Assembly (NCBI RefSeq): GCF_018130165.1
Contig: NZ_JAFCLZ010000019.1
Coordinates: 1-64,000, forward strand
Source of the DNA: Bradyrhizobium sp. JYMT SZCCT0180
GTDB taxonomy: Bacteria > Pseudomonadota > Alphaproteobacteria > Rhizobiales > Xanthobacteraceae
Length of the DNA stretch: 64,000 bases
Direction of reading: 5' to 3'
Shown here: piece by piece, positions 1 to 64,000 of the stretch
Numbering within the stretch: position 1 is the first letter of the stretch
Layout: each line of letters begins with the position of its first letter
Position numbers and translations under genes: made by a program
The notes under the pieces: model-generated
Told to the model about the DNA's origin: nothing
Seen by the model: only the letters and a program-made list of their open reading frames with translations
Databases searched by the model: none

Positions 1-587
1 GCTCTCCCCGGTGAGACGGCCTCTATTGCCACCGTCGCCCCTCGGAAGCGTTAGCTCCCGCAGGACTTGACGCCGTTACGGGCGCCAGGACCACACGCTT
101 TCGCCGTACGCTTCAGCCGCGACCGTCAATCGCAACCTCAGCGTCCACCGCGACCCGCCCCTCGTCGTGACGACGGCCGACGCCCCTCTGAATGGGACGG
201 GATGGATGAGAATGTGCCGGTGATTTGGGTCGAAGGAAAGAGATATATTTTTGATTTACAGAAATATAGGACTTGACATGATTTCTGACAATCGGAAGTG
301 ATTTGCCCGTCGGGTTGATTTGTCGCGCCCTCGCTTGCAGATTGCTATTGCGCACGCCTCGACGCAGTTCTCAACGCGTAGGCAGATTGCGGGGTGAGCC
401 CATAAGCTCAAGCGATCGCCCGGCGGCTGCTTTACCCTGGACTACGGACGCAATTCAGGGCGTGGCGTGAGGTCCGAAAAGTGCCAGAAGCCGACATCCT
501 TGATTTCGCATGATATAAACGTGTTCCCGACGGCGTGCTGTACGCGGAACCGGTCGTCAAGCACTTTGGCAGAAAGACAACTTGACC
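1..587. other. Gene-poor left edge, no convincing CDS
   Basis: I see no gene here that I can defend. The short open frames have arginine/proline-rich translations typical of antisense readings of GC-rich DNA and no ribosome-binding site. About 240-300 is an AT-rich island unlike its surroundings. About 438-502 carries a fragment (GGTCCGAAAAGTGCCAGAAG followed by CCGACAT) that matches the right end of the intergenic repeats at 1.4 and 2.0 kb. The stretch may be the decayed end of a mobile or repeated element, but no transposase remnant is readable. Confidence 0.5.
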
Positions 588-1412
588 ATGACTGATCGAT
601 ACGCCGTCATCGGCAATCCCATCGGCCACTCCAAGTCGCCTCTGATCCATCGTGCATTCGCACAGCAAACCGGCCAAGAGCTCGAGTATACGGCGATCGA
701 GGCCCCCGAAGGGGGCTTCGCGGCAGTTGTAGACGCCTTCCGCCACAAGGGCGCACGCGGGTTGAACATCACCGCACCGTTCAAGCTCGATGCCTTTTGC
801 TATGCGACCAAGTTGCTCGACCGCGCGCGTCTTGCGGGTGCCACCAATGCGATGTCCTTCGTTGGCGATGTGGTCGAGGCTGACAACTTTGACGGCGTCG
901 GCCTGTTGCGTGATATCGAATACAACCAAGGCATTCCCCTGCCAGGCAAGCGCGTCTTACTGTTGGGGTCAGGTGGTGCAGCGCGCGGCGCCTTGCTGCC
1001 CTTACTTGAAGCCAGACCGGCAGAGCTTGTGATCATAAATCGGACGTTTGAGAAAGCGCGGTCGCTCGCTGAAGCCTTTGGCTCGTATGGCTCGGTCATC
1101 GCGAGCGGTTATGACAGACTAAAGGATGCGGAACGCTATGATGTCGTGATCAACGCCACGTCGGCGAGCTTGCGGGGCGAAGCTCTCCCGGTCTCAGCAA
1201 ACTTCTTCAGCAATGCCTCGCTCGCCTACGAACTCGCCTATGGCAAGGGGTTGACCCCATTCTTGCGCCTTGCCCGCGAATCGGGCGTCGCCCGAGTTTG
1301 CGACGGCGTCGGCATGCTCGTCGAGCAAGCCGCCGAGGCTTTCGCTTGGTGGCGCGGGGTAAGGCCGGCAACAGCCGCGGTAATTGCTAAACTGACTGTC
1401 CCGTTGACGTGA
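588..1412 (+). CDS. aroE: Shikimate dehydrogenase
   Basis: This enzyme reduces 3-dehydroshikimate to shikimate with NADPH in the cytoplasmic aromatic amino acid pathway. The product of 274 residues is the usual family length. The N-terminus carries the substrate motif GNPIGHSKSP, followed by NITAPFK with the catalytic lysine near residue 65 and NFDGVG with the partner aspartate near residue 100. The dinucleotide-binding loop is GSGGAARG (about 128-135), and the C-terminal GVGMLVEQAAEAFAWWRG is the family signature. A TTG at 582 is in frame, but the ATG at 588 gives the usual MTDRYAVIGNPIG start. It stands alone here, not beside other aro genes, so it could be a paralogue acting on quinate or shikimate; the motifs do not separate these. 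Confidence 0.88.
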   Translation: MTDRYAVIGNPIGHSKSPLIHRAFAQQTGQELEYTAIEAPEGGFAAVVDAFRHKGARGLNITAPFKLDAFCYATKLLDRARLAGATNAMSFVGDVVEADNFDGVGLLRDIEYNQGIPLPGKRVLLLGSGGAARGALLPLLEARPAELVIINRTFEKARSLAEAFGSYGSVIASGYDRLKDAERYDVVINATSASLRGEALPVSANFFSNASLAYELAYGKGLTPFLRLARESGVARVCDGVGMLVEQAAEAFAWWRGVRPATAAVIAKLTVPLT

Positions 1413-1525
1413 ATGTCGGCTTTGGGTCAATCGCGTCGGTTTGGCGATGTCCGAGGCATTTCCGGTTTACCCCTCATAGCCGACGTTCGCTGCGAGGTTC
1501 GGCAGGTCCGAAAGGTGCCAAGGCA
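1413..1525. repeat. Degenerate intergenic palindrome, copy 1
   Basis: This begins with ATGTCGGCT at 1413 and has the inverted counterpart AGCCGACGT at 1478-1486. Further on it carries the tail GGTCCGAAAGGTGCCAAG. It shares its layout and many words (TTTGGGTCAATCGC, TTCCGGTTTACCC) with the elements at 1972-2095 and 2989-3062. It starts a few bases past the aroE stop codon. The sequence is clearly related to the other copies, but its boundaries are inferred. Confidence 0.65.
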
Positions 1526-1595
1526 GCCCAGCATGCATCGGCTACTAGGCCGAATTATTTATTGAGTTTTAGGAAATCCGCGCCACAACCTTTGC

Positions 1596-1967
1596 ATGAA
1601 AATGGCCATTGCAGCGCTCCTGCTCGGAGCATTCGTCGGTTTGTCCGCCGTCGTCGGAGGAGACCGTTGGTACCTGATAGGTTTTTCGTACGCGCTGCTC
1701 TGGCCCGCAATGTTCGCCTTTGCGATTCTCCCGGGCGTACTGGTTGGCTCCCGGTTGCGGAGTTGGCAATCGTGCGTCGTTCTGACTGAAATAGTTACCC
1801 TCGTTGCCACGACCATGCTTGAACGCCCCACCATTGGAAAGTTGCTTCCTTGGGGGCCACTACTGGCTATGGTTCACCTCGCCCTTTTCCCGCCAGTCCT
1901 ACTTGCGGGTCTCATAGGCTACTTCGGGAGCAAGCAACGGGAACATGGAGATCAAGAGCCTGTCTGA
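1596..1967 (+). CDS. Small hydrophobic membrane protein, unknown function
   Basis: The product of 123 residues is almost entirely hydrophobic. I read about four membrane segments: residues 2-20, 26-46, 60-75 and 88-108, ending in a short charged tail. A positively charged VGSRLRSWQ loop separates the second and third. No family motif is recognisable. It lies alone between two copies of the same intergenic palindrome, downstream of aroE and on the same strand. There is no strong Shine-Dalgarno sequence at the ATG, so the start is uncertain. The alternating hydrophobic pattern is a better argument for coding than any homology I can name. Confidence 0.55.
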   Translation: MKMAIAALLLGAFVGLSAVVGGDRWYLIGFSYALLWPAMFAFAILPGVLVGSRLRSWQSCVVLTEIVTLVATTMLERPTIGKLLPWGPLLAMVHLALFPPVLLAGLIGYFGSKQREHGDQEPV

Positions 1968-1971
1968 ACCA

Positions 1972-2095
1972 ATGTCCGCTATGGGCCAATCGCCCCACTT
2001 TGGTCGTCGGCAGACTACTTCCGGTTTTCCCGCGGAAGCAGACATCGTCAGGGCCGGTCGGCATGTCTCAAAAGTGCCAATAGGCGACATGCTTG
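1972..2095. repeat. Degenerate intergenic palindrome, copy 2
   Basis: This begins with ATGTCCGCT (1972-1980), answered by AGCAGACAT at 2037-2045, and continues into the tail GGTCGGCATGTCTCAAAAGT and GCCAATAGGCGACAT. It is the fullest of the three copies. It starts a few bases after the stop codon of the small membrane protein gene, so it may supply the 3-prime end of that transcript. Confidence 0.7.
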
Positions 2096-2260
2096 CAAAG
2101 GCACGGATCTGATCCGGGCTAATGCACAATGGTCGTTCGTTGTGTCCGCAAGAGGCGGTCGGCGGTGAACCTTTCGCGGGCGGCCCGCGACAAACAAGCC
2201 GCCATCGTCGCGACGGCGGCGCGTGCCGCGCCGATCGCGCGACGCCAATTGAGGCTTCCC

Positions 2261-2965
2261 ATGCCGATCGTCCGAATCCTCCTGGTCCTTCTCGCGCTCG
2301 CTTCGCCGCTGTCGATGGCGGGAGGCGCTGTTGCGGGGCCGTTTGAGGATGCGCAGGTGGCGCATAGCAGACGCGACTACGCAACCGCACTACGGCTCTG
2401 GCGTCCGCTGGCCGACCAAGGCAATGCCGAGGCGCAGTACGCACTCGGGTTCATGTACGACGGCGGCCAAGGTGTGCCGAAAAATTACGCTAGGGCTGCA
2501 AAGTGGTGGCGCCTCGCAGCCGATCAAGGCCATACCTTCGCCCAGTACAACCTGGGGACCTTGTACGACAACGGCAATGGGGTGCCTCAGAACAAAGCTG
2601 AAGCATTGAAGTGGTATCACCTTGCCGCCGAGCGCGGTAACGATGGCGCGCAGTTCAACGTCGGGGTCCTGCATTTCGCGGGCGTGGCCGTGTCCGAGAA
2701 CCGGATCGAGGCTGCGAAGTGGTTTCGCCGCGCTGCAGACCAAGGTCATCTTGGAGCGCAGGTATATCTTGGCCTCTGTTACGCTACGGGACTAGGCGTG
2801 CCGCAAGACAATATTCAAGCATACATGTGGCTCAGTTTGGCGGCTGCGCGAAGTGACCAGGATGCGATCAGCAATCGAAATCGCGTCGCGCAACAGATGA
2901 CCCCGGCACAGATCGCCGAAGCGCAGAAGCTGGCGGTTGAGTGGAAGTCGAAACCAGAACGGTAG
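2261..2965 (+). CDS. Exported Sel1-like repeat (TPR-like) protein
   Basis: The protein has 234 residues with an N-terminal signal peptide (MPIVRILLVLLALASPLSM..., cleavage near residue 25). It is followed by four to five Sel1-like repeats of about 36 residues, each with the A-x-x-W-x-x-x-A-A-x-x-G pattern (AAKWWRLAADQG, ALKWYHLAAERG, AAKWFRRAADQG) and the turn Y-D-x-G-x-G-V. Such repeats form helical solenoids that bind partner proteins; many act in the periplasm in stress or exopolysaccharide signalling. The reading frame stays open upstream to 2129, but the ATG at 2261 has GAGG nine bases before it and exposes a clean signal peptide, so I chose it. It is flanked by repeat copies 2 and 3. 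The partner is unknown. Confidence 0.82.
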   Translation: MPIVRILLVLLALASPLSMAGGAVAGPFEDAQVAHSRRDYATALRLWRPLADQGNAEAQYALGFMYDGGQGVPKNYARAAKWWRLAADQGHTFAQYNLGTLYDNGNGVPQNKAEALKWYHLAAERGNDGAQFNVGVLHFAGVAVSENRIEAAKWFRRAADQGHLGAQVYLGLCYATGLGVPQDNIQAYMWLSLAAARSDQDAISNRNRVAQQMTPAQIAEAQKLAVEWKSKPER

Positions 2966-2988
2966 TATTCCCGTGCGTCGCGGAAGCA

Positions 2989-3062
2989 ATGTCTGCTGTG
3001 GGTCATTTGCGGACGTGAGCCTCTGCGTCGGCGACTTCCGATTTGCCCCCAAAAGCAGACAT
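2989..3062. repeat. Intergenic palindrome, copy 3 (compact)
   Basis: Perfect nine-base terminal inverted repeats, ATGTCTGCT at 2989-2997 and AGCAGACAT at 3054-3062, extend imperfectly inward (TGTGGG against CCCCCAAA). This compact form lacks the long tail seen in copies 1 and 2. It follows the Sel1-repeat gene by 23 bases. Confidence 0.75.
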
Positions 3063-3130
3063 CACGATCTTTGCCGGATCCTGCTTTGCTCCCAAGATCG
3101 GCTCGAGGAGATGGCGGAGGCGTTGTCCGT

Positions 3131-3802
3131 CTAGCTTGCGCCCGATCCAGGTGCCGGACTGAGCGGAGCGCCCCCTACCGAAAAGGGGCCGGCAGGCTTG
3201 GGAAGTGGAGGGGGAGTTGGAGGGAGAACTGGAGGGGGTACTTTTCGCGATGCCTGGATGATCCGCGTGCGAGGATTTGGACGTGGGATGCTGGAAGTCG
3301 TGAGCGGTGGGATGCTGGAAGTCGTCAGCGGCGCCGCCTGATTCTGCAGGGAGCTCACCTGCGCCGTCAGCAAGGAAAGTTGACGGGTTATTCTTTTCAA
3401 ATCCGCCTGTTGGGCTGAGGCGCTTTGCATGAGCGACATCAACACATCGGCGTTTTGCTCCTGCGACGTCTGAATGTCCCGCAGTCCCGCCCTGACAACC
3501 GGATCCGGTACGAGGACCGGAGCCGGGGTCGGCGGAGGAGTTGCAGCGACGCGATTGTGATTTGGCGGGGAGAAGCGGCTGAAGTCCGGCAAGGAGAACT
3601 GATCGACGCTCGGCAAAGAGAACTGATTGAAAATCGGCAGTGAGAAGCCGCCGAAACTCGGCAAGGAATTGGCGGTGGCGGCACCAATGACGGCCATGGC
3701 AGCCAGCGAGACAGCTAACACCGGCACCGGGCTAGAGGCTACCCGCGGTGCCGCCTCGGGCTGTTTGCCCCCTTGCGCTTCCCTGCCCGGTGCTTCGGCC
3801 AC
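3131..3802 (-). CDS. Membrane-anchored Pro-rich protein with FSLP repeats, unknown function
   Basis: The protein has 223 residues and I do not recognise a family. After a charged N-terminal stretch there is one membrane segment (about residues 26-45). Next come four imperfect copies of a short motif of the form F-S-L-P-x-F/V-x-x-F (about 47-80), a Pro-rich spacer, a probable short coiled coil (residues 105-155, LMQSASAQQADLKRITRQLS), and a Pro-rich tail. The tail contains an exact eight-residue duplication, PLTTSSIP, encoded by a 24-base tandem repeat at 3283-3306 and 3307-3330. The start is GTG at 3802 with AGGGAA upstream. The architecture suggests a periplasmic coiled-coil structural or spacer protein. 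It is convergent with the Sel1-repeat gene. Confidence 0.65.
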   Translation of the reverse strand: MAEAPGREAQGGKQPEAAPRVASSPVPVLAVSLAAMAVIGAATANSLPSFGGFSLPIFNQFSLPSVDQFSLPDFSRFSPPNHNRVAATPPPTPAPVLVPDPVVRAGLRDIQTSQEQNADVLMSLMQSASAQQADLKRITRQLSLLTAQVSSLQNQAAPLTTSSIPPLTTSSIPRPNPRTRIIQASRKVPPPVLPPTPPPLPKPAGPFSVGGAPLSPAPGSGAS

Positions 3803-4036
3803 CTGTGTTCCCTACGTCTCAGCCCAGTCGCGAGATTCTTCCCATCACCGGTCAGCAAAAGAGCCATCGTGGTGACAAACCAGCAATGGCTCGCGCGCGC
3901 TTGCCCACCTGAATTCGGCTCAAATCATGGGCTCGTATGGTTAATGTTCAGTTATTCCGGAAGACCAGCCGACGTCGGTGCCGGTCCGAGCTTGCTCGCA
4001 ACCGTCATCGTGAACAGGCTTGTCGTCCTGCCATCG

Positions 4037-5971
4037 TCAGTTAGGCTTCGAGGCACCTTCTGCCGCCGCCGGTGCCGCCGGCCTTGGGCCGCCGCCGGTG
4101 ATCCGCTCGATCACCGAGCGAACGGCGTCGCGGGTCTTGCGATCCTTCACGGCATCCAGCAGCGGGGCGGCGCCCGGCGAACGGCGGATCAGGCTTTCGG
4201 GATCGGGGAACACCAATGGATCGTCCCACGGGCCCTGCACCACGAAGGGCAGGTCGAAGCCGGGCGGCGCGTTGGGTGCAGACGTCAGACTGGCGACGCC
4301 CTTCAGATCGTATTCGCGCGCCGGCACCGAGGCGGTGCCGGTCAGGGTGAGACGCGTCGTGGGACCTTCGACGCGGACGTCTTCGGCGGTCGCGATGCCG
4401 TCGTTGAACTTAACCGACACGTTGAGCGTATCGAACGGCGTCGAGCCGTTGCGGAAATTGCCGCTGCCGGACAGCGGCCGCCGTTCCAGCCGTTTCAACA
4501 GCTGCTCGACATTGAAGCCCGCGATCGCGCCGTCACGTCCGGTCAGGGTCGCGGTGCCGTCGAGCGAGGTGACGAGCCCGAACGGGCTGGAGCCCGAGGC
4601 CACCAGCGAGACATTGAGATTGCCGCGGCCGGAGAGCTTGTTGACACCGAACAATTCGGATGCGCAGGCGTGCAGGTCGACATCGGTGAACTGGAACTGG
4701 GCCTTGACGTCGGCGATCGCGTCCGAGCGGGCGACGCCGAACGTGCCCTTGGCGATGCCGCCATACATCTGCGCCTCGGCGACCGAGAGCGCGAGCGCGC
4801 CGCTGCGCAGATTGGCGCCAAAGGCGGTGCGGCCGAGCTTGGTCGAGCCGACCGTCACCTTGGCGGCCGACAGCCGCATGTCGAGATCGGTGGTCGACAA
4901 CGAGTTCAGGTCGAACAATTGCCGATTCCAGTCGCGCGCGCCGCTCGCCAGCAGGCGGAAGGTCGAGATGTACGGCGTGAAATCCAGCGCCCCGGCGGCC
5001 AGCGTCGCCTGCAGCGTCTGCCGGCCGTTATTGGCAAAGGTCATCACGCCTTCGGCGACGTTGCCGTCGAGTTCGACATTCACATTGGTCAGCGCAACGG
5101 AACCGCCGACCACATTGGCGCGGGCCTTCAGCGCGAAGCGGCCGAAGCCGCCGCCGGGCGGCGACTGTCCCATCCAGCGCAACGCGTTGCGCAGCGACGG
5201 GCTGTCGATCGTCACCGTGCCTTCCATCATCAGGCTGGTGCGGTTGGCGAGCGCGCCATCGAATGCCAGTTTCAGCGGTGCGCTGACCAGCCGCGCCTTC
5301 ACGCCGGAGCGATCGCCCGACAGCAGCGCGACGAAATCGCTGGCGCTGACCGAGCCGTCGACGCGCTCGCCGCGCCAGTCGAACTGCCCGGTGGCGGCGA
5401 ACGAACGCGAGATCGACGGCCAGGCCAGCGACAGGTCGATATCGCTTAGCGCCTCGGAGACCTGGCTGGTGGCGTCTTCATAGTTGAGCACGCCGTCCTG
5501 GATCCGGATCTCGGAGAACGACACCTGATTCTCGGCGCCCGGCTTCATGGCGCGAGCGATGGTCTCGACGAACGGCGTCCAGTTGCTCTCGCCATGGCCG
5601 TCCCTGACGACGCGGATATGCGGCCGCAGCATCATGACGTCGGCGATCTCGAACCGTCGCAGCAACAGCGGCAGCAGGCGCAGATTCGCCGTCAGCACGT
5701 CGACCTGCAGCGCGGGGTCGACGGTGGCGCCGCCCTTCAGCCTGACATTGTGAAACGAGACATAGCTGCCGGGAAATACCGAGACGTCGATCGCACCCGA
5801 GACGACCAGATCGAGCCCGGTGACGGCGCGAATCTGCGCCTCGACCGCCTGGCGCAGCGCGTCCCGGTTGAGGAACCAGGAGGTCCCGATCAGGCCGATC
5901 AAAGCCAAGCCGAGAAACGCCGCAATCGGCATCCCCAGGCGCTTCATTCCTTGGGCCATCGTCAAAGACAT
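4037..5971 (-). CDS. AsmA-family envelope protein
   Basis: The protein has 644 residues with a single N-terminal membrane anchor (about residues 10-30) and the AsmA N-terminal signature: Leu/Val-rich strands around DLVVSGAIDVSVFPGSYVSF, which introduce the first domain. The C-terminal part (about 420-600) holds LSGRGNLNVSLVASGSS and the AEDVRVEGPTTRLTLTGTAS segment typical of the AsmA C-terminal domain. Family members are inner-membrane proteins with a long periplasmic beta-rich groove, implicated in lipid transport and outer-membrane homeostasis. The short Pro/Ala-rich tail is probably disordered. Three in-frame ATGs lie close together (5971, 5959, 5947); I kept the longest. It is transcribed away from the CoA-transferase genes. 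Confidence 0.85.
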   Translation of the reverse strand: MSLTMAQGMKRLGMPIAAFLGLALIGLIGTSWFLNRDALRQAVEAQIRAVTGLDLVVSGAIDVSVFPGSYVSFHNVRLKGGATVDPALQVDVLTANLRLLPLLLRRFEIADVMMLRPHIRVVRDGHGESNWTPFVETIARAMKPGAENQVSFSEIRIQDGVLNYEDATSQVSEALSDIDLSLAWPSISRSFAATGQFDWRGERVDGSVSASDFVALLSGDRSGVKARLVSAPLKLAFDGALANRTSLMMEGTVTIDSPSLRNALRWMGQSPPGGGFGRFALKARANVVGGSVALTNVNVELDGNVAEGVMTFANNGRQTLQATLAAGALDFTPYISTFRLLASGARDWNRQLFDLNSLSTTDLDMRLSAAKVTVGSTKLGRTAFGANLRSGALALSVAEAQMYGGIAKGTFGVARSDAIADVKAQFQFTDVDLHACASELFGVNKLSGRGNLNVSLVASGSSPFGLVTSLDGTATLTGRDGAIAGFNVEQLLKRLERRPLSGSGNFRNGSTPFDTLNVSVKFNDGIATAEDVRVEGPTTRLTLTGTASVPAREYDLKGVASLTSAPNAPPGFDLPFVVQGPWDDPLVFPDPESLIRRSPGAAPLLDAVKDRKTRDAVRSVIERITGGGPRPAAPAAAEGASKPN

Positions 5972-6209
5972 ATCCAGGTCGGGTTGAGGTCGAGGGTTTG
6001 GTTGTCCGGGGGCGGCCGCGTCTAGCTTTCAGCCCTTGCCAACCCACACAACCTGAAGGGTTTTCTTGACGCTTTCAAGGCCATCCTGGCGTTGTGAACC
6101 GCTGCCGATGGTCCAAAAGCGCGCGCATTGACGCAGTGCGAAGATTTCGCCTAATAATCCCTAAGATTATGCCGGCCTTGAGCCGTTTCCTCCATCAGGT
6201 CAGACATCC

Positions 6210-6917
6210 ATGAACAAGGTTTACCCCGACGCCAAATCGGCACTCGATGGCGTTCTCAAGGACGGCATGATGATCATGTCGGGTGGTTTCGGTCTTTGCG
6301 GCATCGCCGAGACCCTGTCGGACGCGATCCGCGAATCCGGCGTGAAGGGCCTCACCGTCATCTCCAACAATGCCGGGGTCGACGGCATCGGGCTGAGCCG
6401 GCTGCTGGAGACCCGGCAGATCAAGAAGATGATCTCGTCCTATGTCGGCGAGAACAAGCTGTTCGCCCAGCAATACCTCGCCGGCGAACTGGAACTCGAA
6501 TTCAACCCGCAGGGCACGCTGGCCGAGCGCATCCGCGCCGGCGGCGCCGGTATCCCGGCCTTCTTCACCAAGACCGGCGTCGGCACCCTGATCGCCGAAG
6601 GCAAGGAAGTGAAGGAATTCGACGGCGAGAAGTACATCATGGAGCGCGGCCTGTTCGCCGACCTCGCCATCGTCCACGCCTGGAAGGGCGATACCGCCGG
6701 GAATCTGGTCTACCGCAAGACCGCGCGCAATTTTAACCCGATGATGGCGACCGCTGCCAGGATCACCATCGCCGAGGTCGAGCATCTGGTGCCGGCCGGC
6801 GAGATCGACCCCGACCACATCCACACACCAGGCATTTTCGTCAAACGCATCATCGACGTCGGCACCGGCAAGAAGCGGATCGAGTTCCGCAACACCCGTC
6901 CGCGCCCCGCAGCGTAA
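6210..6917 (+). CDS. scoA: 3-oxoacid (succinyl-CoA:acetoacetate) CoA-transferase, subunit A
   Basis: This subunit of 235 residues works with the next gene to transfer CoA from succinyl-CoA to acetoacetate or a similar 3-oxoacid, in the cytoplasm. The CoA-transferase family I glycine-rich motif is [15 protein letters not shown] (residues 20-34). [10 protein letters not shown] and the [10 protein letters not shown] / [20 protein letters not shown] segments are standard for subunit A. Subunit B starts 20 bases downstream, so the two form an operon. Given the nearby phasins it may feed on acetoacetate from polyhydroxybutyrate breakdown, but substrate choice (acetoacetate or 3-oxoadipate) cannot be settled by eye. 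Confidence 0.9.
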
Positions 6918-6937
6918 CTCAACAGGAAGCAGACACC

Positions 6938-7588
6938 ATGGCCTGGACCCGTGAACAGATGGCCGCTCGTGCCGCCAAAGAGTTGCGCGACGGTTATTAC
7001 GTCAATCTCGGCATCGGCATTCCGACGCTGGTCTCGAACTACATCCCCGACGGCATCGACGTCAGCCTGCAGAGCGAGAACGGCATGCTCGGCATGGGCC
7101 CGTTCCCCTATGAGGGCGAGGAAGACGCCGATCTCATCAACGCCGGCAAGCAGACGGTCAGCGAACTGCCGTCGACCAGCTATTTCTCGTCGGCCGAATC
7201 CTTCGCTATGGTGCGCGGCGGGCATATCGATCTGTCGATCCTCGGCGCGATGCAGGTGGCGCAGAACGGCGACCTCGCCAACTGGATGATCCCGGGCAAG
7301 ATGGTCAAGGGCATGGGCGGCGCGATGGACCTCGTCGCCGGCGTCAAGCGCGTCGTCGTCGTGATGGAGCATTCCGCCAAGGACGGCCCGAAACTCCTGA
7401 AGAGCTGCAACCTGCCGCTGACCGGCGAGAAGGTCGTCGACATGGTGGTGACGGATCTGGCTGTCTTCACCATCGACAAGCACGGCAAGGACGGCATGGC
7501 GCTGATCGAGCTCGCCGACGGCGTCACGCTGGACGAGGTCAAGGCCAAGACCGAAGCCGAATTCCGCGTCGCGCTGAAGAACGCTTAA
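6938..7588 (+). CDS. scoB: 3-oxoacid CoA-transferase, subunit B
   Basis: Subunit B of 216 residues carries the catalytic glutamate in the motif QSENGMLG (about residues 49-56), which forms the glutamyl-CoA thioester intermediate. [17 protein letters not shown] and the [14 protein letters not shown] segment are family signatures, and [20 protein letters not shown] follows. The start ATG at 6938 is preceded by AACAGGAAG. It is co-transcribed with scoA. A dispersed palindromic repeat begins 13 bases after the stop codon and may act as the transcript end. Confidence 0.92.
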
Positions 7589-7601
7589 AGGACGAGGTCT
7601 C

Positions 7602-7690
7602 GTAGGGTGGGCAAAGGCGCTCGTGCGCCGTGCCCACCATCATGAGCAACGCAAGGAATGGTGGGCACGCTTCGCTTTGCCCACCCTACG
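7602..7690. repeat. GTAGGGTGGGC palindrome, copy 1
   Basis: A long imperfect inverted repeat: GTAGGGTGGGCAAAGGCGC at the left end is answered by GCTTTGCCCACCCTAC at the right, with inner arms GTGCCCACCAT and ATGGTGGGCAC. Near-identical copies lie at 33680-33766 and 44806-44896. It sits between the convergent scoB and permease genes, where it can serve as a bidirectional transcript end. Confidence 0.9.
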
Positions 7691-7701
7691 CTTCGTGCCA
7701 C

Positions 7702-9348
7702 CTACGCCGGGCCTGACGGCACGTCGGAAAACCGCGTCAGCCACGCCACCGGGCCGATGCTGGCGGCGACGATCAGCAATGCTGCGAGCGCGCCGTCCTC
7801 AAAACTGCCGCGGCTGGCGAACTGGTAGATCGAGGTTGCCAGCGTATCGACGTTGAGCGGACGCAGCAGCAGCGTCGCCGGCAATTCCTTCAGACAGTCC
7901 ACGAACACGATGATGACGGCGCCCAGCATCGCCGGCCGGAGCAGCGGCAGATGGATCAGCCGCATCGTGGTTGCTTGCTTTGCGCCGGCGGCGCGCGCGC
8001 TGTCGTCGTAGTCGTGCGGGATTCGCTCGAAGCCTGCCTTGATCAGTCCGGTCGGCACCGCCAGGAATCGAATCACATAGGCGATCACGACGGCTGCGCC
8101 CGAGCCGACCAGGATCAGCCCTGGCGTTGAACGTCCGAGCCATCCGCCGAGCGCGCTCAGGCCATTGTCGATCGCGAGCACCGGGGTCAGCAGGCCCAGC
8201 GCGAGAACCAGGCCGGGCAGGGCGTAGCCGGTTTGCGAGATGTTCATCGCGACGAGGCGCACCGGGTCCGGGCGCCAGCGCCAGGCCAGGATGGTGGCAA
8301 AGCCCAGCCCGAGCGCGATCAGCGTCGCCAGCGTTGCGAACGCCACCGAATTGAAGGCATCGCGCCCCAGCGTCATGTCGAAATTGGTCAAGAGCCCGCG
8401 CTTGAAGCTCTGCTGCATCAGAAACAGCACCGGCACGATGAAGCCGAGCAGCACCGGCGTGAGGCAGGCCGCAAACGTCCACCAGCCCCGGCTGCCGTGC
8501 AATCGCGTGCGCGGCGTCAGCCGCGGGCTCTCGGCGGAAAACCCGGTCGCGACGTTGCGGCGGCCATAGCGTTCGATCGCGATCAGGCCGGCCACGATCG
8601 CCAGCATGAAACAGGACAATTGCGCCGCGCCGGCGAGGCTGCCGCGGTTGAGCCAGGTCGTGAAGATCGACACGGTGAGCGTACGGACGCCGAGATATTC
8701 GCTGGCGCCGATGTCGTTCAAGGTTTCCAGCGACACCAGCGCCACGCCGACCGCCAGCGCCGGCCGTGCCATCGGCAGCGAGACGCGGAAGAATATCTGC
8801 AGGCGGCTGGCGCCGAGCGTTCGCGCGGCCTCGGCGAATTCGGCGCTCTGGAACTGAAACATCGTCCGCGCCGAGAGATAGACGTATGGGTAGAGCACGA
8901 GGCCGATGACGATGATCGCGCCCGGCATCGAACGCAGGTTGGGCAGGACGGCCACCGCGTCGCGCAGCGGAAACCAGATCGCCAGCGTGCGGTGAACGAG
9001 GCCGAGCGGCTCGAACAGGTCGGCATAGACGTAGGCGGCGATGTAGGTCGGAATCGCCAGCGGCAGCGGCATCAGCCACAACAACAGCGCGCGGCCGGGA
9101 AAGTCATGCAGCGAAATCAGCCATGCGGTGCCGGCGCCGATCACAAGCGCCAGCATGCCGACGCCGAACAGCAACAGCGCGGTGTCGAGCATCGCCCGCG
9201 GCAGCACATAGGCGATCAGGTCCCGCCACAGATCGGGCGCGGGATTCATCGCCAGCGCGATGACCGCGATCACGGGCGCGGCGACCATGATCGCGGTCAT
9301 GACCGCGATTGCCGCCGAGATCCGTCCGGCGTGCGCGGAAGGGGTCAC
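7702..9348 (-). CDS. Ferric-iron ABC transporter, fused permease
   Basis: The protein has 548 residues with about twelve membrane segments, made of two homologous permease halves in one chain as in the FbpB/AfuB family. Each half has its EAA loop that docks the ATPase: EAARTLGASRLQIFF (about 170-185) and DSARAAGAKQATTMRLI (about 445-461), both followed by LP-x-x-RPA. It moves iron, delivered by the binding protein encoded just upstream, across the inner membrane. The ATP-binding subunit is not within the window on either side, so the system depends on an ATPase encoded elsewhere. It is the second gene of the operon that begins at 10486. Confidence 0.88.
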   Translation of the reverse strand: MTPSAHAGRISAAIAVMTAIMVAAPVIAVIALAMNPAPDLWRDLIAYVLPRAMLDTALLLFGVGMLALVIGAGTAWLISLHDFPGRALLLWLMPLPLAIPTYIAAYVYADLFEPLGLVHRTLAIWFPLRDAVAVLPNLRSMPGAIIVIGLVLYPYVYLSARTMFQFQSAEFAEAARTLGASRLQIFFRVSLPMARPALAVGVALVSLETLNDIGASEYLGVRTLTVSIFTTWLNRGSLAGAAQLSCFMLAIVAGLIAIERYGRRNVATGFSAESPRLTPRTRLHGSRGWWTFAACLTPVLLGFIVPVLFLMQQSFKRGLLTNFDMTLGRDAFNSVAFATLATLIALGLGFATILAWRWRPDPVRLVAMNISQTGYALPGLVLALGLLTPVLAIDNGLSALGGWLGRSTPGLILVGSGAAVVIAYVIRFLAVPTGLIKAGFERIPHDYDDSARAAGAKQATTMRLIHLPLLRPAMLGAVIIVFVDCLKELPATLLLRPLNVDTLATSIYQFASRGSFEDGALAALLIVAASIGPVAWLTRFSDVPSGPA

Positions 9349-9401
9349 TGGAGGGTTGTCTTAGGTGAGAGGTGCCGGTGCCTCGACTGGCGAAGGTCTG
9401 C

Positions 9402-9426
9402 TCCCTCCCCCCACAAGGGGGAGGGA
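9402..9426 (-). other. Perfect intercistronic hairpin
   Basis: Ten-base arms TCCCTCCCCC and GGGGGAGGGA with a five-base loop CACAA lie between the binding-protein gene and the permease gene. There is no T-run, so this looks like an RNA stabiliser rather than a terminator. In binding-protein operons such hairpins commonly raise the level of the first cistron over the permease. Confidence 0.65.
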
Positions 9427-9457
9427 ACGCATCGGAGTGTGCCGCGACCGGATAAGA

Positions 9458-10486
9458 TCAATTATCAAAGCCGACCTTGTCTACCAGCGTCGCAGCCGCC
9501 TTGCGGTTGGCGGCGACCTTGGCGATCGGCAGGGTATCGGCGTTGAGCTTGCCATAGCCCGCAATCGTCGGGTTGATGGCGACGCCGGCGCGCACCGGAT
9601 ATTCGTAGTTCTGGTCGGCATACATCTGCTGCGCCTTTTCACCGGCGAGCCATTCGATCAGCTTGACGCCATTGGCCCTGTTCGGCGCGTGCTTGGCCAG
9701 CAGCACGCCGGACAGATTGACGTGGGTGCCGCCGCCCACGAACGTCGGCAGGATCACCTTGGTGGCTTCCGCCCACGGCTTCTTTTCGGGATCGTTGTTC
9801 ATCATCAGCGCCCAGTAATAGGTATTGCCGATGCCGATGTCGCACTTGCCGGCGGCGACGTCGCGCGCGGCCTCGCGATCTCCGCCCGACGGCTTCTGCG
9901 CCAGATTGGCCTTGACGCCGCGCAGCCATTCCTCGGCTTTGGCCTCGCCGTACTTCGCGGTGTAGGCCGCGAACAGTCCGTTGTTGTAGATGTGCTGGCC
10001 GGAGCGGATGCAGATCTTGCCCTTCCACTTGGGATCGGCGAGCTCTTCATAGGTGATGGCGTCCTGCTTGACGCGATCCTTCGAGGCGTAGATCACGCGC
10101 GCGCGCATCGAAATGCCGGCCCAGTGTCCGTCGGGATCGCGGTATTGCGCCGGCACGACCTTGTCGAGCGCCTCCGACTTGATCGGCTGAGACACCTCGG
10201 CCTTCACCGCATCGTCCATGCGGCCGATATCGACCGTCAGCAGCACGTCGGCCGGGCTGTTGGCGCCCTCGGCCTTCATGCGCTGCTCGAGCCCTGAACT
10301 CGCCGAGACGACGTTGACCTTGACGCCGGTGTCTTTGGTAAAGGCATCGAACAGCGGCTGGATCAGCTTGGATTCGCGATAGGTATAGACGTTGACCTCG
10401 CCGTTATCGGCGGAAGCCGTGGTGATGGCGGTCGAGGCCAAACCAAACAACGCCGCTGATGCGGCGAAGACGCGAAATTTAATCAT
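9458..10486 (-). CDS. Ferric-iron ABC transporter, periplasmic binding protein
   Basis: The protein has 342 residues with a signal peptide (MIKFRVFAASAALFGLAST..., cleavage after ASA near residue 26). The mature part starts EVNVYTYRESKLIQPLF, the class of iron-binding proteins related to FbpA, FutA and AfuA. Tyrosines of the type that bind iron occur in NTYYWAL (about residue 225), and the GDREAARDVAAGKCDIGIGN segment is typical. The frame extends upstream, but the ATG at 10486 has GGAG nine bases before it and gives the signal peptide. It is the first gene of the operon, upstream of the fused permease, and is preceded by Irr-box-like sites, fitting induction in iron limitation. Confidence 0.9.
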   Translation of the reverse strand: MIKFRVFAASAALFGLASTAITTASADNGEVNVYTYRESKLIQPLFDAFTKDTGVKVNVVSASSGLEQRMKAEGANSPADVLLTVDIGRMDDAVKAEVSQPIKSEALDKVVPAQYRDPDGHWAGISMRARVIYASKDRVKQDAITYEELADPKWKGKICIRSGQHIYNNGLFAAYTAKYGEAKAEEWLRGVKANLAQKPSGGDREAARDVAAGKCDIGIGNTYYWALMMNNDPEKKPWAEATKVILPTFVGGGTHVNLSGVLLAKHAPNRANGVKLIEWLAGEKAQQMYADQNYEYPVRAGVAINPTIAGYGKLNADTLPIAKVAANRKAAATLVDKVGFDN

Positions 10487-10578
10487 GATGGCTGCTCCGG
10501 CAGGCACGAGGATGATGCCGGTTTCACTAGCCCAGCGGATAGCGCGCACGAAGCGCCGCGATGTCGCGACGGCATTCT

Positions 10579-10618
10579 TTTAGAGCGATTCCAGATTCTA
10601 ATTTAGAAGCATTCCAAA
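10579..10618. promoter_or_regulatory. Two Irr-box (iron control element)-like sites
   Basis: TTTAGAAGCATTCCAAA at 10602-10618 differs by one base from the rhizobial iron control element as I recall it (TTTAGAA-N3-TTCTAAA). TTTAGAGCGATTCCAGA at 10579-10595 is a weaker second match, with centres 23 bases apart, about two helical turns. They lie in the 191-base gap between the divergent iron-binding-protein gene (start 10486) and the cyclic-nucleotide-domain gene (start 10678). In Bradyrhizobium, Irr acts at such sites under iron limitation; whether it activates or represses here depends on their distance from the two promoters. Confidence 0.72.
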
Positions 10619-10677
10619 ATATTTGTTCGACCTTGGCACGCTCCGTGCCTAATCTCGGCCCTAGCGGAGGTAAGCCG

Positions 10678-11163
10678 ATGCGCGACATTCTCGAATATTG
10701 CATTGGCGGTACGAGGCGGAGCGTCGCCGCCGGCACCGAAGTTCTTCACGAGGGCGCCCGCACCGGGCATCTATATGTGCTGATCGAGGGACGGCTCGAG
10801 GTCATCAAGGGCGACACCATCGTTGCCACCATTGCCGAGCCAGGCGCGGTACTCGGCGAAATGTCGGTGCTGCTCGACACGCCGCACACCGCCACCGTGC
10901 GTGCGGCGCAGGATTCGGCGATCTACGAGATCGACGATGCCGCATCTTTCCTGCGGCAGCAGCCGGCGGTGTCGCTGATGATCGCGAGGATGCTGGCGCA
11001 GCGGCTCAACGTCGCCAACACCTATCTCGCCGATCTCAAGCGGCAATATGCCGGCCACGGCAATCACCTCGCGATGGTCGGAGACGTCCTGCAGAGCATG
11101 ATCAACCTTCCGCCGACACAGGTTTCACCAGGCTCGGATCGGCAATCTGATCCAAGGATATGA
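10678..11163 (+). CDS. Stand-alone cyclic-nucleotide-binding-domain protein
   Basis: The protein has 161 residues and consists essentially of one CRP-type beta-barrel: GHLYVLIEGRLEVIKGD, then the phosphate-cassette region GEMSVLLDTPHTATVRA, then a helix. No helix-turn-helix or enzymatic domain follows, so it is not a CRP-like transcription factor by itself. The arginine that normally holds the cyclic phosphate (R-x-A-T/S) is a histidine here (PHTATV), so nucleotide binding is doubtful. The ATG at 10678 has an excellent GGAGG eight bases upstream, preferred over the open frame beginning at 10561. Its 3-prime end overlaps the convergent phosphoesterase gene by 62 bases. Its promoter is shared with the iron transporter. 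Confidence 0.82.
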   Translation: MRDILEYCIGGTRRSVAAGTEVLHEGARTGHLYVLIEGRLEVIKGDTIVATIAEPGAVLGEMSVLLDTPHTATVRAAQDSAIYEIDDAASFLRQQPAVSLMIARMLAQRLNVANTYLADLKRQYAGHGNHLAMVGDVLQSMINLPPTQVSPGSDRQSDPRI

Positions 11164-11929
11164 GCCAGGGCGGCGCGGTTTGAATCGTTGCCGCCGGCCG
11201 CTGCAACGGCGCCTTGAGGTCGATCGATTGCGCGTGGTCCGCCGAAAGCCAGAACGCGGTCGCCTCGTCGAGATCGAGCACGATGTAGGTGGGCGGCCGG
11301 CCGGGCTGCAATCCGGTATTGAATACCCAGGTATCGCCGAGCCGGTCGAACCATGAGCCCTCGGAAATGAAGGGCGACTGGTGGACATGGCCCGAGATCA
11401 CCATCGAGGGCTGGTGGCGCGCGATCCACTGCACGAGATCGACATCGCCGAAATACCGCTTGCCGCCCCAGCTGGTTGGCGAATTCGCAGGCGGCGCGTG
11501 ATGCACCCAGATCCAGTGCGGCAGCCGCTCCACCGAGGCCTTCTGCAACTGCGTTTCGAGGCGCTGCTTGACCAAGGGACCGTCCCACCACGGACATACC
11601 GTGAAGAGCGTGTCGCCGATGGTCAGGCTGTCGCCGTCGCAGGCGATGCCGAGTTCGCGGACCTCGCCGATCCAGCGCGAGATTTTTTCGCCCTCGGCGC
11701 TATGGTCGTCGAGGTCATGATTGCCCGAGCAAAGGATCACGCGGGTGATGCGTGAAAGCAGCGAGAGGTATTTCTTCACGACGACGATCTGGGCGCGGAA
11801 ATCGACCGTCGAGCCGATATCGAGCGCGTCGCCGGCAAAGATCACGAGATCGAACCGGGGTGCAGCGCTGAGCAGCCAGTCGAACTGCGGCAATGAATAA
11901 TGCAGGTCCGCGACAACGAGACAGCGCAT
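11102..11929 (-). CDS. Calcineurin-like metallophosphoesterase
   Basis: The product has 275 residues. The metal-binding signature is complete: VVADLHY (D-x-H) at the start, FAGDALD (GDxxD), CSGNHD (GNHD), then WVHHAP and GHVHQ (GHxH). These residues hold a two-metal centre that hydrolyses phosphoester bonds; the physiological substrate cannot be inferred. The ATG at 11929 gives MRCLVVADLHY, the usual N-terminus for this family; the frame is open to 11980 but that would add an unlikely leader. It overlaps the cyclic-nucleotide-domain gene tail to tail by 62 bases, so both stop codons lie inside the neighbouring reading frame. Confidence 0.85.
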   Translation of the reverse strand: MRCLVVADLHYSLPQFDWLLSAAPRFDLVIFAGDALDIGSTVDFRAQIVVVKKYLSLLSRITRVILCSGNHDLDDHSAEGEKISRWIGEVRELGIACDGDSLTIGDTLFTVCPWWDGPLVKQRLETQLQKASVERLPHWIWVHHAPPANSPTSWGGKRYFGDVDLVQWIARHQPSMVISGHVHQSPFISEGSWFDRLGDTWVFNTGLQPGRPPTYIVLDLDEATAFWLSADHAQSIDLKAPLQRPAATIQTAPPWLISLDQIADPSLVKPVSAEG

Positions 11930-12057
11930 AGTCGGCCAATCCAGTTGCCTGACAAATAGGCGATCCGGGTCCGGATGCATTCAGGCAGCTGGATTCGAGC
12001 AAAAACTGTGCCGTGCCGCAGCGATCCGAGAGCGGCAGATACCCGCAGTTCGCCTTC

Positions 12058-13014
12058 TCAGCGCGTGATGTCGAAATTCACCGCGGCCGTGTTGCCGCCG
12101 CTAACGACGACGGCCACGCGTTCGCCGTCGGCCGGCCGATAGGCGCCGGACAAGATCGCCGAAAAGGCGGCGGCGCCGCCCGGCTCCGCCACGATGCGCA
12201 AGGCGCGCCACAGCGTCTGCTGCGCGTCGGCGATCGCGTCGTCGGTCACCAGCACGGTGCGCGGCGCGTATTTCTGCACGATCGGGAATACAATTTCGCC
12301 GACGCGGCGCGGCGCCAGCGAATCCGCCGCCAGCCCGCCGGCCTCCGCATCAACGGGATGTCCGGCCTCCAGCGCCCTGGTCAGCGTCGGCGCCGCAAAC
12401 GGCTCGACACCGATCACCTTGATGCGGCCGGCGTACCAGGCCGCTATCCCTGCAACCAGCCCGCCGCCGCCAACCGCAACGAGGACCGTGTCGATGTTGG
12501 GAAGTTGTTGCTCGAGCTCCAGGCCGATCGTTCCCTGACCCATGATGGTTTCGTTCTGGTCGAATGCGTGAACCGGCAGCGCACCGGTTTGCTGCGCCCA
12601 TGCTTCGCTTCCGGCGAGCGCATCCGCATAGCCATCGCCCTCGATGGTAAGATCGGCGCCGTATTCGCGGATGCGCGCGATCTTGGCCGGAGACGACACG
12701 CTGGGAACGAAAATCTTGGCCGGTATGCCGAGCCTCATCGCAGCATAGGCGACGGCAGCGCCGTGGTTGCCACCCGATGCTGCGACGACGCCCGCTTTGG
12801 GGATCGCCCGTGTCAACAGATTGGTGAAGGCGCCGCGGGCCTTGAACGCTCCCGAGTGCTGCATCAATTCGAGCTTGAGGCAGATTGCGCCGGCGGACAG
12901 CCCGAACTCGCGGCCATCGGTCCCGACCACGGGCGTGCGCCTGATATAGGGCCGGATGATCTTCTCGCACGCTGCGATGGCTTGCGGCGTTACGGCTTCA
13001 CCAGGTCCATCCAT
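12058..13014 (-). CDS. PLP-dependent threonine/serine dehydratase (fold type II)
   Basis: The protein has 318 residues with the pyridoxal-phosphate lysine in SGAFKARGA (about residue 59), the phosphate-side loop SGGNHGAAV (about 80-88), the glycine loop VGGGGLVAG and the C-terminal VVVSGGNTAAV. It lacks the C-terminal ACT-like regulatory domain of biosynthetic IlvA, so it resembles catabolic threonine dehydratase or serine racemase/dehydratase. It would deaminate L-threonine or L-serine to the 2-oxoacid. It ends 128 bases from the phosphoesterase start and is preceded on the same strand by the large kinase gene, 25 bases away, so the two may be co-transcribed. Confidence 0.87.
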   Translation of the reverse strand: MDGPGEAVTPQAIAACEKIIRPYIRRTPVVGTDGREFGLSAGAICLKLELMQHSGAFKARGAFTNLLTRAIPKAGVVAASGGNHGAAVAYAAMRLGIPAKIFVPSVSSPAKIARIREYGADLTIEGDGYADALAGSEAWAQQTGALPVHAFDQNETIMGQGTIGLELEQQLPNIDTVLVAVGGGGLVAGIAAWYAGRIKVIGVEPFAAPTLTRALEAGHPVDAEAGGLAADSLAPRRVGEIVFPIVQKYAPRTVLVTDDAIADAQQTLWRALRIVAEPGGAAAFSAILSGAYRPADGERVAVVVSGGNTAAVNFDITR

Positions 13015-13039
13015 GGCAGTCTCCTGCAGCTTGCCGCGC

Positions 13040-16000
13040 TCAGGCCTTTGCGGTCGCGTGCGAGAACACCACCTCGATCAGCGTGCCCGAGCGCGTGCCG
13101 GTCTTGATCTGGAATCGGGCGCGGTTGGCTTCGACCAGCGCCTTGGTCAGCGAGAGGCTGACGCCGGAGCCGTCGGAGGCCTGATCGGATGGTGCCGGGG
13201 TGCGGAACGGCTCCAGGGCGGCGGCGACTTCGTTGTCGTTGAGGCCGTGGCCGGTATCGCGGACCCGCAGCATCACTTCGCCGAAATCAGACAACGCCGT
13301 GGAGACGATGACCTGGCCGCCGGCATTGGCGAGATGAATCGAATTGCCGATCAGGTTGAGCGTGATCTGGCGCAGCGCGCGCGCGTCGGCGATAACAGGC
13401 GGCAGCGTGTGCGCCAGCGAGGTGCGGATGATGATGCGTTCGCGGTTGGCCTGCGGCTGCATCACGGCGACGCAACTCTCGACCAGTTCGTTGAGATTCT
13501 GGTTGGTGAACGACAGATCGAGCTTGCCGGTCTCGATCCTCGACAGATCGAGCAGGTCGTTGATGATGGAGATCACCCGCTCGCCGGAAGCGCGGATGTC
13601 CTTCATGTATTCGACATAGCGCTCATTGCCGAGCGCGCCGAAACGTTCGCCGATCATCACCTCGGAAAAACCGATGATGGCGTTGAGCGGCGTGCGTACC
13701 TCATGGCTGATGCGGGCCAGCACGTCGGCCTTGGCGCTGGCGGCGCGCTCGGCGAGGCGCCGCGCTTCCCGCAACTCGTTCTCGCTTTGCTTGGCCTGCG
13801 ACAGGTCGCGGAAAACAGCGAAGAAATTCGGACCGTCGGCCTTGGTCCGTCCCATCGTCATCGACAGCGGAATGAAGCCGCCCTTGCTCTCGCGCCCGAG
13901 CGTCTCGCGGCCGTGTTCGAGCAGGCTGGCGACGCCTTCGGATTTGATGCTGGCGAGATAGTCGAACACCTCGTGCTGGCTTTCCGGCGCGAACAGATCC
14001 GCCAGATTGCGCCGCGCCAGGTCCTCGCCGTCATAGCCGAACAGCGCTTCGGCGCTGCGGTTGACTGAGCTGATGTTGCCCTCGGCGTCGAACATCACGA
14101 TGCCTTCGGCCGTGGTGTCGAGGATGGCGCCGAGTTCTTCGGCATCGGCGTGGCCCGCCGGCAAAGGTTCGGGGACCAGTGGTTCAACTGCCGGTTCGGC
14201 AACCGGCACAGCTTCCGCGATCGCAGCGGCGACGGCGGCGCCTTCGTTGCGCGCGCCCGAGAAGATCAAAGCGAGCGCGGAATCGCCGTCCCATGAAATC
14301 GTGTAGAGGCGCGCGTCGGTCGGCGCCGGTGGCGTCGATGCGCGCCCTTCCGGGTCTTCTTCCGCAGGTTGCGGCTGGCTCGCGGAGATCATCACCGGCG
14401 TGCCGGTGTCCGACGTCGAGGGCGCGTTGGAGACGCCGGGCTCGACATAGAGCGCGTCGAGCCCGCCGGCATCTTCCAGCGCATGCAGGCTCGGATAGCC
14501 GATCTGCGTGAGGAAGGCGGGGTTGGCGTAGAGCAGCCGGTCGAGCCGGTAGATCAGAATGCCGACAGGCAGCAAGTCGAGCAGCGCCTTGTCGCGCCTG
14601 CTTTCGCCGCGCGCCGGCGGCTCGGAGGGGGCCAGCCATTTCGGCGGCACCGGGGCATCGCTCGCGGCTTCCTGTGAAGCTGCCGCATGCGCGTCCGTCG
14701 ATGCGGCGTTCTCGACCACGGTTTCATCGAGGCCGGTGACGGCCTGTGTCGTCTCATTGCCGTTCTCGTTCTCGAGCCGCGCCGACAATTGCCGCGCGAG
14801 TTCGTTGAAGGCGCTGTTTTCGACCGGCGTCAGCGATGGCGGCTTGGCGTCGCCGGGGGGGCGGAACGGCAGAACGTTCTTCGGCGTTTCCGCCTGCATT
14901 TCTGCCAGAGTATCCTTTGGGGTATCCACGGCGGCATCCAGATCGGTTGGGTGTGAAATCTCGGAAGCAATCGGATCGGGCAGTTCCGTAACGGGAGGCG
15001 ACGCGACGCTGGTCTCGATGACAAATTCCGCGGGCGGGTCATCTGCCGCGGTCGGCTGCGCGGTCACGTTCTCGCTGAAATTTTCGCTTAAATTTTCTTG
15101 CGGCAACGCTTCTTGAGGCGCGTCCTCAGCGGACGGGTCCTGCGCGGGCAACTCCGGGCCGACCGAATCTGACGCCGGGCCTGCCTGGACGATATCAGCC
15201 GAGCGCGGTTCCGGCGCGACCGGCGCGGGTGCTCCACCGAAGAATTCGTAGCGGCGCAAGGCGGCCAGCCGTGCCAGGCCGTCGAGATCGCGGCAAACGC
15301 CGAAGCCGCGAAAGCCGGCAAAATGCCGTGCGCGATCGAAGATCGGCAGACCCGACAATTCGACCGGCAGCCGCGCGCCGCCGTCGACCGGCCAGTTCAG
15401 CGTGATGCCGCTCCAGGTCTGGCGCGTGGCGAACGCCTTCATCACGCGGCCTTCGGGATCGAGGTCGAAGGTTTGCGCGATGTCGCTCCACAACCGGCCG
15501 AAGCCGGCGGTGGTGTGCGGGCCGATCAGCCGGGTGAATTCATCGGCGCCGAGCGTGAAGCGGCCTTCCTGATCCATCTGCCACATGAAGCGCAACGGAA
15601 GCCGCCGCGCATGCGGCGACGGCTCTTCGAACCAGGACGGCGCCTTGACGGGTGCGGCGGCGGTCGGCGCTGTCAGGTTTTCGGCTGATGATTCAGGCGC
15701 GGCGTCGGCGGCGAATGAGGGCGTGGCTTCGTCGGCGATCGCTTCGACGTCAGGCGATGGTTCAGGCGGCAACGCGGCGGTTGGTTCGCTGATGGACGGC
15801 GCCGCGGCGACCGGCTCGGTTTCGGGGTCTTCATCCGGCGCCTCTGCGAGCGCGTCGAACAGCGCCAAGGCGGCCGGCGCTTCGCCCATGGGGGCGGGGG
15901 CGGGCTGCGGCGGTTCGGGTGCGGGATCGTTCGCGACAATTCCCGCCATCGGCGGATCGCGTGGTTCAGGCAATTCTTCTTGCGGCTGCTCTTCTTGCGG

Positions 16001-16690
16001 CTGCATCGGTGCGACGGGCTCCGGTGCTGCGGCGTGCACGGCGTCCGGCACGATCAGCGCGACGAGGCCGATGTCGGCGCCAGCGCCAACCCGTTGCAGC
16101 ACCATGCGGCCGATGTCGATCGCGGTGGCGACGGCGCCCTGCTTCAGCGCGTCCTGGCGCGCATCGTCGAGGCCGGCCTCGACCAGATTTTGAAAGCCGA
16201 GCAGGGGACGCGCCGCATCGCTGGTGCCGGTCAGGATGCCGTCACGGGTAAACGCCGCAACTGGCATCGCGAGACCCTCGACCAGCCGCTGCAGCCGTTC
16301 CGGCAGTGGCATGGCGCGGCCCGAGATGTTGCCGGCGGCAACCAAAATACCGTGGCTGCCATCCTGCAGATCGAGCCGCGAACAGCCGCAGGTAGCTAAC
16401 ATGCCGGGCGTCGCGCCAAAACCTTGCAGCCGCTCCAGCCGGACCGCACCGCCCGCCAGCAGGCGGCCGGCGAGCCGCGCGATCTGCCGCCGATGCGGAT
16501 CGGCCGGTCCGAAAATTTTCCCCGCCAGCGCTGTGCTGTTGGCCGTGCCGAACAAGCGTGCGCCGACCGGATTGGCCCACAGAACCCGCGTGCCGTCGCT
16601 CGACCACAGCCAGGCGGCCAGCGCGCTCGTCGCGTGCACCGCCAGCCGCGGATCGCCGAGCGCTAGCATCTGGAGTTCGGCATTATTCAT
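13040..16690 (-). CDS. Very large PAS-domain histidine kinase (PleC/DivJ/PdhS type) with degenerate ATP lid
   Basis: About 1,216 residues. The N-terminus (SALAAWLWSSDGTRVLWANP) is a PAS-like sensor. A long Pro/Ala/Glu-rich, probably disordered region fills much of about 230-720. A further PAS core (LGAILDTTAEGIVMFDAEGN) lies before the dimerisation helix with the phosphorylatable histidine, RISHEVRTPLNAIIGFSEVM, and the kinase ATPase domain. The helix sequence resembles the cell-cycle kinases PleC, DivJ and PdhS. The N-box (LNLIGNS) and G1 (DTGHGL) are readable, but the G2 loop GSGVSLSLTKAL lacks the usual GTGLGLPL pattern, hinting at weak or altered ATP binding as in DivL. The frame is open to a GTG at 16822; I prefer the ATG at 16690, which starts MNNAELQMLALGDPRLA. 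Confidence 0.82.
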   Translation of the reverse strand: MNNAELQMLALGDPRLAVHATSALAAWLWSSDGTRVLWANPVGARLFGTANSTALAGKIFGPADPHRRQIARLAGRLLAGGAVRLERLQGFGATPGMLATCGCSRLDLQDGSHGILVAAGNISGRAMPLPERLQRLVEGLAMPVAAFTRDGILTGTSDAARPLLGFQNLVEAGLDDARQDALKQGAVATAIDIGRMVLQRVGAGADIGLVALIVPDAVHAAAPEPVAPMQPQEEQPQEELPEPRDPPMAGIVANDPAPEPPQPAPAPMGEAPAALALFDALAEAPDEDPETEPVAAAPSISEPTAALPPEPSPDVEAIADEATPSFAADAAPESSAENLTAPTAAAPVKAPSWFEEPSPHARRLPLRFMWQMDQEGRFTLGADEFTRLIGPHTTAGFGRLWSDIAQTFDLDPEGRVMKAFATRQTWSGITLNWPVDGGARLPVELSGLPIFDRARHFAGFRGFGVCRDLDGLARLAALRRYEFFGGAPAPVAPEPRSADIVQAGPASDSVGPELPAQDPSAEDAPQEALPQENLSENFSENVTAQPTAADDPPAEFVIETSVASPPVTELPDPIASEISHPTDLDAAVDTPKDTLAEMQAETPKNVLPFRPPGDAKPPSLTPVENSAFNELARQLSARLENENGNETTQAVTGLDETVVENAASTDAHAAASQEAASDAPVPPKWLAPSEPPARGESRRDKALLDLLPVGILIYRLDRLLYANPAFLTQIGYPSLHALEDAGGLDALYVEPGVSNAPSTSDTGTPVMISASQPQPAEEDPEGRASTPPAPTDARLYTISWDGDSALALIFSGARNEGAAVAAAIAEAVPVAEPAVEPLVPEPLPAGHADAEELGAILDTTAEGIVMFDAEGNISSVNRSAEALFGYDGEDLARRNLADLFAPESQHEVFDYLASIKSEGVASLLEHGRETLGRESKGGFIPLSMTMGRTKADGPNFFAVFRDLSQAKQSENELREARRLAERAASAKADVLARISHEVRTPLNAIIGFSEVMIGERFGALGNERYVEYMKDIRASGERVISIINDLLDLSRIETGKLDLSFTNQNLNELVESCVAVMQPQANRERIIIRTSLAHTLPPVIADARALRQITLNLIGNSIHLANAGGQVIVSTALSDFGEVMLRVRDTGHGLNDNEVAAALEPFRTPAPSDQASDGSGVSLSLTKALVEANRARFQIKTGTRSGTLIEVVFSHATAKA

Positions 16691-17056
16691 CAGCGCGACA
16701 TGACCGTGGATATGAGCCTTCTGCTCGAGGATGATTTTTGCGAATCGGCGGCCAAACGCTGACTGCACTTTCAGGATCGCAAGTGGATCGCCAGTATCGC
16801 AAGCGCGGCGCGGCAGGTCCACGGCCGGGCGGACCCAAGCGGTATTCTAAGCCGCAATAACCTTAATCCGGGTGAACCGAACCGGCCTCTGCGGCGTTGA
16901 GCTTGTTGCAAAAGACAGCCGGAGGTTCACGATGTGAACCTGAGCCTTCGGCCCAAGATGCACGATTCGGAACCGCCCACGGCACCATACCGGTGCGGTC
17001 TTTTAGCGATACCTGGACGCCTGCCAAGCAGCCCCCAACACCACAGGAGTGGGACC

Positions 17057-17434
17057 ATGAGCGACGATGGCCGTTTCGAGATTCCAAAGGAAATGCGATC
17101 GATGGCGGAGGCGAGCTTCGAGCAGGCCCGCCAGACCTTCGAGAAATTCCTGTCCTCCGCGCACCAGGCCGCGGGCTCGCTTGAGGATCGCGGCGACGCC
17201 GCGCGCACCAACGCCAAGGAAATCGGCAGCAAGGCGGTCGCCTTCGCCGAAAAGAACGTGCAGACCTCGCTGGACTACGCGCAAGCGCTGCTGAAGGCCA
17301 AGGATCTGACCGAGGTGATGCGGCTGCACAGCGAGTATGTGCAGGGCCAGATGCGTGCGCTGGCGGAGCAAGCCAGCGAGATGGGTCAGATTGTCAGCCG
17401 CACCGCGATGGATGCGGCGAAGCCCAAGATCTGA
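17057..17434 (+). CDS. Phasin
   Basis: The protein has 125 residues and is helical and amphipathic, with the phasin-2 pattern: MRSMAEASFEQARQTFEKFL, then KNVQTSLDYAQALLKAKDL and HSEYVQGQMRALAEQASEMG. Phasins coat polyhydroxyalkanoate granules or act as general granule and stress-associated proteins. The ATG at 17057 has AGGAGTGGGACC immediately before it; the open frame to 16934 upstream is not preceded by such a site. A second phasin gene follows 330 bases downstream on the same strand. Both probably serve carbon storage, consistent with the CoA-transferase in this window. Confidence 0.88.
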   Translation: MSDDGRFEIPKEMRSMAEASFEQARQTFEKFLSSAHQAAGSLEDRGDAARTNAKEIGSKAVAFAEKNVQTSLDYAQALLKAKDLTEVMRLHSEYVQGQMRALAEQASEMGQIVSRTAMDAAKPKI

Positions 17435-17520
17435 GGAAGGCCTGAAGGGCATTTGTTTCAAGAGCCTCTCTCTTCTACTTTAGGATATAGAGGACTGAAA
17501 TACAGCCAGTACGGGCAATG

Positions 17521-17573
17521 CATGTCGCAGTGCACATTGTTTTGCTTTGCGTTGCACAAAATTGACATGATAA
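17521..17573 (+). promoter_or_regulatory. Possible promoter/operator region of the second phasin gene
   Basis: This AT-richer patch in the 330-base gap between phasin genes contains GCAGTGCAC and GCGTTGCAC about 20 bases apart, and TTGACA at 17562-17567. The repeated TGC/GCA words recall the TGC-rich sites bound by PhaR-type repressors in alphaproteobacteria. A matching -10 is not clear (GGTGTT follows at roughly the right distance). This is a suggestion, not a firm site. Confidence 0.3.
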
Positions 17574-17617
17574 GGGTGTTTATTGGGCATGCCCGACGAT
17601 GGGCACTCCCCAAGACC

Positions 17618-17668
17618 GGAGTTCGATCCGGAAATATGTACCGGTATTCCGAGAAGATCGTGCTCAAA
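17618..17668. repeat. Diverged copy of the GATCCGGAAAA palindrome
   Basis: TTCGATCCGGAAATATGTAC followed by CGGTATTCCGAGAAGATCGT and GCTCAAAAAA parallels the element at 23251-23297 (AGCATGATCCGGAAAAGTGG ... TTTTCCGAAAAGATCATGCT) word for word with substitutions. It lies about 100 bases upstream of the second phasin gene and so may be part of its 5-prime untranslated region. Confidence 0.7.
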
Positions 17669-17764
17669 AAAGCAGAGACCGTGTGATCCAGTACGGCGCG
17701 ACCGGCGTTTTCACCGGTGGCGTTCGCAAGGGGTCACCACGATTCACCCCGTTGCGAAGGAAGC

Positions 17765-18205
17765 ATGCGAATGACCAGTTCGACCGATCCGTTCTCCGCC
17801 TCCATCATTCCCTTCGAAGTCCCCGAGCAGGTGCGTGCGTTCGCCGAAAAGGGCGTTTCGCAGGCGCGCGACAACTACGCCAAGTTCAAGGATGTGGCCG
17901 AGAGCCATAACGGCACCATGGAAGCCGTGTTCACCTCGGCCAGCAAGGGTGCCAGCGCCTACTCGGCCAAGCTGTTCGAGTTCTTCAAGGCCAACACCAC
18001 GTCCTCACTCGACTTCGCGCAGGACCTGCTCAGCGTGAAGACGCCGGCAGCCGCCATGGAGCTGTGGACCTCGCACGCCAAGAAGCAGTTCGAGACGTTC
18101 TCGGCCCAGGCCAAGGAACTCGCCGAACTCGGCCAGAAGGTTGCGACCGAAACCGTCGAACCGATCAAGGCGTCGGCCGCGAAGTACCAGCAGCCGGCCG
18201 CCTGA
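17765..18205 (+). CDS. Phasin, second copy
   Basis: The protein has 146 residues with the phasin signature: VPEQVRAFAEKGVSQARDNY, AKFKDVAESHNGTMEAVF, then SSLDFAQDLLSVKTPAAAME and LWTSHAKKQFETFSAQAKEL. Compared with its neighbour it carries an extra N-terminal Pro-containing segment (SASIIPFEVPEQ) and an Ala/Gln-rich tail. Two ATGs are close together (17765 and 17771); GAAGGA lies a few bases before the first. A strong terminator follows the stop codon by 20 bases. Its long 5-prime region holds a dispersed palindrome and TGC-rich words that could bind a PhaR-type repressor. Confidence 0.9.
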   Translation: MRMTSSTDPFSASIIPFEVPEQVRAFAEKGVSQARDNYAKFKDVAESHNGTMEAVFTSASKGASAYSAKLFEFFKANTTSSLDFAQDLLSVKTPAAAMELWTSHAKKQFETFSAQAKELAELGQKVATETVEPIKASAAKYQQPAA

Positions 18206-18225
18206 GCCCGCATCAAGGTTCGAAG

Positions 18226-18255
18226 AAGCCCGGGCAGGTCAGCCCGGGCTTTTTT
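18226..18255 (+). terminator. Rho-independent terminator of the second phasin gene
   Basis: Perfect ten-base arms AAGCCCGGGC and GCCCGGGCTT with a six-base loop are followed by a T-run. It starts 20 bases after the phasin stop codon. Confidence 0.93.
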
Positions 18256-18441
18256 GTTGCCTCTTCTGTCCTTGGGCCGGGTCTTTCGCAAGGTTGGGCC
18301 GTCTATGCCCGGATGCAAATGAACTTTGTCCGCCCCCGAAACGACTGATAATCGGGTGGCTGGTGGCCTTGCCAAAGCGTGGCGTTGCACCTAGTTTCCC
18401 GCCCATTCGCCACCCCCTTTTCGTGGGGGCTCGCGCAGGAT

Positions 18442-18519
18442 GCAGTTGTAGCTCAGTCTGGTTAGAGCGCCTGTCTGTGGAACAGGAGGTCGGTGGTTCG
18501 AGCCCACCCAACTGTACCA
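18442..18519 (+). tRNA. tRNA-His (GTG), alphaproteobacterial type
   Basis: A complete cloverleaf: acceptor GCAGTTG with CAACTGT, D-arm GCTC...GAGC, anticodon stem CCTGT/ACAGG around the loop CTGTGGA (anticodon GTG, 18476-18478), T-arm GGTGG-TTCGAGC-CCACC, discriminator A and an encoded CCA. Bacterial tRNA-His normally has an extra G-1 paired to C73. Here the discriminator is A and there is no G-1:C73 pair, which is the known alphaproteobacterial variant read by a matching HisRS. Confidence 0.97.
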
Positions 18520-18601
18520 ACCCCATCGCGGATATTCCCCGAGACCGCCCGATTCGTTGCGCTGGCCGCGGCGTGTGTCCGGCCAATGATGCCTGACCGC
18601 A

Positions 18602-19036
18602 TCAGACCGGCACGCCCTTCACCTGATGGCCGATCCAGCCGTACAGCCGCGATGCGGTCGCAGCCGCCAACACCGTCGCCAGCAGCTCGAGCGGACTGTC
18701 GAACGTTGTTCTGGCTGCGGGCCACCAGCTGGGCAGATCGTCGAGGTCGCTGATCAAGCCGACCGCCAGGAGCCCGGCCAATACCGGCAGCAGCACAATA
18801 AAAAAGCTTTTCAGGATCAGCCAGCTTCGAGCCTTCGTATCGGCCACCACATGGCGCAGCGAGGCACCGGGCGCGTCAATTGCGATCGCCGGAAAAAGAA
18901 TAGCCAGCCGCATCAGGATGACGACGACGACGATCGCGGTTGCAATCCGGCCGGTGAAATCAGCTCTCGTCGCGCCCAATTGTGCTGTGGCGTGTTGTCC
19001 ACCCCTGCTTGCCAATCCCGGGCGGTTCACCCACAA
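18602..19036 (-). pseudogene. Probable N-truncated integral membrane protein
   Basis: The open frame of 144 codons contains three membrane segments (about residues 31-53, 70-97 and 115-135). ILMRLAILFPAIAIDAPGAS followed by a basic/Trp-bearing stretch resembles the C-terminal half of larger rhizobial membrane proteins, in which an MRL...LPAIA segment precedes a W-R-x-TRGN-type region. The first 29 residues look unrelated, and no coding sequence is visible upstream on this strand because the divergent cysteine-rich gene begins 30 bases away. I infer a decayed or truncated gene; a genuine short protein is the alternative. It lies just downstream of the tRNA-His gene, a common place for integration scars. 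Confidence 0.5.
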
Positions 19037-19065
19037 TTCGTGGAATCATTGCCTCGGGGGGATTC

Positions 19066-19425
19066 ATGGCGACTTTTCGGATCAGTAATTTCGGGTTTGG
19101 TTTGGTGTTGGCGACGGCGCTCGCATTTTCATCGCTGCCGGCTTCGGGTCAGAGCTACACCGCTGAACAGGAACAGGCCTGCACCAGCGACGCTTTCCGG
19201 CTTTGCAGCTCCGAAATTCCCAATGTCGATCGAGTCACCGCCTGCATGGTCGCCAAGAAGTCTCAACTTTCGCCGCCCTGCCGGGCGCAATTCAGATCTG
19301 GTCCCGAACCGAGCCGGGCCGCTGCAGCGCCCGTCGGCAGGCCAATGGCGATCAAGCCGGCCCCGCGGAAATCCGCGGCCAAGGTGCGTAAGCCCAAGAA
19401 ACCGGCAAAACCAGCCCGGACCTGA
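19066..19425 (+). CDS. Exported cysteine-rich-repeat protein
   Basis: The protein has 119 residues with a signal peptide (residues 1-29, ending ASG). One cysteine-rich repeat follows: ACTSDAFRLC, then a spacer with V, then TACMVAKKSQLSPPC. The spacing C-x2-D-x4-C ... C-x9-L-S-x2-C resembles the GLG1-type cysteine-rich repeat seen in small exported bacterial proteins. A low-complexity Lys/Pro/Ala tail (KPAPRKSAAKVRKPKKPAKP) ends the protein and is likely disordered and strongly basic, able to bind nucleic acid or anionic envelope polymers. The ATG at 19066 lies after a G-rich stretch. The function is unknown. Confidence 0.72.
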   Translation: MATFRISNFGFGLVLATALAFSSLPASGQSYTAEQEQACTSDAFRLCSSEIPNVDRVTACMVAKKSQLSPPCRAQFRSGPEPSRAAAAPVGRPMAIKPAPRKSAAKVRKPKKPAKPART

Positions 19426-19521
19426 GCGCGGCATGCCATTTCAAGCCCCTTTCGCGCGACAGACTGACGCCTTGTGCCTCCAGCTGCGAGTCAACATCTC
19501 TTCAGCACGAGGAGAGATTAA

Positions 19522-19833
19522 TTGAGCAAAGAATCGCAAATGGAGCTCGACCGGCATTTCGCCTGGTTCGAAGCCAAGCTGCCGGCCGGCCCGGCCAGAT
19601 TCGTCGGCTGGCTGCGCAAGCCGTCGTCGCGCTACGTCAGGATTCCGATCGCCATTCTGCTGATCCTCGGCGGCATTTTCAGCATCTTGCCGGTGCTTGG
19701 ACTCTGGATGCTGCCGCTCGGACTCCTTTTGTTCGCGCAGGACGTCCCGTTTCTGCAGCCGCCGATGGCGAAGCTGCTCGGATGGATCGAGCGCAAGTGG
19801 ATCGAACGTCAGCGCACAAAAAGCATGCGCTGA
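19522..19833 (+). CDS. Small inner-membrane protein, conserved rhizobial type
   Basis: The protein has 103 residues. The central region RIPIAILLILGGIFSILPVL followed by GLWMLPLGLLLFAQDVPF forms one long or two short membrane segments around the conserved LPVLGLWMLPLG stretch. Charged amphipathic ends flank it (LDRHFAWFEAKL and WIERKWIERQRTK). I read the start as TTG at 19522 because GAGGAGAG lies five bases upstream; an in-frame ATG at 19540 is the alternative. I recall similar proteins across rhizobia, sometimes mislabelled after tryptophan synthase, but nothing here supports such an enzyme. The function is unknown. Confidence 0.72.
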   Translation: MSKESQMELDRHFAWFEAKLPAGPARFVGWLRKPSSRYVRIPIAILLILGGIFSILPVLGLWMLPLGLLLFAQDVPFLQPPMAKLLGWIERKWIERQRTKSMR

Positions 19834-20024
19834 ATCGATCAAGCCACTCTGGCGATTCCGTTTTTGCGATTCCATCACGGATTGCGCGGTCGCACGCAGT
19901 GTGACTCAAAAAGCAGCTTTCTTGGCTAATCAGTGGCTTCTTCGCGATAAGCAGCAAATTTTTCTTTCACGAATCAGTGCGCTGATTCATTTTCGGCTTC
20001 TGGGGTCAATCTGGAGGCCAAGGT

Positions 20025-20705
20025 ATGAACGTCATAGTTTTTGCTTCGCGTAAGGGGGGCTCGGGAAAAAGTACCCTGGCTGCCCACATTGCTGCGCACG
20101 TCCATAAGTCGACGAAGCCCTGTTTAATGGTTGATGCTGATCCGCAGGGATCGCTTACTCTCTGGCACAAATTGCGTGGAACGAACGAGCCGCCGATCAA
20201 GGCTGCGGTGAATTCGGTAAGCGGAATTATCGCCGCCGCCAAGCGCGACGGTATCGAATGGGTGTTCATCGACACGCCGCCGAATTTGTCGGCCGTCGTC
20301 GACGACGCCATCAAGAACGCCACGATGGTGATCATTCCGGCGCGGCCCGGCGTGTTTGACGTCAATGCCGTGCAGGAAACCATTCAGACCTGCCGTGCGG
20401 CGCGCAAGCCCTACGCGGTCGTCATCAACGGTGCCCCGGCGAGCCGGGACGGCGTTGAAAGCCGCATCGTCACCATCGCGCGTGAAGCATTGATCAAGTT
20501 CCGTGCGCCGGTGTGGAGCGGTCAGATCACCAACCGTGCCGATCTGTTGCTGGCGCTTGGCAACGGCGAAGGCGCCCGCGAGTATTATGCGGAAGGCCGG
20601 GCCGCTGCGGAAATCAGCCGGCTGTGGGCTGCGATCGAACGTTCGATCAAGGCCATCCGCGGCAACGCGTCGGCTTCCGGCGCCATGCACAAGCAAGCGG
20701 CGTAA
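20025..20705 (+). CDS. Orphan ParA/MinD-family ATPase
   Basis: The protein has 226 residues with the deviant Walker A box KGGSGKST (residues 10-17, signature lysine present), the switch I region VDADPQGSLTLW and Walker B WVFIDTPP. Such ATPases bind DNA or membranes dynamically to place plasmids, chromosomes or protein assemblies. There is no ParB, no parS-like array and no chemotaxis or flagellar gene beside it, so it is an orphan whose cargo is unknown. It is short and lacks the N-terminal DNA-binding extension of plasmid ParA proteins. A clear terminator follows directly, so it is the last or only gene of its transcript. Confidence 0.88.
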   Translation: MNVIVFASRKGGSGKSTLAAHIAAHVHKSTKPCLMVDADPQGSLTLWHKLRGTNEPPIKAAVNSVSGIIAAAKRDGIEWVFIDTPPNLSAVVDDAIKNATMVIIPARPGVFDVNAVQETIQTCRAARKPYAVVINGAPASRDGVESRIVTIAREALIKFRAPVWSGQITNRADLLLALGNGEGAREYYAEGRAAAEISRLWAAIERSIKAIRGNASASGAMHKQAA

Positions 20706-20730
20706 CAACGCCGCTTACGGACTTAAAAAG

Positions 20731-20755
20731 ACGCGCGGGACTCCGCGCGTTTTTC
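20731..20755 (+). terminator. Rho-independent terminator after the parA-like gene
   Basis: Perfect arms ACGCGCGG and CCGCGCGT, a GACT tetraloop and a following TTTTC. It lies 25 bases after the stop codon. Confidence 0.93.
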
Positions 20756-20808
20756 TTTGTCCGATTGGATGTTGATGCGCCCCGGACTGACAGGCGGAGC
20801 AAGCCTGC

Positions 20809-20943
20809 TCAGGCCACCATCAGCATGTAGAACACGACGACCGGCGACATGGTCAGGATCACCGACCAGATGCCGACCGCCCAAAGAACGTCCTCGGTCG
20901 TAAAGCCCTGTTGATCAGGGAGTGTATTGTTTTCGATTTCCAC
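20809..20943 (-). CDS. 44-residue single-span membrane micro-protein (copy A)
   Basis: I read GTG at 20943, then 44 residues to TGA at 20809. The N-terminus is polar (MEIENNTLPDQQGFTTE), followed by one membrane helix starting DVLWAVGIWSVILTMSPVVV and ending FYMLMVA at the stop. GGGGGCGCGTC precedes the start. It is clearly related to the 49-residue frame at 21075-21224: both end D-V-L ... P-V-V ... L-M-A with the helix running to the C-terminus. The conserved pattern in two separate frames is the main evidence that they are real genes. I do not recognise the family. Confidence 0.68.
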   Translation of the reverse strand: MEIENNTLPDQQGFTTEDVLWAVGIWSVILTMSPVVVFYMLMVA

Positions 20944-21028
20944 GACGCGCCCCCGCGTTTTTCCGTTGTGACGAGCTTGATACGCGACCGCTTTTAAAAT
21001 CCCGGTCGCAATTTCGCTCGCATTTGAC

Positions 21029-21067
21029 CGCAGGTGCTACCGCCGATTAACCACGGCAGCACCTGCG
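21029..21067 (-). terminator. Ten-base-pair hairpin after micro-protein copy B
   Basis: CGCAGGTGCT at 21029-21038 and AGCACCTGCG at 21058-21067 pair perfectly, with inner complementary GCCG and CGGC. It begins eight bases after the stop codon of the 49-residue frame. On the minus strand no T-run follows; on the plus strand GTTTTCG does. It may be a weak terminator or RNA stabiliser. Confidence 0.55.
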
Positions 21068-21074
21068 TTTTCGT

Positions 21075-21224
21075 TCAAGCCATCAGCAGGCGCCAGGTCA
21101 CGACCGGCGCGAAGCCGATCAGTGTCGCCCACAAGGCAAAGGACGAAACCAGCAGAACGTCCTGCACCCGCTGGACGCGTTCGCTGGTCGGAAACTTCCA
21201 ATTGTCACTGGTGTGATCGATCAT
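21075..21224 (-). CDS. 49-residue single-span membrane micro-protein (copy B)
   Basis: ATG at 21224, TGA at 21075. The N-terminus is polar and charged (MIDHTSDNWKFPTSERVQRV), then a membrane helix (QDVLLVSSFALWATLIGFAP, VVTWRLLMA) runs to the end. GGGGGGACATCAA directly before the ATG is a plausible ribosome-binding site. It is a paralogue of the frame at 20809-20943, about 130 bases further along the same strand; a hairpin separates them. One membrane helix with a short cytoplasmic or periplasmic head is typical of regulatory subunits of membrane complexes, but no partner gene is adjacent. Confidence 0.7.
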   Translation of the reverse strand: MIDHTSDNWKFPTSERVQRVQDVLLVSSFALWATLIGFAPVVTWRLLMA

Positions 21225-21517
21225 TTGATGTCCCCCCGTTTTCTCAATGAGGACATCAATACGCCTGAGATTTTAAAGTTGACGGCAATGCTTTGAACGA
21301 TTTTGAAGCGCCGCTCTCACCAACCGTTAACCAGCGTTCCGGAACGCCGCCGCGTTTGCAAAGATCGCGCGGCGATCGGCTGAGGCGACGCGGGCGAATG
21401 CGGTTAACATTGCGCCAACGCGGTCAGGCAATTTTGCCGGCCGGCGTCCACACGATTGGAAGAAATTCCGGTCACCTTATCCGCCTCCGCATCATCCGAG
21501 CCGGTGTGGAGCGACAG

Positions 21518-21557
21518 AAAAGCCGTCGCCGCGGTCTTCCGCGTGCGGCGGCTTTTT
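21518..21557 (-). terminator. Bidirectional terminator downstream of the dapA-like gene
   Basis: On the minus strand, AAAAAAGCCGCCGC ... GCGGCGACGGCTTTTC forms a long stem (one mismatch) ending in a T-run about 50 bases past the dapA-like stop codon. The mirror-image T-run on the plus strand makes it work in both directions. Confidence 0.8.
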
Positions 21558-21606
21558 TGTGCGCAATGCTCCCGCAAACGGGAGGGAGCCGGCTGCGACG
21601 CCTTTG

Positions 21607-22527
21607 CTACGCCCGCCGCAACAGGGCCGGCGCGCGCCGCTCCCGCTCCGCATCGAGGCGCGCCGCGAGTTCCGCGCTGACTTCCACCATCGGCAGCCGG
21701 ACCTCGGCACTGTCGATCAGCCCGCTCTGCGCCAGCCAGTATTTTGCAGGCGCCGGGCTGGGTTCGGCGAACAACAGCCGCGTCAGTTCGGAAATATTGT
21801 CCCAGCACGTCTGTGCACCCGGGTGGTCGCCCTGCTGCATCAGCGTCCGCACCGAGGCGAACGCGTCGGTCTCCAGATGCGCCGACAACAGGATGGCGCC
21901 GTCGGCGCCGTCGACCAGCGCCTCGTGATAGTGCGCGTCCTCGCCGGTCAGCACGCGAAAACCTTTCGGCCGCCGCGCGAGGAACTCGATCGACTGGGCG
22001 CGGTCCGCAGAGCAATCCTTGATGCCGACGATGTTGCGATGCGCGGCGAGCTGCAGCAGGGTCTCGTTGGTGAGATTGACCGCGGTTCGGTAGGGGATGT
22101 TGTAGAGCACGATCGGCCATGAGGCGTGATCGGCGAGCACCGTGAAATGCCGCAGCAGGCCGCGCTGCGACGGCCGCGTGTAATAGGGGCTGGCGATCAG
22201 ATAGAAGTCGATCGGCCAGGCGGCGGTCTCGTCCAGCGTATCCAGCATCTTGCGCGTGCTGGCGCCGGACAGGCCGAGACAGATCGGAATATAGCGGCGG
22301 CTAGCCGAGATCTCGGCTCGGGTCACCGACACCAGCTGCTCGAGCTCGCCCTGGTCGAGCGTCATGCCCTCGCCCGAGGTGGCGGCGAGGATCAAGCCGT
22401 CGACCGGGCTGTTGGCGTAATGCCTGATCATGCGGCGCAGCGACGGCTCATCGAGTTCGCCGTTGCGAAACGGCGTAACGAGGGGCAGCCAGAGGCCCTG
22501 TAATCGGTTTTGCGGATCGGTAGACAT
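21607..22527 (-). CDS. Dihydrodipicolinate synthase/N-acetylneuraminate lyase family aldolase
   Basis: The protein has 306 residues and is a class I aldolase. The Schiff-base lysine lies in VGIKDCSAD (about residue 163) and the phenolic tyrosine in VLYNIPYRT (about 137). The carboxylate-binding loop reads AATSGEGMTL instead of the GTTGE-type sequence of true DapA. It condenses pyruvate with an aldehyde or cleaves such an adduct. With the non-canonical loop and no lysine-pathway neighbours it may be a catabolic or paralogous family member rather than the housekeeping DapA. The start at 22527 (MSTDPQNRL) has AAGGAGAT upstream. A terminator-like structure 40 bases before the start codon suggests attenuation. 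Confidence 0.82.
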   Translation of the reverse strand: MSTDPQNRLQGLWLPLVTPFRNGELDEPSLRRMIRHYANSPVDGLILAATSGEGMTLDQGELEQLVSVTRAEISASRRYIPICLGLSGASTRKMLDTLDETAAWPIDFYLIASPYYTRPSQRGLLRHFTVLADHASWPIVLYNIPYRTAVNLTNETLLQLAAHRNIVGIKDCSADRAQSIEFLARRPKGFRVLTGEDAHYHEALVDGADGAILLSAHLETDAFASVRTLMQQGDHPGAQTCWDNISELTRLLFAEPSPAPAKYWLAQSGLIDSAEVRLPMVEVSAELAARLDAERERRAPALLRRA

Positions 22528-22567
22528 GGTTCCATCTCCTTGAAGGCTTTTGCCGGAGACGGGACAC

Positions 22568-22698
22568 ATAAAAAAACCCCGTCCAGACGGCGGGGTTTCG
22601 GGATCGGCTTGGCGGTTGATCTATCGCGCGCGTCGATCTCGGGTCCCCGGGTGGGGACCTTTTTTCGACGACAGAGCGGCGCACGAATTCGTGATCAT
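22568..22698 (-). promoter_or_regulatory. Leader with possible leader peptide and attenuator of the dapA-like gene
   Basis: On the minus strand a 25-codon frame (ATG 22698 to TAG 22621, starting MITNSCAALSSKKGPHPG) contains two consecutive AAA lysine codons just before hairpin 1 (GGTCCCC/GGGGACC, 7 base pairs). Hairpin 2 (AACCCCG/CGGGGTT followed by seven T) is a terminator ending about 40 bases before the start codon. The CGGGG of hairpin 1 can also pair with the CCCCG of hairpin 2, giving an antiterminator alternative. TTGACA lies at 22728-22733, the right distance upstream for a promoter. The small frame lacks a ribosome-binding site, which weakens the leader-peptide idea. On the plus strand hairpin 1 reads as a terminator too. 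Confidence 0.5.
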
Positions 22699-22833
22699 GT
22701 GTTGATGATGATGGCGCAACGGCGCGCTGTCAATCCGCGCACGCTCGATGACGTTTGTTTTACGGGAGAAGAAAGGATCTGGAGACGAAGAAGGTTCAGC
22801 GGAAATCGTCTGCAGACGAAGCGATCCGGAGAA

Positions 22834-22864
22834 GAAAAAAAGCCGGGCCCATAAGAGCCCGGCT
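22834..22864 (-). terminator. Strong Rho-independent terminator (minus strand)
   Basis: Stem GCCGGGC/GCCCGGC (22842-22848 with 22857-22863) is followed on the minus strand by TTTTTTTCTTC. It shows that a minus-strand transcript ends here, 48 bases past the stop codon of the short frame at 22912-23031. Confidence 0.9.
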
Positions 22865-22911
22865 TAAGGTATTGGCCACGTGAGGCCGACACAATCACCT
22901 TCCAAGAGGGA

Positions 22912-23031
22912 TTACTGAGCGCCCGCGCCACTGGAGGAGGGGGACATATGCGCGACACGATCGCTCAGCGTGTAAACACTATGATCCCCATCGGCGGCTT
23001 GCGTAAACCGGTTAAGCCGCATGTCTGACAT
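22912..23031 (-). CDS. 39-residue hydrophilic ORF before a terminator, tentative
   Basis: ATG at 23031, TAA at 22912: MSDMRLNRFTQAADGDHSVY, TLSDRVAHMS and a Ser/Gly-rich end. The frame stays open upstream to 23124, but that part overlaps a dispersed repeat, so I prefer the short form; ATG 23022 is an alternative. There is no good ribosome-binding site. Support comes from the strong terminator 48 bases downstream on the same strand and from the start lying inside a perfect palindrome (CCGCATGTC/GACATGCGG, 23017-23035). The transcript could instead be a small RNA. On the plus strand a 26-codon frame with GGAGGAGGGGG at 22935-22945 is a rival reading. Confidence 0.38.
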   Translation of the reverse strand: MSDMRLNRFTQAADGDHSVYTLSDRVAHMSPSSSGAGAQ

Positions 23032-23035
23032 GCGG
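23017..23035. promoter_or_regulatory. Perfect 19-base palindrome, operator-like
   Basis: CCGCATGTC-T-GACATGCGG is fully symmetric. Its position over the possible translation start of the short minus-strand ORF could make it either a repressor operator or an RNA hairpin occluding initiation. Confidence 0.5.
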
Positions 23036-23095
23036 AGACCGGGGGCTTTATAAGAGCCGCTAATCCGGAAGGCGGGAAACGTCGGCTGCTGCGAA

Positions 23096-23184
23096 AGCGT
23101 TTTCGAGCGAAGTGTGTGCCGCACGTGATGCGAGGTCGATACCGGCTCGCGTCAAGAAAACGCGTCAAAACAAGAATCTAGAGC
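23096..23184. repeat. AGCGTTTTCGAGCGAAGT repeat, copy 1 (with insertion)
   Basis: It starts AGCGTTTTCGAGCGAAGTGT and ends GCGTCAAGAAAACGCGTCAA then AACAAGAATCTAGAGC. The two ends match copies at 46905-46970 and 47708-47773, but this copy carries about 23 extra bases in the middle. Confidence 0.85.
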
Positions 23185-23226
23185 TTCGGTTCTGAATCAA
23201 TAGCTCTAGATTCTTGCAGAACCGAA
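23172..23226. repeat. Interleaved inverted repeats, pseudoknot-capable
   Basis: AAGAATCTAGAGC (23172-23184) pairs perfectly with GCTCTAGATTCTT (23203-23215). TTCGGTTCTG (23185-23194) pairs perfectly with CAGAACCGAA (23217-23226). The order a-b-a'-b' is that of an H-type pseudoknot, or of two mutually exclusive hairpins. Confidence 0.8.
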
Positions 23227-23250
23227 ATTCCAGTCAGACCGAAATGCTAA

Positions 23251-23297
23251 AGCATGATCCGGAAAAGTGGGCACCGGTTTTCCGAAAAGATCATGCT
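23251..23297. repeat. AGCATGATCCGGAAAA palindromic repeat
   Basis: AGCATGATC (23251-23259) and GATCATGCT (23289-23297) frame an inner GGAAAA ... TTTTCC pairing. It is a short extragenic palindrome of a kind familiar from Bradyrhizobium, with a diverged copy at 17618-17668. Confidence 0.88.
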
Positions 23298-23308
23298 CAA
23301 ACAAAGAG

Positions 23309-23351
23309 CTAGAGCGGGATGACGAATCGAAGAGAAGTCATCACGCTCTAG
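23309..23351 (-). terminator. Hairpin overlapping the LysR-gene stop codon
   Basis: CTAGAGCGGGATGAC (23309-23323) and GTCATCACGCTCTAG (23337-23351) pair at 14 of 15 positions. The right arm contains the stop codon of the LysR gene. There is no T-run, so it may protect the transcript end rather than terminate. Confidence 0.55.
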
Positions 23352-24277
23352 GAGGGCCAGCGCTGCGCCTTGCTCACCACGAAATCGCGGAACACCTGCA
23401 CCCGCGCCACCGTCTTCAACTCTTCGGGATAGACGAAGTAGGTGTCGATCTGGATCGAGTCGGTCTCGCCGAACAGCTGCACCAGACGGTTGTTCTCCTC
23501 GACCAGATAGTCGGGCAGGGCGGCGATGCCGAGCCCCTGCTGACAGGCCCTGACAAGACCAAGGATGTTGTTGACCTTGAAGTAAGCCTCGCGCGGACCC
23601 GAGCCGTTGCGGCCGGCGTCGATCAGCCAGCTGCGGTTCTGCAGATGCGGCGGCACCTGCGCGTCGCCGAGCATGATGATGCGATGCGAGTCGAGGTCGT
23701 CGAGGGTGCGCGGCGTGCCGAAGCGCTTGATGTATTCCGGCGAGCAATAGGCGTGGAATCCGATCGAGAACAGCTTGCGCTGGATCAGGTCCGGCTGGGT
23801 CGGCTTGCGGGTCCGGATCGCGACGTCGGCCTCGCGCATCGACAGGTCGAGATCCTCGTCGGTCACGATCAGCGAGATGCGGATATCCGGATAGAGGCTG
23901 GTGAACTCGTCGAGCCGCGGAATCAGCCAGTTGATGCCGAGCGCCGGCGGCGTGGTGATCTTGAGATCGCCTGACGGCCGCTCGCGGCTGTCGGTGAGCT
24001 TGGCGCGCGCCGCCTGCAGCTGCATGAACACGTCATGCGCGGTGCGGAACAGCAGGTCGCCCTGTTCGGTGAGGATCAGGCCGCGCGCATGGCGGTGGAA
24101 CAGCGATACCGCAAGCTCCTGCTCCAGCGCCGAGACTTGCCGCGATACCGCCGATTGCGAAAGCCCGAGTTGCTCGCCGGCATGGGTGAAGCTGCCCGCT
24201 TCCGCCGCCGCGTGAAACACCTTCAGCTTGTCCCAATCCATGTCCGTGAATCCGTCCCGTGTTCGACGCGTAATCAT
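23348..24277 (-). CDS. LysR-family transcriptional regulator
   Basis: The protein has 309 residues. The winged helix-turn-helix is near the N-terminus: MDWDKLKVFHAAAEAGSFTH with GEQLGLSQSAVSRQVSALEQ (about residues 13-55). The periplasmic-binding-like effector domain follows from about residue 100. The start ATG at 24277 overlaps the trxB stop codon as ATGA, which implies translational coupling; the conserved part begins at the in-frame ATG at 24241. A dimeric or tetrameric activator or repressor is expected; the effector is unknown. Coupling to trxB suggests a link to redox state, but this is inference from position alone. Confidence 0.9.
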   Translation of the reverse strand: MITRRTRDGFTDMDWDKLKVFHAAAEAGSFTHAGEQLGLSQSAVSRQVSALEQELAVSLFHRHARGLILTEQGDLLFRTAHDVFMQLQAARAKLTDSRERPSGDLKITTPPALGINWLIPRLDEFTSLYPDIRISLIVTDEDLDLSMREADVAIRTRKPTQPDLIQRKLFSIGFHAYCSPEYIKRFGTPRTLDDLDSHRIIMLGDAQVPPHLQNRSWLIDAGRNGSGPREAYFKVNNILGLVRACQQGLGIAALPDYLVEENNRLVQLFGETDSIQIDTYFVYPEELKTVARVQVFRDFVVSKAQRWPS

Positions 24278-25239
24278 TCTGCCGCCGCCCGATCACTCGC
24301 ACGCACGGCGAGAAAGCGCTCGGCCTCGAGGGCCGCCATACAGCCAAGGCCCGCGGCCGTGACCGCCTGCCGCCAGGTTTCGTCCGCGACGTCGCCGGCG
24401 GCGAACAGGCCGGGCACCGACGTCGCCGTCGAGTTCGGCGCCACCTCGACATAGCCGGAGGGTTTCAGTTTGACCTGACCGGCGACGAGTTCGGTTGCCG
24501 GCGCGTGGCCGATGGCGATGAAGACGCCGTCAGCGGGCACCTCCGTCAGCGTGCCGCTCTTGACGTTCTTCAGGCGCACATGGGTGACCTTGCCCGGATT
24601 TTCGGTGCCGCAGATTTCGTCGATCGCACTGTCCCAGATCACCTTGATCTTCGGGTTCTTGAACAGGCGGTCCTGCAGGATGCGCTCGGCGCGGAAATGA
24701 TCGCGGCGATGCACGACGGTGACTTGCGAGGCGAAGTTGGTGAGGAACAGCGCTTCCTCGACCGCGGTGTTGCCGCCGCCGACCACCATGACTTCCTTAG
24801 CCCGATAGAAGAAGCCGTCGCAGGTCGCGCAGGCCGAAACGCCAAAACCCTTGAACTTCTCTTCCGACGGCATGCCGAGCCAGCGCGCCTGCGCGCCGGT
24901 GGCGAGGATCACGGTTTCGGCGAGATAGACGTCGCCGCTGTCGCAGGTCAGGCGGAACGGCCGCTGCGTGGTGTCGAGTTTGGTGACGAGATCGGTGACG
25001 AGCTTGGTGCCGACATGGGCTGCCTGTTTTTCCATCTGCTCCATCAGCCACGGACCCTGGATGACATCCGCAAAGCCCGGATAGTTTTCCACGTCGGTGG
25101 TGATGGTGAGCTGTCCGCCGGGCTGGATGCCCTGGATCAGCACCGGCTCAAGCATCGCCCGCGCGGCGTAGATCGCTGCGGTGTACCCGGCGGGGCCGGA
25201 ACCGATAATGACGACCTTGGCATGGATAGGCGCGGGCAT
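24274..25239 (-). CDS. trxB: Thioredoxin reductase
   Basis: The flavoenzyme of 321 residues passes electrons from NADPH to thioredoxin. The FAD motif is VIIGSGPAGYTAAIYAARA (residues 9-27), the redox-active disulfide is SACATCDGFFY (about 139-149), the NADPH motif is VVGGGNTAVEEALFLTN, and the C-terminal FAD motif is GLFAAGDVAD. Length and motif order match the low-molecular-weight bacterial type. The reading frame is open far upstream to 25536, but MPAPIHAKVVIIGSGPAG at 25239 is the normal N-terminus, with GAGAGGGAA before it. The LysR regulator gene follows with an ATGA overlap. Confidence 0.95.
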   Translation of the reverse strand: MPAPIHAKVVIIGSGPAGYTAAIYAARAMLEPVLIQGIQPGGQLTITTDVENYPGFADVIQGPWLMEQMEKQAAHVGTKLVTDLVTKLDTTQRPFRLTCDSGDVYLAETVILATGAQARWLGMPSEEKFKGFGVSACATCDGFFYRAKEVMVVGGGNTAVEEALFLTNFASQVTVVHRRDHFRAERILQDRLFKNPKIKVIWDSAIDEICGTENPGKVTHVRLKNVKSGTLTEVPADGVFIAIGHAPATELVAGQVKLKPSGYVEVAPNSTATSVPGLFAAGDVADETWRQAVTAAGLGCMAALEAERFLAVRASDRAAAE

Positions 25240-25550
25240 CGGCAGATTCCCTCTCTTTGGAGGATTTTGATGAGGACTTGTGCGGGAAGCGCCGGGAAAT
25301 GCGTCGCGCGGCGCTAAAAGTGTCAAATCCAAGTCTATGATATCTGGGTAGCCATGCAAGATTTGCAATTCAAATAAGCGAATTTTCCCCGGAACTGCGG
25401 TATTTTCTCTGGATTCACGCAAAATGGCGCAGTGCACGCGCAATAAAATTGCGCAAGCGATGGCAGCTGCGCTAAGAGTGTTGCCGGCAAACACCTTCCC
25501 AAGCCCAGCCAACCCCAAAAAGCCTTGGGAACCCAAAGGAACCGGACCGC
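25240..25550. other. 311-base divergent intergenic region
   Basis: It separates trxB from the divergent Lrp-family gene. It is AT-richer than its surroundings in 25330-25460 and must contain both promoters. I see no clear palindrome, although words such as TTGCGCAAG and GCAGTGCACGCG recur and could be parts of Lrp-type sites. Confidence 0.4.
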
Positions 25551-26030
25551 GTGTCGAAGAATCTCGACGAGATCGACCTTAGAATTCTTTCCGAAATCCA
25601 GGCCGATGGCCGAATCACCAACGTCGAACTGGCCAAACGGGTCGGCATCTCGCCGCCGCCTTGCCTGCGCCGGGTCAGGACGCTGGAGGAAGAAGGTTAC
25701 ATTCAGGGCTACCGCGGCATGCTGGATCCGCGCCGGCTCGGCTTCGACGTCACCGTGTTTGCCTCCGTGCACCTGTCGAGCCAGGCCGAAGCTGACTTGC
25801 GCGCCTTCGAGGAATTTGTCCGCGCCGAGCCCCTGGTGCGCGAATGCTGGATGCTGTCGGGAGAGGTGGATTTCATCCTGAAATGCGTGGCGCCCGACAT
25901 GGCGACGTTCCAGGATTTCGTCACCCATCTGACGTCGGCGCCCCATGTGCGCAATGTCAGGACGTCGCTGGTGCTGCACAATTCGAAATACGAAGCGGCA
26001 GTGCCGCTCGATTTGAAGGTGACGGGATAA
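25551..26030 (+). CDS. Lrp/AsnC-family transcriptional regulator
   Basis: The protein has 159 residues. The N-terminal helix-turn-helix (LDEIDLRILSEIQADGRITN then VELAKRVGISPPPCLRRVRT) is followed by a ligand-binding RAM domain (VTVFASVHLSSQAEADLRAF, then CWMLSGEVDFILKCVAPDM). Such proteins form octamers that wrap DNA and sense amino acids. The start is GTG at 25551 with AAAGGAA upstream. It is transcribed divergently from trxB across 311 bases and probably regulates itself. The amino-acid effector is unknown. Confidence 0.93.
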   Translation: MSKNLDEIDLRILSEIQADGRITNVELAKRVGISPPPCLRRVRTLEEEGYIQGYRGMLDPRRLGFDVTVFASVHLSSQAEADLRAFEEFVRAEPLVRECWMLSGEVDFILKCVAPDMATFQDFVTHLTSAPHVRNVRTSLVLHNSKYEAAVPLDLKVTG

Positions 26031-26046
26031 CGCTGCGCGTTATCCC

Positions 26047-26147
26047 GTCATCCCGGAGCGATGCGGAGCATCGAATCCGGGATCTCGAGATTCCCCGGTG
26101 CGCAATTGCGCACCTGAGGTTCGCGCTTTCGCGCGCCCCGGAATGAC
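26047..26147. repeat. GTCATCCCGG extragenic palindrome
   Basis: The outer arms GTCATCCCGG and CCGGAATGAC enclose CCGGGATCTCGAGATTCCCC and a perfect 18-base palindrome GGTGCGCAATTGCGCACC (26097-26114). It lies between the convergent Lrp and DoxX genes and can fold into a cruciform-like RNA. Confidence 0.85.
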
Positions 26148-26180
26148 AGTGTTAGTTGGAGCGCCGCTCCTTGCCGCTCC

Positions 26181-26588
26181 CTACCGCTTCTTTCCCATCA
26201 TCGCATCCACGCTGAACGGTCCGCCGCCGGCAAAGAACAGATAGAGGCAGCCGAAGCAGAACAGGATCGAGGCGTTGCCGCCGTTCAGGATCGGGATGAA
26301 GCCTTTGGGATAGTGCCCCATGAAATAGGCGAACGCCATTTCACCTGACAGGATGAAGGCCACGGGCCGGGTCAGAAGACCGATCATCAGAAGGCCGCCG
26401 AGGACCAGTTCGAGCGAACCGGCCGCGCCGTACAGCGACATCAGCTCGACCTTGGCGAACATCGGCACCGGCGGATATTTGAACAGCTTGGCGACGCCGT
26501 ACTGAAACAGCAGCAATCCGGTGATGAAACGGAAGACGCTGAGAACCATCGGCTCGCCGCTTGCGAGCATCTTGTTGAACTTGTCCAT
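26181..26588 (-). CDS. DoxX-family membrane protein (second of tandem pair)
   Basis: The protein has 135 residues with four membrane segments. FRFITGLLLFQYGVAKLF at the start of the first helix, GSLELVLGGLLMIGLLTRPV in the second, and MAFAYFMGHYPKGF then NGGNASILFCFGCLYLFFAG are the DoxX signature. DoxX proteins take part in sulfur or redox-linked membrane complexes, and many are uncharacterised. The ATG at 26588 has GAGGGAG upstream. The upstream gene, clearly a paralogue, ends 11 bases before, so the two form one operon and probably one heteromeric membrane unit. Confidence 0.88.
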   Translation of the reverse strand: MDKFNKMLASGEPMVLSVFRFITGLLLFQYGVAKLFKYPPVPMFAKVELMSLYGAAGSLELVLGGLLMIGLLTRPVAFILSGEMAFAYFMGHYPKGFIPILNGGNASILFCFGCLYLFFAGGGPFSVDAMMGKKR

Positions 26589-26599
26589 TGTCCGCTCCC

Positions 26600-26995
26600 T
26601 CAAGCCCGCTTGGTTGCTGCGTCGACGCTCCACGGACCTGCGCCCGCGGTCGACAGATAGAGGCAGGTGAAGCAGTACAAGGCCGCCAGCGTGCCGCCGT
26701 TGATCAAGGGATGAAAGCCCTTCGGGAAGTGGCCGATGAAATAGGCGAACGCCATCATGCCGGAAAGAATGAAGGCGACCGGGCGTGTGCACAGGCCGAC
26801 GATCAGCAGCGCGCCGCCGATCAGTTCAATGAAGCCGGCGGCGCCGACTAGCGAGAACGGCTGCACGGTGGCGTACATCGCCACCACCGGCCATCCGATG
26901 ATCTTGCCCATGCCGTGCTGGATGATCAAAAGGCCGGTGATGATACGCAGTATACTCAATACGCGCGGCGTCCACGCCGCGAGTGCTTCTGTCAT
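26600..26995 (-). CDS. DoxX-family membrane protein (first of tandem pair)
   Basis: The protein has 131 residues, with the same fold as its neighbour: LSILRIITGLLIIQHGMGKI, GAAGFIELIGGALLIVGLCT, then MMAFAYFIGHFPKGFHPLIN and FTCLYLSTAGAGPWSVDA. Both end G-P-[FW]-S-V-D-A, which marks a gene duplication. The start ATG at 26995 has TTGGGGGA before it. The frame upstream to 27097 lacks any sign of coding. Tandem DoxX genes are common in rhizobia. No gene for a soluble partner is adjacent. Confidence 0.88.
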   Translation of the reverse strand: MTEALAAWTPRVLSILRIITGLLIIQHGMGKIIGWPVVAMYATVQPFSLVGAAGFIELIGGALLIVGLCTRPVAFILSGMMAFAYFIGHFPKGFHPLINGGTLAALYCFTCLYLSTAGAGPWSVDAATKRA

Positions 26996-26999
26996 GAGA

Positions 27000-27282
27000 G
27001 TCCCCCAAGTTGGATCGAGTTCCACTTGGTATCGTGTCGAGGCCTGGAGGAAAAGCGCGCGGCGGCCGGAATCCGATGACGTTTTGGCGAGCAGCACGGG
27101 AATTATACGGGGGCGCTGCGTGTTTGCCGCGTCTCGCGCGAGATTACTTCCAGGTGACTTTGCTGCGGCACTCTGCCGCTAGAGCGTGATCCAGTTCAGC
27201 GGCGACCCTCATGGTGGGGAGCGACGAGGCGGTGCGTCGCGAACTACGAGGCCGTCCAACCCAAGCAGGAAGCTGCATTGGA
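27000..27282. other. Intergenic stretch without a convincing gene
   Basis: It holds the promoter of the DoxX pair and the 3-prime side of the small lipoprotein gene. TAGAGCGTGATCCAGTTCAG at 27180 resembles fragments of extragenic repeats. I find no coding frame that can be defended. Confidence 0.4.
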
Positions 27283-27561
27283 TCACTGCGCGCCGAGGCA
27301 GCGGATCGCTTTGGGCTGACAGGCAATGCCGATGTTGGAGCAGGTCGCGGGCTCATCCTTGGCGCCGCGCGTGCAGTTGACGCAGTCGTCGGTCCAGCGG
27401 CTGCAATTCGGCGGACCGGATTGCATCGAATAATTGCCGCGGTCTTTGGGTGCGTTGCGCGGCGGAATCGGGAGTTCGGCCGCGGCCGCAATATTGCATC
27501 CGGCAAGCACGCTCGTCAGTGCGAAAGCGAGGCACGCAACGAGATGGTGATCTGGCCGCAT
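27283..27561 (-). CDS. Small cysteine-rich putative lipoprotein
   Basis: The protein has 92 residues with an N-terminal signal LVACLAFALTSVLAGC; L-A-G-C is a lipobox, so residue Cys22 may be lipidated. The mature part has seven more cysteines arranged in pairs (NCSRWTDDCVNC, then TCSNIGIACQPKAIRCLG), suggesting disulfide cross-linking in the periplasm. The ATG at 27561 has TTGAGGAAGA upstream. No domain is recognised. The next gene downstream on the chromosome is the minus-strand DoxX pair; greA lies upstream of it. Confidence 0.72.
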   Translation of the reverse strand: MRPDHHLVACLAFALTSVLAGCNIAAAAELPIPPRNAPKDRGNYSMQSGPPNCSRWTDDCVNCTRGAKDEPATCSNIGIACQPKAIRCLGAQ

Positions 27562-27642
27562 GCCGTCTTCCTCAAGGCGATGAACGCATGTTCCAGCCCC
27601 GGACCGGCGGGCAGTGCCCGCCGGGGCAAACCTGGCTCCAGC

Positions 27643-28119
27643 CTAGCGCCACTCGACCTTGGTGATCTCGTAGGCCTTGGCGCCGCCGGGCGCCATGACC
27701 TCTACGGTCGTGCCCTTCTTCTTGCCGATCAAGGCGCGGGCCAGCGGCGAGGTGATGGAGATGCGGCCCTTCTTGGCATCGGCCTCCGGCTCACCGACGA
27801 TCTGCCACACCGCTTTCTTCTCGGTGTCCTCGTCGACCAGCGTGACGGTGGCGCCGAACATGATGGTGTCGCCGGAGAGCTTTGAAATATCGATGATGTC
27901 GGCGCGCGCGAGCTTGTCTTCGATCTCGGCGATGCGGCCTTCATTATGCGACTGCTCTTCCTTGGCGGCGTGATATTCCGCGTTTTCCGAAAGGTCGCCA
28001 TGCGAGCGCGCCTCGGCGATGTGCTCGATGATGCGCGGCCGGTCTTCCGACTGGCGCTTCTTCAACTCGACCTCGAGGGCGGCATAGCCACCGGCGGTCA
28101 TCGGAACCTTTTCCATCAT
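27643..28119 (-). CDS. greA: Transcription elongation factor GreA
   Basis: The protein has 158 residues. GreA rescues backtracked RNA polymerase by stimulating transcript cleavage through its secondary channel. The N-terminal coiled coil contains [20 protein letters not shown] (about residues 38-57) with the acidic tip D-x-x-E that carries the active-site magnesium. The C-terminal FKBP-like part contains [20 protein letters not shown] and [13 protein letters not shown]. Two ATG codons are adjacent (28119 and 28116); either could be used after GGACGGAAGAG. It lies downstream of carB on the same strand, 222 bases away, a neighbourhood common in alphaproteobacteria. Confidence 0.96.
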
Positions 28120-28340
28120 CTCTTCCGTCCTTCGCCCGTGCGAGCCGCCCCTTCAGAAGTTGCGCGCACGAAGCAGTCTTTCGATTTCGATTCGGGGCCA
28201 TTCGGGCCCGAAACGCGAGCCCGCCAGCCTATTAATTTTCGGCCCCGTCAAGGGCCGATACAACTTCCAAACGAGCGGTGGGTTCCAGCCATACGGCTTT
28301 GTTGCCAACCGTTTAGCGGGCAATTTGGCCCGGCGAACGA

Positions 28341-31805
<3,465 letters not shown>

Positions 31806-31833
31806 CAGGTCTCGCGGACTGGAATTTGGGCAC

Positions 31834-31941
31834 AAAAAAAGGGCGCGCATGCTGCGCGTCCCCTAAGCCAAGAGCGCGGGTTACCCTCGCGCGCGGGTGG
31901 TCTTTAGACCAGATTTCGCACCCGCGAAACCCCCAAAAACG
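31834..31941 (-). promoter_or_regulatory. carB leader with attenuator-like terminator
   Basis: On the minus strand GGGGACGCGC-AGCA-TGCGCGCCC followed by seven T (31834-31863) is a terminator-like hairpin only 30 bases before the carB ATG. Upstream of it are GGTCTAAAGACC (a perfect 12-base palindrome), GCGCGAGGGTAACCCGCGC, and a stem-loop CCCG-TTTTTGGGGGTTTCG-CGGG around 31928-31941. Competing pairings among the CG-rich arms are possible. This suggests attenuation of carB, perhaps by pyrimidines or arginine. Confidence 0.55.
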
Positions 31942-32176
31942 GGCCATCAACCGCGATTTTGGCTATTTTGGGCTTGCCTATGGTCAGTCCGTCTACGCTT
32001 TCGCTGCGCTCCAGCTACGCCGTACACGCTTCGTCCTGACGGTCTCAGCGTGGCTGCGCCACGCGTAGCCCCGATAGATGGAGATTGCCGAGGCCCGTCT
32101 TCGCCCTTCGGGCTTCGCCGTGGCAGCCTTCGCCACGAAGGGGCCTGCCTAGCCGAAGCGGCGGAGCCGCGAAGGC

Positions 32177-32252
32177 TGGAGGCCCGGCCTGGATTTGAAC
32201 CAGGATAAAGAACGATGCACCGTTCTCGCGTTGTCGCTTCCGCCACCGGGCC
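32177..32252 (-). tRNA. Aberrant tRNA-like gene (Cys-like acceptor end, Leu-like D-arm)
   Basis: The minus strand forms a cloverleaf of 76 bases. Acceptor GGCCCGG/CCGGGCC is perfect, T-arm CCTGG-TTCAAAT-CCAGG is perfect, the discriminator is T and CCA is encoded. U73 and an apparent GCA triplet in the loop recall tRNA-Cys. The D-arm TGGCGGAAGCGACAACGCG instead recalls tRNA-Leu, but with the GG of the D-loop missing and only three stem pairs. The anticodon loop is eight bases (GGTGCATC) on a five-pair stem. It is either a decaying tRNA, a specialised non-translational tRNA, or a mimic. The intact stems and CCA speak against random decay. Confidence 0.6.
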
Positions 32253-32310
32253 AAGGCGATCATTACCGATCACGGGCCGGTGAGCTACGTTTACCTTTTA
32301 TTAACCCTAA

Positions 32311-33012
32311 CTAGCGCACCGATGGGTGGTGGGCGATGAAGGTCATCCTCCAGGGATTGTGGCCGATATTGTCGGGGGCGCGCGAAGCGGCGAAGCCGGC
32401 CCGCGTCAGCTTGGCGATCATCTCATCTTCGCTGTAGCGCTGCAGGCCGACGCGGGTGCGCAATTGCCGGTAATCCGACAGGGCCGTAGAGGCGAGGCCG
32501 TAGAGCGCGTCCGTCAGGAAGCCGTGGGAGCTTGCGAATTTCAACAGCGCCAGCACGTCTCGCCCCATGCCGACCTCGGGCCGCAGGATATCGCCCAGCA
32601 CCAGCCGCCCGCTCGGCTTCAGCAGCCGGCGAATGATCGCGAATGCGGAATCCAGCTCTTGCTGCGTCATGTATTGCGCCACCGAGTTCATGACGACGAG
32701 ATCGATCGACTGCGCGTCCATACTCCGGAGCTCATCCAGCGAACGGACGCGGATTTTGGTGTTCGGCGCAAAGCGCGCGATCAGCCGGCCGCGCACGCCG
32801 GGGGCGGGTTCGGCGAGATAGAGTTTTGCGCAGGCGTCCGCCACCTTGGCCGCCGACAGCGCCTCGCCGCAGGCATAGTCCAGCACGACAGCGTCAGGCG
32901 ACGAGATGTAGCCGATGATGTCGCGCGCGATGATCTGGAAATGCAGGTCCCGATGCAGCTTGCTCGCATAGATCGTATGCGTGGAATCGTAATAGTCGAT
33001 CCATTCGTCCAT
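32311..33012 (-). CDS. SAM-dependent methyltransferase
   Basis: The product has 233 residues. A class I Rossmann-like methyltransferase fold is indicated by motif I VVLDYACGEALSAAKVA (about residues 45-61), then LYLAEPAPGVRGRL, the motif IDLVVMNSVAQYM and the RRLLKPSGRLVLGDIL strand-turn, typical of type-11 family enzymes. The motif I glycines are reduced (D-Y-A-C-G-E). The frame extends upstream to 33234 but the ATG at 33012 (MDEWIDYYDSTHTIYASKLH) gives a standard N-terminus. The substrate is unknown. It diverges from dps across 124 bases. Confidence 0.82.
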   Translation of the reverse strand: MDEWIDYYDSTHTIYASKLHRDLHFQIIARDIIGYISSPDAVVLDYACGEALSAAKVADACAKLYLAEPAPGVRGRLIARFAPNTKIRVRSLDELRSMDAQSIDLVVMNSVAQYMTQQELDSAFAIIRRLLKPSGRLVLGDILRPEVGMGRDVLALLKFASSHGFLTDALYGLASTALSDYRQLRTRVGLQRYSEDEMIAKLTRAGFAASRAPDNIGHNPWRMTFIAHHPSVR

Positions 33013-33136
33013 CGGGGCTGCGTCCGGCAAAACAGGGGTTTCCGGCAAGGAACCGCCGGGAAAGTGATGCGTTAGGGTGTTCGGCGGCCAATGTCCAATG
33101 CCACCGCTGTCCGGTTTCCTAACAGGAAGGTTCAAC

Positions 33137-33667
33137 GTGAGCAAAGCCAACAAATCCGAAAAAGTGTCCCCCGAACTCGATACGCCGACCGATCTGCCGC
33201 AGGCCGCGGTGGACAAGATTTCGGCGTCGCTCAACGTGCTGCTGGCTGACGCCTTCGCGCTCTACATGAAGACCAAGAATTTCCACTGGCACGTCTCCGG
33301 CCGGCATTTCCGCGATTACCATCTGATGCTGGACGAGCAGGCGGAGGCGATCTTCGGTACCACCGACCAGCTCGCCGAGCGGGTGCGCAAGCTTGGCGGC
33401 GTCACGCTGCGTTCGATCGGGCAGATCGCAAAGCTGCAGACCATCCAGGACAACAACGAGGCTTACGTCCCGCCGCGCGAAATGCTGCGCGAATTGATGG
33501 AAGACAACAAGCACATGGCGGCCGCCATGCGCAAAGCCCACAAGCTTGCCGACGACCACGACGATACCGGCACCGCGCAGTTGCTCGAACTGTTCGTCGA
33601 CGAGACCGAGCGCCGCACCTGGTTCCTGTTCGAAGCCAGCCGCCAGGAAAGCGCCAACGCGGCGTAG
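33137..33667 (+). CDS. dps: Dps-family ferritin-like DNA-protection protein
   Basis: The protein has 176 residues. It forms a hollow dodecamer that oxidises ferrous iron with hydrogen peroxide and can protect DNA. The inter-subunit ferroxidase site is visible: KNFHWHVSGRHF (His and its partner), then DYHLMLDEQAEAIF with D and E ligands. The Lys/Ser/Glu N-terminal arm (MSKANKSEKVSPELDT) is the usual disordered DNA-interacting tail. The start is GTG at 33137 with AGGAAGG seven bases upstream; the frame continues to 33077, but that part is promoter DNA. The GTAGGGTGGGC repeat follows the stop codon. Confidence 0.93.
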   Translation: MSKANKSEKVSPELDTPTDLPQAAVDKISASLNVLLADAFALYMKTKNFHWHVSGRHFRDYHLMLDEQAEAIFGTTDQLAERVRKLGGVTLRSIGQIAKLQTIQDNNEAYVPPREMLRELMEDNKHMAAAMRKAHKLADDHDDTGTAQLLELFVDETERRTWFLFEASRQESANAA

Positions 33668-33679
33668 TGGTTGTGATTT

Positions 33680-33766
33680 GTAGGGTGGGCAAAGGCGCGT
33701 TGCGCCGTGCCCACCATTCCTGCGCGACATAAGATGGTGGGCACGCTTCGCTTTGCCCACCCTACG
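33680..33766. repeat. GTAGGGTGGGC palindrome, copy 2
   Basis: This copy between the convergent dps and enolase-superfamily genes has the same outer arms (GTAGGGTGGGCAAAGGCGCG and CTTTGCCCACCCTAC) and inner arms (GTGCCCACCAT and ATGGTGGGCAC) as the copies at 7602 and 44806. Confidence 0.9.
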
Positions 33767-33768
33767 AT

Positions 33769-34866
33769 CTAAATCCTGAACTTCATTACCTCTTCCTTGA
33801 ACTGCAGCCCATGTCCGGGCCGCTCCGGCGCGGTGATCATGCCGTTGGCGATCTGCGGTGGATCGACCCAGAGGTCGTCGATCAGCCCCATGTTCTCGCA
33901 CCAGATGCCGTTCGGGATCGAGGCCAGGAGGTGCACGTTGAGTTCGGGAAACAGATGCGGCGCGATGGTGACGCCAAAAGTGTCGGCCAGTGCGGAGATC
34001 TTGCGAAGGTCCGTCATGCCGCCGCGCATCGGGTCGGGCTGCAGGATCGGCAGGCAGGGATTGATAAAGAACGGCCGCAGATCGTAGCGCGTGAAATGGG
34101 TCTCGCCACCGACGACGCGCATGTCGAGCGCTGCTGCGATGCGCTGGTAGCCGGCGAAATCGTCGGCCGGCACGGGTTCTTCGAGCCAGTAGATATCGTA
34201 CTTTTCGAATTTGCGTCCCATCTCGATGGCGACATCGGCGCTCCAGCCCATGTTGACGTCGATCATGATGTCGATGTCGGGCCCGAGCGCCTCGCGCATG
34301 CGGCGTACATTGTCGAGGTCCTGCGCAGGCGTGTGCACATGCGCGACCTGCATCTTGATCGCCTTGTAGCCCTGCTTCACGAAGTGCAGCGCCTTCTCGA
34401 TCATGCCGTCGCCGCCGGCGCCGCGGAAGCAGCCCGAGCCGTAGATCGGGATTTCCGAGCGATAATGGCCCCACAGCCGGTGCAGCGGCAGGCCGGCGCG
34501 CTTGCCCACCGCATCCCACAGCGCGATGTCGATCGCCGACATCGCCATCGCGGCGATGCCGCCGCGGCCATAGGTCATCGTCGCGGTCCACAGGTCGCGC
34601 CAGATCGCCTCGATCGCGGTGGCGTCCTTGCCCTTCACGCGCGGGATGATGCACTCCTCGAGACAGGCCGCGATCGACTTCATCCCCGGGCGGAACACGA
34701 ACAGATAGCCCATGCCGGTAACGCCGCCTGCGGTCTCGACCTCGCAGATCAGGATGTCGCGCGTCGCGCCAAGCGCGGCCCCCTTCAGCCAGGGATCGTC
34801 GGCCCAGGGCAGGCGCAGCATCGTCACGCGGATGTCACGGATGGTCATGTCTGGGTTGGCGGTCAT
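33769..34866 (-). CDS. Enolase-superfamily (mandelate racemase/muconate lactonising) enzyme
   Basis: The protein has 365 residues. Metal ligands are MIDVNMGW (D), YWLEEPV (E) and VVGGETHF (E). The general base of the mandelate-racemase subgroup is APHLFPELNVHLL (His), with a dyad Asp in QPDPMRGGMTD. The lysine pair expected at the end of the second strand is modified: AIKMQVAH has Gln at the second position, so one of the two acid/base lysines is absent. This points to an acid-sugar dehydratase or epimerase-type enzyme using the His-Asp dyad. The ATG at 34866 has AGGGAAA upstream. No transporter or sugar gene is adjacent, so the substrate remains open. Confidence 0.87.
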   Translation of the reverse strand: MTANPDMTIRDIRVTMLRLPWADDPWLKGAALGATRDILICEVETAGGVTGMGYLFVFRPGMKSIAACLEECIIPRVKGKDATAIEAIWRDLWTATMTYGRGGIAAMAMSAIDIALWDAVGKRAGLPLHRLWGHYRSEIPIYGSGCFRGAGGDGMIEKALHFVKQGYKAIKMQVAHVHTPAQDLDNVRRMREALGPDIDIMIDVNMGWSADVAIEMGRKFEKYDIYWLEEPVPADDFAGYQRIAAALDMRVVGGETHFTRYDLRPFFINPCLPILQPDPMRGGMTDLRKISALADTFGVTIAPHLFPELNVHLLASIPNGIWCENMGLIDDLWVDPPQIANGMITAPERPGHGLQFKEEVMKFRI

Positions 34867-35109
34867 CGGACGTTTCCCTGTGCTGGCCCGGATCATGTTG
34901 GCCTGATCTCGGGCAGGGGAAAGTCAATCACATAACGCCGGCGCTGATCCAGCGCTGTGCGTCATGCCTCCAATGCAGCGACGCGACGCGCGTTCGCGGA
35001 GACCCGTTGGCTTTGCTCACCCTGCGCACGCGACAGTAGCTAAATAAGACTGGCGGTCCGGACGGCTTGCGCTACGATGCAAGCGAGCCAGAGCAGCAGG
35101 AGGTCGGAA

Positions 35110-35418
35110 ATGCCTATGTCCGTCTCTATGATCGTATTGGGTTCGCAACTGGTCATGCCCGTCGCTGACGGAGTGCCGAAGTTCGATATCACGCGAAACT
35201 GCAAGCTCGACATTGCCGCTACTGCCGGACTCACCGTCGATCAGTCGCTCAAGACCTGCATCAGCGATGAACAGCAAGCGCGCCAGCAACTCGCAAGCCA
35301 GTGGTCCAAATTCCCTGCGTCCAGCCGCGCGAGTTGCGTCTCGCAGGAGAGCATTGGCGGCACGCCAAGTTACGTCAGCCTGCAGACCTGCCTCCAGATG
35401 GGTCAGTGGGCGCGTTGA
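35110..35418 (+). CDS. Small cysteine-containing protein, unknown function
   Basis: The protein has 102 residues. Residues 1-20 (MPMSVSMIVLGSQLVMPVAD) may act as a weak signal or anchor. The body contains four cysteines with a regular pattern: NCKLDIAATAGLTVDQSLKT-C, SSRASCVSQES and SLQTCLQMGQWAR. DEQQARQQLASQWSKF suggests a helical middle. Similar small exported proteins occur in Bradyrhizobium, to my memory without known function. GGAGG at 35099-35103, seven bases before the ATG, is an excellent ribosome-binding site. It is convergent with the beta-barrel gene, whose stop is four bases past its own. Confidence 0.72.
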   Translation: MPMSVSMIVLGSQLVMPVADGVPKFDITRNCKLDIAATAGLTVDQSLKTCISDEQQARQQLASQWSKFPASSRASCVSQESIGGTPSYVSLQTCLQMGQWAR

Positions 35419-35422
35419 TCGT

Positions 35423-36496
35423 TCACTTCGTGACCGTCCGGCGCGTTGGTGTCACCGTGCTGGTGGGCGCCATCGGCGAGATCGAGAACGTCAGCCAGGT
35501 ATTCCATCCCGATGGCCGGTTCTGCGCCTCGAACTCGCCATAGCCTTTCAGGTTGAGGTATCCCTGCATGTCGCCGACCGGGAACAGAAACCCGATCTGC
35601 GGACCGATGCCGAACACGCGCGAACGGAATCCGCCGAGCTGGGGATGTTGACCAAAGTCGTCGGTGATCTGCTGATATCCATATCCGACGAGGCCGACGA
35701 AAAACTGCTTGGAGAGGAATTTCGACATCCCCCAATCGACGTGGAAGTCGATTCCGTTCTGGTATTGCGTGTCGCGGTTCTTGAAATTGTAGGTGAAGCC
35801 GGCGACGGCGGAGAATTCGTGCCCGGTCGCCGGGTTGAAGTAGGTGTAGCCACCGCCGCCGTCGATCGCGGCGTGCCCGATACCGAGGTTGGAGAGGCGA
35901 CTGGGATCGTAGGCGCCCACCGGAATGTCGCCGGTCAGATAGGTCATGAAGTTGTGCACCCCGGCATTCCACTTCAGCGTGGCCTGCGGATAGAGGTCGC
36001 CGACCGAAGTGAGTGAATCCGAGATGATTCCGGTGCGGGTCGTCACCAACGGTCCGAGCACGGTGGTGAGCGTTCCGTCAATGCCGGTGTTAGCGCGACC
36101 GAACAGGCCGGTGACGCCGATGGCCAATTGTCCGCCAAGCACTGGCGTTCCGAACGTATAGGTGGGATTGAGCAGAACGAGATCGGCCTGCGCGTTCAGG
36201 TTCGCATTGAAGTTGACGTTCACGTTTGCCGGGAATCGCCCGATCTGGATCTGCCTGGCCGCGGCAACGGCGCCCGATGCTTCGACCGTGGTGTGATAAT
36301 ACACCGCGGCCATCGACCAGCCCGGCACCTGCGGCGTCGCCGCGAGGCTAGAGAACCGCCCGGGAAGCCAGTACGAAACGCCGGTTTCGTCCGCGTAGGC
36401 GGCACCGGACATGGATCCGGACATCAGCAGCGCCACGCCAATGCTGTAGCACGTGCGCCGACGGTTGGAATTTCGTTGGGCGATGGTGTGTGTCAT
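35423..36496 (-). CDS. Outer-membrane beta-barrel protein (phenol-MetA/SphA type)
   Basis: The protein has 357 residues with a signal peptide (residues 1-37, ...GAAYADE). It is followed by alternating aromatic strands: ETGVSYWLPGRFSSLAATPQ, then WSMAAVYYHTTVEASGAVAA, down to VFGIGPQIGFLFPVGDMQGY and a C-terminal strand. This is the pattern of the meta-pathway phenol-degradation outer-membrane family related to FadL-type hydrophobic-compound channels. It lies last in the strand that carries the DUF1254 genes, 212 bases downstream of them, so it may be part of the same envelope function. The ATG at 36496 is preceded by GGGGGCAAGCAG. Confidence 0.8.
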   Translation of the reverse strand: MTHTIAQRNSNRRRTCYSIGVALLMSGSMSGAAYADETGVSYWLPGRFSSLAATPQVPGWSMAAVYYHTTVEASGAVAAARQIQIGRFPANVNVNFNANLNAQADLVLLNPTYTFGTPVLGGQLAIGVTGLFGRANTGIDGTLTTVLGPLVTTRTGIISDSLTSVGDLYPQATLKWNAGVHNFMTYLTGDIPVGAYDPSRLSNLGIGHAAIDGGGGYTYFNPATGHEFSAVAGFTYNFKNRDTQYQNGIDFHVDWGMSKFLSKQFFVGLVGYGYQQITDDFGQHPQLGGFRSRVFGIGPQIGFLFPVGDMQGYLNLKGYGEFEAQNRPSGWNTWLTFSISPMAPTSTVTPTRRTVTK

Positions 36497-36708
36497 CTGC
36501 TTGCCCCCGGGTGCCTGGAGATCACAGCGATCAACCCCAGATTGACATGGAATGAATGTCTCGTCGCAAGCCATCGCTCGGAAAGAAGGTCCAGTTCGAA
36601 TATCCGTCGCGGCTGTTGCGCCAAAGCCACGAGACAATCGCGTGTTGTTCACCTCATCGGGCATTGTGAAGGCATCCGCCCCATCTGATGTTCACGTTAA
36701 TTCGCAGA

Positions 36709-38139
36709 TCATTTTACCTGCTCGATGTCGGGCATCTTCCAACTCTTGTCGAAGACCGCCTTTTCAGGACCGTAGAATCGAAACCAGGGGAACCAGTTCG
36801 CTCCCGCCGGCGTGAAAATCCAGTTCGACTCCCGACCGGCGGGCGCCTGCGATCCAAAGTGGATGTCCACCGAGCCGTCGGCGTTCTTGCGCAGCCCTTT
36901 GTCCAATGAATCCAGGGTCGGGCGTGGCAGGTTGAGGAAGAGGGCCGACGTTTCAGCGTTGTAAATGGTGACAGCCCAGAACTGACTTACCGGAACATTG
37001 GCTGGAACGTGCAGTCGATAGGGGTTCTCGCCGCGGAGCGGCTGGCCGCCGTTGTCGAAGTACGCGGCAAGGTAGAAGCTGCCTCCGCCGAGCTTCGCGG
37101 GAGGCAGGAAGAAGCCGGCGAAAGCAGCGCCGCGCGTATCCACGTCGAAATAGTTTGGCACGGCCCACTTGAATCCCGTCTGCGGGCCAATCGGCGGGAC
37201 CAGCAATTTCCACTGGCTGCCCGGCCACCAGTCTTCACCGATCTTAGACTGCTGTCCGAGGAGCCAGGCACCGGCTTCCGCCGCGGCGGACTTCAACTGT
37301 GCCACGGTCGCGGCATCGGGCTTGAACTCCTTGCCCTTCTCGATGCCGAGTGGTCGGAGCATGCCCATCATCTGCAGATCCTGGGGCTGTACCGTCTCCT
37401 CATTCAGCATGCGGGCAAGGCTGGTGTAAAAGCTTTCGTCGAATCGCGCGAGGCCGTCATAGAGGGTGTTGGTCATATCCACGAACCGCGGCGCAGGCGG
37501 GTTACTGGCCTCGGCCAAGGGGTAGACCTTGATCTGCTTTACCAGCGCGTCACCCCTGCGCACGTCCTCTTCCGAGTTGCTCTCCAGGATGGAGCGGAGG
37601 CCGGCGAATGTGTTGTAGGTCTTTGAACGCACGGGGATATAGCCGGCCGGCACCTCGCCCGTGTAGTCGGGTGGCAGCACCAGGTATTTGCCGCCTTTGC
37701 CCTCGAACCCGACGTCGGTGAGCGGTACCTGCCAGGCATCGCAAATGGTGCCCAGGAAGCTGGACCCATTGGCCGCCGGCGGCAGGTCCAGAACCATCGG
37801 CCCATCGTCTTTTATGTTGAAGAAGGCAAAAAGGTAGCGAAGGGTTGTATTGACGGTGAACGACTGGTTCTTCCAGGTGCTGCCTTTGGGCCACCAGATG
37901 ATGTCGCCGTATTTCGCCTTGCCGTCGCGGAAGTAGGCTTGCCGCAGCGAGTCGAAGCTGACGATGGGCATGCCCCAGATGACGGCGTCCACGGCGCGGC
38001 GTTCCAGCATTCGATTGGCGAGTTGTTCGGTGGAGAATTTCGACAGGCTCGTCTGCTGGGCGCCGGCTGGTGCGAATACGGCGGTCAATGCAAAAGTCAG
38101 TACAGCGCCGCAAAGCGTTCGTGTGAGTACAGCTTTCAT
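36709..38139 (-). CDS. Exported DUF1254/DUF1214-type protein, divergent member
   Basis: The protein has 476 residues with a signal peptide (MKAVLTRTLCGAVLTFALTA..., cut after AGA near residue 27). It shares the two-part layout of its neighbours: an N-terminal DUF1254-like half (RAVDAVIWGMPIVSFDSLRQ, then DGPMVLDLPPAA) and a C-terminal DUF1214-like half (QFWAVTIYNAETSALFLNLP and LRKNADGSVDIHFGSQAP followed by ESNWIFTPAG). It is clearly less similar to the three following genes than they are to each other. These exported proteins have no established biochemical role. Its start codon is 108 bases past the stop of the next paralogue. Confidence 0.85.
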   Translation of the reverse strand: MKAVLTRTLCGAVLTFALTAVFAPAGAQQTSLSKFSTEQLANRMLERRAVDAVIWGMPIVSFDSLRQAYFRDGKAKYGDIIWWPKGSTWKNQSFTVNTTLRYLFAFFNIKDDGPMVLDLPPAANGSSFLGTICDAWQVPLTDVGFEGKGGKYLVLPPDYTGEVPAGYIPVRSKTYNTFAGLRSILESNSEEDVRRGDALVKQIKVYPLAEASNPPAPRFVDMTNTLYDGLARFDESFYTSLARMLNEETVQPQDLQMMGMLRPLGIEKGKEFKPDAATVAQLKSAAAEAGAWLLGQQSKIGEDWWPGSQWKLLVPPIGPQTGFKWAVPNYFDVDTRGAAFAGFFLPPAKLGGGSFYLAAYFDNGGQPLRGENPYRLHVPANVPVSQFWAVTIYNAETSALFLNLPRPTLDSLDKGLRKNADGSVDIHFGSQAPAGRESNWIFTPAGANWFPWFRFYGPEKAVFDKSWKMPDIEQVK

Positions 38140-38202
38140 GACTCACTCCCGTGCAAAACGGCACTCAAATTTGCTTTCACTTGCCTTCCGAGCCTGGACA
38201 CG

Positions 38203-38229
38203 CGCGGGATCACGATGACGAGTCCCGCG
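38203..38229 (-). other. Periodic intercistronic hairpin, copy 1
   Basis: CGCGGGA/TCCCGCG inverted repeat between DUF1254-type genes. The surroundings ACACGCGCGGGATC and GATGACGAGTCCCGCG match copies 2 and 3. Confidence 0.8.
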
Positions 38230-38247
38230 GTGCCTTCGGTCTGAACG

Positions 38248-39690
38248 CTACTTCGCCGCCACGACGGCCGGCGGCTTCCAGGTGCCTTCGCCTGGCGGGA
38301 GGATCGAAGGTGACTCCGTCTTCGGCCAGTAGAGCCGCATGACCAGGTAGATCGTGTCGTTCGGTGCCGGCAGCCAGTTCGATTCCTTGTCCGCACCCGG
38401 CGATTTGTTCTGGATGTAGAGCGTCAGTGACCCGTCCGCGTTCTTCTTCATATCCGGAAGCATCGGCGAATTGATCAAATAGCGGTTGATCGGATTTTCG
38501 ATCAGGAGCTGCGACTTGCCGTCATACATGGTGAGCGACCAGAACGCGTTGACTGGTGGCTCCTGGCCCGGCGGGAATGTCAGGGTGTAATTGTGCTTGC
38601 TGCCATCGAGCGTCTGGCCGTCGCCATCGATGCGGGTGAGCGGATAGGTCGCTTCCGCCGGATTATTGCCGTAGATACCGGCCTTGGCGGCGACGGCGCG
38701 CTTGAGCCAGTCGCCATTGTAGTGGGCGTTATCGCCCGGCAACGCGCTGACCTGCCAGCCGTTGATGGTCGTGCCGGCCTTGGCGACGCCTTCCTCGACC
38801 TTCTTCTCGCCTTCCTTCATGCCGAGGCCAATCTCGAGCTTTTGCTCCAGCGGCAGGTCCTTGAAGTTAAAGGTCTTGCCGGGGCCGACGCCAATCTTCG
38901 CGAGCGCGGCGCGGATCTCCTTCTCGTTTTCCTGCACGGGAGCAAACTGCAGCGCAAAATCGAGATACTCGAAGAAGTTGGTTTTCACGAGCTCCTTGTC
39001 GATCTTCGGAAAGTCGATGGCCGTCGCGGCCGTCGTCGTCGGCTGTTTCAGATAGGTGGAAAGTGGCTGCATCTTGTAGCCGGCCTGCACCTTCTTGACG
39101 TTGTCGATATCGCCAGCGTTGAAAAGCTGGGTGCGGAAGATGACGATCGATAGCTGGGTGCTCGACTGGAAGACCTTCTTGATTCCGGGAGGCGTTGCGC
39201 CCTTCCAGTCCGGGCCGACAACCAGATAATCTCCGGCCTCGCTTCCGGTGGCGCGGGTGCCGATGTAGCCATAATTATAGGTGTTGCCGTCACAGAGTTG
39301 GACCGAATAGTAGCGCTTCGGGTCGATCGCCGGCACGGAAATGACGATGGGCTCCGCCCGAAAATCCATCCACCCGATCGAATAGGGCGTGTCGCTGTTC
39401 GGCGTCACGACCGCGGTGTCCTTGTAGGTAAAGACGTTGGGGTCGTTCTTGAACTGGTTGAACGGCGCCTTGAACTGGCTCGAAGTGCGATCGATGGCGA
39501 ATTCATACATGATGCCGTAGTTCATCACGATTGGCAGGCCGAAGATGAAGCCCGCCTCGGCGATGTCCTTTGCCTTGAAGAAGCCTGGACGCTCGGCACT
39601 CGTCTGCGCTTGCGCCGGGATGGAATTCGCCGTCGAGACGGTAAATGCTGCAAGCGCTGCGGAACGAAGAAGGTCGCGTTTTGTAATCAT
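38248..39690 (-). CDS. Exported DUF1254/DUF1214-type protein, paralogue 1 of 3
   Basis: The protein has 480 residues. Its N-terminus, MITKRDLLRSAALAAFTVST, has a Lys-Arg pair in a Tat-like setting followed by a hydrophobic helix and an AQAQ cleavage region. DUF1254 half: IAEAGFIFGLPIVMNYGIMY, then TYKDTAVVTPNSDTPYS and SVPAIDPKRYYSVQLCDGNT. DUF1214 half: NAFWSLTMYDGKSQLLIENP, INRYLINSPMLPDMKKNADG and ESNWLPAPNDTIYLVMRLYW. With the next two genes it forms a set of near-identical length (480 residues each). Export to the periplasm is likely. The enzymatic or binding role is unknown. Confidence 0.88.
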   Translation of the reverse strand: MITKRDLLRSAALAAFTVSTANSIPAQAQTSAERPGFFKAKDIAEAGFIFGLPIVMNYGIMYEFAIDRTSSQFKAPFNQFKNDPNVFTYKDTAVVTPNSDTPYSIGWMDFRAEPIVISVPAIDPKRYYSVQLCDGNTYNYGYIGTRATGSEAGDYLVVGPDWKGATPPGIKKVFQSSTQLSIVIFRTQLFNAGDIDNVKKVQAGYKMQPLSTYLKQPTTTAATAIDFPKIDKELVKTNFFEYLDFALQFAPVQENEKEIRAALAKIGVGPGKTFNFKDLPLEQKLEIGLGMKEGEKKVEEGVAKAGTTINGWQVSALPGDNAHYNGDWLKRAVAAKAGIYGNNPAEATYPLTRIDGDGQTLDGSKHNYTLTFPPGQEPPVNAFWSLTMYDGKSQLLIENPINRYLINSPMLPDMKKNADGSLTLYIQNKSPGADKESNWLPAPNDTIYLVMRLYWPKTESPSILPPGEGTWKPPAVVAAK

Positions 39691-39746
39691 GTGAACATTC
39701 CCTTGCCTGGGTTCGAGCGCGGATTCGATCCTGAATCTCGGGGCAC

Positions 39747-39778
39747 GCGCGGGATCGCGGTAATGACGGGTCCCGCGC
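39747..39778 (-). other. Periodic intercistronic hairpin, copy 2
   Basis: Perfect GCGCGGGA/TCCCGCGC stem 18 bases past the stop codon of the upstream paralogue. No T-run follows, so it is a stabiliser or processing site rather than a terminator. Confidence 0.85.
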
Positions 39779-39795
39779 TGCCTCTCGGCGCAACG

Positions 39796-41238
39796 CTATT
39801 GCAGCGCCACGATCGCCGGCGGCTGCCAAGTTCCTTCGCCCGGCGGTAGGATCGACGGCGCTTCGGTCTTCGGCCAATAGAGCCGCATCACCAGGTACAT
39901 TTCGCCGTTCGGCGCCGGCAGCCAGTTGGATTCCTTGTCGGCGCCCGGTGAATCTTTCTGGAGATGCAGCGTGAGAGAGCCGTCCGGATTCTTCTTCATG
40001 CCTGGCAGCATCGGCGAATTGATCAAATATCGATTGATCGGATTCTCGATCAGCAATTGGCTCTTGCCGTCATACATGGTCACCGACCAGAACGCCTCGA
40101 CCGGCGGATATTGCCCGGCGGCAAAGGTGATTGTGTATCTGCGCTTTGAAGAGTCGAGCACTTCGCCGTTGGCGAGCGTTTTGGTCATGGGGTAGACGGC
40201 TTCCGCGGCGTCATTGCCATAAATGCCGCCTTTTGCGGCGGCGGCCCGCTTCAGCCAATCGCCGCTGTAGAACAGACGGTCACCGAACAGCGATCCGATT
40301 TTCCATCCGTTGACGTCTTTCTGTCCACCAGCGAGATACTTTTCAACCTTCTCCTCACCTTCCTTCATCCCAAGCCCGACTTCGAGTTTGTGTTCGAGCG
40401 GAAGATCCTTGAAGTTGAAGGTCTTGCCCGCGCCAACCCCGATGCGCGCGAGCTTCTCGCGAATGGTGCGTTCTTCCGGGCCCGCCGGTGCAAACTGCAG
40501 CGCGAAGTCGAGATATTCGAAGAAGTTCTTCTTCACCAGCTCCGCATCGACCTTGGGAAAGTCGATCGCGGCCGAAGCGGTCGTTACCGGCTGCTTGAGA
40601 TAGGCCGATAGCGGCTGCGCCTTGTAGCCGGCCTGGACCTTCACGACATTCGGCATATCCTCCGGATTGAAGAGCTGCGTACGAATGGCCGCGAAGGCAA
40701 ACTGGGTCGAGGACTGGAAGACCTTCTTGATTCCGGGCGGAGTGGCGCCCTGCCAGTTCGGCCCAACGACCATGTAGTCTCCGGCGTCGATGCCGGTCGC
40801 GCGGCTGCCGATATAGCCAAAATTGAAGGTGTTGCCGTCGATCAGCTGCACCGTGTAATAGCGGCTCTTCTCAACGGCCGGCACCGAAACAACCATCGGC
40901 TCGGCGCGCAGATCGAACCAAAGCGTGGAGTATGGCGTGTCGCTGTTGGGCGTCACGACAGCGGTGTCCTTGTAGGTCGCGACATACGCCAGGTTTTTGA
41001 TCTGATTGAACGGCGCCTTGAACTGGCTGTTCTTCGTGTCCACGGAGAACTCGTACATCACAGCGTAGTTCATCACGATCGGCAGGCCATAGATGAAGCC
41101 TTCCTCAGCAATTCTTTTGGCCTCGATGATGTCGGGCCATTCCGCCTTGGCCTGCGCGCTCGCCGGAACCGGCGTCATGGTGGTAACTGTCATCGCAGCC
41201 AGTGCTGCGGCACGGAGCAGATCGCGTTTCGTGATCAT
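39796..41238 (-). CDS. Exported DUF1254/DUF1214-type protein, paralogue 2 of 3
   Basis: The protein has 480 residues. It starts MITKRDLLRAAALAAMTVTT with the same Lys-Arg leader. The DUF1254 half carries IAEEGFIYGLPIVMNYAVMY, NSDTPYSTLWFDLRAEPMVV and TVQLIDGNTFNFGYIGSRAT. The DUF1214 half carries EAFWSVTMYDGKSQLLIENP, then INRYLINSPMLPGMKKNPDG and ESNWLPAPNGEMYLVMRLYW. It is closest to paralogue 3. An open frame continues to 41262 but the leader begins naturally at 41238. The intercistronic spacing (105-108 bases) and hairpin recur on both sides, so the array looks like unequal crossover or successive duplication including the spacer. Confidence 0.88.
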   Translation of the reverse strand: MITKRDLLRAAALAAMTVTTMTPVPASAQAKAEWPDIIEAKRIAEEGFIYGLPIVMNYAVMYEFSVDTKNSQFKAPFNQIKNLAYVATYKDTAVVTPNSDTPYSTLWFDLRAEPMVVSVPAVEKSRYYTVQLIDGNTFNFGYIGSRATGIDAGDYMVVGPNWQGATPPGIKKVFQSSTQFAFAAIRTQLFNPEDMPNVVKVQAGYKAQPLSAYLKQPVTTASAAIDFPKVDAELVKKNFFEYLDFALQFAPAGPEERTIREKLARIGVGAGKTFNFKDLPLEHKLEVGLGMKEGEEKVEKYLAGGQKDVNGWKIGSLFGDRLFYSGDWLKRAAAAKGGIYGNDAAEAVYPMTKTLANGEVLDSSKRRYTITFAAGQYPPVEAFWSVTMYDGKSQLLIENPINRYLINSPMLPGMKKNPDGSLTLHLQKDSPGADKESNWLPAPNGEMYLVMRLYWPKTEAPSILPPGEGTWQPPAIVALQ

Positions 41239-41304
41239 GTGAACACTCCTCTGTCGCTTCACCGCTTGGGCTCAAGCGGGTGTCGATTGCAGATTTCGGG
41301 ACAC

Positions 41305-41336
41305 GCGCGGGATCGCGGTAATGACGAGTCCCGCGC
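41305..41336 (-). other. Periodic intercistronic hairpin, copy 3
   Basis: Perfect GCGCGGGA/TCCCGCGC stem ten bases past the stop codon of paralogue 3, with the same loop (TCGCGGTAATGACGAG) as copy 2 apart from one base. Confidence 0.88.
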
Positions 41337-41346
41337 TGCCTCAACG

Positions 41347-42789
41347 CTATTGCAACGCCACGATCGCCGGCGGCTGCCAGGTGCCGTTGCCCGGCGGCAG
41401 CACCGACGGAGCTTCGGTCTTCGGCCAGTACAGCCGCATCACCAGATAGATTGGGCCATTCGGCGCCGGCAACCAATTGGCGTCTTTGTCGGCGCCGGGT
41501 GAGTCCTTCTGGACGTACAGCGTGAGAGAGCCGTCGGCATTTTTCTTCATGCCGGGTAGCATCGGCGAGTTGATCAGATACCGGTTGATCGGGTTTTCGA
41601 TCAGCAGCTGGCTCTTGCCGTCGTACATGGTCACGGACCAGAACGCGTTCACAGGCGGAAGCTGTCCGGCGGGGAAGGTGACGGAGTATTTATTCTTGGA
41701 ACCATCGAGCACGTCGCCGTTGGCCAGATTCTTGGTGAAGGGGTACACGGCTTCCACGGCGTCGTTGCCATAGATGCCGCCCTTGGCGGCCGCCGCCCGC
41801 AGCAGCCAGTTGCCGTTGAAAAACTCGCGATCTCCGAAGAACGATCCGATTTTCCATCCGTTGATATTCTTGAAGCCGTTCTCGAGGTACTTGTCGACCT
41901 TCTCCTCGCCGTCTTTCATGCCAAGGCCGATCTCGAGCTTGTGCGCGATCGGGAGGTCCTTGAAATCAAAGGTCTTGCCGGGGCCGACGCCGATGCGCGC
42001 GAGCTTGGCGCGGATTTCCGCTTCGTCCGGCGTCGCCGGTGCGAACTGCAAGGAAAAGTCGAGATACTCAAAGAAGTTTTTCTTCACCAATTCCTTATCG
42101 ACCTTGGGGAAGTCTATAGCGGCGGCCGCAGTCGTCGTTGGTTGCTTCAGATAGGCCGAGAGCGGCTGGGCCTTGTAGCCCGCCTGGACCTTCTCAACGT
42201 TGGGCATATCGTCCGCACCGAACAACTGGGTGCGATACCCCGCGACGGAGAACTGCGTCGTGGATCGAAATACCTTCTTGATGCCAGGCGGGGGCGTACC
42301 GTTCCAACCCGGGCCGGCGACCATGTAGTCGCCCGCTTCGGTACCGGTCGCGCGGCTGCCGATGTAGCCGTAATTGTAGGTATTGCCGTCTTCAAGTTGC
42401 ACCGCGTAGTAGCGGCCCTTTTCCACCGCCGGCACCGACAGCACCATCGGCTCCGCGCGCAGATCCATCCAGAGGAAGGAATAGGGTGTATCGCTGTTAG
42501 GGGTGACGATCGAGGTGTCCTTGTAGGTAAAGACGCGCGCCTCGTTTTTAATCTGATTGAACGGTGCCTTGAATTGCCCCGAATTCCTGTCGACCGAATA
42601 TTCGTACATGACAGCGTAGTTCATTACGATGGGAAGGCCATAGATGAAGCCTTCCTCGGCGATGGCCTTGGCCTCGCGGATGTCAGGCCATTCGGCTTTG
42701 GCCTGCGCATTGGCCGGGATGGGCGTCATCGTCGTAACTGTCAGTGCAGCTAGCGCTGCGGAACGAAGCAGGTCGCGTTTCGTCAACAT
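41347..42789 (-). CDS. Exported DUF1254/DUF1214-type protein, paralogue 3 of 3 (first in operon)
   Basis: The protein has 480 residues, with the leader MLTKRDLLRSAALAALTVTT and cleavage near ANAQAK. It has the same two halves: IAEEGFIYGLPIVMNYAVMY and NSDTPYSFLWMDLRAEPMVL in DUF1254, NAFWSVTMYDGKSQLLIENP and DANWLPAPNGPIYLVMRLYW in DUF1214. It is the first gene of the four-gene array in transcription order, so the array promoter must lie in 42790-43024, shared with the divergent HlyD-type gene. The Tat-like leader, if functional, would mean export of a folded protein, perhaps with a cofactor. Confidence 0.88.
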   Translation of the reverse strand: MLTKRDLLRSAALAALTVTTMTPIPANAQAKAEWPDIREAKAIAEEGFIYGLPIVMNYAVMYEYSVDRNSGQFKAPFNQIKNEARVFTYKDTSIVTPNSDTPYSFLWMDLRAEPMVLSVPAVEKGRYYAVQLEDGNTYNYGYIGSRATGTEAGDYMVAGPGWNGTPPPGIKKVFRSTTQFSVAGYRTQLFGADDMPNVEKVQAGYKAQPLSAYLKQPTTTAAAAIDFPKVDKELVKKNFFEYLDFSLQFAPATPDEAEIRAKLARIGVGPGKTFDFKDLPIAHKLEIGLGMKDGEEKVDKYLENGFKNINGWKIGSFFGDREFFNGNWLLRAAAAKGGIYGNDAVEAVYPFTKNLANGDVLDGSKNKYSVTFPAGQLPPVNAFWSVTMYDGKSQLLIENPINRYLINSPMLPGMKKNADGSLTLYVQKDSPGADKDANWLPAPNGPIYLVMRLYWPKTEAPSVLPPGNGTWQPPAIVALQ

Positions 42790-43024
42790 GGTGCTGTCTC
42801 CTATCTCGGCTTGAAAGCATCTCGCTCTGGAGCGAGAGAGATTGCGTAGGCAAGAGATCGCGTATGCGGGAGAACGTGCTGCATGGCTGCATAAAACGCC
42901 TCACGGCGTATGCAGGATCGAAACATCGTGCTGGAAAAACAGGAGCAATGAAGCTAACGGTGCAAACGTATCTTCAGCTACCTCCGGGAGAAAAGTTAGC
43001 ACAAACCAATAATGAGGGCCAGCC

Positions 43025-44134
43025 ATGGTCATTATTTTGTGCCTCTACCTAGTCGCGCTGTGGGCCGTGTTCTCGAAGTTCAAACTGGTGCGGTGGGGCT
43101 GGTTGTCCGGCACGGTCTCAATCGCTGTTGGAATATTTCTTCTCGCCGCATTTCTCGCGCTTTTTAATTATCTCACGCCATCGGGGCGCGTGACGGTCAC
43201 CGGCCGCGTGGTGGAAGTGACACCGAATGTGACCGGGCAAATCGTTGCAATCCCGGTCAAGCCGAACGTGCCGGTCAAAGCCAACGATGTGCTGTTTCAA
43301 ATCGACCCGGCGCCATTTCAATACAAGGTCGCGCAGTTGCAGGCCTCGCTCGCTGCTGCAAAGCAGCAAACCGAGATACTGAAAGCGAATTACGAGCAGG
43401 CGACGGCGAATGTCAGCGGGCTCACCACGCAGGTCGCCTACAACAAGAAGCGGCTCGACGATATCCAGACACTTGCCGCTGACGATGCCAGCACGCAATT
43501 CCAAGCGCAGGACAAGCAGGTTCAGTACGAAACCGTGTCGGCGCAGCTCGACGTCGCCAAAGCGGCCCAGCAGAGCGCCAAGCTGGCGATGGATTCGGAG
43601 ATCGGTGGCGTCAACACCTCAGTCGCGCAGCTACAGGCGCAACTCGATAACGCCAACTGGGAATTGTCGCAGACGACCATTCGTGCCCCGGCCGACGGCT
43701 ATGTCACCGTCGTCGCATTGACCGTTGGCGATCGGGCGCTGCAGGCGCGCTCGGCGATGTCGTTCATCGTCGAGAAGGAGATCACGCTGGTTGGAATGTT
43801 TTCGCAGAACGGCTTTCAGACCATCAAGGAGGGCGCAGCTGTCGATATCGTTTTCGACAACGTCCCGGGACGCATCTATCACGCGAAGATTACCGCCATT
43901 CCGAGGGGCATCGGCCAGGGGCAGATCGCCGTGTCGGGAACGCTGGCGCGCACCAATACGTTCGGCGGGGCGACGGTGTTTCCGGCGGAGATATCGATCC
44001 CTGACGGAATGGACCGTGACTCACTTCGTCTCGGAATGTCCGGCAGCGCAACTGCATTTTCAGAAAAGGCGGGTGTGATCGGCCTTCTTGCGTCGATCCT
44101 GGTGTGGATCAGTTCCTATACGGCGTATCTCTAG
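43025..44134 (+). CDS. HlyD-family membrane-fusion/efflux periplasmic adaptor
   Basis: The protein has 369 residues. Two N-terminal membrane helices (about residues 1-15 and 27-50) anchor it. The biotinyl-lipoyl half-domains follow (VTPNVTGQIVAIPVKPNVPV and TTIRAPADGYVTVVALTVGD), with a long alpha-hairpin coiled coil between (LQASLAAAKQQTEILKANYE to MDSEIGGVNTSVAQLQAQLD). The beta-barrel domain comes next, and unusually another membrane segment (GVIGLLASILVWISSYTAYL) ends the protein. The architecture matches YibH/EmrA-type adaptors. No transporter or outer-membrane factor is adjacent, but the divergent DUF1254 array and barrel protein share its intergenic region. GAGGG precedes the ATG. Confidence 0.87.
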   Translation: MVIILCLYLVALWAVFSKFKLVRWGWLSGTVSIAVGIFLLAAFLALFNYLTPSGRVTVTGRVVEVTPNVTGQIVAIPVKPNVPVKANDVLFQIDPAPFQYKVAQLQASLAAAKQQTEILKANYEQATANVSGLTTQVAYNKKRLDDIQTLAADDASTQFQAQDKQVQYETVSAQLDVAKAAQQSAKLAMDSEIGGVNTSVAQLQAQLDNANWELSQTTIRAPADGYVTVVALTVGDRALQARSAMSFIVEKEITLVGMFSQNGFQTIKEGAAVDIVFDNVPGRIYHAKITAIPRGIGQGQIAVSGTLARTNTFGGATVFPAEISIPDGMDRDSLRLGMSGSATAFSEKAGVIGLLASILVWISSYTAYL

Positions 44135-44250
44135 CTGCGCCGATCTGCGTCTTCACGACCGGCGGCGCGCACCGTCTATGCATTTTGTGCCAGATAATCG
44201 TGCCCCAGACGACACAGGACAAATCGTCGCAATCCCGTCGAACCGCAGTA

Positions 44251-44778
44251 TCACCCGCGCTTCCATAGTTTTACTAGCGGACCATTCGCCCCCATCACCG
44301 GATCGGCCTTCGGCAGTTTCACGTTCGGAATCGTCTTCAACGCCTTGGCGTGGTTCTCCGGCGTCGCGCGCGTGATTTCGGCCGGCGGGCCGGGCGGATA
44401 GGCGCCGACGACGGAGAAGTCAGCGCTCGACGACAGGCATTGATGCCCGGTGCCCGCGGGCAGGATCGCGACGTCACCGGCGGCGATCGCGAGGTCCGTG
44501 CCATTGTCGCCGCCGAACCGCACGATGGCGTTGCCGCGGGCGACCCCGAGCACTTCGTGCACGGTGGCGTGGTAGTGCAGATAATCATAGACGCCGTTGC
44601 GCCACATCGCGCCCCAGCCATTGGCGCCGAACAGGCCCTCGATGGTCTTTTCGGGATGGTCGTTGTCGACGTCGATCGCGCGCTTGTAGACCAGGAACGG
44701 CATCTTGCTGTTCGGCACCAGGCCGTCATCGACGAAGTCGAAGGTGAGCGGCTGAAGGTCTTCGCTGACGACGGACAT
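44251..44778 (-). CDS. Cupin-domain protein
   Basis: The protein has 175 residues with a single double-stranded beta-helix domain. Motif 1 reads YLHYHATVHEVLGVARGNAI (H-x-H ... E) and motif 2 AAGDVAILPAGTGHQCLSSS, ending with a metal-binding His. Metal-dependent isomerase, dioxygenase or sugar-epimerase-like roles are possible; the ligand set H-H-E-H is complete. The ATG at 44778 has GGAG upstream; the longer frame to 44949 runs through the repeat at 44806-44896 and is rejected. It is the only gene between the HlyD gene and the thioesterase. Confidence 0.82.
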   Translation of the reverse strand: MSVVSEDLQPLTFDFVDDGLVPNSKMPFLVYKRAIDVDNDHPEKTIEGLFGANGWGAMWRNGVYDYLHYHATVHEVLGVARGNAIVRFGGDNGTDLAIAAGDVAILPAGTGHQCLSSSADFSVVGAYPPGPPAEITRATPENHAKALKTIPNVKLPKADPVMGANGPLVKLWKRG

Positions 44779-44805
44779 GGTCGTGCTCCGGAATCGCGGG
44801 GAATC

Positions 44806-44896
44806 GTAGGGTGGGCAAAGGCGCGCCCTTCGCGCCATGCCCACCAATGCTACCACAAGCACGATGGTGGGCACGCTTCGCTTTGCCCACCCTACG
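44806..44896. repeat. GTAGGGTGGGC palindrome, copy 3
   Basis: Outer arms GTAGGGTGGGCAAAGGCGCG and CTTTGCCCACCCTACG are as in the copies at 7602 and 33680, with the GTGGGCACGCTTCG inner block. Unlike the other two it lies in the promoter or 5-prime region of a gene (the cupin, 27 bases away), with the thioesterase stop 30 bases to its right. Confidence 0.9.
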
Positions 44897-44926
44897 ACAT
44901 CTACGATGTCAACGGATGTGCGCCCC

Positions 44927-45424
44927 TCACGTTCCCTTCGGGATTTCAAACACCAGGCAGGTCGTGGTGGCGTGGGCGAGCAGGCGGCCCTTGGAATCGG
45001 TGATGCGCGCTTCCGCGGTGGCGGCGCGGCGGCCGACGCTGAGCGTGCGGCCTTCCGACTTCACAGGGCCGGTATCCTTGGTCATGCCCTTGATGAAGGA
45101 GATCTTGAATTCCAGCGTGGTGTAGCCGGTGCCGGCCGGCAGCGTAGTGTGGACGGCGAGGCCCATCGCGGAATCCAGCAGGATCGCGGCGTAGCCGCCA
45201 TGCACCGAGCCGATCGGGTTGTAGTGCCGGAAGCCCGGCACGCTGTGAAAGGTCACGACGCCGTTCTCGGCGGTGGAATCGAACGGCTCGACATTCTCCA
45301 TGATCGGCGGCGCCGGCAATCTGCCCTCGAAAATCGCGCGGACAAATTCGAGACCCGTCATCGACGCCATCACGCTGGTCGGCGTCACGCCGTATTCGAC
45401 CTTGGGGGCGGGGGCGGTGTCCAT
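44927..45424 (-). CDS. PaaI-type hotdog thioesterase
   Basis: The protein has 165 residues. The hotdog thioesterase motif is YNPIGSVHGGYAAILLDSAM (about residues 69-88), with the helix over the active site and the catalytic-type Asp near LLDSAMG. HTTLPAGTGYTTLEFKISFI is the second characteristic segment. Such enzymes hydrolyse acyl- or aryl-CoA thioesters, often to clear stalled phenylacetate-pathway intermediates. The ATG at 45424 has AACAGGAAC upstream; alternatives at 45457 and 45454 have no such site. It is upstream of the cupin gene on the same strand, with the palindrome between them. Confidence 0.87.
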   Translation of the reverse strand: MDTAPAPKVEYGVTPTSVMASMTGLEFVRAIFEGRLPAPPIMENVEPFDSTAENGVVTFHSVPGFRHYNPIGSVHGGYAAILLDSAMGLAVHTTLPAGTGYTTLEFKISFIKGMTKDTGPVKSEGRTLSVGRRAATAEARITDSKGRLLAHATTTCLVFEIPKGT

Positions 45425-45511
45425 GGGGCGGTTCCTGTTTAATATTACCGACATCATACTAAGACTTTAGACGGCAATCCAGTGACAGATTGTCATATGC
45501 GGACGACAGAT

Positions 45512-45588
45512 TGTCATGCCCGGACTTGATCCGGGCATCCATCAATCTTCAAAGTGGATGGATTGCCGGGTCAAGCCCGGCAATGACG
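45512..45588. repeat. GTCATGCCCGG palindrome, copy 1
   Basis: TGTCATGCCCGGACTTGATC at the left is answered by GTCAAGCCCGGCAATGAC at the right, with GGATGGATTGC inner parts; a relative occurs at 61064-61152. It ends 9 bases before the carA stop codon. Confidence 0.85.
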
Positions 45589-45596
45589 GTGGCGGC

Positions 45597-46787
45597 TTAC
45601 GCCTTCTTGTTCGCCCGCATCAGATCCGCGAACCGCTTGAACAGGTAATGCGAATCCCGCGGTCCCGGTGAGGCTTCCGGGTGGTACTGCACCGAGAACA
45701 CCGGCTTGCCGTCGAGCTGGATGCCGCAATTGGAGCCGTCGAACAGCGAGATATGGGTCTGCGTGGCACCCTTCGGCAGCGTCTTTTCGTCCACCGCAAA
45801 GCCGTGGTTCATGGACGTGATTTCCACCTTGCCGGTGGTCTCGTCCTTGACCGGATGATTGGCGCCGTGATGGCCCTGATGCATCTTCTTGGTCCTGGCG
45901 CCGACGGCGAGGCCCAGCATCTGATGGCCGAGACAGATGCCGAAGGTCGGCGTGCCCGAATCGATCACCTGCTTGATCACAGGCACCGCGTACTTGCCGG
46001 TCGCGGCGGGATCGCCGGGGCCGTTAGAGAGAAACACGCCGTCCGGCTTCATCGCCAGAATGTCTTCGGCTGATGTGGTCGCCGGCACCACGGTGATCTT
46101 GCAGCCCTCGCCGGCGAGCAGCCGCAGGATGTTGCGCTTGATGCCGTAGTCGATCGCGACCACGTTGAATTTGGGCGCGGTCTGGCGGCCAAAGCCCTTT
46201 TCCCAGCCCCACGGCGTCTCGTCCCAGGTGAAGCGCTGAGCCGAGGTCACCATCGGCACCAGGTCCATGCCTTCGAGGCCGGGCCATTCGCGCGCTTCTT
46301 CCTTGAGTCCGTGCAGGTCGAACTTGCCGTCCTTGGCGTGCGCGATCACGGCATTCGGCATGCCCTTGGAGCGGATCAGCGCGGTCAGCGCACGGGTGTC
46401 AATGCCGGAAAGGCCGATGATGCCGCGCGCCTTCAGCCATCCGTCGAGATGTTTTGCCGAGCGGTAGTTCGAGGGATCGGTGATGGCGGAGCGCAGGATC
46501 ACGCCGCGCGCACCCGGCGTCGCCGCCATGTTCACCGTCTCGATATCCTCGTCGTTGGTGCCGACGTTGCCGATATGCGGGAAGGTGAAGGTGATGAGCT
46601 GCCCGGCATAGGAGGGATCGGTGAGGACCTCCTCATAACCGGTCATCGCGGTGTTGAAGCAGACTTCGCCAACGGCCTGGCCTTCCGCGCCGAGGCCAAA
46701 GCCTTCCAGCACGGTGCCATCGGCGAGCACGAGGAGCGCGGTCGGTTTGAGGTCCGGCCAGGCTGACGAGTTTTCAGGGATTGTCAT
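45597..46787 (-). CDS. carA: Carbamoyl-phosphate synthase, small (glutamine amidotransferase) subunit
   Basis: The subunit of 396 residues hydrolyses glutamine and channels ammonia to CarB for arginine and pyrimidine synthesis. The class I amidotransferase triad is visible: nucleophile in [11 protein letters not shown], and His-Glu in [10 protein letters not shown]. The N-terminal small domain signature is [20 protein letters not shown]. The start codon is ATG 46787. It is on the same strand as carB, but 13.8 kb lies between them, so they are transcribed separately. A CG-rich stem with a T5G5 loop precedes it and also precedes carB (see the regulatory entry). Confidence 0.97.
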
Positions 46788-46817
46788 GAGCGCATTACAT
46801 AGTCGGCGTACCCCGCC

Positions 46818-46841
46818 GCGTGAACCCCCAAAAACGCGGAT
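46818..46841 (-). promoter_or_regulatory. T5G5 stem-loop upstream of carA, shared with carB
   Basis: On the minus strand CCGCG-TTTTTGGGGGTTCA-CGCGG is a small stem-loop 31 bases before the carA ATG. Its 14-base core (AACCCCCAAAAACG on the plus strand, 46823-46836) is identical to 31928-31941 upstream of carB, where it is also framed by a CG-rich stem. It is a candidate common regulatory site for the two subunit genes. Confidence 0.45.
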
Positions 46842-46904
46842 TCACACGCGTTTCACTGCATATTTGACAGGCCGTGCCACCAGCCTAATCTGGAGTTCCC
46901 ATTT

Positions 46905-46970
46905 CATAGCGTTTTCGAGCGAAGTGGACGCCGGTTCGCGTCAAGAAAACGCGTCAAAACAAGAAGCTAG
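46905..46970. repeat. AGCGTTTTCGAGCGAAGT repeat, copy 2
   Basis: CATAGCGTTTTCGAGCGAAG followed by GGTTCGCGTCAAGAAAACGC and GTCAAAACAAGAAGCTAG. It lies upstream of the hydrolase gene, mirrored by an inverted copy right after it. Confidence 0.88.
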
Positions 46971-47009
46971 GGCCGCTTTTCACCCCAAAGCGCCCCATCA
47001 GGAGTCCGC

Positions 47010-47711
47010 ATGGACAATACGATGCCGATCCTGCTCGTTCCGGGTCTCGCGTGCTCGCCGCGGCTGTTTGGGCCCGTGGTGCCGGCCCTGTGGCAGTTGG
47101 GGCCGGTGACGGTCGCCAACCACAAGCGCGACGACAATATGGGCGCGATCGCACGGCGGATCCTGGCCGAGGCGCCGCCGCGCTTTGCGCTCGCCGGGCA
47201 TTCCATGGGCGGCTACATCGCCTTCGAGATCATGCGGCAGGCGCCCGAGCGGGTGGCGAAGCTGGCGCTGATCAGCACCCAGGCGCGGCCCGACACCGGC
47301 GAAGCGACGACCCGCCGCCAGGGCATGATCGCCCGCGCAAAAGGTGGCGAATACCGCGCCGTGCTCGACGAGCTGTTTCCCGGCTTCGTGCACCCGTCGC
47401 GGCAGGGCGATGCCGCGTTGCGCCAGCTTGTCCATGACATGGGCGACGATATCGGGCCGGAGGCGTTCGTCCGCCAGCAGACCGCCGTGATCGGCCGGCC
47501 GGATTCGCGCCCCACGCTGGCGTGGATCAGATGTCCGACGCTGGTGCTGACCGGCGACCAGGACAACACCATCCCGAACTCGCTCTCGATGGAGATGGCG
47601 AGCGGCATTCCCGGGGCCAAACTGGTGGTGCTGGCCAATTGCGGTCACCTGCCACAGGTGGAAGCGCCGCAGGAGACCGCCGACGCGCTGACGGAATGGC
47701 TGCGGAACTAG
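47010..47711 (+). CDS. Alpha/beta-fold hydrolase
   Basis: The protein has 233 residues. The catalytic elements are GHSMGGYIAF (nucleophilic Ser, about residue 66), TGDQDNTIPN (Asp) and NCGHLPQVEAP (His). The short length with a small lid resembles esterases and acyl-thioester or enol-lactone hydrolases. The substrate is not identifiable. CAGGAGTCCGC precedes the ATG. It is enclosed by inverted copies of one extragenic repeat, the second beginning in the last codon, which suggests it arrived or was moved as a cassette, or that the repeats serve its transcript ends. Confidence 0.87.
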   Translation: MDNTMPILLVPGLACSPRLFGPVVPALWQLGPVTVANHKRDDNMGAIARRILAEAPPRFALAGHSMGGYIAFEIMRQAPERVAKLALISTQARPDTGEATTRRQGMIARAKGGEYRAVLDELFPGFVHPSRQGDAALRQLVHDMGDDIGPEAFVRQQTAVIGRPDSRPTLAWIRCPTLVLTGDQDNTIPNSLSMEMASGIPGAKLVVLANCGHLPQVEAPQETADALTEWLRN

Positions 47712-47773
47712 ATTCTTGTTTTGACGCGTTTTCTTGACGCGAACCGGTCTCGACTTCGCTCGAAAACGCTATG
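47708..47773. repeat. AGCGTTTTCGAGCGAAGT repeat, copy 3 (inverted)
   Basis: Reverse complement of copy 2 with few differences; its first bases (CTAG) overlap the stop codon of the hydrolase gene. It forms with copy 2 a 66-base inverted repeat around the gene. Confidence 0.9.
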
Positions 47774-47831
47774 GTTGTTCTGCCGGCGCGAAGCGCTTAG
47801 ATCAGGGCTCTGAAAGCCAAAGGATACGAAC

Positions 47832-48287
47832 ATGCTGCGCGACGACATCAACAATGCGGTCAAGGACGCGATGCGGGCCAAGGACGAGCGCAAGCTGTCC
47901 ACGCTGCGCATGGTCAATTCGACCATCAAGAACGCCGACATCGCCGCACGCGGGGAGGGCAAGCCGCCGCTCAGCGATGCCGACCTGCTCGGCGTGTTCC
48001 AGAAGATGATCAAGCAGCGCCAGGAATCCGTCGAACTCTACGACAAGGGCGGCCGCGCCGAACTCGCCGCCCAGGAGCGCGAGGAGATCGCGGTGATATC
48101 AGCTTATTTGCCGAAGCAGATGTCGGATGACGACGTCAAGGCGGCGATATCGGCCGCGGTCACTGAAACCGGCGCCGCCGGCATGAAGGACATGGGCAAG
48201 GTGATCGCGGTGCTGAAGGCAAAATACGCCGGACAGATGGATTTTGGTAAAGCCAGCGGATTGGTGAAGGCGGCGCTCGCGGGGTGA
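47832..48287 (+). CDS. GatB/YqeY-domain protein
   Basis: The protein has 151 residues. The family signature MLRDDINNAVKDAMRAKDER, then LSTLRMVNSTIKNADI, and the C-terminal YLPKQMSDDDVKAAISAAV are present. The C-terminal domain resembles the tRNA-binding tail of the aspartyl/glutamyl-tRNA amidotransferase GatB. The function is unknown, though these genes commonly sit next to dnaG and rpoD in alphaproteobacteria and carA is often nearby. Here dnaG lies 13.6 kb downstream, so an accessory block appears to have been inserted. Confidence 0.92.
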   Translation: MLRDDINNAVKDAMRAKDERKLSTLRMVNSTIKNADIAARGEGKPPLSDADLLGVFQKMIKQRQESVELYDKGGRAELAAQEREEIAVISAYLPKQMSDDDVKAAISAAVTETGAAGMKDMGKVIAVLKAKYAGQMDFGKASGLVKAALAG

Positions 48288-48305
48288 GGGAATCTCTCAT
48301 TGGCT

Positions 48306-48429
48306 GTCGTCCCGGCGAAGGCCGGGACCCATAGCCACCGGCGGTAATTGTTCTAGCGCGCTGGTCGTTGCCTTCCTTTTCCAACAACGCCGGCCGCGGA
48401 GTATGGGTCCCGGCGTTCGCCGGGACGAC
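48306..48429. repeat. GTCGTCCCGG extragenic palindrome, copy 1
   Basis: Outer GTCGTCCCGGCGAAGGCCGG with inverted CGGCGTTCGCCGGGACGAC, and GACCCATA/TATGGGTC inner arms. A core of about 60 bases (GGCGGTAATTGTTCTAGCGC to AACAACGCCGGCCGCGG) lies between. Related copies lie at 53938 and 55028. Confidence 0.9.
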
Positions 48430-48456
48430 GCAACTTCCAGGGACACGACCAAGGCC

Positions 48457-50067
48457 ATGCTCACCGAAGCCGCCACCTATGACGAGCTCTACAAAAACTT
48501 CCGCTGGGATATCCCGGCGCGGTTCAACATTGCGACCGCGTGCTGCGACCGTCATGCCGATGGCTCCGGCCGCCTTGCGCTGATCTATATCGACGAGGAC
48601 GGCACCGCGACGAAAACCTCGTTCGACGAGGTCGCTGACATGTCGCGCCGCTTCGCCAATGTGCTTGATGCCGATGGCCTTGTGCGCGGCGACCGCGTCG
48701 CGGTGTTCCTGTCGCAATCGCTGGAATTGCCGATCGCCCATCTGGCGGCGTTTCGCTCCGGCCTGATCTCGATTCCCCTGTTCGCGCTGTTCGGCGAGGA
48801 CGCGCTGGAGTTTCGGCTCTCCAATTCTGAGGCCAAGGCTGTCATCACCGACGAGGCCGGCTGGGACAAGCTCGCAAAGATCCGCGACCGCCTGCCGGAG
48901 CTGAAGACCATCTATGTGATCGGCGACCGCGCGCCCGCGGGCACCAGGCCGTTCTGGTCTTCGTTGAAAGCCGCATCGCCGGACTTTGCGACCGTCGACA
49001 CCTCGGCCGACGATCCCGGCCTGATCATCTACACGTCAGGCACCACGGGAAATCCCAAGGGCGCGCTGCACGCGCATCGCGTCGTGCTCGGCCATCTGCC
49101 CAATGTCGAGATGTGCCACGACTTCATTCCAAAACCCGGCGACCTGATGTGGACGCCGGCGGACTGGGCCTGGATCGGCGGCCTGATCAATGGCCTGTTC
49201 GCGTTCTGGTATCACGGCGTGCCGCTGGTCGGGCACCGCGCACGCAAATTCGAGCCGCAGGCCGCGATGCAAATTATGGCCGAGCACGGCATCCGCAACG
49301 TGTTCCTGCCGCCGACGGCGCTGAAACTGATGCGGCAGGCCGGCGTGAAGAACGCGGGCGTAAATCTTCGCAGCATCTTCACCGGCGGCGAGTCGCTGGG
49401 CGGCGAATTGCTCGACTGGGTGCGCGCGACCTTCGGCGTCGATGCCCATGAAGTGTTCGGCCAGACCGAATGCAATCTCGTGATCGGCAGCAATTCAAAA
49501 CTGTTTCCGATCCGGCCGGGTTCGATGGGCCGGGCGACGCCGGGTTTTGACGTGCGCATCGTCAACGACCAGGGCGAGGAGCAGCCGCGTGGCACCCGCG
49601 GCGTCATCGGCGTTCGCCAGCCTTGTCCGTGCACCATGATCGAATACTGGCGCAATCCGGAAGCGACCGCGAAGAAGTATGCCGGCGAGTTCTTGCTGAC
49701 CGGCGATCTCGGCGTGCAGGATGAGGACGGTTACTTCTGGTATGTCAGCCGTGAGGACGACGTCATCACCACGGCCGGCTATCGCGTCGGGCCGTCGGAG
49801 ATCGAGCACACCTTGATGAAGCACCCGGCGGTGGCGATGTCGGCGGTGGTCGGTATTCCCGATCCGATCCGTACCGAATCGATCAAGGCCTGGATCGTGC
49901 TGCGTCCGGGCTTTGCGCCCAGCGACGCGCTGGCGCGCGAGATTCAGGAATTCGTCAAGGTACAACTCGCCGCCCACGAATATCCGCGCTTCGTGCAGTT
50001 CGCGGAAAGCCTCCCCATGACCGCGACCGGCAAGGTGCTGCGACGCGAATTGCGGGCGCTGGGGTAA
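48457..50067 (+). CDS. AMP-forming acyl-CoA synthetase
   Basis: The protein has 536 residues. The adenylate-forming motifs are IIYTSGTTGNPKGALHAH (about residues 190-207), the A5 motif EVFGQTECNLV, A7/A8 LTGDLGVQDEDGYFWYVSRE then TTAGYRVGPSEIEH, and the A10 catalytic lysine ATGKVLRREL. It activates a carboxylic acid, probably an acetate-like or medium-chain one, to acyl-CoA. The ATG at 48457 lies about 27 bases past the repeat; the frame upstream reads through it. A MarR-family gene follows 32 bases downstream, the usual arrangement for ligand-controlled fatty or aromatic acid activation. Confidence 0.9.
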   Translation: MLTEAATYDELYKNFRWDIPARFNIATACCDRHADGSGRLALIYIDEDGTATKTSFDEVADMSRRFANVLDADGLVRGDRVAVFLSQSLELPIAHLAAFRSGLISIPLFALFGEDALEFRLSNSEAKAVITDEAGWDKLAKIRDRLPELKTIYVIGDRAPAGTRPFWSSLKAASPDFATVDTSADDPGLIIYTSGTTGNPKGALHAHRVVLGHLPNVEMCHDFIPKPGDLMWTPADWAWIGGLINGLFAFWYHGVPLVGHRARKFEPQAAMQIMAEHGIRNVFLPPTALKLMRQAGVKNAGVNLRSIFTGGESLGGELLDWVRATFGVDAHEVFGQTECNLVIGSNSKLFPIRPGSMGRATPGFDVRIVNDQGEEQPRGTRGVIGVRQPCPCTMIEYWRNPEATAKKYAGEFLLTGDLGVQDEDGYFWYVSREDDVITTAGYRVGPSEIEHTLMKHPAVAMSAVVGIPDPIRTESIKAWIVLRPGFAPSDALAREIQEFVKVQLAAHEYPRFVQFAESLPMTATGKVLRRELRALG

Positions 50068-50099
50068 ATCTGTTCGGTCAATTCTTTGCGGTTAGGAAA

Positions 50100-50570
50100 A
50101 TGCAAAAAACTGTGCCTCACGCCGCGGGCTTGCACCGCGCCTCGCTTAGGAAGCTCCATGATTTGGATGCGGCGCTGGAGCTGATGTATTACGGCTGGCG
50201 CGGCATGACGCTTTCCGCCGATCAGTATCTTGCGACCCTTGGCCTTTCACGCCCGCACCACCGCATTCTCTACGTGGTTGCCAGGCAGCCCGGCGTCTCG
50301 ATCGGCTCGCTGATCGAAATTCTCGGCATCTCCAAACAAGCCTTGAACCGGCCGCTCAACCTTCTGCTGGAGCGCAAGCTGCTGACATCGAGGCGGTCGC
50401 CCGAGCAGCATCGCTCCAAATTGCTGCGGCTGACGGAAGCAGGAAAACGCTGTGAACAACGGGCATCGGACCATGAGCGCAAGGTCGTGAGCGAGGCGTT
50501 CGATCGTGTCGGCCCGCGTGGCGCTGCCGCGTGGATGGCCGTCATGGGGGCCATCGCCGACAACAATTGA
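50100..50570 (+). CDS. MarR-family transcriptional regulator
   Basis: The protein has 156 residues. The winged helix-turn-helix is seen in RPHHRILYVVARQPGVSIGS, LIEILGISKQALNRPLNLLL and the wing RKLLTSRRSPEQHRSKLLRL. MarR dimers repress nearby catabolic or efflux genes and release DNA upon binding phenolic or acyl ligands. It is co-directional with and 32 bases behind the acyl-CoA synthetase, so it probably controls that gene and itself. No clear palindromic operator is visible ahead of the operon. Confidence 0.9.
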   Translation: MQKTVPHAAGLHRASLRKLHDLDAALELMYYGWRGMTLSADQYLATLGLSRPHHRILYVVARQPGVSIGSLIEILGISKQALNRPLNLLLERKLLTSRRSPEQHRSKLLRLTEAGKRCEQRASDHERKVVSEAFDRVGPRGAAAWMAVMGAIADNN

Positions 50571-50650
50571 TTTTTAAGGTCAACATAGTTGACTTGAAGA
50601 TCGCGCCGTGACAACTTTCTCTGCAGTGATGCTGGGGGAGGTGCGGGAGC

Positions 50651-51019
50651 TTGAGCAAACAGACGATGGACCGGGCCGCCGCCGGACGCTTTGTCGAGGC
50701 GTGGTGCGCAAGCTGGTGCAAGGTTGATATCGACGCTGTCGTGTCGCACTTTGCCGAGAACGCGGAGATGCGCTCCCCCTTGGCGATCAAACTGACGGAT
50801 TCCCCTGTGGTCGCGGGCGCCGAAAACATTCGCGCCTACTGGCGCAAGGCTTACGGACACATCGAGAGCGCGGACCTTAAAATCCTGAGCTGGAGCTGGG
50901 ACGACACGATCGCGCGCCTGACGGTCTGGTGGCAGCTCGGCGACACGCGCGCCAGCGAATTCATGGACTTCGACGCTGCGGGCCGTGTGGTGCGCAGCGA
51001 GGCCTTCTACGGAAAATAG
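50651..51019 (+). CDS. SnoaL-like (NTF2-fold) protein
   Basis: The protein has 122 residues. It has the cone-shaped NTF2-like fold pattern: an N-terminal helix (AAGRFVEAWCASWCKVDIDA), then VVSHFAENAEMRSPLAIKLT, and paired strands LKILSWSWDDTIARLTVWWQ and ASEFMDFDAAGRVVRSEAFYGK. Such proteins are polyketide cyclases, isomerases or ligand-binding partners. I take the TTG at 50651 after GGGAGGTGCGGGAGC; the ATG at 50666 is the alternative. It is 20 bases from the next membrane-protein gene. A close relative of known function cannot be named. Confidence 0.75.
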   Translation: MSKQTMDRAAAGRFVEAWCASWCKVDIDAVVSHFAENAEMRSPLAIKLTDSPVVAGAENIRAYWRKAYGHIESADLKILSWSWDDTIARLTVWWQLGDTRASEFMDFDAAGRVVRSEAFYGK

Positions 51020-51038
51020 CCATGTACGGAAAGTAACG

Positions 51039-51476
51039 ATGCGATTCTCGGATTTCGTTCTGCTCCTCAACACACTCTGGTTCGGCGGCGCCTTCATCCA
51101 GTTCAGCATCGCCCAGAGCAATACGCTGAAAATACTGGTGCCGCGCGAGGAGCGCGGAAATCCGATCGCGCCGACCTTGTCGGCCAGCGTGGCGTTCCTG
51201 GGCGGGATCAATCTGCCGATCGGCCTGCTGTCGCTGTATCTCCTGGCCCGGCCGCCCTTCTTTGGGGCCACTGACGCGCAGCTTGCGTTGTTCCTGTTCT
51301 TTGCCGCGTGTCACTTCAGTCAGTTCGCCTATAACCTTCCGGTCCTGATGCGCGGGGGACGCGTTGGGGCGGCATACTGGCCCGTGTTGAAGGGCCCGAT
51401 GCTCCGGATCTTTGCCATCGACGCGATACTGTTCGTGGCAAATCTTGTCGTGGTCTTCTTGCTGCTTTCGTTCTGA
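51039..51476 (+). CDS. Four-helix membrane protein, unknown function
   Basis: The protein has 145 residues. Hydrophobic segments are about residues 3-24 (FSDFVLLLNTLWFGGAFIQF), 50-68, 80-100 (LALFLFFAACHFSQFAYNLP) and 118-140. Between the first two is a charged loop with PREERGN. No motif points to a family. It is co-directional with the SnoaL-like gene (19 bases), so the two probably share a transcript. It is convergent with the sensor kinase gene, the stops being five bases apart. The start ATG 51039 follows GGAAAG. Confidence 0.68.
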   Translation: MRFSDFVLLLNTLWFGGAFIQFSIAQSNTLKILVPREERGNPIAPTLSASVAFLGGINLPIGLLSLYLLARPPFFGATDAQLALFLFFAACHFSQFAYNLPVLMRGGRVGAAYWPVLKGPMLRIFAIDAILFVANLVVVFLLLSF

Positions 51477-51480
51477 CCGC

Positions 51481-53706
51481 TCAACTCCCCTTCAGCACCA
51501 ACCTCAGCATCAGCGCCAGGTCGTTCCGCCGGTACGGCTTGTTCAGAATTTTCGCTTCACTGTCGAGGCCGTCGACCGGCTGGACCGGATGCTCGGTGTA
51601 GCCGGAAGTGAAAAGCACCTTGAGTTCGGGCCGCAGCCGCGATGCTTCCCTGGCAAGCTCCGGTCCGAACATGCCGCCGGGCATCACGACATCCGTAAAC
51701 AGCAGATCGATCTCGTTGCGCTGGCGCAATACCTCCAGCGCCTCGCGCCCGTTGCGCGTCGCGATCACGCGATAGCCAAGCTCCTTCAGCTCCTTTTCGA
51801 CATAGGCACGCACCAGATCATTGTCCTCGACAACGAGAATGGTCTCGGTACCGGCATGCGCGGCGAGCTGGTCAGCGGGCGGCGCGGCGGCTCTGCGCGG
51901 CGCATCGATGCGGGGGAAGAAAAGCCTGACGGCGGTGCCTCGTCCCGGCTCGGAGCGAATTTGCATCGCGCCGCCGGATTGTTTTGCGAACCCATAGACC
52001 ATGCTGAGGCCGAGGCCGGTGCCTTTGCCCACTTCCTTGGTGGTAAAGAACGGCTCGAAGGCGCGGCTGGCCACTTCGGCAATCATGCCGCTACCGGTAT
52101 CGGCCACGGCCACCTCGACGTAATCGCCGGGCCGGGCCTCGCCATTGACGTCGAGGTCGGATTCATCGAGCGCGATATTGCGGACCTCGACCGTCAGCTT
52201 GCCGCCCTGCGGCATCGCATCGCGCGCATTGAGCACCAGATTGAGCAGCGCGGACGCCAATTGACCGGGATCGACGCTGGCGCGCCACAAGTCCCGATCG
52301 AGCAGGAATTCGCATTCGATATGTTCGCCCAGGGTTCGCCGCAGCAATTGTTCCATGCCGAGAATTTTCTGGCCGATGTCGATGTCTTGCGGCGTCAAGG
52401 GCTGCTTGCGGGCGAAGGCGAGCAGGCTCCTTGTGAGGTCCGAGCCGCGCTCGGCGGCGGTGGCGATGCTGTCGGCGATGGTGTGCAGTTCCCGGTTCGC
52501 GGCCAGCTTCTCGGCGAGGTATTCCGCGTTGCCCAGGATGACGGTCAGAAGATTGTTGAAATCGTGCGCGACGCCGCCGGTGAGCTGACCCATCGCCTCC
52601 ATCTTCTGGGATTGGCTGAGCTTCTGATTGAGCTCCTCGATGGCGGCGCGCTGCCGCTCGAGCGACTCGGCGGTGCCGTTGAGCAGCGTCATCAGCCCGC
52701 CCAGTTCGCCGCCTGGATGCGGCTCGGGAATCCGCGCGCTCAGATCGCCAAGTCCGAGCCTCCGCGCCATCCCGGCGAGCCGTCCGACCTGGCGGCCGAC
52801 GCCCAAAGTCGCCAGCAGCCAAACGCCAGCGAGCAGCAGCAGGGAGGCCACCGTAAGCATCGCCAGATCCTCGTAGACGCGGCGGTTGGCGGCGGCAACC
52901 AGGCCGTCCTTGGGCAGCCCCACCATGATATAGAGGCCGGCGTCCCGGATCGATGGCGAGCGGGCGACCGCCCATACATGCGTCCGGCCCTCGGCGTCCT
53001 TCACCTCGTGGAACGGCCCCCGGTCAGCTGCGGCCGCGAACCGGAACAGCTCCGAGTTTGCGATCGATGCACCGGCGGGCTCGGTCCATCCCTTGCCTTG
53101 CGGGGCAACCAGCACGGTGCCTTTCCTGTCAACCAGCAGCACGTCCTTGCCGTTCAGCAGGCGCGTGTCGTACTCGGCGAATTTGCGCAGGTTGAACGAC
53201 GCCAGCAGGATGAATTTCAGCTCGCCGGATTCCGAGCGGGTGGGGTACGCGATCTGCAGCACGGAGGTCCCGGTCAGCCGGCCGAACACCGGCTCCAGCG
53301 TGACGGTACCGTGCGCCGTCAGGGCCTGCTTGAAATAGGCGCGGTCCCGCAAGTCGAGGGTGCGGTTGGTCCGCAGCGAGTCGCAGAACAGGGCGCCGTC
53401 AGGCGTGATGGTCAGGATGCCGGTGAACTGCGGGTATTCCTCGCGCACCGCGGAGAGGAAGGCCGAACACGCCACCTTGTCTGACGTGTCGAGGTCGCGG
53501 GCGCGGGCCAGGCCATAGTGAAGCTGCGCCGTGCCCTGAATTTTCTCGTCCAGATCCTTGGAAATATCGTCGGCCGTTGCCGACAAATTGGCGAGCGCCG
53601 CGTTGATTTCGCTGGTGCGATTTTGAGCGAAGCGCAGTCCTACGAGGATAGCCGGCACCAGCATGGCCGCGATAACGAGTATCAGTAGCCGGGTGCGCAA
53701 GCTCAT
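51481..53706 (-). CDS. Hybrid sensor histidine kinase/response regulator
   Basis: The protein has 741 residues. A membrane helix (about residues 5-25) precedes a periplasmic dCache-like sensor with YFKQALTAHGTVTLEPVFG. A second membrane helix (about 280-302) leads to a HAMP-like linker. The kinase part has the phospho-His motif GGVAHDFNNLLTVILGNAEY, N-box LVLNARDAMPQGG, G1 VADTGSGM and G2 GKGTGLGLSMVYGF. A receiver domain at the C-terminus has acidic pocket VVEDNDLVR and phosphoacceptor LLFTDVVMPG. It is an intact hybrid kinase of the BvgS/CckA-like layout without a histidine phosphotransfer domain. The stimulus is unknown; no cognate regulator gene is adjacent. The start is ATG 53706. Confidence 0.93.
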   Translation of the reverse strand: MSLRTRLLILVIAAMLVPAILVGLRFAQNRTSEINAALANLSATADDISKDLDEKIQGTAQLHYGLARARDLDTSDKVACSAFLSAVREEYPQFTGILTITPDGALFCDSLRTNRTLDLRDRAYFKQALTAHGTVTLEPVFGRLTGTSVLQIAYPTRSESGELKFILLASFNLRKFAEYDTRLLNGKDVLLVDRKGTVLVAPQGKGWTEPAGASIANSELFRFAAAADRGPFHEVKDAEGRTHVWAVARSPSIRDAGLYIMVGLPKDGLVAAANRRVYEDLAMLTVASLLLLAGVWLLATLGVGRQVGRLAGMARRLGLGDLSARIPEPHPGGELGGLMTLLNGTAESLERQRAAIEELNQKLSQSQKMEAMGQLTGGVAHDFNNLLTVILGNAEYLAEKLAANRELHTIADSIATAAERGSDLTRSLLAFARKQPLTPQDIDIGQKILGMEQLLRRTLGEHIECEFLLDRDLWRASVDPGQLASALLNLVLNARDAMPQGGKLTVEVRNIALDESDLDVNGEARPGDYVEVAVADTGSGMIAEVASRAFEPFFTTKEVGKGTGLGLSMVYGFAKQSGGAMQIRSEPGRGTAVRLFFPRIDAPRRAAAPPADQLAAHAGTETILVVEDNDLVRAYVEKELKELGYRVIATRNGREALEVLRQRNEIDLLFTDVVMPGGMFGPELAREASRLRPELKVLFTSGYTEHPVQPVDGLDSEAKILNKPYRRNDLALMLRLVLKGS

Positions 53707-54064
53707 CGGTCGGTAATTTTCGCGCTCGAATCAGACAGTTTCATTTTTAACTAATAATGTGCGGCAATCGTGTGCCGCTGCGTCCGCCGCGGGATGGCAA
53801 ATGCCCCTTGCGACAAACCGGGCCGGCAGTTTTCAAATAGCTTTGGAATCCTCGAAGCGACCCTACAGACTCTGTTCGGCTATCGCAATCAGGCGGGTGA
53901 TGGGGGGCGTGTTGCGGTCGCTTGCGTCAAATCCACCGTCGTCCCGGCGAACGCCGGGACCCATAACCCCAGGCCGCATTTGTTTTGCGCGCTAGTGGTT
54001 ATCCGCTTTCTTTTCCGGTAACGGCGGCCGCGGAGTATGGGTCCCGGCGTTCGCCGGGACGACA
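53707..54064. other. Intergenic region with repeat
   Basis: It has no convincing gene. The part after 53938 is occupied by a dispersed palindrome; 53707-53937 has the promoter side of the sensor kinase gene, with the AT-rich patch CATTTTTAACTAATAATGTG at 53740-53761. Confidence 0.5.
53938..54063. repeat. GTCGTCCCGG extragenic palindrome, copy 2
   Basis: GTCGTCCCGGCGAACGCCGG ... CGGCGTTCGCCGGGACGAC with GACCCATA/TATGGGTC inside. It matches the copies at 48306 and 55028. It abuts the stop codon of the SRPBCC gene. Confidence 0.9.
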
Positions 54065-54577
54065 TCAAGGCGTCCCAATCCCCATCGCCTTCAGCGCGTC
54101 CAGCATGCGCTGCGGCGGCGCCATCTTGATCGCGAGCGGCTGACCCGTCTCCAGCACGCTCTTGAGGCTGGAGAGGATCGCCGGCCAGCCCTGGCGGCCG
54201 CCGGAGAGGATATCGTCGCTGATGATGCGGTCGTGCGATTGCAGCATCGTCAGCTTCACAGCTTCGCCCGCTTGTTCGATCTCGTACGTCACCAGCGTCG
54301 GCCCAAGCTTTTCGATCAGCACCGGCCAGTTGACGTTGAAGGTGACGGTCAGCCGCCTCGGTGGATGGCATTCGATCACCTCGCCGCTGATATGCAGCGC
54401 GCCATCAGGCGTACGCACGATGTAGGCGCCGCCGACCTTCAGATCGACTTCGACGGCATGGCCGAAGAAATATTTTCTGCTGAACTCCGCCGTCGTCAGC
54501 GCCTGCCATATCTTCTCGGGTGTCGAGGCGATGTAGATCGTATAGACGATCGCGGGTTTGAATTTGTCGATGTTCAT
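54065..54577 (-). CDS. SRPBCC (AHSA1-like) ligand-binding protein
   Basis: The protein has 170 residues. The family pattern IYIASTPEKIWQALTTAEFS, RKYFFGHAVEVDLKVGGAYI and ECHPPRRLTVTFNVNWPVLI describes the helix-grip fold with a hydrophobic cavity. Such proteins bind small hydrophobic ligands or assist Hsp90-like chaperones (AHSA1). It is 39 bases downstream of an ArsR-family gene on the same strand; this pairing is common, the regulator controlling the SRPBCC gene. The ligand is unknown. The last codons adjoin a dispersed palindrome. Confidence 0.88.
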   Translation of the reverse strand: MNIDKFKPAIVYTIYIASTPEKIWQALTTAEFSRKYFFGHAVEVDLKVGGAYIVRTPDGALHISGEVIECHPPRRLTVTFNVNWPVLIEKLGPTLVTYEIEQAGEAVKLTMLQSHDRIISDDILSGGRQGWPAILSSLKSVLETGQPLAIKMAPPQRMLDALKAMGIGTP

Positions 54578-54616
54578 GACACGCCCTCGATGCCGAGGCG
54601 GGCGACGAATTCCGGC

Positions 54617-54931
54617 TTACTCATCACGCTTCTCCAATTGCCGTTTCAATTCGCTGAGCGCGGTGAGCTTGCCGCGCTCGAATTTCTTGATCCAGCGTTC
54701 GCCGATCTGATGGATCGGAACTGGGTTCAGATAGTGCAGCTTCTCGCGGCCATGCCGGAGCGTGGTGACGAGGTTGGCCGTTTCGAGGATTCCAAGGTGT
54801 TTTGTTACGGCCTGCCGCGTCATGGCGAGGCCGTCGCACAGTTCGCCCAAGGTTTGTCCGTTCCTGGCATGAAGCCTGTCCAGCAACGCGCGTCGCGAGG
54901 CGTCGGCAAGCGCTCGGAAGACTTCATCCAT
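54617..54931 (-). CDS. ArsR-family transcriptional repressor
   Basis: The protein has 104 residues. The winged helix-turn-helix signature MDEVFRALADASRRALLDRL, HARNGQTLGELCDGLAMTRQ, AVTKHLGILETANLVTTLRH and REKLHYLNPVPIHQI is standard for the ArsR subgroup that accompanies SRPBCC genes. There are no cysteine pairs, so it does not look like a metal sensor. The start codon is ATG 54931, which coincides with the predicted transcription start of the promoter just upstream. An in-frame TTG at 54949 gives six extra residues, but it lies inside the promoter. Confidence 0.9.
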   Translation of the reverse strand: MDEVFRALADASRRALLDRLHARNGQTLGELCDGLAMTRQAVTKHLGILETANLVTTLRHGREKLHYLNPVPIHQIGERWIKKFERGKLTALSELKRQLEKRDE

Positions 54932-54938
54932 GGTGGGG

Positions 54939-54968
54939 ATAATAGGCAACCAAATGGTTGCATGTCAA
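54939..54968 (-). promoter_or_regulatory. ArsR promoter with operator between -35 and -10, probably leaderless
   Basis: On the minus strand TTGACA (54968-54963), an 18-base spacer and TATTAT (54944-54939) form a near-consensus promoter. The spacer contains a perfect 16-base palindrome with arms GCAACCA and TGGTTGC (54946-54961). Transcription would start about seven bases after the -10 box, at the ATG (54931). The layout implies an autorepressed, leaderless mRNA for the ArsR-SRPBCC operon. Confidence 0.82.
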
Positions 54969-55027
54969 TAGTGTGGTTTTGAGGCGTTCGCGGCGATGGA
55001 GGGAAGGTGAAGAAGCGCTCTTGCCTC

Positions 55028-55150
55028 GTCGTCCCGGCGAAGGCCGGGACCCATAACCACCGGCGGCAATTGCCTTGCACACTGGTCGTTATCGTCCATT
55101 TCCAACTACGCCAGCCGCGGCGTATGGGTCCCGGCCTTCGCCGGGACGAC
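55028..55150. repeat. GTCGTCCCGG extragenic palindrome, copy 3
   Basis: Same outer arms and GACCCATA/TATGGGTC inner arms as the copies at 48306 and 53938. It lies upstream of the LysE gene and near the divergent ArsR operon. Confidence 0.9.
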
Positions 55151-55290
55151 GAAATATGTCTATGCCGTCGTGATCCCTCTTTCCTCCACCCCCTTCTCGC
55201 AAACGGTGGAGCGGGAGATAGAGCGCCGCTTCCATCTCCAGTCCTCACGTGCATTAATGCCGTAAGCTCCCTCCCACCCCGAGTTCCCTC

Positions 55291-55908
55291 ATGTCCCTCC
55301 AGGTCTATCTCGCTTTCGTCGCTGCCTGCATTGCGCTGGCGTTGCTGCCGGGTCCGGTGGTCACGCTCATCATCGCCAACGGCCTGCGCCACGGCACCCG
55401 CGCGGCGCTGATCAATGTCGCCGGCGCCCAGGTCGGCCTTGCCATCGTGATCGGCATCGTCGCGGTCGGCCTGACCTCGCTGATGGCGACGATGGGCTAC
55501 TGGTTCGACTGGGTGCGTTTCGCCGGTGCGGCCTATCTGATCTGGCTCGGCATCAAGCTGGTTCGTGAGCCGGTGGAGGGCATCAAATCAGACGAACCGC
55601 CACCGCCGCCGCGCGGCGGCTTCTTCCTGCAGGGCTTTCTGGTGCTGCTCTCGAACCCCAAGGTGCTGGTGTTCTTCGGCGCCTTCATCCCGCAGTTCAT
55701 GGACATGCAGCAGGACCACTTCCCGCAAGTGGCGCTGCTCGGCGCGACGTTCATGGTGACTGCCGCCATGACCGACGCGGTCTATGCGCTGCTCGCCGGC
55801 CGGGCCCGGCTGTTCTTCTCGGCGGAGCGCACACGGCTGGTGTCGCGGATCTCAGGCGGCTTCATGATCGGCGGAGGCATCTGGCTGGCGCTGACCCGGG
55901 CGAAATAG
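55291..55908 (+). CDS. LysE/RhtB-family amino acid exporter
   Basis: The protein has 205 residues with six membrane segments. The family pattern is present: LLPGPVVTLIIANGLRHGTR (with the P-G-P-x-x motif) and AAYLIWLGIKLVR. GFLVLLSNPKVLVFFGAFIP and the C-terminal RISGGFMIGGGIWLAL follow. It exports amino acids or homoserine-type compounds by proton exchange. The start ATG at 55291 follows CCCTC; no strong ribosome-binding site is seen. The regulator gene normally found with LysE is not adjacent. The loop EPPPPPPRGG is a short proline run. Confidence 0.9.
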   Translation: MSLQVYLAFVAACIALALLPGPVVTLIIANGLRHGTRAALINVAGAQVGLAIVIGIVAVGLTSLMATMGYWFDWVRFAGAAYLIWLGIKLVREPVEGIKSDEPPPPPRGGFFLQGFLVLLSNPKVLVFFGAFIPQFMDMQQDHFPQVALLGATFMVTAAMTDAVYALLAGRARLFFSAERTRLVSRISGGFMIGGGIWLALTRAK

Positions 55909-55974
55909 CTCGCTTGAACCGCGGGCGGCGATGGCGCGTCTAATGCAACGCGCCGTCGTCTGAGGAAAATCTCC

Positions 55975-56949
55975 GTGCCCGATCTGCCCTGGTTCGTCTT
56001 TGCGATCCTGCTCGCGCCGCTCGGGCTGCTGCTGGGCGCCGCCGTTTACAAGACGCTGCAGGTGCGCGCCGCCCGCGAATGGCCGTCGGCGGCCGGCAAG
56101 ATCGTGGCCTCGCATGCCCAGGTGCGCGAGGTCAGGGTGATCGACAGCAACCGGGAAGGCGGCTATCGCACCGAGCAGCGCAACTTCGCCAACATCATCT
56201 ACGAATATTCCGTGGCCGGGAAGGCGCTGCGCAACAACCGCGTCAGCATCGGCGAGGACCTCGGCAATTTCGAGGTCGCCGAGACCATCGCCAGATATCC
56301 GGTCGGCGCCGACGTAACAGTCTATTACAATCCGCTGCATCCAAAGGAAGCGGTGCTGGAACGCGACCTGCCCAAGGGGCTGTGGGGCTGCCTTGGCATC
56401 GGCACCGCGATCACGCTCGTGATCGTGTTCGGCTCGGCGCTCGGGCTCAACAAGCTGAGCGAACTCGTCTCGACAAAACTGGCCCATCCAACCGCGTCGC
56501 CATTGGTCATTGCCTTCGGCGCGTTCGGCAGCGTGATCGCGCTGTTCGCGCTCGCGATGCACCGGCAGGCACAGCTCGCCGGGAAATGGCCGGTCGTATC
56601 CGGCATCATCAAGCTGTCCGGTCTCGAGCAGTACCGCGCCGCGCCAACCGACAACGGGCCGCGCGGGCAAATCATGTATCAGCGCAAGGTGCTCTACACG
56701 TACATTTACAACAACCAGTCCTACACCGGCACGCACGCAACCCTTTCCAGCAATGTCGCGTCGAGCTCGGACTGGCTGACGCGAAAACTCACGCCGCCTT
56801 ATCAGGACGGCGCCCGGGTCAAGGTCTGGGTCAACCCCGCCAATCCATCCGAAGCGACACTGGAGCCGCGAGCATTGTTCGTGTGGTTCCTGTGGCTGCT
56901 GGTGCTCGCCTTTGCGGGGCTGACTTATTACGTCGCCCTCCACGGTTAG
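55975..56949 (+). CDS. DUF3592-like membrane protein
   Basis: The protein has 324 residues. Two tandem copies of a DUF3592-type module are seen: strands around EWPSAAGKIVASHAQ and YNPLHPKEAVLERDL in the first, and KWPVVSGIIKLSGLEQY with VNPANPSEATLEPRA in the second. Three or four membrane helices flank and separate them (about residues 4-25, 140-160, 182-203 and 300-323). Such proteins are uncharacterised. The start is GTG at 55975 after GAGGAAAATCTCC. A microsatellite begins 30 bases past the stop codon. Confidence 0.8.
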   Translation: MPDLPWFVFAILLAPLGLLLGAAVYKTLQVRAAREWPSAAGKIVASHAQVREVRVIDSNREGGYRTEQRNFANIIYEYSVAGKALRNNRVSIGEDLGNFEVAETIARYPVGADVTVYYNPLHPKEAVLERDLPKGLWGCLGIGTAITLVIVFGSALGLNKLSELVSTKLAHPTASPLVIAFGAFGSVIALFALAMHRQAQLAGKWPVVSGIIKLSGLEQYRAAPTDNGPRGQIMYQRKVLYTYIYNNQSYTGTHATLSSNVASSSDWLTRKLTPPYQDGARVKVWVNPANPSEATLEPRALFVWFLWLLVLAFAGLTYYVALHG

Positions 56950-56974
56950 GTTTCCTGAAGAACCCTCAAGGTCG

Positions 56975-57028
<54 letters not shown>

Positions 57029-57101
57029 GATCTGTGAGCGCAATCACAGTGAGCGCACCTGGCCGGTCGTACTCTTGCCGCTCATCACGAGAGAAAATCC
57101 G

Positions 57102-57830
57102 GTGCGACCTTTGCAGATCCCGAACCGCCGATTGCTGACAGCTCTGCTGATCCTTTTCAGCGCAACGACCTGCATGGCGGCTGATGTCGGAAAAGATTGC
57201 CAGTCCGGCCGGATCGATTCATGCACGCAAATCCTTCAGTCAAATCCCGCAGACTTCAATGCGCTCGCCAACAGAGGCATCGGGCTCAGAGTTAGCGGTG
57301 AGTATGACCGCGCCATCGCCGATCTCGACGCTGCGCTCCGCATCGATCCCGATATTGCCGGGCTTTATCTGGAGCGGGGCCTGGCTTACGACGCCAAAGG
57401 TGAACATCAGCTTGCGATACGCGATTTCGACGAAGCCATAGGGCGCGACCCCGATCTGGTGCAGGCGCATTTCGGCAGGGCAATGGCCCATCAAGCCGTC
57501 GGTCAACGCGAACTTTCGACCGTCGATATCGACAGCGCCATGCGCCTCGATCGAATTCTGGTGGCCGCGCTGTATATGCAGCGAGGCAATCAGTTGAGAG
57601 CTATCGGGCATCACGGCGAAGCCATTGCGGCCTTCGATCGCACGATAGATATCAATGCCGGCTGGCCTTTGGCATGGTTCGGCCGTGCCGCATCGTTCGA
57701 GGGGATAGGCAACTCCAAACGGGCCGCGGCGGATTATCGAAAGTGCATCGAACTGCCGGCGAAAACCGACATCGAGCGTCAGCGGCAGCAAGAAGCCCGC
57801 GAGCGGTTGGACAAAATGGGCGCGCCATAG
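57102..57830 (+). CDS. Exported tetratricopeptide-repeat protein
   Basis: The protein has 242 residues with a signal peptide (RRLLTALLILFSATTCMAAD, residues 9-28). It is followed by five to six TPR units: FNALANRGIGLRVSGEYDRA, IADLDAALRIDPDIAGLYLE, RGLAYDAKGEHQLAIRDFDE, then GRAMAHQAVGQ and FGRAASFEGIGNSKRAAADY. TPR solenoids bind partner proteins in the periplasm. The start is GTG 57102, the only reading that gives a signal peptide. The frame is open far upstream, through the microsatellite, without a start there. It may be regulated by the length of that repeat. Confidence 0.82.
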   Translation: MRPLQIPNRRLLTALLILFSATTCMAADVGKDCQSGRIDSCTQILQSNPADFNALANRGIGLRVSGEYDRAIADLDAALRIDPDIAGLYLERGLAYDAKGEHQLAIRDFDEAIGRDPDLVQAHFGRAMAHQAVGQRELSTVDIDSAMRLDRILVAALYMQRGNQLRAIGHHGEAIAAFDRTIDINAGWPLAWFGRAASFEGIGNSKRAAADYRKCIELPAKTDIERQRQQEARERLDKMGAP

Positions 57831-57928
57831 GTCGGCTTCGATAGGCTTGCACAACCCCAAGCGCGAGCTTCGCTCGTCTCGACCCCGCAAGGGGAGAGGG
57901 AACGCAGCGTTGGGTGCGAAGAGAAAAT

Positions 57929-58732
57929 CTAGATCACCTGCCGCGACCGAAAAATCGTCTCGATCTCACCAAGAATGCGCGCCAGCCGGGCGGCCCACGC
58001 CTTCTCGCCGGCCTGATCCGAAATCAGGTCCTGACGGATTTCGATTCCCGTGTTCATCAGGCCGCGCGCCTCGGCGTGAACGGGGATGGTGTAGTCGGTC
58101 TGGTCGCTGACCGCATAGGGCTCGTTGTCGCCGACGACGAGATCAGGCTCCGCGCGCAGCAATTGCAGCAGCAGCGGCGGCAATAGCTTGTCGCGCTGAT
58201 AGAGCGTGCCGATGTGCCAGGGACGCGCGATGCCGGCATAAACAGGTGTGAAGCTGTGCAGCGAAACCAGTATCGTCGGCATCTTCCGCTCCCGGCGCGC
58301 GTCGATGATCTCGCCGATACGGCGGTGATAGGGATCGAAGATCTGCGTTCGGCGCAATTCCGCGGCTTCTCGCGCGATGCCTTCATTGCCGGGGATCGTC
58401 GTGGTTTCGCTGATGAGCGGGATCGAGCTTGCGACATCAGGCGGGCGGTTGCAGTCGATCACCAGCCGCGAATAGCGCTGCACGATCAGATGCGCGCCGA
58501 GATGTTTCGATAGCATTTCGGCGACGCCGGCGATGCCGATGTCCCACGCGATGTGCCGCACGAGTTCGCTCTCCGGCAATCCGAGATCGCCGAGCGCTTG
58601 CGGAATCAGCCGCCCGTAATGGTCACACGTGAGCAGAAACGGCGAGCGTCCCTCGGCATTATATTCCCGGACCGGGGGAACATCCTGAGATCCCAAGAGT
58701 AATGATGTGTCGCCGACGTGGTTCAAAACCAT
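57929..58732 (-). CDS. N-formylglutamate amidohydrolase-family enzyme
   Basis: The protein has 267 residues. The zinc-hydrolase pattern is FLLTCDHYGRLIPQALGDLG (with D-H), HIAWDIGIAGVA and the SRLVIDCNR segment, then ILVSLHSFTPVYAG (with S-H), all as in the family. HutG-type enzymes release glutamate from N-formylglutamate in histidine catabolism, but no hut gene is nearby and the sequence may serve another N-formyl or amide substrate. It diverges from the transglutaminase pair across 99 bases. The start ATG 58732 gives MVLNHVGDTSLLLG; the first 30 residues are probably flexible. Confidence 0.85.
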   Translation of the reverse strand: MVLNHVGDTSLLLGSQDVPPVREYNAEGRSPFLLTCDHYGRLIPQALGDLGLPESELVRHIAWDIGIAGVAEMLSKHLGAHLIVQRYSRLVIDCNRPPDVASSIPLISETTTIPGNEGIAREAAELRRTQIFDPYHRRIGEIIDARRERKMPTILVSLHSFTPVYAGIARPWHIGTLYQRDKLLPPLLLQLLRAEPDLVVGDNEPYAVSDQTDYTIPVHAEARGLMNTGIEIRQDLISDQAGEKAWAARLARILGEIETIFRSRQVI

Positions 58733-58831
58733 TTTTCCTTACGTATTGCCTATCGAAGCGGCATGTCGGCCTACAAATGAGCAGGTTTTTGTATAGATTA
58801 GCCGGCCCAGAATCACGATGATTGTTTGACG

Positions 58832-59731
58832 ATGCCGTTACTCACGATTCATCACAAGACCGTATATCGCTACACGCACCCGGTGGCGTTCGGCGAACAT
58901 CGCATCATGCTGCGTCCGCGCGACGGACATGATCTGCGCGTGCTGTCCGGCAGCCTCGAGATCGAGCCGCAGCCGATGCAGCTGCGCTGGATCCATGACG
59001 TGTTCGGCAACAGCGTCGCGATCGCGACCTTCGACGAGCGCGCGCAGACGCTGTCGTTCACTTCAATGGCTACGATCGAGCACAACCCGGCGGAAGAATT
59101 CGCGCTGACCGCGGATGACCCGGCCTACTTCTATCCATTCCTGTACGACGACGAAGAGTTTCCCGACCTGGTGCAGTTCATCACGCCGCAATATGGCGAT
59201 CCCAACGGGGAGCTGTCGTTCTGGGCGCGGGGATTTCTCGAAGCCGACGGGCCGACGCGGACCTACAACATTCTCAGCGGCATGACCCATGGCATCCGCG
59301 AAGCTTTCACCTATCGCAAGCGTCACGAGCAGGGCACACAGCATCCTCTCGATACGCTGCAGACGAAGTCGGGCACCTGCCGCGACTATGCGCTGTTCAT
59401 GATCGAGGCGCTGCGGCGGCTCGGCATCGCCGCGCGATTCGTGTCCGGCTATCTCTTCATTCCCGGCGACAGTGCGCATGGTTATGTCGGCGGCGGCTCG
59501 ACGCATGCATGGGTGCAGGTCTATCTGCCGAGCGAGGGCTGGATCGAGTTTGATCCGACCAATGGCATCATCGGCACCCGCGACCTCATTCGTGTGGCGG
59601 TAGCGCGCGATCCGCGCCAGGCAATCCCGCTGCACGGCGCCTACCTCGGCTCGGCGGACGCCTTTGTCGGCATGGAGGTCAATATCAACGTCGTCTCCGT
59701 CATCGACGAAGCGCAGGCGGAAAAGGTCTGA
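58832..59731 (+). CDS. Transglutaminase-like cysteine protease, first of pair
   Basis: The protein has 299 residues. An N-terminal all-beta region (residues 1-75, LLTIHHKTVYRYTHPVAFGE) is followed by the core with the catalytic triad: TKSGTCRDYALFMIEALRRL (Cys near residue 188), GSTHAWVQVYLP (His) and WIEFDPTNG (Asp). The family in alphaproteobacteria usually comes as tandem genes like these and is thought to cleave or cross-link peptide bonds; the true substrate is unknown. An upstream TTG at 58826 would add two residues. The second gene begins two bases after its stop, so they are co-translated. Confidence 0.9.
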   Translation: MPLLTIHHKTVYRYTHPVAFGEHRIMLRPRDGHDLRVLSGSLEIEPQPMQLRWIHDVFGNSVAIATFDERAQTLSFTSMATIEHNPAEEFALTADDPAYFYPFLYDDEEFPDLVQFITPQYGDPNGELSFWARGFLEADGPTRTYNILSGMTHGIREAFTYRKRHEQGTQHPLDTLQTKSGTCRDYALFMIEALRRLGIAARFVSGYLFIPGDSAHGYVGGGSTHAWVQVYLPSEGWIEFDPTNGIIGTRDLIRVAVARDPRQAIPLHGAYLGSADAFVGMEVNINVVSVIDEAQAEKV

Positions 59732-59733
59732 TT

Positions 59734-60546
59734 ATGGAGATCAAGGTCGGCTTCGAGATTGCCTATGCGGCCGTGCAGCCGACGCCGATGGTGATCATGC
59801 TCTCGATCCATCCGTCGCGCTTCTCCGACATCGTCGGCACCGAGCGCATCGTCGCCGAGCCTGACGTGCCGATCGGTTTTTATCGCGACATCTTCGGCAA
59901 TGTCTGCGGCCGGCTGGTGGCGCCCGCCGGCGGCGTGACCTTGCGCGGCAGCGCGCTGGTGCGCGATTCCGGCCTGCCTGACATTGTGATGCCGACCGCG
60001 CAGCAACTCCCGATCGACCAGTTGCCGGACGAGGTGCTGCAATATCTGATGCCGAGCCGCTATTGCGAGACCGACAAGCTCACCGACATCGCCTGGTCGC
60101 TGTTCGGCAACACACCCGAGGGCTGGGCGCGGGTGCAGGCGATCGTCGAATTCGTCCATAACCACGTGACGTTCGGCTACCAGCACGCGCATCACATGAA
60201 GTCGGCGCACGACGTCTACGAGCAGGGCGCCGGCGTCTGCCGCGATTTTGCGCATCTGGCGCTGACGTTCTGCCGCTGCATGAACATCCCGGCGCGCTAT
60301 TGCACGGGTTACATGGGCGATATCGGCATCCCCAGGGATCCCGCGCCGATGGATTTCTCCGGCTGGTTTCAGGTCTACCTCTCCGGCCAGTGGTACACGT
60401 TCGACGCCCGGCACAATCACCCGCGGATCGGCCGCATCCTGATGGGCACCGGCCGCGACGCCGCCGACGTCGCGCTGACCACGAGTTTTGGCCGGATGGA
60501 CCTCGTGAAGTTCGTCGTCGTCAGCGACGAGGTGGTGGTGGCTTAA
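59734..60546 (+). CDS. Transglutaminase-like protein, second of pair, His site altered
   Basis: The protein has 270 residues. The catalytic Cys segment is intact (GAGVCRDFAHLALTFCRCMN, about residues 162-181), as is the Asp strand WYTFDARHN. The His strand that normally reads D-x-H-A-W-F is DFSGWFQVYL, so the triad His appears to be Ser/Gly. Thus this member may be inactive or use another residue, possibly serving as a partner or regulator of the first enzyme, whose triad is complete. The N-terminal part (residues 1-100) is a family-specific beta-rich domain (SALVRDSGLPDIVMPTAQQL). It is translationally coupled to the first gene. Confidence 0.85.
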   Translation: MEIKVGFEIAYAAVQPTPMVIMLSIHPSRFSDIVGTERIVAEPDVPIGFYRDIFGNVCGRLVAPAGGVTLRGSALVRDSGLPDIVMPTAQQLPIDQLPDEVLQYLMPSRYCETDKLTDIAWSLFGNTPEGWARVQAIVEFVHNHVTFGYQHAHHMKSAHDVYEQGAGVCRDFAHLALTFCRCMNIPARYCTGYMGDIGIPRDPAPMDFSGWFQVYLSGQWYTFDARHNHPRIGRILMGTGRDAADVALTTSFGRMDLVKFVVVSDEVVVA

Positions 60547-60563
60547 GACGCGCACTCTCCGCC

Positions 60564-60646
60564 GTCATTGCGAGGAGCGGAGCGACGAAGCAATCCATTC
60601 TTTCTTCGCGCGACTACATGGATTGCTTCGCTGCGCTCGCAATGAC
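60564..60646. repeat. GTCATTGCGAG extragenic palindrome
   Basis: GTCATTGCGAGGAGCGGAGC and its inverted counterpart GCTGCGCTCGCAATGAC frame GAAGCAATCCAT and ATGGATTGCTTC. It lies between co-directional genes, so it separates transcripts or protects an RNA end. Confidence 0.9.
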
Positions 60647-60657
60647 ATGAAGGGCCC

Positions 60658-61056
60658 ATGATTTCAGATCGTCTGTTCGTCTACGGCACCCTGATGCGCG
60701 GCTTCGACCATCCGATGGCGAAGCTGCTGTCGCGCAGCGCCGATTTCATCGGCGAGGCCACGTGCCGCGGCCGGCTCTATCTCATCAAGCACTATCCTGG
60801 ACTGGTGCTGTCGGACGATCCTGCCGACACCGTGTCCGGCGAAGTGTATCGCCTGCGCGACCGCGATGCGCTGCTCGGCGAGTTCGACATGTACGAGGCC
60901 TGCGGCCCCGGCTTTCAGCCGCCGACCGAATATGTCAGGCAGATGCTGAACGTCACGCTCGCCGACGGCAGCGCTGATGAGGCGTGGACGTATGTCTATA
61001 ACTGGCCCGTCGCCGGCCTGCCGCGGATTGTGTCGGGGAAGTTCTTGGAGCAGTAA
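60658..61056 (+). CDS. Gamma-glutamylcyclotransferase/AIG2-like protein
   Basis: The protein has 132 residues. The family signature is RLFVYGTLMRGFDHPMAKLL (residues 5-24, with YGTL); the catalytic glutamate is expected in LLGEFDMYEACGP (about residue 78), and FQPPTEYVRQMLNVTLADGS follows. Enzymes of this fold cyclise gamma-glutamyl groups to 5-oxoproline or act on related amines. The substrate is not identifiable. The ATG at 60658 lies 11 bases past a palindromic repeat. No operon partner is seen: the next gene on this strand is dnaG, beyond the minus-strand chlorite-dismutase-like gene. Confidence 0.87.
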   Translation: MISDRLFVYGTLMRGFDHPMAKLLSRSADFIGEATCRGRLYLIKHYPGLVLSDDPADTVSGEVYRLRDRDALLGEFDMYEACGPGFQPPTEYVRQMLNVTLADGSADEAWTYVYNWPVAGLPRIVSGKFLEQ

Positions 61057-61063
61057 TTTTGCT

Positions 61064-61152
61064 CCGTCATGCCCGGGCTTGTCCCGGGCATCCACGTCTT
61101 GCTTTCGTGTTGACCGAAGACGTGGATGGCCGGGACAAGCCCGGCCATGACG
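61064..61152. repeat. GTCATGCCCGG palindrome, copy 2
   Basis: CCGTCATGCCCGGGCTTGTC is answered by GACAAGCCCGGCCATGACG, with CATCCACGTCTT/AAGACGTGGATG inside, a long near-perfect stem. A relative is at 45512-45588. It lies between convergent genes, where it can end transcription in both directions. Confidence 0.9.
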
Positions 61153-61166
61153 ACGATGGAGGACGG

Positions 61167-61733
61167 CTACCCCGCATCCAGCCGCTCCTGCTCCAGCCGC
61201 ACATCGACCTCGCGCTCAACATACGTCCATTCTTCCGTGGCGCGCAGCGTCGCGACCAGTTCGTCGAACAGCGCTGAATTCGCAACGTCGTATTCGAACC
61301 AGGTCAGGAAATCGAAGGGCTCGCCGAGATCGCGGCAGTGATAGAGCTGGCGCGCGATGGCGGGCAGATACTTCAGGCTGGCCGCGATGTGCTGCGACTT
61401 GTCCTCGAAAATCTCGCGCCGCTCTTCCTGCGTCAGGTCCCACCACGCGGTGCTCTTCTTGATCGGGATCAGCGCCGCGCAGGTCGCTTCGGGGCGCCCG
61501 AGCCCGGCCTGCGCCGCCACCAGCTTTTCCTTCTCGGCGCGCTCGGTATAGCGCACATGGCTCGCGACCCCAGCGAGCCGCCAGGAGGTCTGCGAGGGCA
61601 GGATCGGCAGCGCGATCGAGGGGGAATGGACGATCGAGAGCGCCGGCGCCCGCAATAGCCCCGTGCCCTTGACCGCGGCCTGCGACACCACCTGCCAGGC
61701 CCCGCTTTGCCCGCCTCTGAAGGTCGTGAACAT
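61167..61733 (-). CDS. Chlorite-dismutase-like haem protein
   Basis: The protein has 188 residues, the short size of lineage-II members of this family. The expected segments are WWDLTQEERREIFEDKSQHI, SLKYLPAIARQLYHCRDLGE and PFDFLTWFEYDVANSALFDE, with the probable proximal haem-ligand His in LYHCRD. The distal arginine important for chlorite turnover is not seen at the place I would expect (W in FLTWFEY), which fits relatives that bind haem but may not decompose chlorite. Its real substrate is unknown. MFTTFRGGQSGAWQVVSQ is a plausible start at 61733. It diverges from dnaG over 184 bases. Confidence 0.65.
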   Translation of the reverse strand: MFTTFRGGQSGAWQVVSQAAVKGTGLLRAPALSIVHSPSIALPILPSQTSWRLAGVASHVRYTERAEKEKLVAAQAGLGRPEATCAALIPIKKSTAWWDLTQEERREIFEDKSQHIAASLKYLPAIARQLYHCRDLGEPFDFLTWFEYDVANSALFDELVATLRATEEWTYVEREVDVRLEQERLDAG

Positions 61734-61917
61734 GGCCCTATGGAAGCGTGGAACCGGGCCGGGTTCAAGATGTCATCCGGGCCATCCGGGATGGCGGGGG
61801 CTGTGAATAGCGGCGAGAAGCCCAATACGTTTCGTATTTCCCGCCGCCCGCCCTGTATCCATGGCCGGTTGGCCAACTGCTAGAATCCGGCCCAGCGAAT
61901 CAAGGCCCAAATCCCAT

Positions 61918-63951
61918 ATGCGCTTTACGCCCCAATTCCTCGAAGAACTGCGCGCCCGGCTTCCGGTCTCCGAAGTCGTGGGGCGGCGCGTCAAGCTGAA
62001 GAAGGCGGGACGGGAGTGGAAGGGGCTGTCGCCGTTCCAGCAGGAGAAGTCGCCGTCCTTCACGGTCAACGACCAGAAGGGTTTTTACCACGACTTCTCC
62101 TCCGGCAAGCATGGCGACATCATCTCGTTTTTGATGGAGACCGAGGGCGTCGGTTTTACCGAGGCCGTCGAACGCCTCGCCTCGATGGCCGGCATGGCGC
62201 TCCCTGCGGTAACGCCGGATGCGGCAAGGCACGAGCAGCGCCGCAAGACGCTGTACGACGTGATGGAGCTCGCCGCCAAATTCTTCGCCGACACGCTGGC
62301 TTCGCGGGGCGGCGCCAAGGCGCGCGGCTATCTTGCCGACCGCGCGATTTCGCCGGCGACGCAGCTGCAATTTCGCATCGGCTACGCGTCCGGCGACCGC
62401 TTTGCGCTGAAAGAATATCTGGGCGCACAGGGCATCCCGACCGAGGACATGGTCGAGGCCGGGCTGCTCAACGGCGGCGAAGATATCCCGGTGCCGTACG
62501 ACAAATTCCGCGACCGCGTGATGTTTCCCATCACCGATGTCCGTAATCGCGTGATCGCCTTCGGCGGCCGGGCGCTGGAGAAGGACGTCCCCGCCAAATA
62601 CATGAATTCGCCGGAAACCCCGCTGTTTCACAAGGGCGACAATCTCTACAACCTCGCCACCGCGCGGCAGGCCACGCATGACGGCGCCCCGCTGATCGTG
62701 GTCGAAGGCTATGTCGACGTCATCGCGATGGTGACCACCGGCTTCAAGGCCAGCGTCGCACCTCTCGGCACCGCGCTGACCGAAAACCAGCTGATGCTGC
62801 TGTGGAAGATGGTGGACGAGCCGATCCTTTGCTTTGACGGCGACAAGGCCGGCAAGAAAGCCGCGTGGCGCGCGGCTGATCTTGCGCTGCCGCATCTCAA
62901 GCCCGGAAAGAGTCTGCGCTTTGCGCTGCTGCCCGAGGGACAGGACCCTGACGATCTCGCGCGCTCCGGCGGCCGCGCCGCGATCGAGGAAGTCATTTCA
63001 GCGGCGCGTGGTCTCGCCGATATCGTGTGGTCGCGCGAGATCGAAGGCGGCACCTTTGCAACGCCGGAGCGCCGCGCGGCGCTGGAGGCGCGGATCGGCG
63101 AACTCTCGAACGGCATCCGCGACGAAGTGGTGCGGCGCTATTATCGCCAGGATCTCTCCGAGCGGCTGCGCAACACCTTTGCGCCCGAAGGCGGCCGCGG
63201 CGGCTACGGCCGCGGCAATTTTGGAGGCGGCAATTTCGGCGGCGGACGCGCGAGCGAATCAGGCCGCCGTTTTGCCTCCCGCAGCTTCACCCCGGGCCCG
63301 GCGGGCCGGGCGGCGCCCTATGGCGGGCGCGGGCAGGCGGGCTCCGCCAGCCAGACCATCAACCGCGGCCCCTACCAGGCCGCGAGCCCCCAGCTTGCCA
63401 ACAGCCCGATCATGCGCGGCCAGCGCAGCGCGATGTCGCGCCGGGAAGCGCTGATTCTGCAGTCCCTGATCAACCACCCATGGCTGCTGCACGACCATCT
63501 GGAGGAGGTGGCGGCCCTGGAACTGGCCCATCCGGAGGCCAACAAGCTCCGCGCCGGTATTATTGCAGCCTTTGCCAGCGACCATCACCATTCGCCCGAT
63601 GTCGAAGAACAGGCCGAGAAAATGCGCGCCGATCTCGAAGCGCGCGGATTTTCGCAAGTTCTTCAAAGGGTTGGCAGCGCGATTACGACCGGGGCGGTGT
63701 GGGGCGTGCAAATCGGCGCCGCCCGCGAGGATGTTCTTTCCACCTGGCAGCAACTCGTTGCCTTGCATCAGAAAACGCACGCCCTACTTAGGGAAAAGAA
63801 GGATGCCGAGCTGGCCCTGGGCGAGGAGTCCAGCGAGGCCAATCTGGCGTGGTTAAAGGACGTCAGCGTCCGTTTGGAGTCGCTGGACGGCACCGAGGCC
63901 CTGATTGAGGGTTTTGGCGAGCTTTCAGGCCGGTTCCGGCAAAGCGTCTGA
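61918..63951 (+). CDS. dnaG: DNA primase without zinc ligands in the N-terminal domain
   Basis: The primase of 677 residues makes RNA primers for DNA replication. The Toprim catalytic core is complete: DKFRDRVMFPITDVRNRVIA, then IVVEGYVDVIAM (E) and ILCFDGDKAGKKAA (D-x-D). The N-terminal domain that usually binds zinc through C-x2-H ... C-x2-C reads GLSPFQQEKSPSF and FYHDFSSGKHG, so all four ligands are replaced (Ser, Gln, Asp, Ser). I recall this from rhizobial DnaG generally. A Gly-rich linker (residues about 420-450, several GGGNF units) leads to the helicase-interaction domain. The start is ATG 61918; the frame is open earlier. In relatives rpoD follows; here the window ends. Confidence 0.94.
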   Translation: MRFTPQFLEELRARLPVSEVVGRRVKLKKAGREWKGLSPFQQEKSPSFTVNDQKGFYHDFSSGKHGDIISFLMETEGVGFTEAVERLASMAGMALPAVTPDAARHEQRRKTLYDVMELAAKFFADTLASRGGAKARGYLADRAISPATQLQFRIGYASGDRFALKEYLGAQGIPTEDMVEAGLLNGGEDIPVPYDKFRDRVMFPITDVRNRVIAFGGRALEKDVPAKYMNSPETPLFHKGDNLYNLATARQATHDGAPLIVVEGYVDVIAMVTTGFKASVAPLGTALTENQLMLLWKMVDEPILCFDGDKAGKKAAWRAADLALPHLKPGKSLRFALLPEGQDPDDLARSGGRAAIEEVISAARGLADIVWSREIEGGTFATPERRAALEARIGELSNGIRDEVVRRYYRQDLSERLRNTFAPEGGRGGYGRGNFGGGNFGGGRASESGRRFASRSFTPGPAGRAAPYGGRGQAGSASQTINRGPYQAASPQLANSPIMRGQRSAMSRREALILQSLINHPWLLHDHLEEVAALELAHPEANKLRAGIIAAFASDHHHSPDVEEQAEKMRADLEARGFSQVLQRVGSAITTGAVWGVQIGAAREDVLSTWQQLVALHQKTHALLREKKDAELALGEESSEANLAWLKDVSVRLESLDGTEALIEGFGELSGRFRQSV

Positions 63952-63979
63952 TTAAGCGTCAGATGAAAAAATGATGCGG

Positions 63980-63999
63980 ACGGCTCGTGCCGGAGCCGT
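63980..63999 (+). terminator. Probable terminator after dnaG, cut by the window edge
   Basis: ACGGCTC/GAGCCGT stem 28 bases past the dnaG stop codon. The T-run would lie beyond the window, where only one T is visible. Confidence 0.55.
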
Positions 64000-64000
64000 T

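What the first reader, a model, noticed from the sequence alone, without database searches (positions are those of the whole stretch)
32177..32252. tRNA-like gene with 8-base anticodon loop, shortened D-stem, U73 and encoded CCA
Acceptor and T-arm are perfect, CCA is encoded, yet the D-loop lacks the GG pair, the D-stem has three pairs and the anticodon loop has eight bases. It looks like a mixture of a Leu-like D-arm and a Cys-like acceptor end. Preserved stems suggest function, for example in non-translational aminoacyl transfer, frameshifting or regulation, rather than decay.
Basis: partly seen in the sequence, partly recalled or inferred. Interest (0 to 1): 0.66.

Follow-up and report, generated by a model that had tools for sequence, protein, structure and literature searches.

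The report
Conserved second cysteine tRNA, probably non-decoding
Soil bacteria related to Bradyrhizobium keep, besides their normal cysteine tRNA, a second cysteine-type tRNA whose acceptor end is preserved while its anticodon arm is remodelled, which suggests that it serves some purpose other than reading the genetic code.

Summary
On the minus strand at 32252..32177 lies a complete 76-nt tRNA-like gene with encoded CCA and U73. It is no decaying copy: 257 of 265 genomes of the genus carry it, and its anticodon stem shows strong compensatory change. It is a divergent paralog of tRNA-Cys; a separate normal tRNA-Cys was found in 15 of 15 genomes checked. The 'Leu-like, shortened' D-arm is simply that of the local tRNA-Cys. 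The '8-base loop' is better read as a 6-7-bp stem capped by six bases around TGCA. Related genes occur in four other families of the order; in one, the loop has become GGGAAC. Acceptor, T-arm, U73 and CCA stay nearly fixed, with U51-A63 in 39 of 40 against C51-G63 in 36 of 37 normal tRNA-Cys. The gene has its own conserved promoter region and an upstream TTAASSTTAA motif that normal tRNA-Cys genes lack (27 of 34 against 0 of 37). Best reading: a cysteine tRNA withdrawn from decoding, probably charged by the only CysRS and used off the ribosome. Conservation and selection are shown; charging and use are inferred. My paper searches found no description.

The parts
32177..32252 (-). tRNA-Cys paralog ('tRNA-Cys*'), 76 nt, transcribed right to left, encoded CCA at 32177-32179, U73 at 32180
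32246..32252 (-). acceptor stem 5' strand GGCCCGG (pairs with 32181-32187)
   Evidence: 100% of cells paired in 22 and in 40 sequences
32228..32243 (-). D-arm, 3-bp stem as in local tRNA-Cys, loop without GG
32209..32226 (-). remodelled anticodon arm: 6 bp (7 with G26.U45) and 6-nt loop GTGCAT containing GCA
   Evidence: covariation in 5 of 6 pairs, 6 of 6 in the wider set
32188..32204 (-). T-arm CCTGG-TTCAAAT-CCAGG with U51-A63
   Evidence: UA at 51-63 in 39 of 40 paralogs, CG in 36 of 37 canonical tRNA-Cys
32181..32187 (-). acceptor stem 3' strand CCGGGCC
32259..32264 (-). putative -10 box; with a pyrimidine at -1 this places the start at or near mature G1 (inferred)
   Evidence: upstream conservation in 83 distinct homologs: A at -11 in 67, T at -7 in 63, C or T at -1 in 83
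32282..32287 (-). putative -35 box
   Evidence: T at -35 in 60 of 83, G at -34 in 54, G at -33 in 60
32301..32310 (-). conserved palindromic motif TTAGGGTTAA (TTAASSTTAA type), possible regulator site
32311..33012 (-). class I SAM-dependent methyltransferase gene, syntenic neighbour; functional link not supported
   Evidence: PF08241 and PF13649; synteny and co-occurrence
28341..31850 (-). carB (carbamoyl-phosphate synthase large subunit; named by recognition of the sequence), syntenic neighbour downstream

Best explanation
A conserved second tRNA-Cys gene that has been withdrawn from ordinary decoding. It arose by duplication of tRNA-Cys in an ancestor of several families of the order, kept the acceptor/T-arm half with the cysteine identity elements (U73, G2-C71, C3-G70) and CCA, and rebuilt the anticodon arm into a longer stem with a six-base loop. 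It is transcribed from its own promoter, starting near the mature 5' end. Most likely the single CysRS charges it with cysteine, and an off-ribosome user (an aminoacyl-transferase or a sensor of cysteine supply) takes the charged RNA; the altered elbow, T-stem and anticodon arm would keep it away from EF-Tu and the ribosome. Shown: paralogy, conservation, covariation, conserved upstream elements. Inferred: expression, charging, exclusion from decoding, the user.
For: 257 of 265 genus genomes carry it, nearly all in one copy. Compensatory changes keep the anticodon stem. Acceptor, T-arm, U73 and CCA nearly fixed. Tree without anticodon arm and D-loop splits 40 paralogs from 27 canonical tRNA-Cys at 99/97. 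Canonical tRNA-Cys present separately in 15 of 15 genomes and one full CysRS in 20 of 20. Loop remodelled to 6 nt, GGGAAC in 9 of 40, GTGAAA in 1 of 40, while canonical ones are CTGCAAA or TTGCAAA in 27 of 27: decoding of Cys codons is not what is conserved. Bacterial Cys identity is U73, G2-C71, C3-G70 and GCA, and U73 alone suffices in minihelices (PMC9976931, passages). S. aureus non-proteinogenic tRNA-Gly likewise lose G18G19 and change the 51-63 pair (PMC4052509, passages). Own promoter-like elements and upstream motif; strong hairpins followed by T-runs directly downstream in one family (read by eye).
Against: No expression or charging data. No user enzyme identified. GCA is itself a CysRS determinant, and it is lost in 10 of 40 homologs, so charging there is doubtful. 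15 of 40 homologs keep GG in the D-loop, so elbow change is not universal. Three f23 homologs have a normal-sized 7-nt loop GTGCAAA that could decode. Some members have lost or degraded it, so it is dispensable.
Confidence: 0.48

Rival explanations
1. Uncharged or charge-independent regulatory RNA: a tRNA mimic that binds CysRS, EF-Tu, a processing enzyme or another protein as a decoy or sensor.
For: The anticodon is lost in 10 of 40 homologs; dedicated promoter and motif suggest regulation. B. cereus tRNAOther is a pseudo-tRNA proposed to act within a regulatory RNA (PMC3399842, abstract).
Against: U73 and encoded CCA in 40 of 40 and a nearly fixed acceptor are hard to explain without charging or 3'-end use.
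Confidence: 0.27
2. Specialised translational tRNA-Cys: a minor isoacceptor, or a frameshift or recoding tRNA with an enlarged anticodon arm.
For: GCA retained in 30 of 40 homologs and invariant in 22 of 22 variants of the first alignment. Yeast mitochondrial tRNA-Thr with an 8-nt anticodon loop does decode (PMC7609411, passage). Three f23 homologs have a 7-nt loop.
Against: The 32-38 pair covaries, closing a 6-nt loop; f35 homologs have GGGAAC; a normal tRNA-Cys is always present.
Confidence: 0.15
3. Functional partner of the upstream methyltransferase, for example as its substrate or in one pathway.
For: Directly upstream on the same strand in 14 of 17 family loci.
Against: The methyltransferase was not found in any of 13 genomes outside the family, five of which (G582, G757, G672, G650, G710) carry the tRNA paralog, nor in G283 of the family; it is present in several genomes without the paralog.
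Confidence: 0.05
4. Pseudogene, or an integration-site remnant of a mobile element.
For: Absent in 8 of 265 genus genomes, degraded in G300 and without CCA in G298.
Against: Compensatory changes and near-universal single copy; no match in 50,697 phage or 72,556 plasmid records.
Confidence: 0.03

Closest known systems
Canonical alphaproteobacterial tRNA-Cys(GCA)
   Same: GGCC/GGCC ends, TGG.GG and 3-bp D-stem, U73, CCA, GCA in most
   Different: Anticodon arm with 6-7 bp and 6-nt loop, D-loop mostly without GG, U51-A63, own promoter and motif; separate clade 99/97
Non-proteinogenic tRNA-Gly isoacceptors of Staphylococcus aureus (peptidoglycan)
   Same: Second isoacceptor beside a decoding one; G18G19 lost and 51-63 pair changed (PMC4052509, passages)
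   Different: Cys, not Gly; here the anticodon arm is remodelled; no Fem-type user known
B. cereus tRNAOther pseudo-tRNA
   Same: tRNA-like gene reported not to function in translation
   Different: tRNAOther is reported within larger transcripts beside a genomic island (PMC3399842, abstract); this gene has its own promoter-like region and is near-universal in its genus
selC* tRNA-Cys
   Same: Additional Cys-type tRNA with U73 and GCA
   Different: selC* has an 8/4 acceptor branch and, in some groups, selB*/cysS* partners (PMC7609411, passages); here 7/5 and a single CysRS

Membership tests
tRNA (Rfam RF00005) | score over gathering cut-off and cloverleaf | tested here: met
   41 bits against 29, though missed by default filters
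canonical decoding tRNA-Cys(GCA) | 7-nt anticodon loop with U33 and GCA | tested here: not met
   6-nt loop with covarying closing pair; canonical loops are CTGCAAA or TTGCAAA in 27 of 27
cysteine-accepting tRNA (CysRS substrate) | U73, G2-C71, C3-G70, GCA as listed in PMC9976931 | tested here: met
   all present in the window gene by sequence; charging itself not tested
cysteine-accepting tRNA (CysRS substrate) | aminoacylation with Cys | not testable with these tools
   needs a charging assay
selC* tRNA-Cys | 8/4 acceptor branch with bulge, second CysRS in some groups | tested here: not met
   7/5 branch; one full CysRS in 20 of 20 genomes
non-translational (off-ribosome) tRNA isoacceptor | weakened EF-Tu binding and lost G18G19 | tested here: inconclusive
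   GG absent in 25 of 40, kept in 15 of 40; U51-A63 in 39 of 40; binding not measured
pseudogene | stem-breaking drift in relatives | tested here: not met
   99.8% and 99.5% of cells paired

The most novel reading that the evidence does not exclude
An order-wide, dedicated cysteine carrier RNA: a tRNA freed from decoding (its anticodon replaced by GGGAAC in one family) that delivers cysteine, or reports its supply, to an unknown off-ribosome process under its own regulator.
Probability: 0.4. Interest if true: 0.85.

Novelty: new variant of a known kind. Interest (0 to 1): 0.68.

Why it matters
Dedicated non-translational tRNAs are known for few amino acids. A near-universal one for cysteine in nitrogen-fixing and other soil bacteria would point to an undescribed cysteine-tRNA-dependent pathway or sensor, testable in a laboratory Bradyrhizobium strain. 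It also shows a conserved RNA gene class that tRNA finders label as undetermined (32 of 40 get no isotype from ARAGORN).

Tried and rejected
Leu/Cys hybrid: rejected, the D-arm is that of the local tRNA-Cys. Pseudogene: rejected by covariation. Integration site or mobile gene: no phage or plasmid match. Methyltransferase partnership: synteny only. A second CysRS: none full-length. Genome-wide use of the upstream motif: the strict pattern GTTARSSTTAAT occurs once in the genome, at this gene, against 3 for the reversed control pattern, so no regulon could be read. Class-wide search: 21 of 337 genomes passed, the window's own among them; of the 20 others I extracted 14 loci, 13 read as canonical tRNA-Cys, one extraction (L389) failed and six were not read. 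Ambiguous and left out of the counts: f41 genes L306-L308 (7-nt loop TTGCAAC), L238 (loop CCGCAA), L253, L254, L256, and the degraded genes of G298 and G300. L306 was placed in the canonical control set. Literature: nine searches found no description of this gene; find passages in PMC5082802 and PMC4842269 did not mention it; supplements were not open. Subscription papers, including sRNA surveys of this lineage that I recall, could not be read.

Full report
What is there. The window lies in a Bradyrhizobium-type genome of 8.04 Mb; exact matches to the 5' half of the element come mostly from named Bradyrhizobium contigs. The minus-strand sequence 32252..32177 is GGCCCGG TG GCG GAAGCGACAA CGC G AGAACGGTGCATCGTTCT TTAT CCTGG TTCAAAT CCAGG CCGGGCC T CCA. 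ARAGORN reports it with an undetermined anticodon; the Rfam tRNA model accepts it only with permissive filters.

Paralog of tRNA-Cys. The genome's canonical tRNA-Cys(GCA) shares the GGCC ends, TGGCGGA, the ACGC 3' side of the 3-bp D-stem, the T-loop and U73-CCA. The supposed Leu-like D-arm and short D-stem are therefore ordinary here. A tree on 49 columns without D-loop and anticodon arm separates 40 paralogs from 27 canonical sequences at 99/97, with the caution of few columns. The 40 paralogs were all found with model R1 and aligned to it, so pair counts on A3 lean towards its structure; the first alignment A1 was made without a model.

Conservation. 257 of 265 genus genomes have a match; 245 of 251 among near-complete ones. 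Of 148 loci first compared, 146 matched. On 22 variants, 99.8% of cells are paired, and 5 of 6 anticodon-stem pairs change on both sides. On 40 wider homologs, 13 of 21 pairs change on both sides (shuffles 6.3), in 98 cells (shuffles 19.6; slid versions at most 21). The closing pair 32-38 is standard in 34 of 36 lettered cells, so the loop has six bases in most members: GTGCAA 19, GGGAAC 9, GTGCAT 6, CTGCAA 2, and one each of ATGCAT, GTGAAA, CTGCAC and ATGCAA. Four of the 40 (gap at one side of this pair) have shorter stems; three of these (f23: L304, L305, L313) show a 7-nt loop.

What stays fixed. U73 and CCA in 40 of 40; acceptor strands 96% and 90% mean majority; T-stem strands 97% and 98%; anticodon-stem strands only 63% and 55%. 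Pair 51-63 is U-A in 39 of 40 paralogs and C-G in 36 of 37 canonical tRNA-Cys (the 32-38 line of that script was off by one and is replaced). GG in the D-loop is present in 27 of 27 canonical and 15 of 40 paralogs.

Distribution. In the family search 312 of 391 genomes gave a match at 1e-6, but this includes canonical tRNA-Cys. In 40 family genomes, read locus by locus, the paralog proper (about 66 bits or more, 73-77 nt) is clear in 17, while the other best matches that I read were canonical. Outside the family, the order search gave 49 of 397 genomes at 1e-12, 17 of them in the family; the loci that I read and accepted as paralogs are 16: 11 of f35 (plus L300, near-identical to L299, not in the alignment), one of f6, three of f23 and one of f29, less L317 which was read but not aligned. 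All readable class-level loci were canonical.

Gene surroundings. Of 17 family loci, 14 have a class I methyltransferase directly upstream on the same strand and 16 have carB downstream. In other families the surroundings differ: gyrA (named by recognition) upstream in f35. The methyltransferase is found in 38 of 60 genomes and in none of the 13 outside the family, so the link is one of place. Three near-complete genus genomes (G137, G138, G178) keep the methyltransferase but have no paralog within the 800-900 bases taken at its 3' end; G298 lacks CCA and G300 has a damaged T-loop.

Promoter. In 83 distinct homologs the upstream region is conserved at -58..-49 (TTAAGGTTAA), -35..-31 and -19..-7, with C or T at -1 in 83 of 83. 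Spacing fits a sigma-70-type promoter starting at or near G1 (inference). The motif scores at least 8 of 10 in 27 of 34 paralogs and 0 of 37 control genes, about 10% in shuffles, and its form was absent from 49 other tRNA upstream regions of the genome, the array locus left out. Motif and scoring were chosen after seeing the sequences, so the f35 set (8 of 11 at 9 or more) is the fairer test.

Mechanism. See Best explanation. The identity set for bacterial CysRS comes from PMC9976931 and the S. aureus comparison from PMC4052509 (passages read). The genome has one CysRS. That U51-A63 weakens EF-Tu binding is an inference by analogy. The user of the charged RNA is unknown.

Novelty. Nine paper searches and passages of seven papers gave no description of this gene; that covers only the open library.

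Noticed in passing
own genome contig C23:257874-261426 (locus L189): A dense array of about 18 divergent tRNA genes, unlike the rest of the genome's set; probably a tRNA array of a mobile element.
   Followed up: no
window 31980-32170: GC-rich, hairpin-forming repeats between the tRNA paralog and carB, of REP type by eye.
   Followed up: no
window 31947-32273, minus strand: A 108-aa open frame that reads through the tRNA gene (YPGSNPGRA) and the repeats; likely spurious.
   Followed up: no
L306-L308 (family f41): A second tRNA-Cys-like gene with 7-nt loop TTGCAAC and GG in the D-loop; intermediate between canonical and paralog, left out of counts.
   Followed up: partly
L231 (family genus g8): Homolog with loop GTGAAA: the GCA has become GAA.
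   Followed up: partly
window 32301-32310: Palindrome TTAGGGTTAA, conserved upstream of the gene; its regulator is unknown.
   Followed up: partly

Follow-up and report, generated by a model that had tools for sequence, protein, structure and literature searches.

Which function is carried by four consecutive genes for DUF1254/DUF1214 proteins that stand together with a porin-like barrel gene and an HlyD adaptor, and do these genes form one system? The domains are widespread and have solved structures, yet a literature search found no role for DUF1254, in agreement with the first-pass annotation, which knew of no biochemical role for these domains. The locus was analysed within a window, the whole 64,000 nucleotide stretch of Bradyrhizobium sp. 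JYMT SZCCT0180 DNA, together with other loci of the same genome, of the genus and of other phyla.

Results

Organisation of the locus

ORF and Pfam analyses bore out the tandem array that had been annotated, with three genes of 480 codons and one of 476 (A to D), as well as the barrel behind it (PF13557, E 1e-45) and the divergent HlyD gene (HlyD-type Pfam match). The features are:

35110-35418, plus strand: small protein of 102 aa at the island edge, no Pfam family, stays beside the island in relatives
35423-36496, minus strand: barrel, predicted COG4313-type outer-membrane channel, PF13557 Phenol_MetA_deg, 357 aa (E 1e-45)
36709-38139, minus strand: D, type II DUF1254+DUF1214 protein, 476 aa, Sec-type leader (Pfam, tree)
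38199-38228, minus strand: hairpin 3' of C, loop shortened
38248-39690, minus strand: C, type I paralogue of a clade other than A/B, 480 aa (Pfam, tree)
39744-39776, minus strand: hairpin 3' of B
39796-41238, minus strand: B, type I paralogue, 480 aa (Pfam, tree)
41302-41334, minus strand: hairpin 3' of A, without U-run
41347-42789, minus strand: A, type I DUF1254+DUF1214 protein, predicted to be exported, 480 aa (ORF, Pfam, fold 3u07 Z 36.7)
42790-43024, no strand: divergent region between A and HlyD, 235 bp
43025-44134, plus strand: HlyD, EmrA/MdtN-like adaptor with two hydrophobic N-terminal segments (Pfam, NCBIfam)

The genes A, B, C and D are read in tandem from the minus strand and are followed by the barrel, with HlyD diverging from A, and the closest named relatives at these genes are Bradyrhizobium. 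In all four proteins DUF1254 precedes DUF1214, both above the Pfam gathering score; A and B are 81% identical, C shares 71–72% with either of them and D 25–27% with each of A, B and C. The barrel gene, which is likely to start at 36496 and not at 36664, lies 212 bp behind D. When analysing the 235 bp between A and HlyD no match to a sigma-70 consensus was found.

History of the DUF1254/DUF1214 proteins

The three 480-codon genes had been taken as a recent, selected amplification of close paralogues, which was not borne out. In a tree computed for 99 type I proteins, A and B share one clade of seven rows (99% SH-aLRT), where the partner of B is the single-copy type I gene of Bradyrhizobium sp. 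SSUT77 (88% identity, support 100%), whereas C is placed in a different clade (98–99%) with genes of other Bradyrhizobium, Tardiphaga, Bosea and Rhizobium. Since A/B and C thus belong to separate old lineages and dS among the three genes is near 1 (0.9–1.3, with dN/dS 0.13–0.18), the array does not represent a recent amplification but is, as judged from these comparisons, old, under purifying selection and built from at least two lineages. The proposed search for diversifying selection revealed no 60-codon window with dN above dS among A, B and C, the highest dN being 0.46.

D is found in a deep separate clade (FastTree, 100%) with long branches and an exact place that is unsure, and is, as judged from the tree, a member of an ancient second subfamily, here called type II. 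The arrangement of a type I gene with a type II gene immediately behind it was found at 13 other distinct loci, in Bradyrhizobium, Rhizobium, Mesorhizobium, Phyllobacterium, Microvirga, a Rhodobacteraceae MAG, Synechococcus WH 5701 and two Planctomycetes. Among the loci compared the window order I-I-I-II-barrel is the longest array; 80 public-genome loci across phyla hold one DUF1254 copy in 54 cases, two in 21 and three in 5. The domains occur in Pseudomonadota, Cyanobacteriota, Planctomycetota, Verrucomicrobiota, Acidobacteriota and Myxococcota, and the type I identity of about 65–80% between phyla suggests a portable and strongly constrained function.

Fold, conserved residues and export signals

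A model of A (pLDDT 88) was used for a fold search, which predicts the same fold as in solved members (Z 33–37 over 395–410 residues); other hits, beta-galactosidase domains (Z 4–5) and RetS (Z 3.5), were at noise level. An alignment of 45 proteins including D revealed N97, Y102, D133, R185, D193, Y348, Y388, N398, R402, D418, N437, R451 and several W, G and P residues to be invariant, and no invariant His, Cys or Glu across these proteins, which speaks against an active site of the classical kind built on a metal or a thiol.

The Tat-like Lys-Arg leaders had been read as a hint at export of folded proteins. The leaders of A, B and C read TKRDLLR, with KR throughout the Rhizobiales type I proteins, and do not match the Tat motif S/T-R-R-x-F-L-K; an RR leader was found once, in Synechococcus (L107), and that of D is Sec-like. 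KR variants of Tat signals exist, so that A, B and C may still be exported by Tat. Orthologues of about 65–75% identity in Pseudomonas, Variovorax, Planctomycetes, Verrucomicrobia and others contain lipoboxes (LxGC and similar). With lipoproteins as the counterparts in other phyla, export through Tat does not characterise the family as a whole. An envelope location is well supported by the sequences, and the Tat part of the proposal is weakened.

Hairpins in the spacers

The spacers A-B, B-C and C-D measure 108, 105 and 108 bp and, as previously annotated, each contains a hairpin of the same sequence, after A, B and C respectively; the gap between D and the barrel has none. The GC-rich pattern, GCGGGAC[T/C]CGTCAT...CG.GATCCCGC, lies 12–19 nt past the stop codons and occurs three times in the 8.04 Mb genome, always in the array, with 0 occurrences for a control and never for the reversed pattern, so that the full hairpin is confined to the array and a dispersed repeat was rejected; the 20-base core has one further genome match, with 3 mismatches. 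The hairpins form stable folds of -26 to -28 kcal/mol (z -2.9, -1.35 and -2.0) and gave no match in an Rfam search, and none of 96 type I genes examined elsewhere carries one. Lacking a U-run they are not standard terminators, and no terminator-like match was obtained at the three spacers; a role in mRNA stabilisation or processing may be considered instead. As genes of separate lineages share the hairpin, it was probably copied inside this locus once the A/B and C lineages had met.

The barrel and the HlyD adaptor

The barrel matches PF13557 over residues 106–344 with 156.8 bits (cut-off 22), while its structure model, with about 12 strands, is of low confidence (pLDDT 45) and too poor to judge the fold, which in this channel family is a barrel of 12 strands with the N-terminus as plug; a PDB sequence search gave no match and no catabolic operon was identified beside it. 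Channels of COG4313, including SphA, TcpY and Pput2725 (PMC4493636), have been implicated in taking up hydrophobic or amphipathic molecules (PMC4493636, PMC9581022), and from these family members the window barrel may be proposed to function as an uptake channel. Many type I genes of rhizobia and Pseudomonas have immediately upstream of them a gene for a 270-aa protein, annotated as a transporter in some records; this protein has no Pfam family, and its identification as a COG4313 barrel was unsupported (hhalign probability 5%).

HlyD matches NCBIfam EmrA/EmrK (E 2e-32, 112.8 bits, below the curated cut-off of 390.8) and MdtN (E 4e-32, 111.2 bits, below the curated cut-off of 376), and EmrA in the PDB with E 1e-9. 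No MFS, ABC or RND pump was found beside it among those flanking ORFs, in the window and in relatives, that carry an annotation. At a threshold of E ≤ 1e-60 the subfamily occurs in 19 of the 117 genomes of the genus and in 1 of 385 genomes of the class (its own). Its 20 places, from which a fragment at C6 is left out, have DUF1254 at 17 (one a fragment), a barrel at 13 and either or both at 19, and in two genomes a stop codon breaks the gene. The C6 fragment belongs to a decayed second copy in the own genome (C6:10000-28000, L019) with a truncated type I-like DUF1254 gene at 7227-8658 and the C-terminal half of HlyD (81%) at 12258-12980, among transposase-like genes.

Linkage in the genus

The linkage was studied in 31 same-genus genomes, using 49 strong PF13557 barrels (≥120 bits) and 87 DUF1254 matches. 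For 24 of these barrels a DUF1254 gene is found within 5 kb, about 130 times the 0.18 expected from interval coverage, a null that ignores shared ancestry, with the pairs found at many unlinked sites. Each of the three PF13557 barrels of the own genome has DUF1254 nearby: two are no more than 3 kb away from it, and for the third a DUF1254 fragment lies at a distance of about 10 kb. The linkage recurs in this genome at the unlinked sites C11, C47 and C49.

The first-pass annotation regarded array, barrel and HlyD as one envelope or transport system and named DUF1254 genes scattered without such neighbours in most relatives as the sign of an accidental linkage. Within the genus 41 of the 87 DUF1254 genes lie no more than 8 kb from a strong barrel, and DUF1254, barrel and HlyD are linked; the proposal stands to this extent, but the content is shuffled, and across phyla the majority of the 80 loci are single-copy and most type I loci outside the genus have neither barrel nor HlyD.

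Several HlyD places share a common site, carA-thioesterase-cupin-HlyD ... small-Dps-carB, with differing content in between, and thus form an island that is variable in the genus. In the window this island comprises 28341-46787, between carB (28341-31802) and carA (45597-46787), where the small protein, Dps, cupin and thioesterase mark the edges.

Two further observations were made on neighbouring genes. An exported family of about 240 aa, having no Pfam family and a highly conserved core of FADRPVRAAGH, DPPNAT and LKNPKLEGD (alignment A5), is located near DUF1254 or HlyD in 18 studied loci (for example L026:7974-8747, L025:12295-12972 and L027:9722-10399). Type I genes are also found on Sinorhizobium pSymA and on Rhizobium plasmids (L029, L030, L033), where they are accompanied by a DUF900-type hydrolase and by a TPR gene that bears the annotation adenylate cyclase, and in some cases by DUF2092, DUF2147 and MscS.

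Sulfatases and their maturases

Two observations go beyond the first-pass annotation, the ancient type I/II split described above and a linkage to sulfatases and maturases. Among the best 150 PF00884 matches in the 31 genomes, 22 have DUF1254 no further away than 8 kb (0.8 expected) and 35 have a barrel inside the same distance (0.6 expected), and 38 of the 49 barrels are near DUF1254 or one of these sulfatases. In the own genome, C49:260000-282000 (L020/L145) contains FGE, two sulfatases of the Cys-type (site CTAGR), DUF1622, HAD, three DUF1254 genes, HlyD, a barrel and Cache/cyclase, and C47:312000-340000 (L115/L116) contains FGE and two sulfatases around a fragmented DUF1254 gene, with a barrel 78% identical to that of the window 10 kb from the DUF1254 pieces.

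In Pseudomonas (L108, L110 and L112) the type I gene adjoins a sulfatase, the side-by-side set being the 270-aa protein, DUF1254, sulfatase and anSME. The sulfatase of L112 has a Ser-type site (SSATR), and all three loci contain a gene for a radical-SAM anaerobic sulfatase maturase, which exceeds the curated cut-off in L110 (12541-13809; TIGR03942, 480.7 against 349 bits), where it lies near sulfatase and DUF1254. In two lineages DUF1254 thus goes together with a sulfatase and the fitting maturase, FGE with the Cys-type in the own genome and anSME in Pseudomonas.

Discussion

The implicated uptake role of COG4313, the sulfatase linkage and the multiplied paralogues together lead us to favour, with a probability of roughly 0.42, a reading in which the locus represents one example of an envelope module that recurs in shuffled form and serves uptake and processing of amphipathic or hydrophobic compounds, among which sulfate esters are quite possible. 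A compound would cross the outer membrane through the COG4313 barrel and be bound or transformed in the periplasm by the exported DUF1254/DUF1214 proteins, several of type I and one of type II, with the paralogues widening the range of substrates; HlyD might connect to an inner-membrane step or to product export, and sulfate could be removed by secreted formylglycine sulfatases encoded in sister cassettes. The protein families, the tandem order, the linkage across the genus, the pairing of types I and II and the purifying selection are results of the analysis, while within this model we infer export, the function of the channel (from its family), substrate class and the order of steps. Against it speak that the window cassette holds no sulfatase, that most type I loci outside the genus are without barrel and HlyD, that no inner-membrane pump was found next to HlyD, that hhalign did not tie the 270-aa neighbour to COG4313, that the barrel model is of low confidence and that the literature search gave no function for DUF1254.

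An alternative that we consider rather unlikely is an island for envelope stress and repair, in which DUF1254 and its neighbours guard the envelope when microoxic, iron or osmotic stress sets in, and lipids are moved by the barrel. DUF2092, DUF2721, DUF992, LssY_C, MscS, a Cys-rich repeat and a TPR protein recur around rhizobial type I genes, a B. diazoefficiens DUF1254 gene is lowered in an nnrR mutant (PMC6710368), one in Caulobacter is iron-responsive (PMC3751524) and an Acinetobacter PF13557 gene groups with mla genes by drug phenotype (PMC7481262). Such an island would, however, leave the strong linkage to sulfatases and maturases unexplained, and multiplied paralogues suggest substrate range over housekeeping.

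We regard it as improbable that the neighbourhood is an accident, with a variable carA/carB island gathering mobile envelope genes that do not act together: the island site is shared and its content variable, HlyD is broken in two genomes, the decayed C6 copy lies beside transposase-like genes and single DUF1254 genes are common, but the linkage recurs at the unlinked sites C11, C47 and C49 and, across the genus, covers 24 of 49 barrels where 0.18 would be expected. An export system in which HlyD and the barrel expel a compound modified by the DUF1254 proteins appears very unlikely, although HlyD is of the EmrA/MdtN export type and FapF, discussed with COG4313 in the literature, is a secretion channel; EmrA-type adaptors are known to use TolC and not COG4313, a pump adjoining HlyD was not found, and HlyD is restricted to the genus while DUF1254 is not.

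Returning to the uptake module, the linkage to COG4313 channels, sulfatases and maturases narrows the question to which amphipathic or sulfated compound is handled. A further, rather speculative proposal is that the conserved type I and type II pair could be the periplasmic core of an undescribed system for uptake and desulfation of sulfate esters, working with COG4313 channels and formylglycine sulfatases and spread across phyla.

Compared with known systems, the HlyD of the window resembles the EmrA/MdtN adaptors but differs in that it scores below both curated cut-offs and that no adjacent pump gene was found. SphA, TcpY and Pput2725 have the PF13557 family in common with the window barrel, and DUF1254 partners are not described for them in PMC4493636. 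For the DUF1254/DUF1214 proteins the nearest counterparts are structural-genomics entries without function, the distant Burkholderia 6ans (Z 16.7 to the model of A, 13% identity) and VPA0106 (3u07) and VPA0735 (2p3y, 3vb9) of Vibrio parahaemolyticus; the latter three structures, with 20–27% identity, are predicted to share the two-domain fold of A over the full length, with Z 36.7, 34.0 and 33.0.
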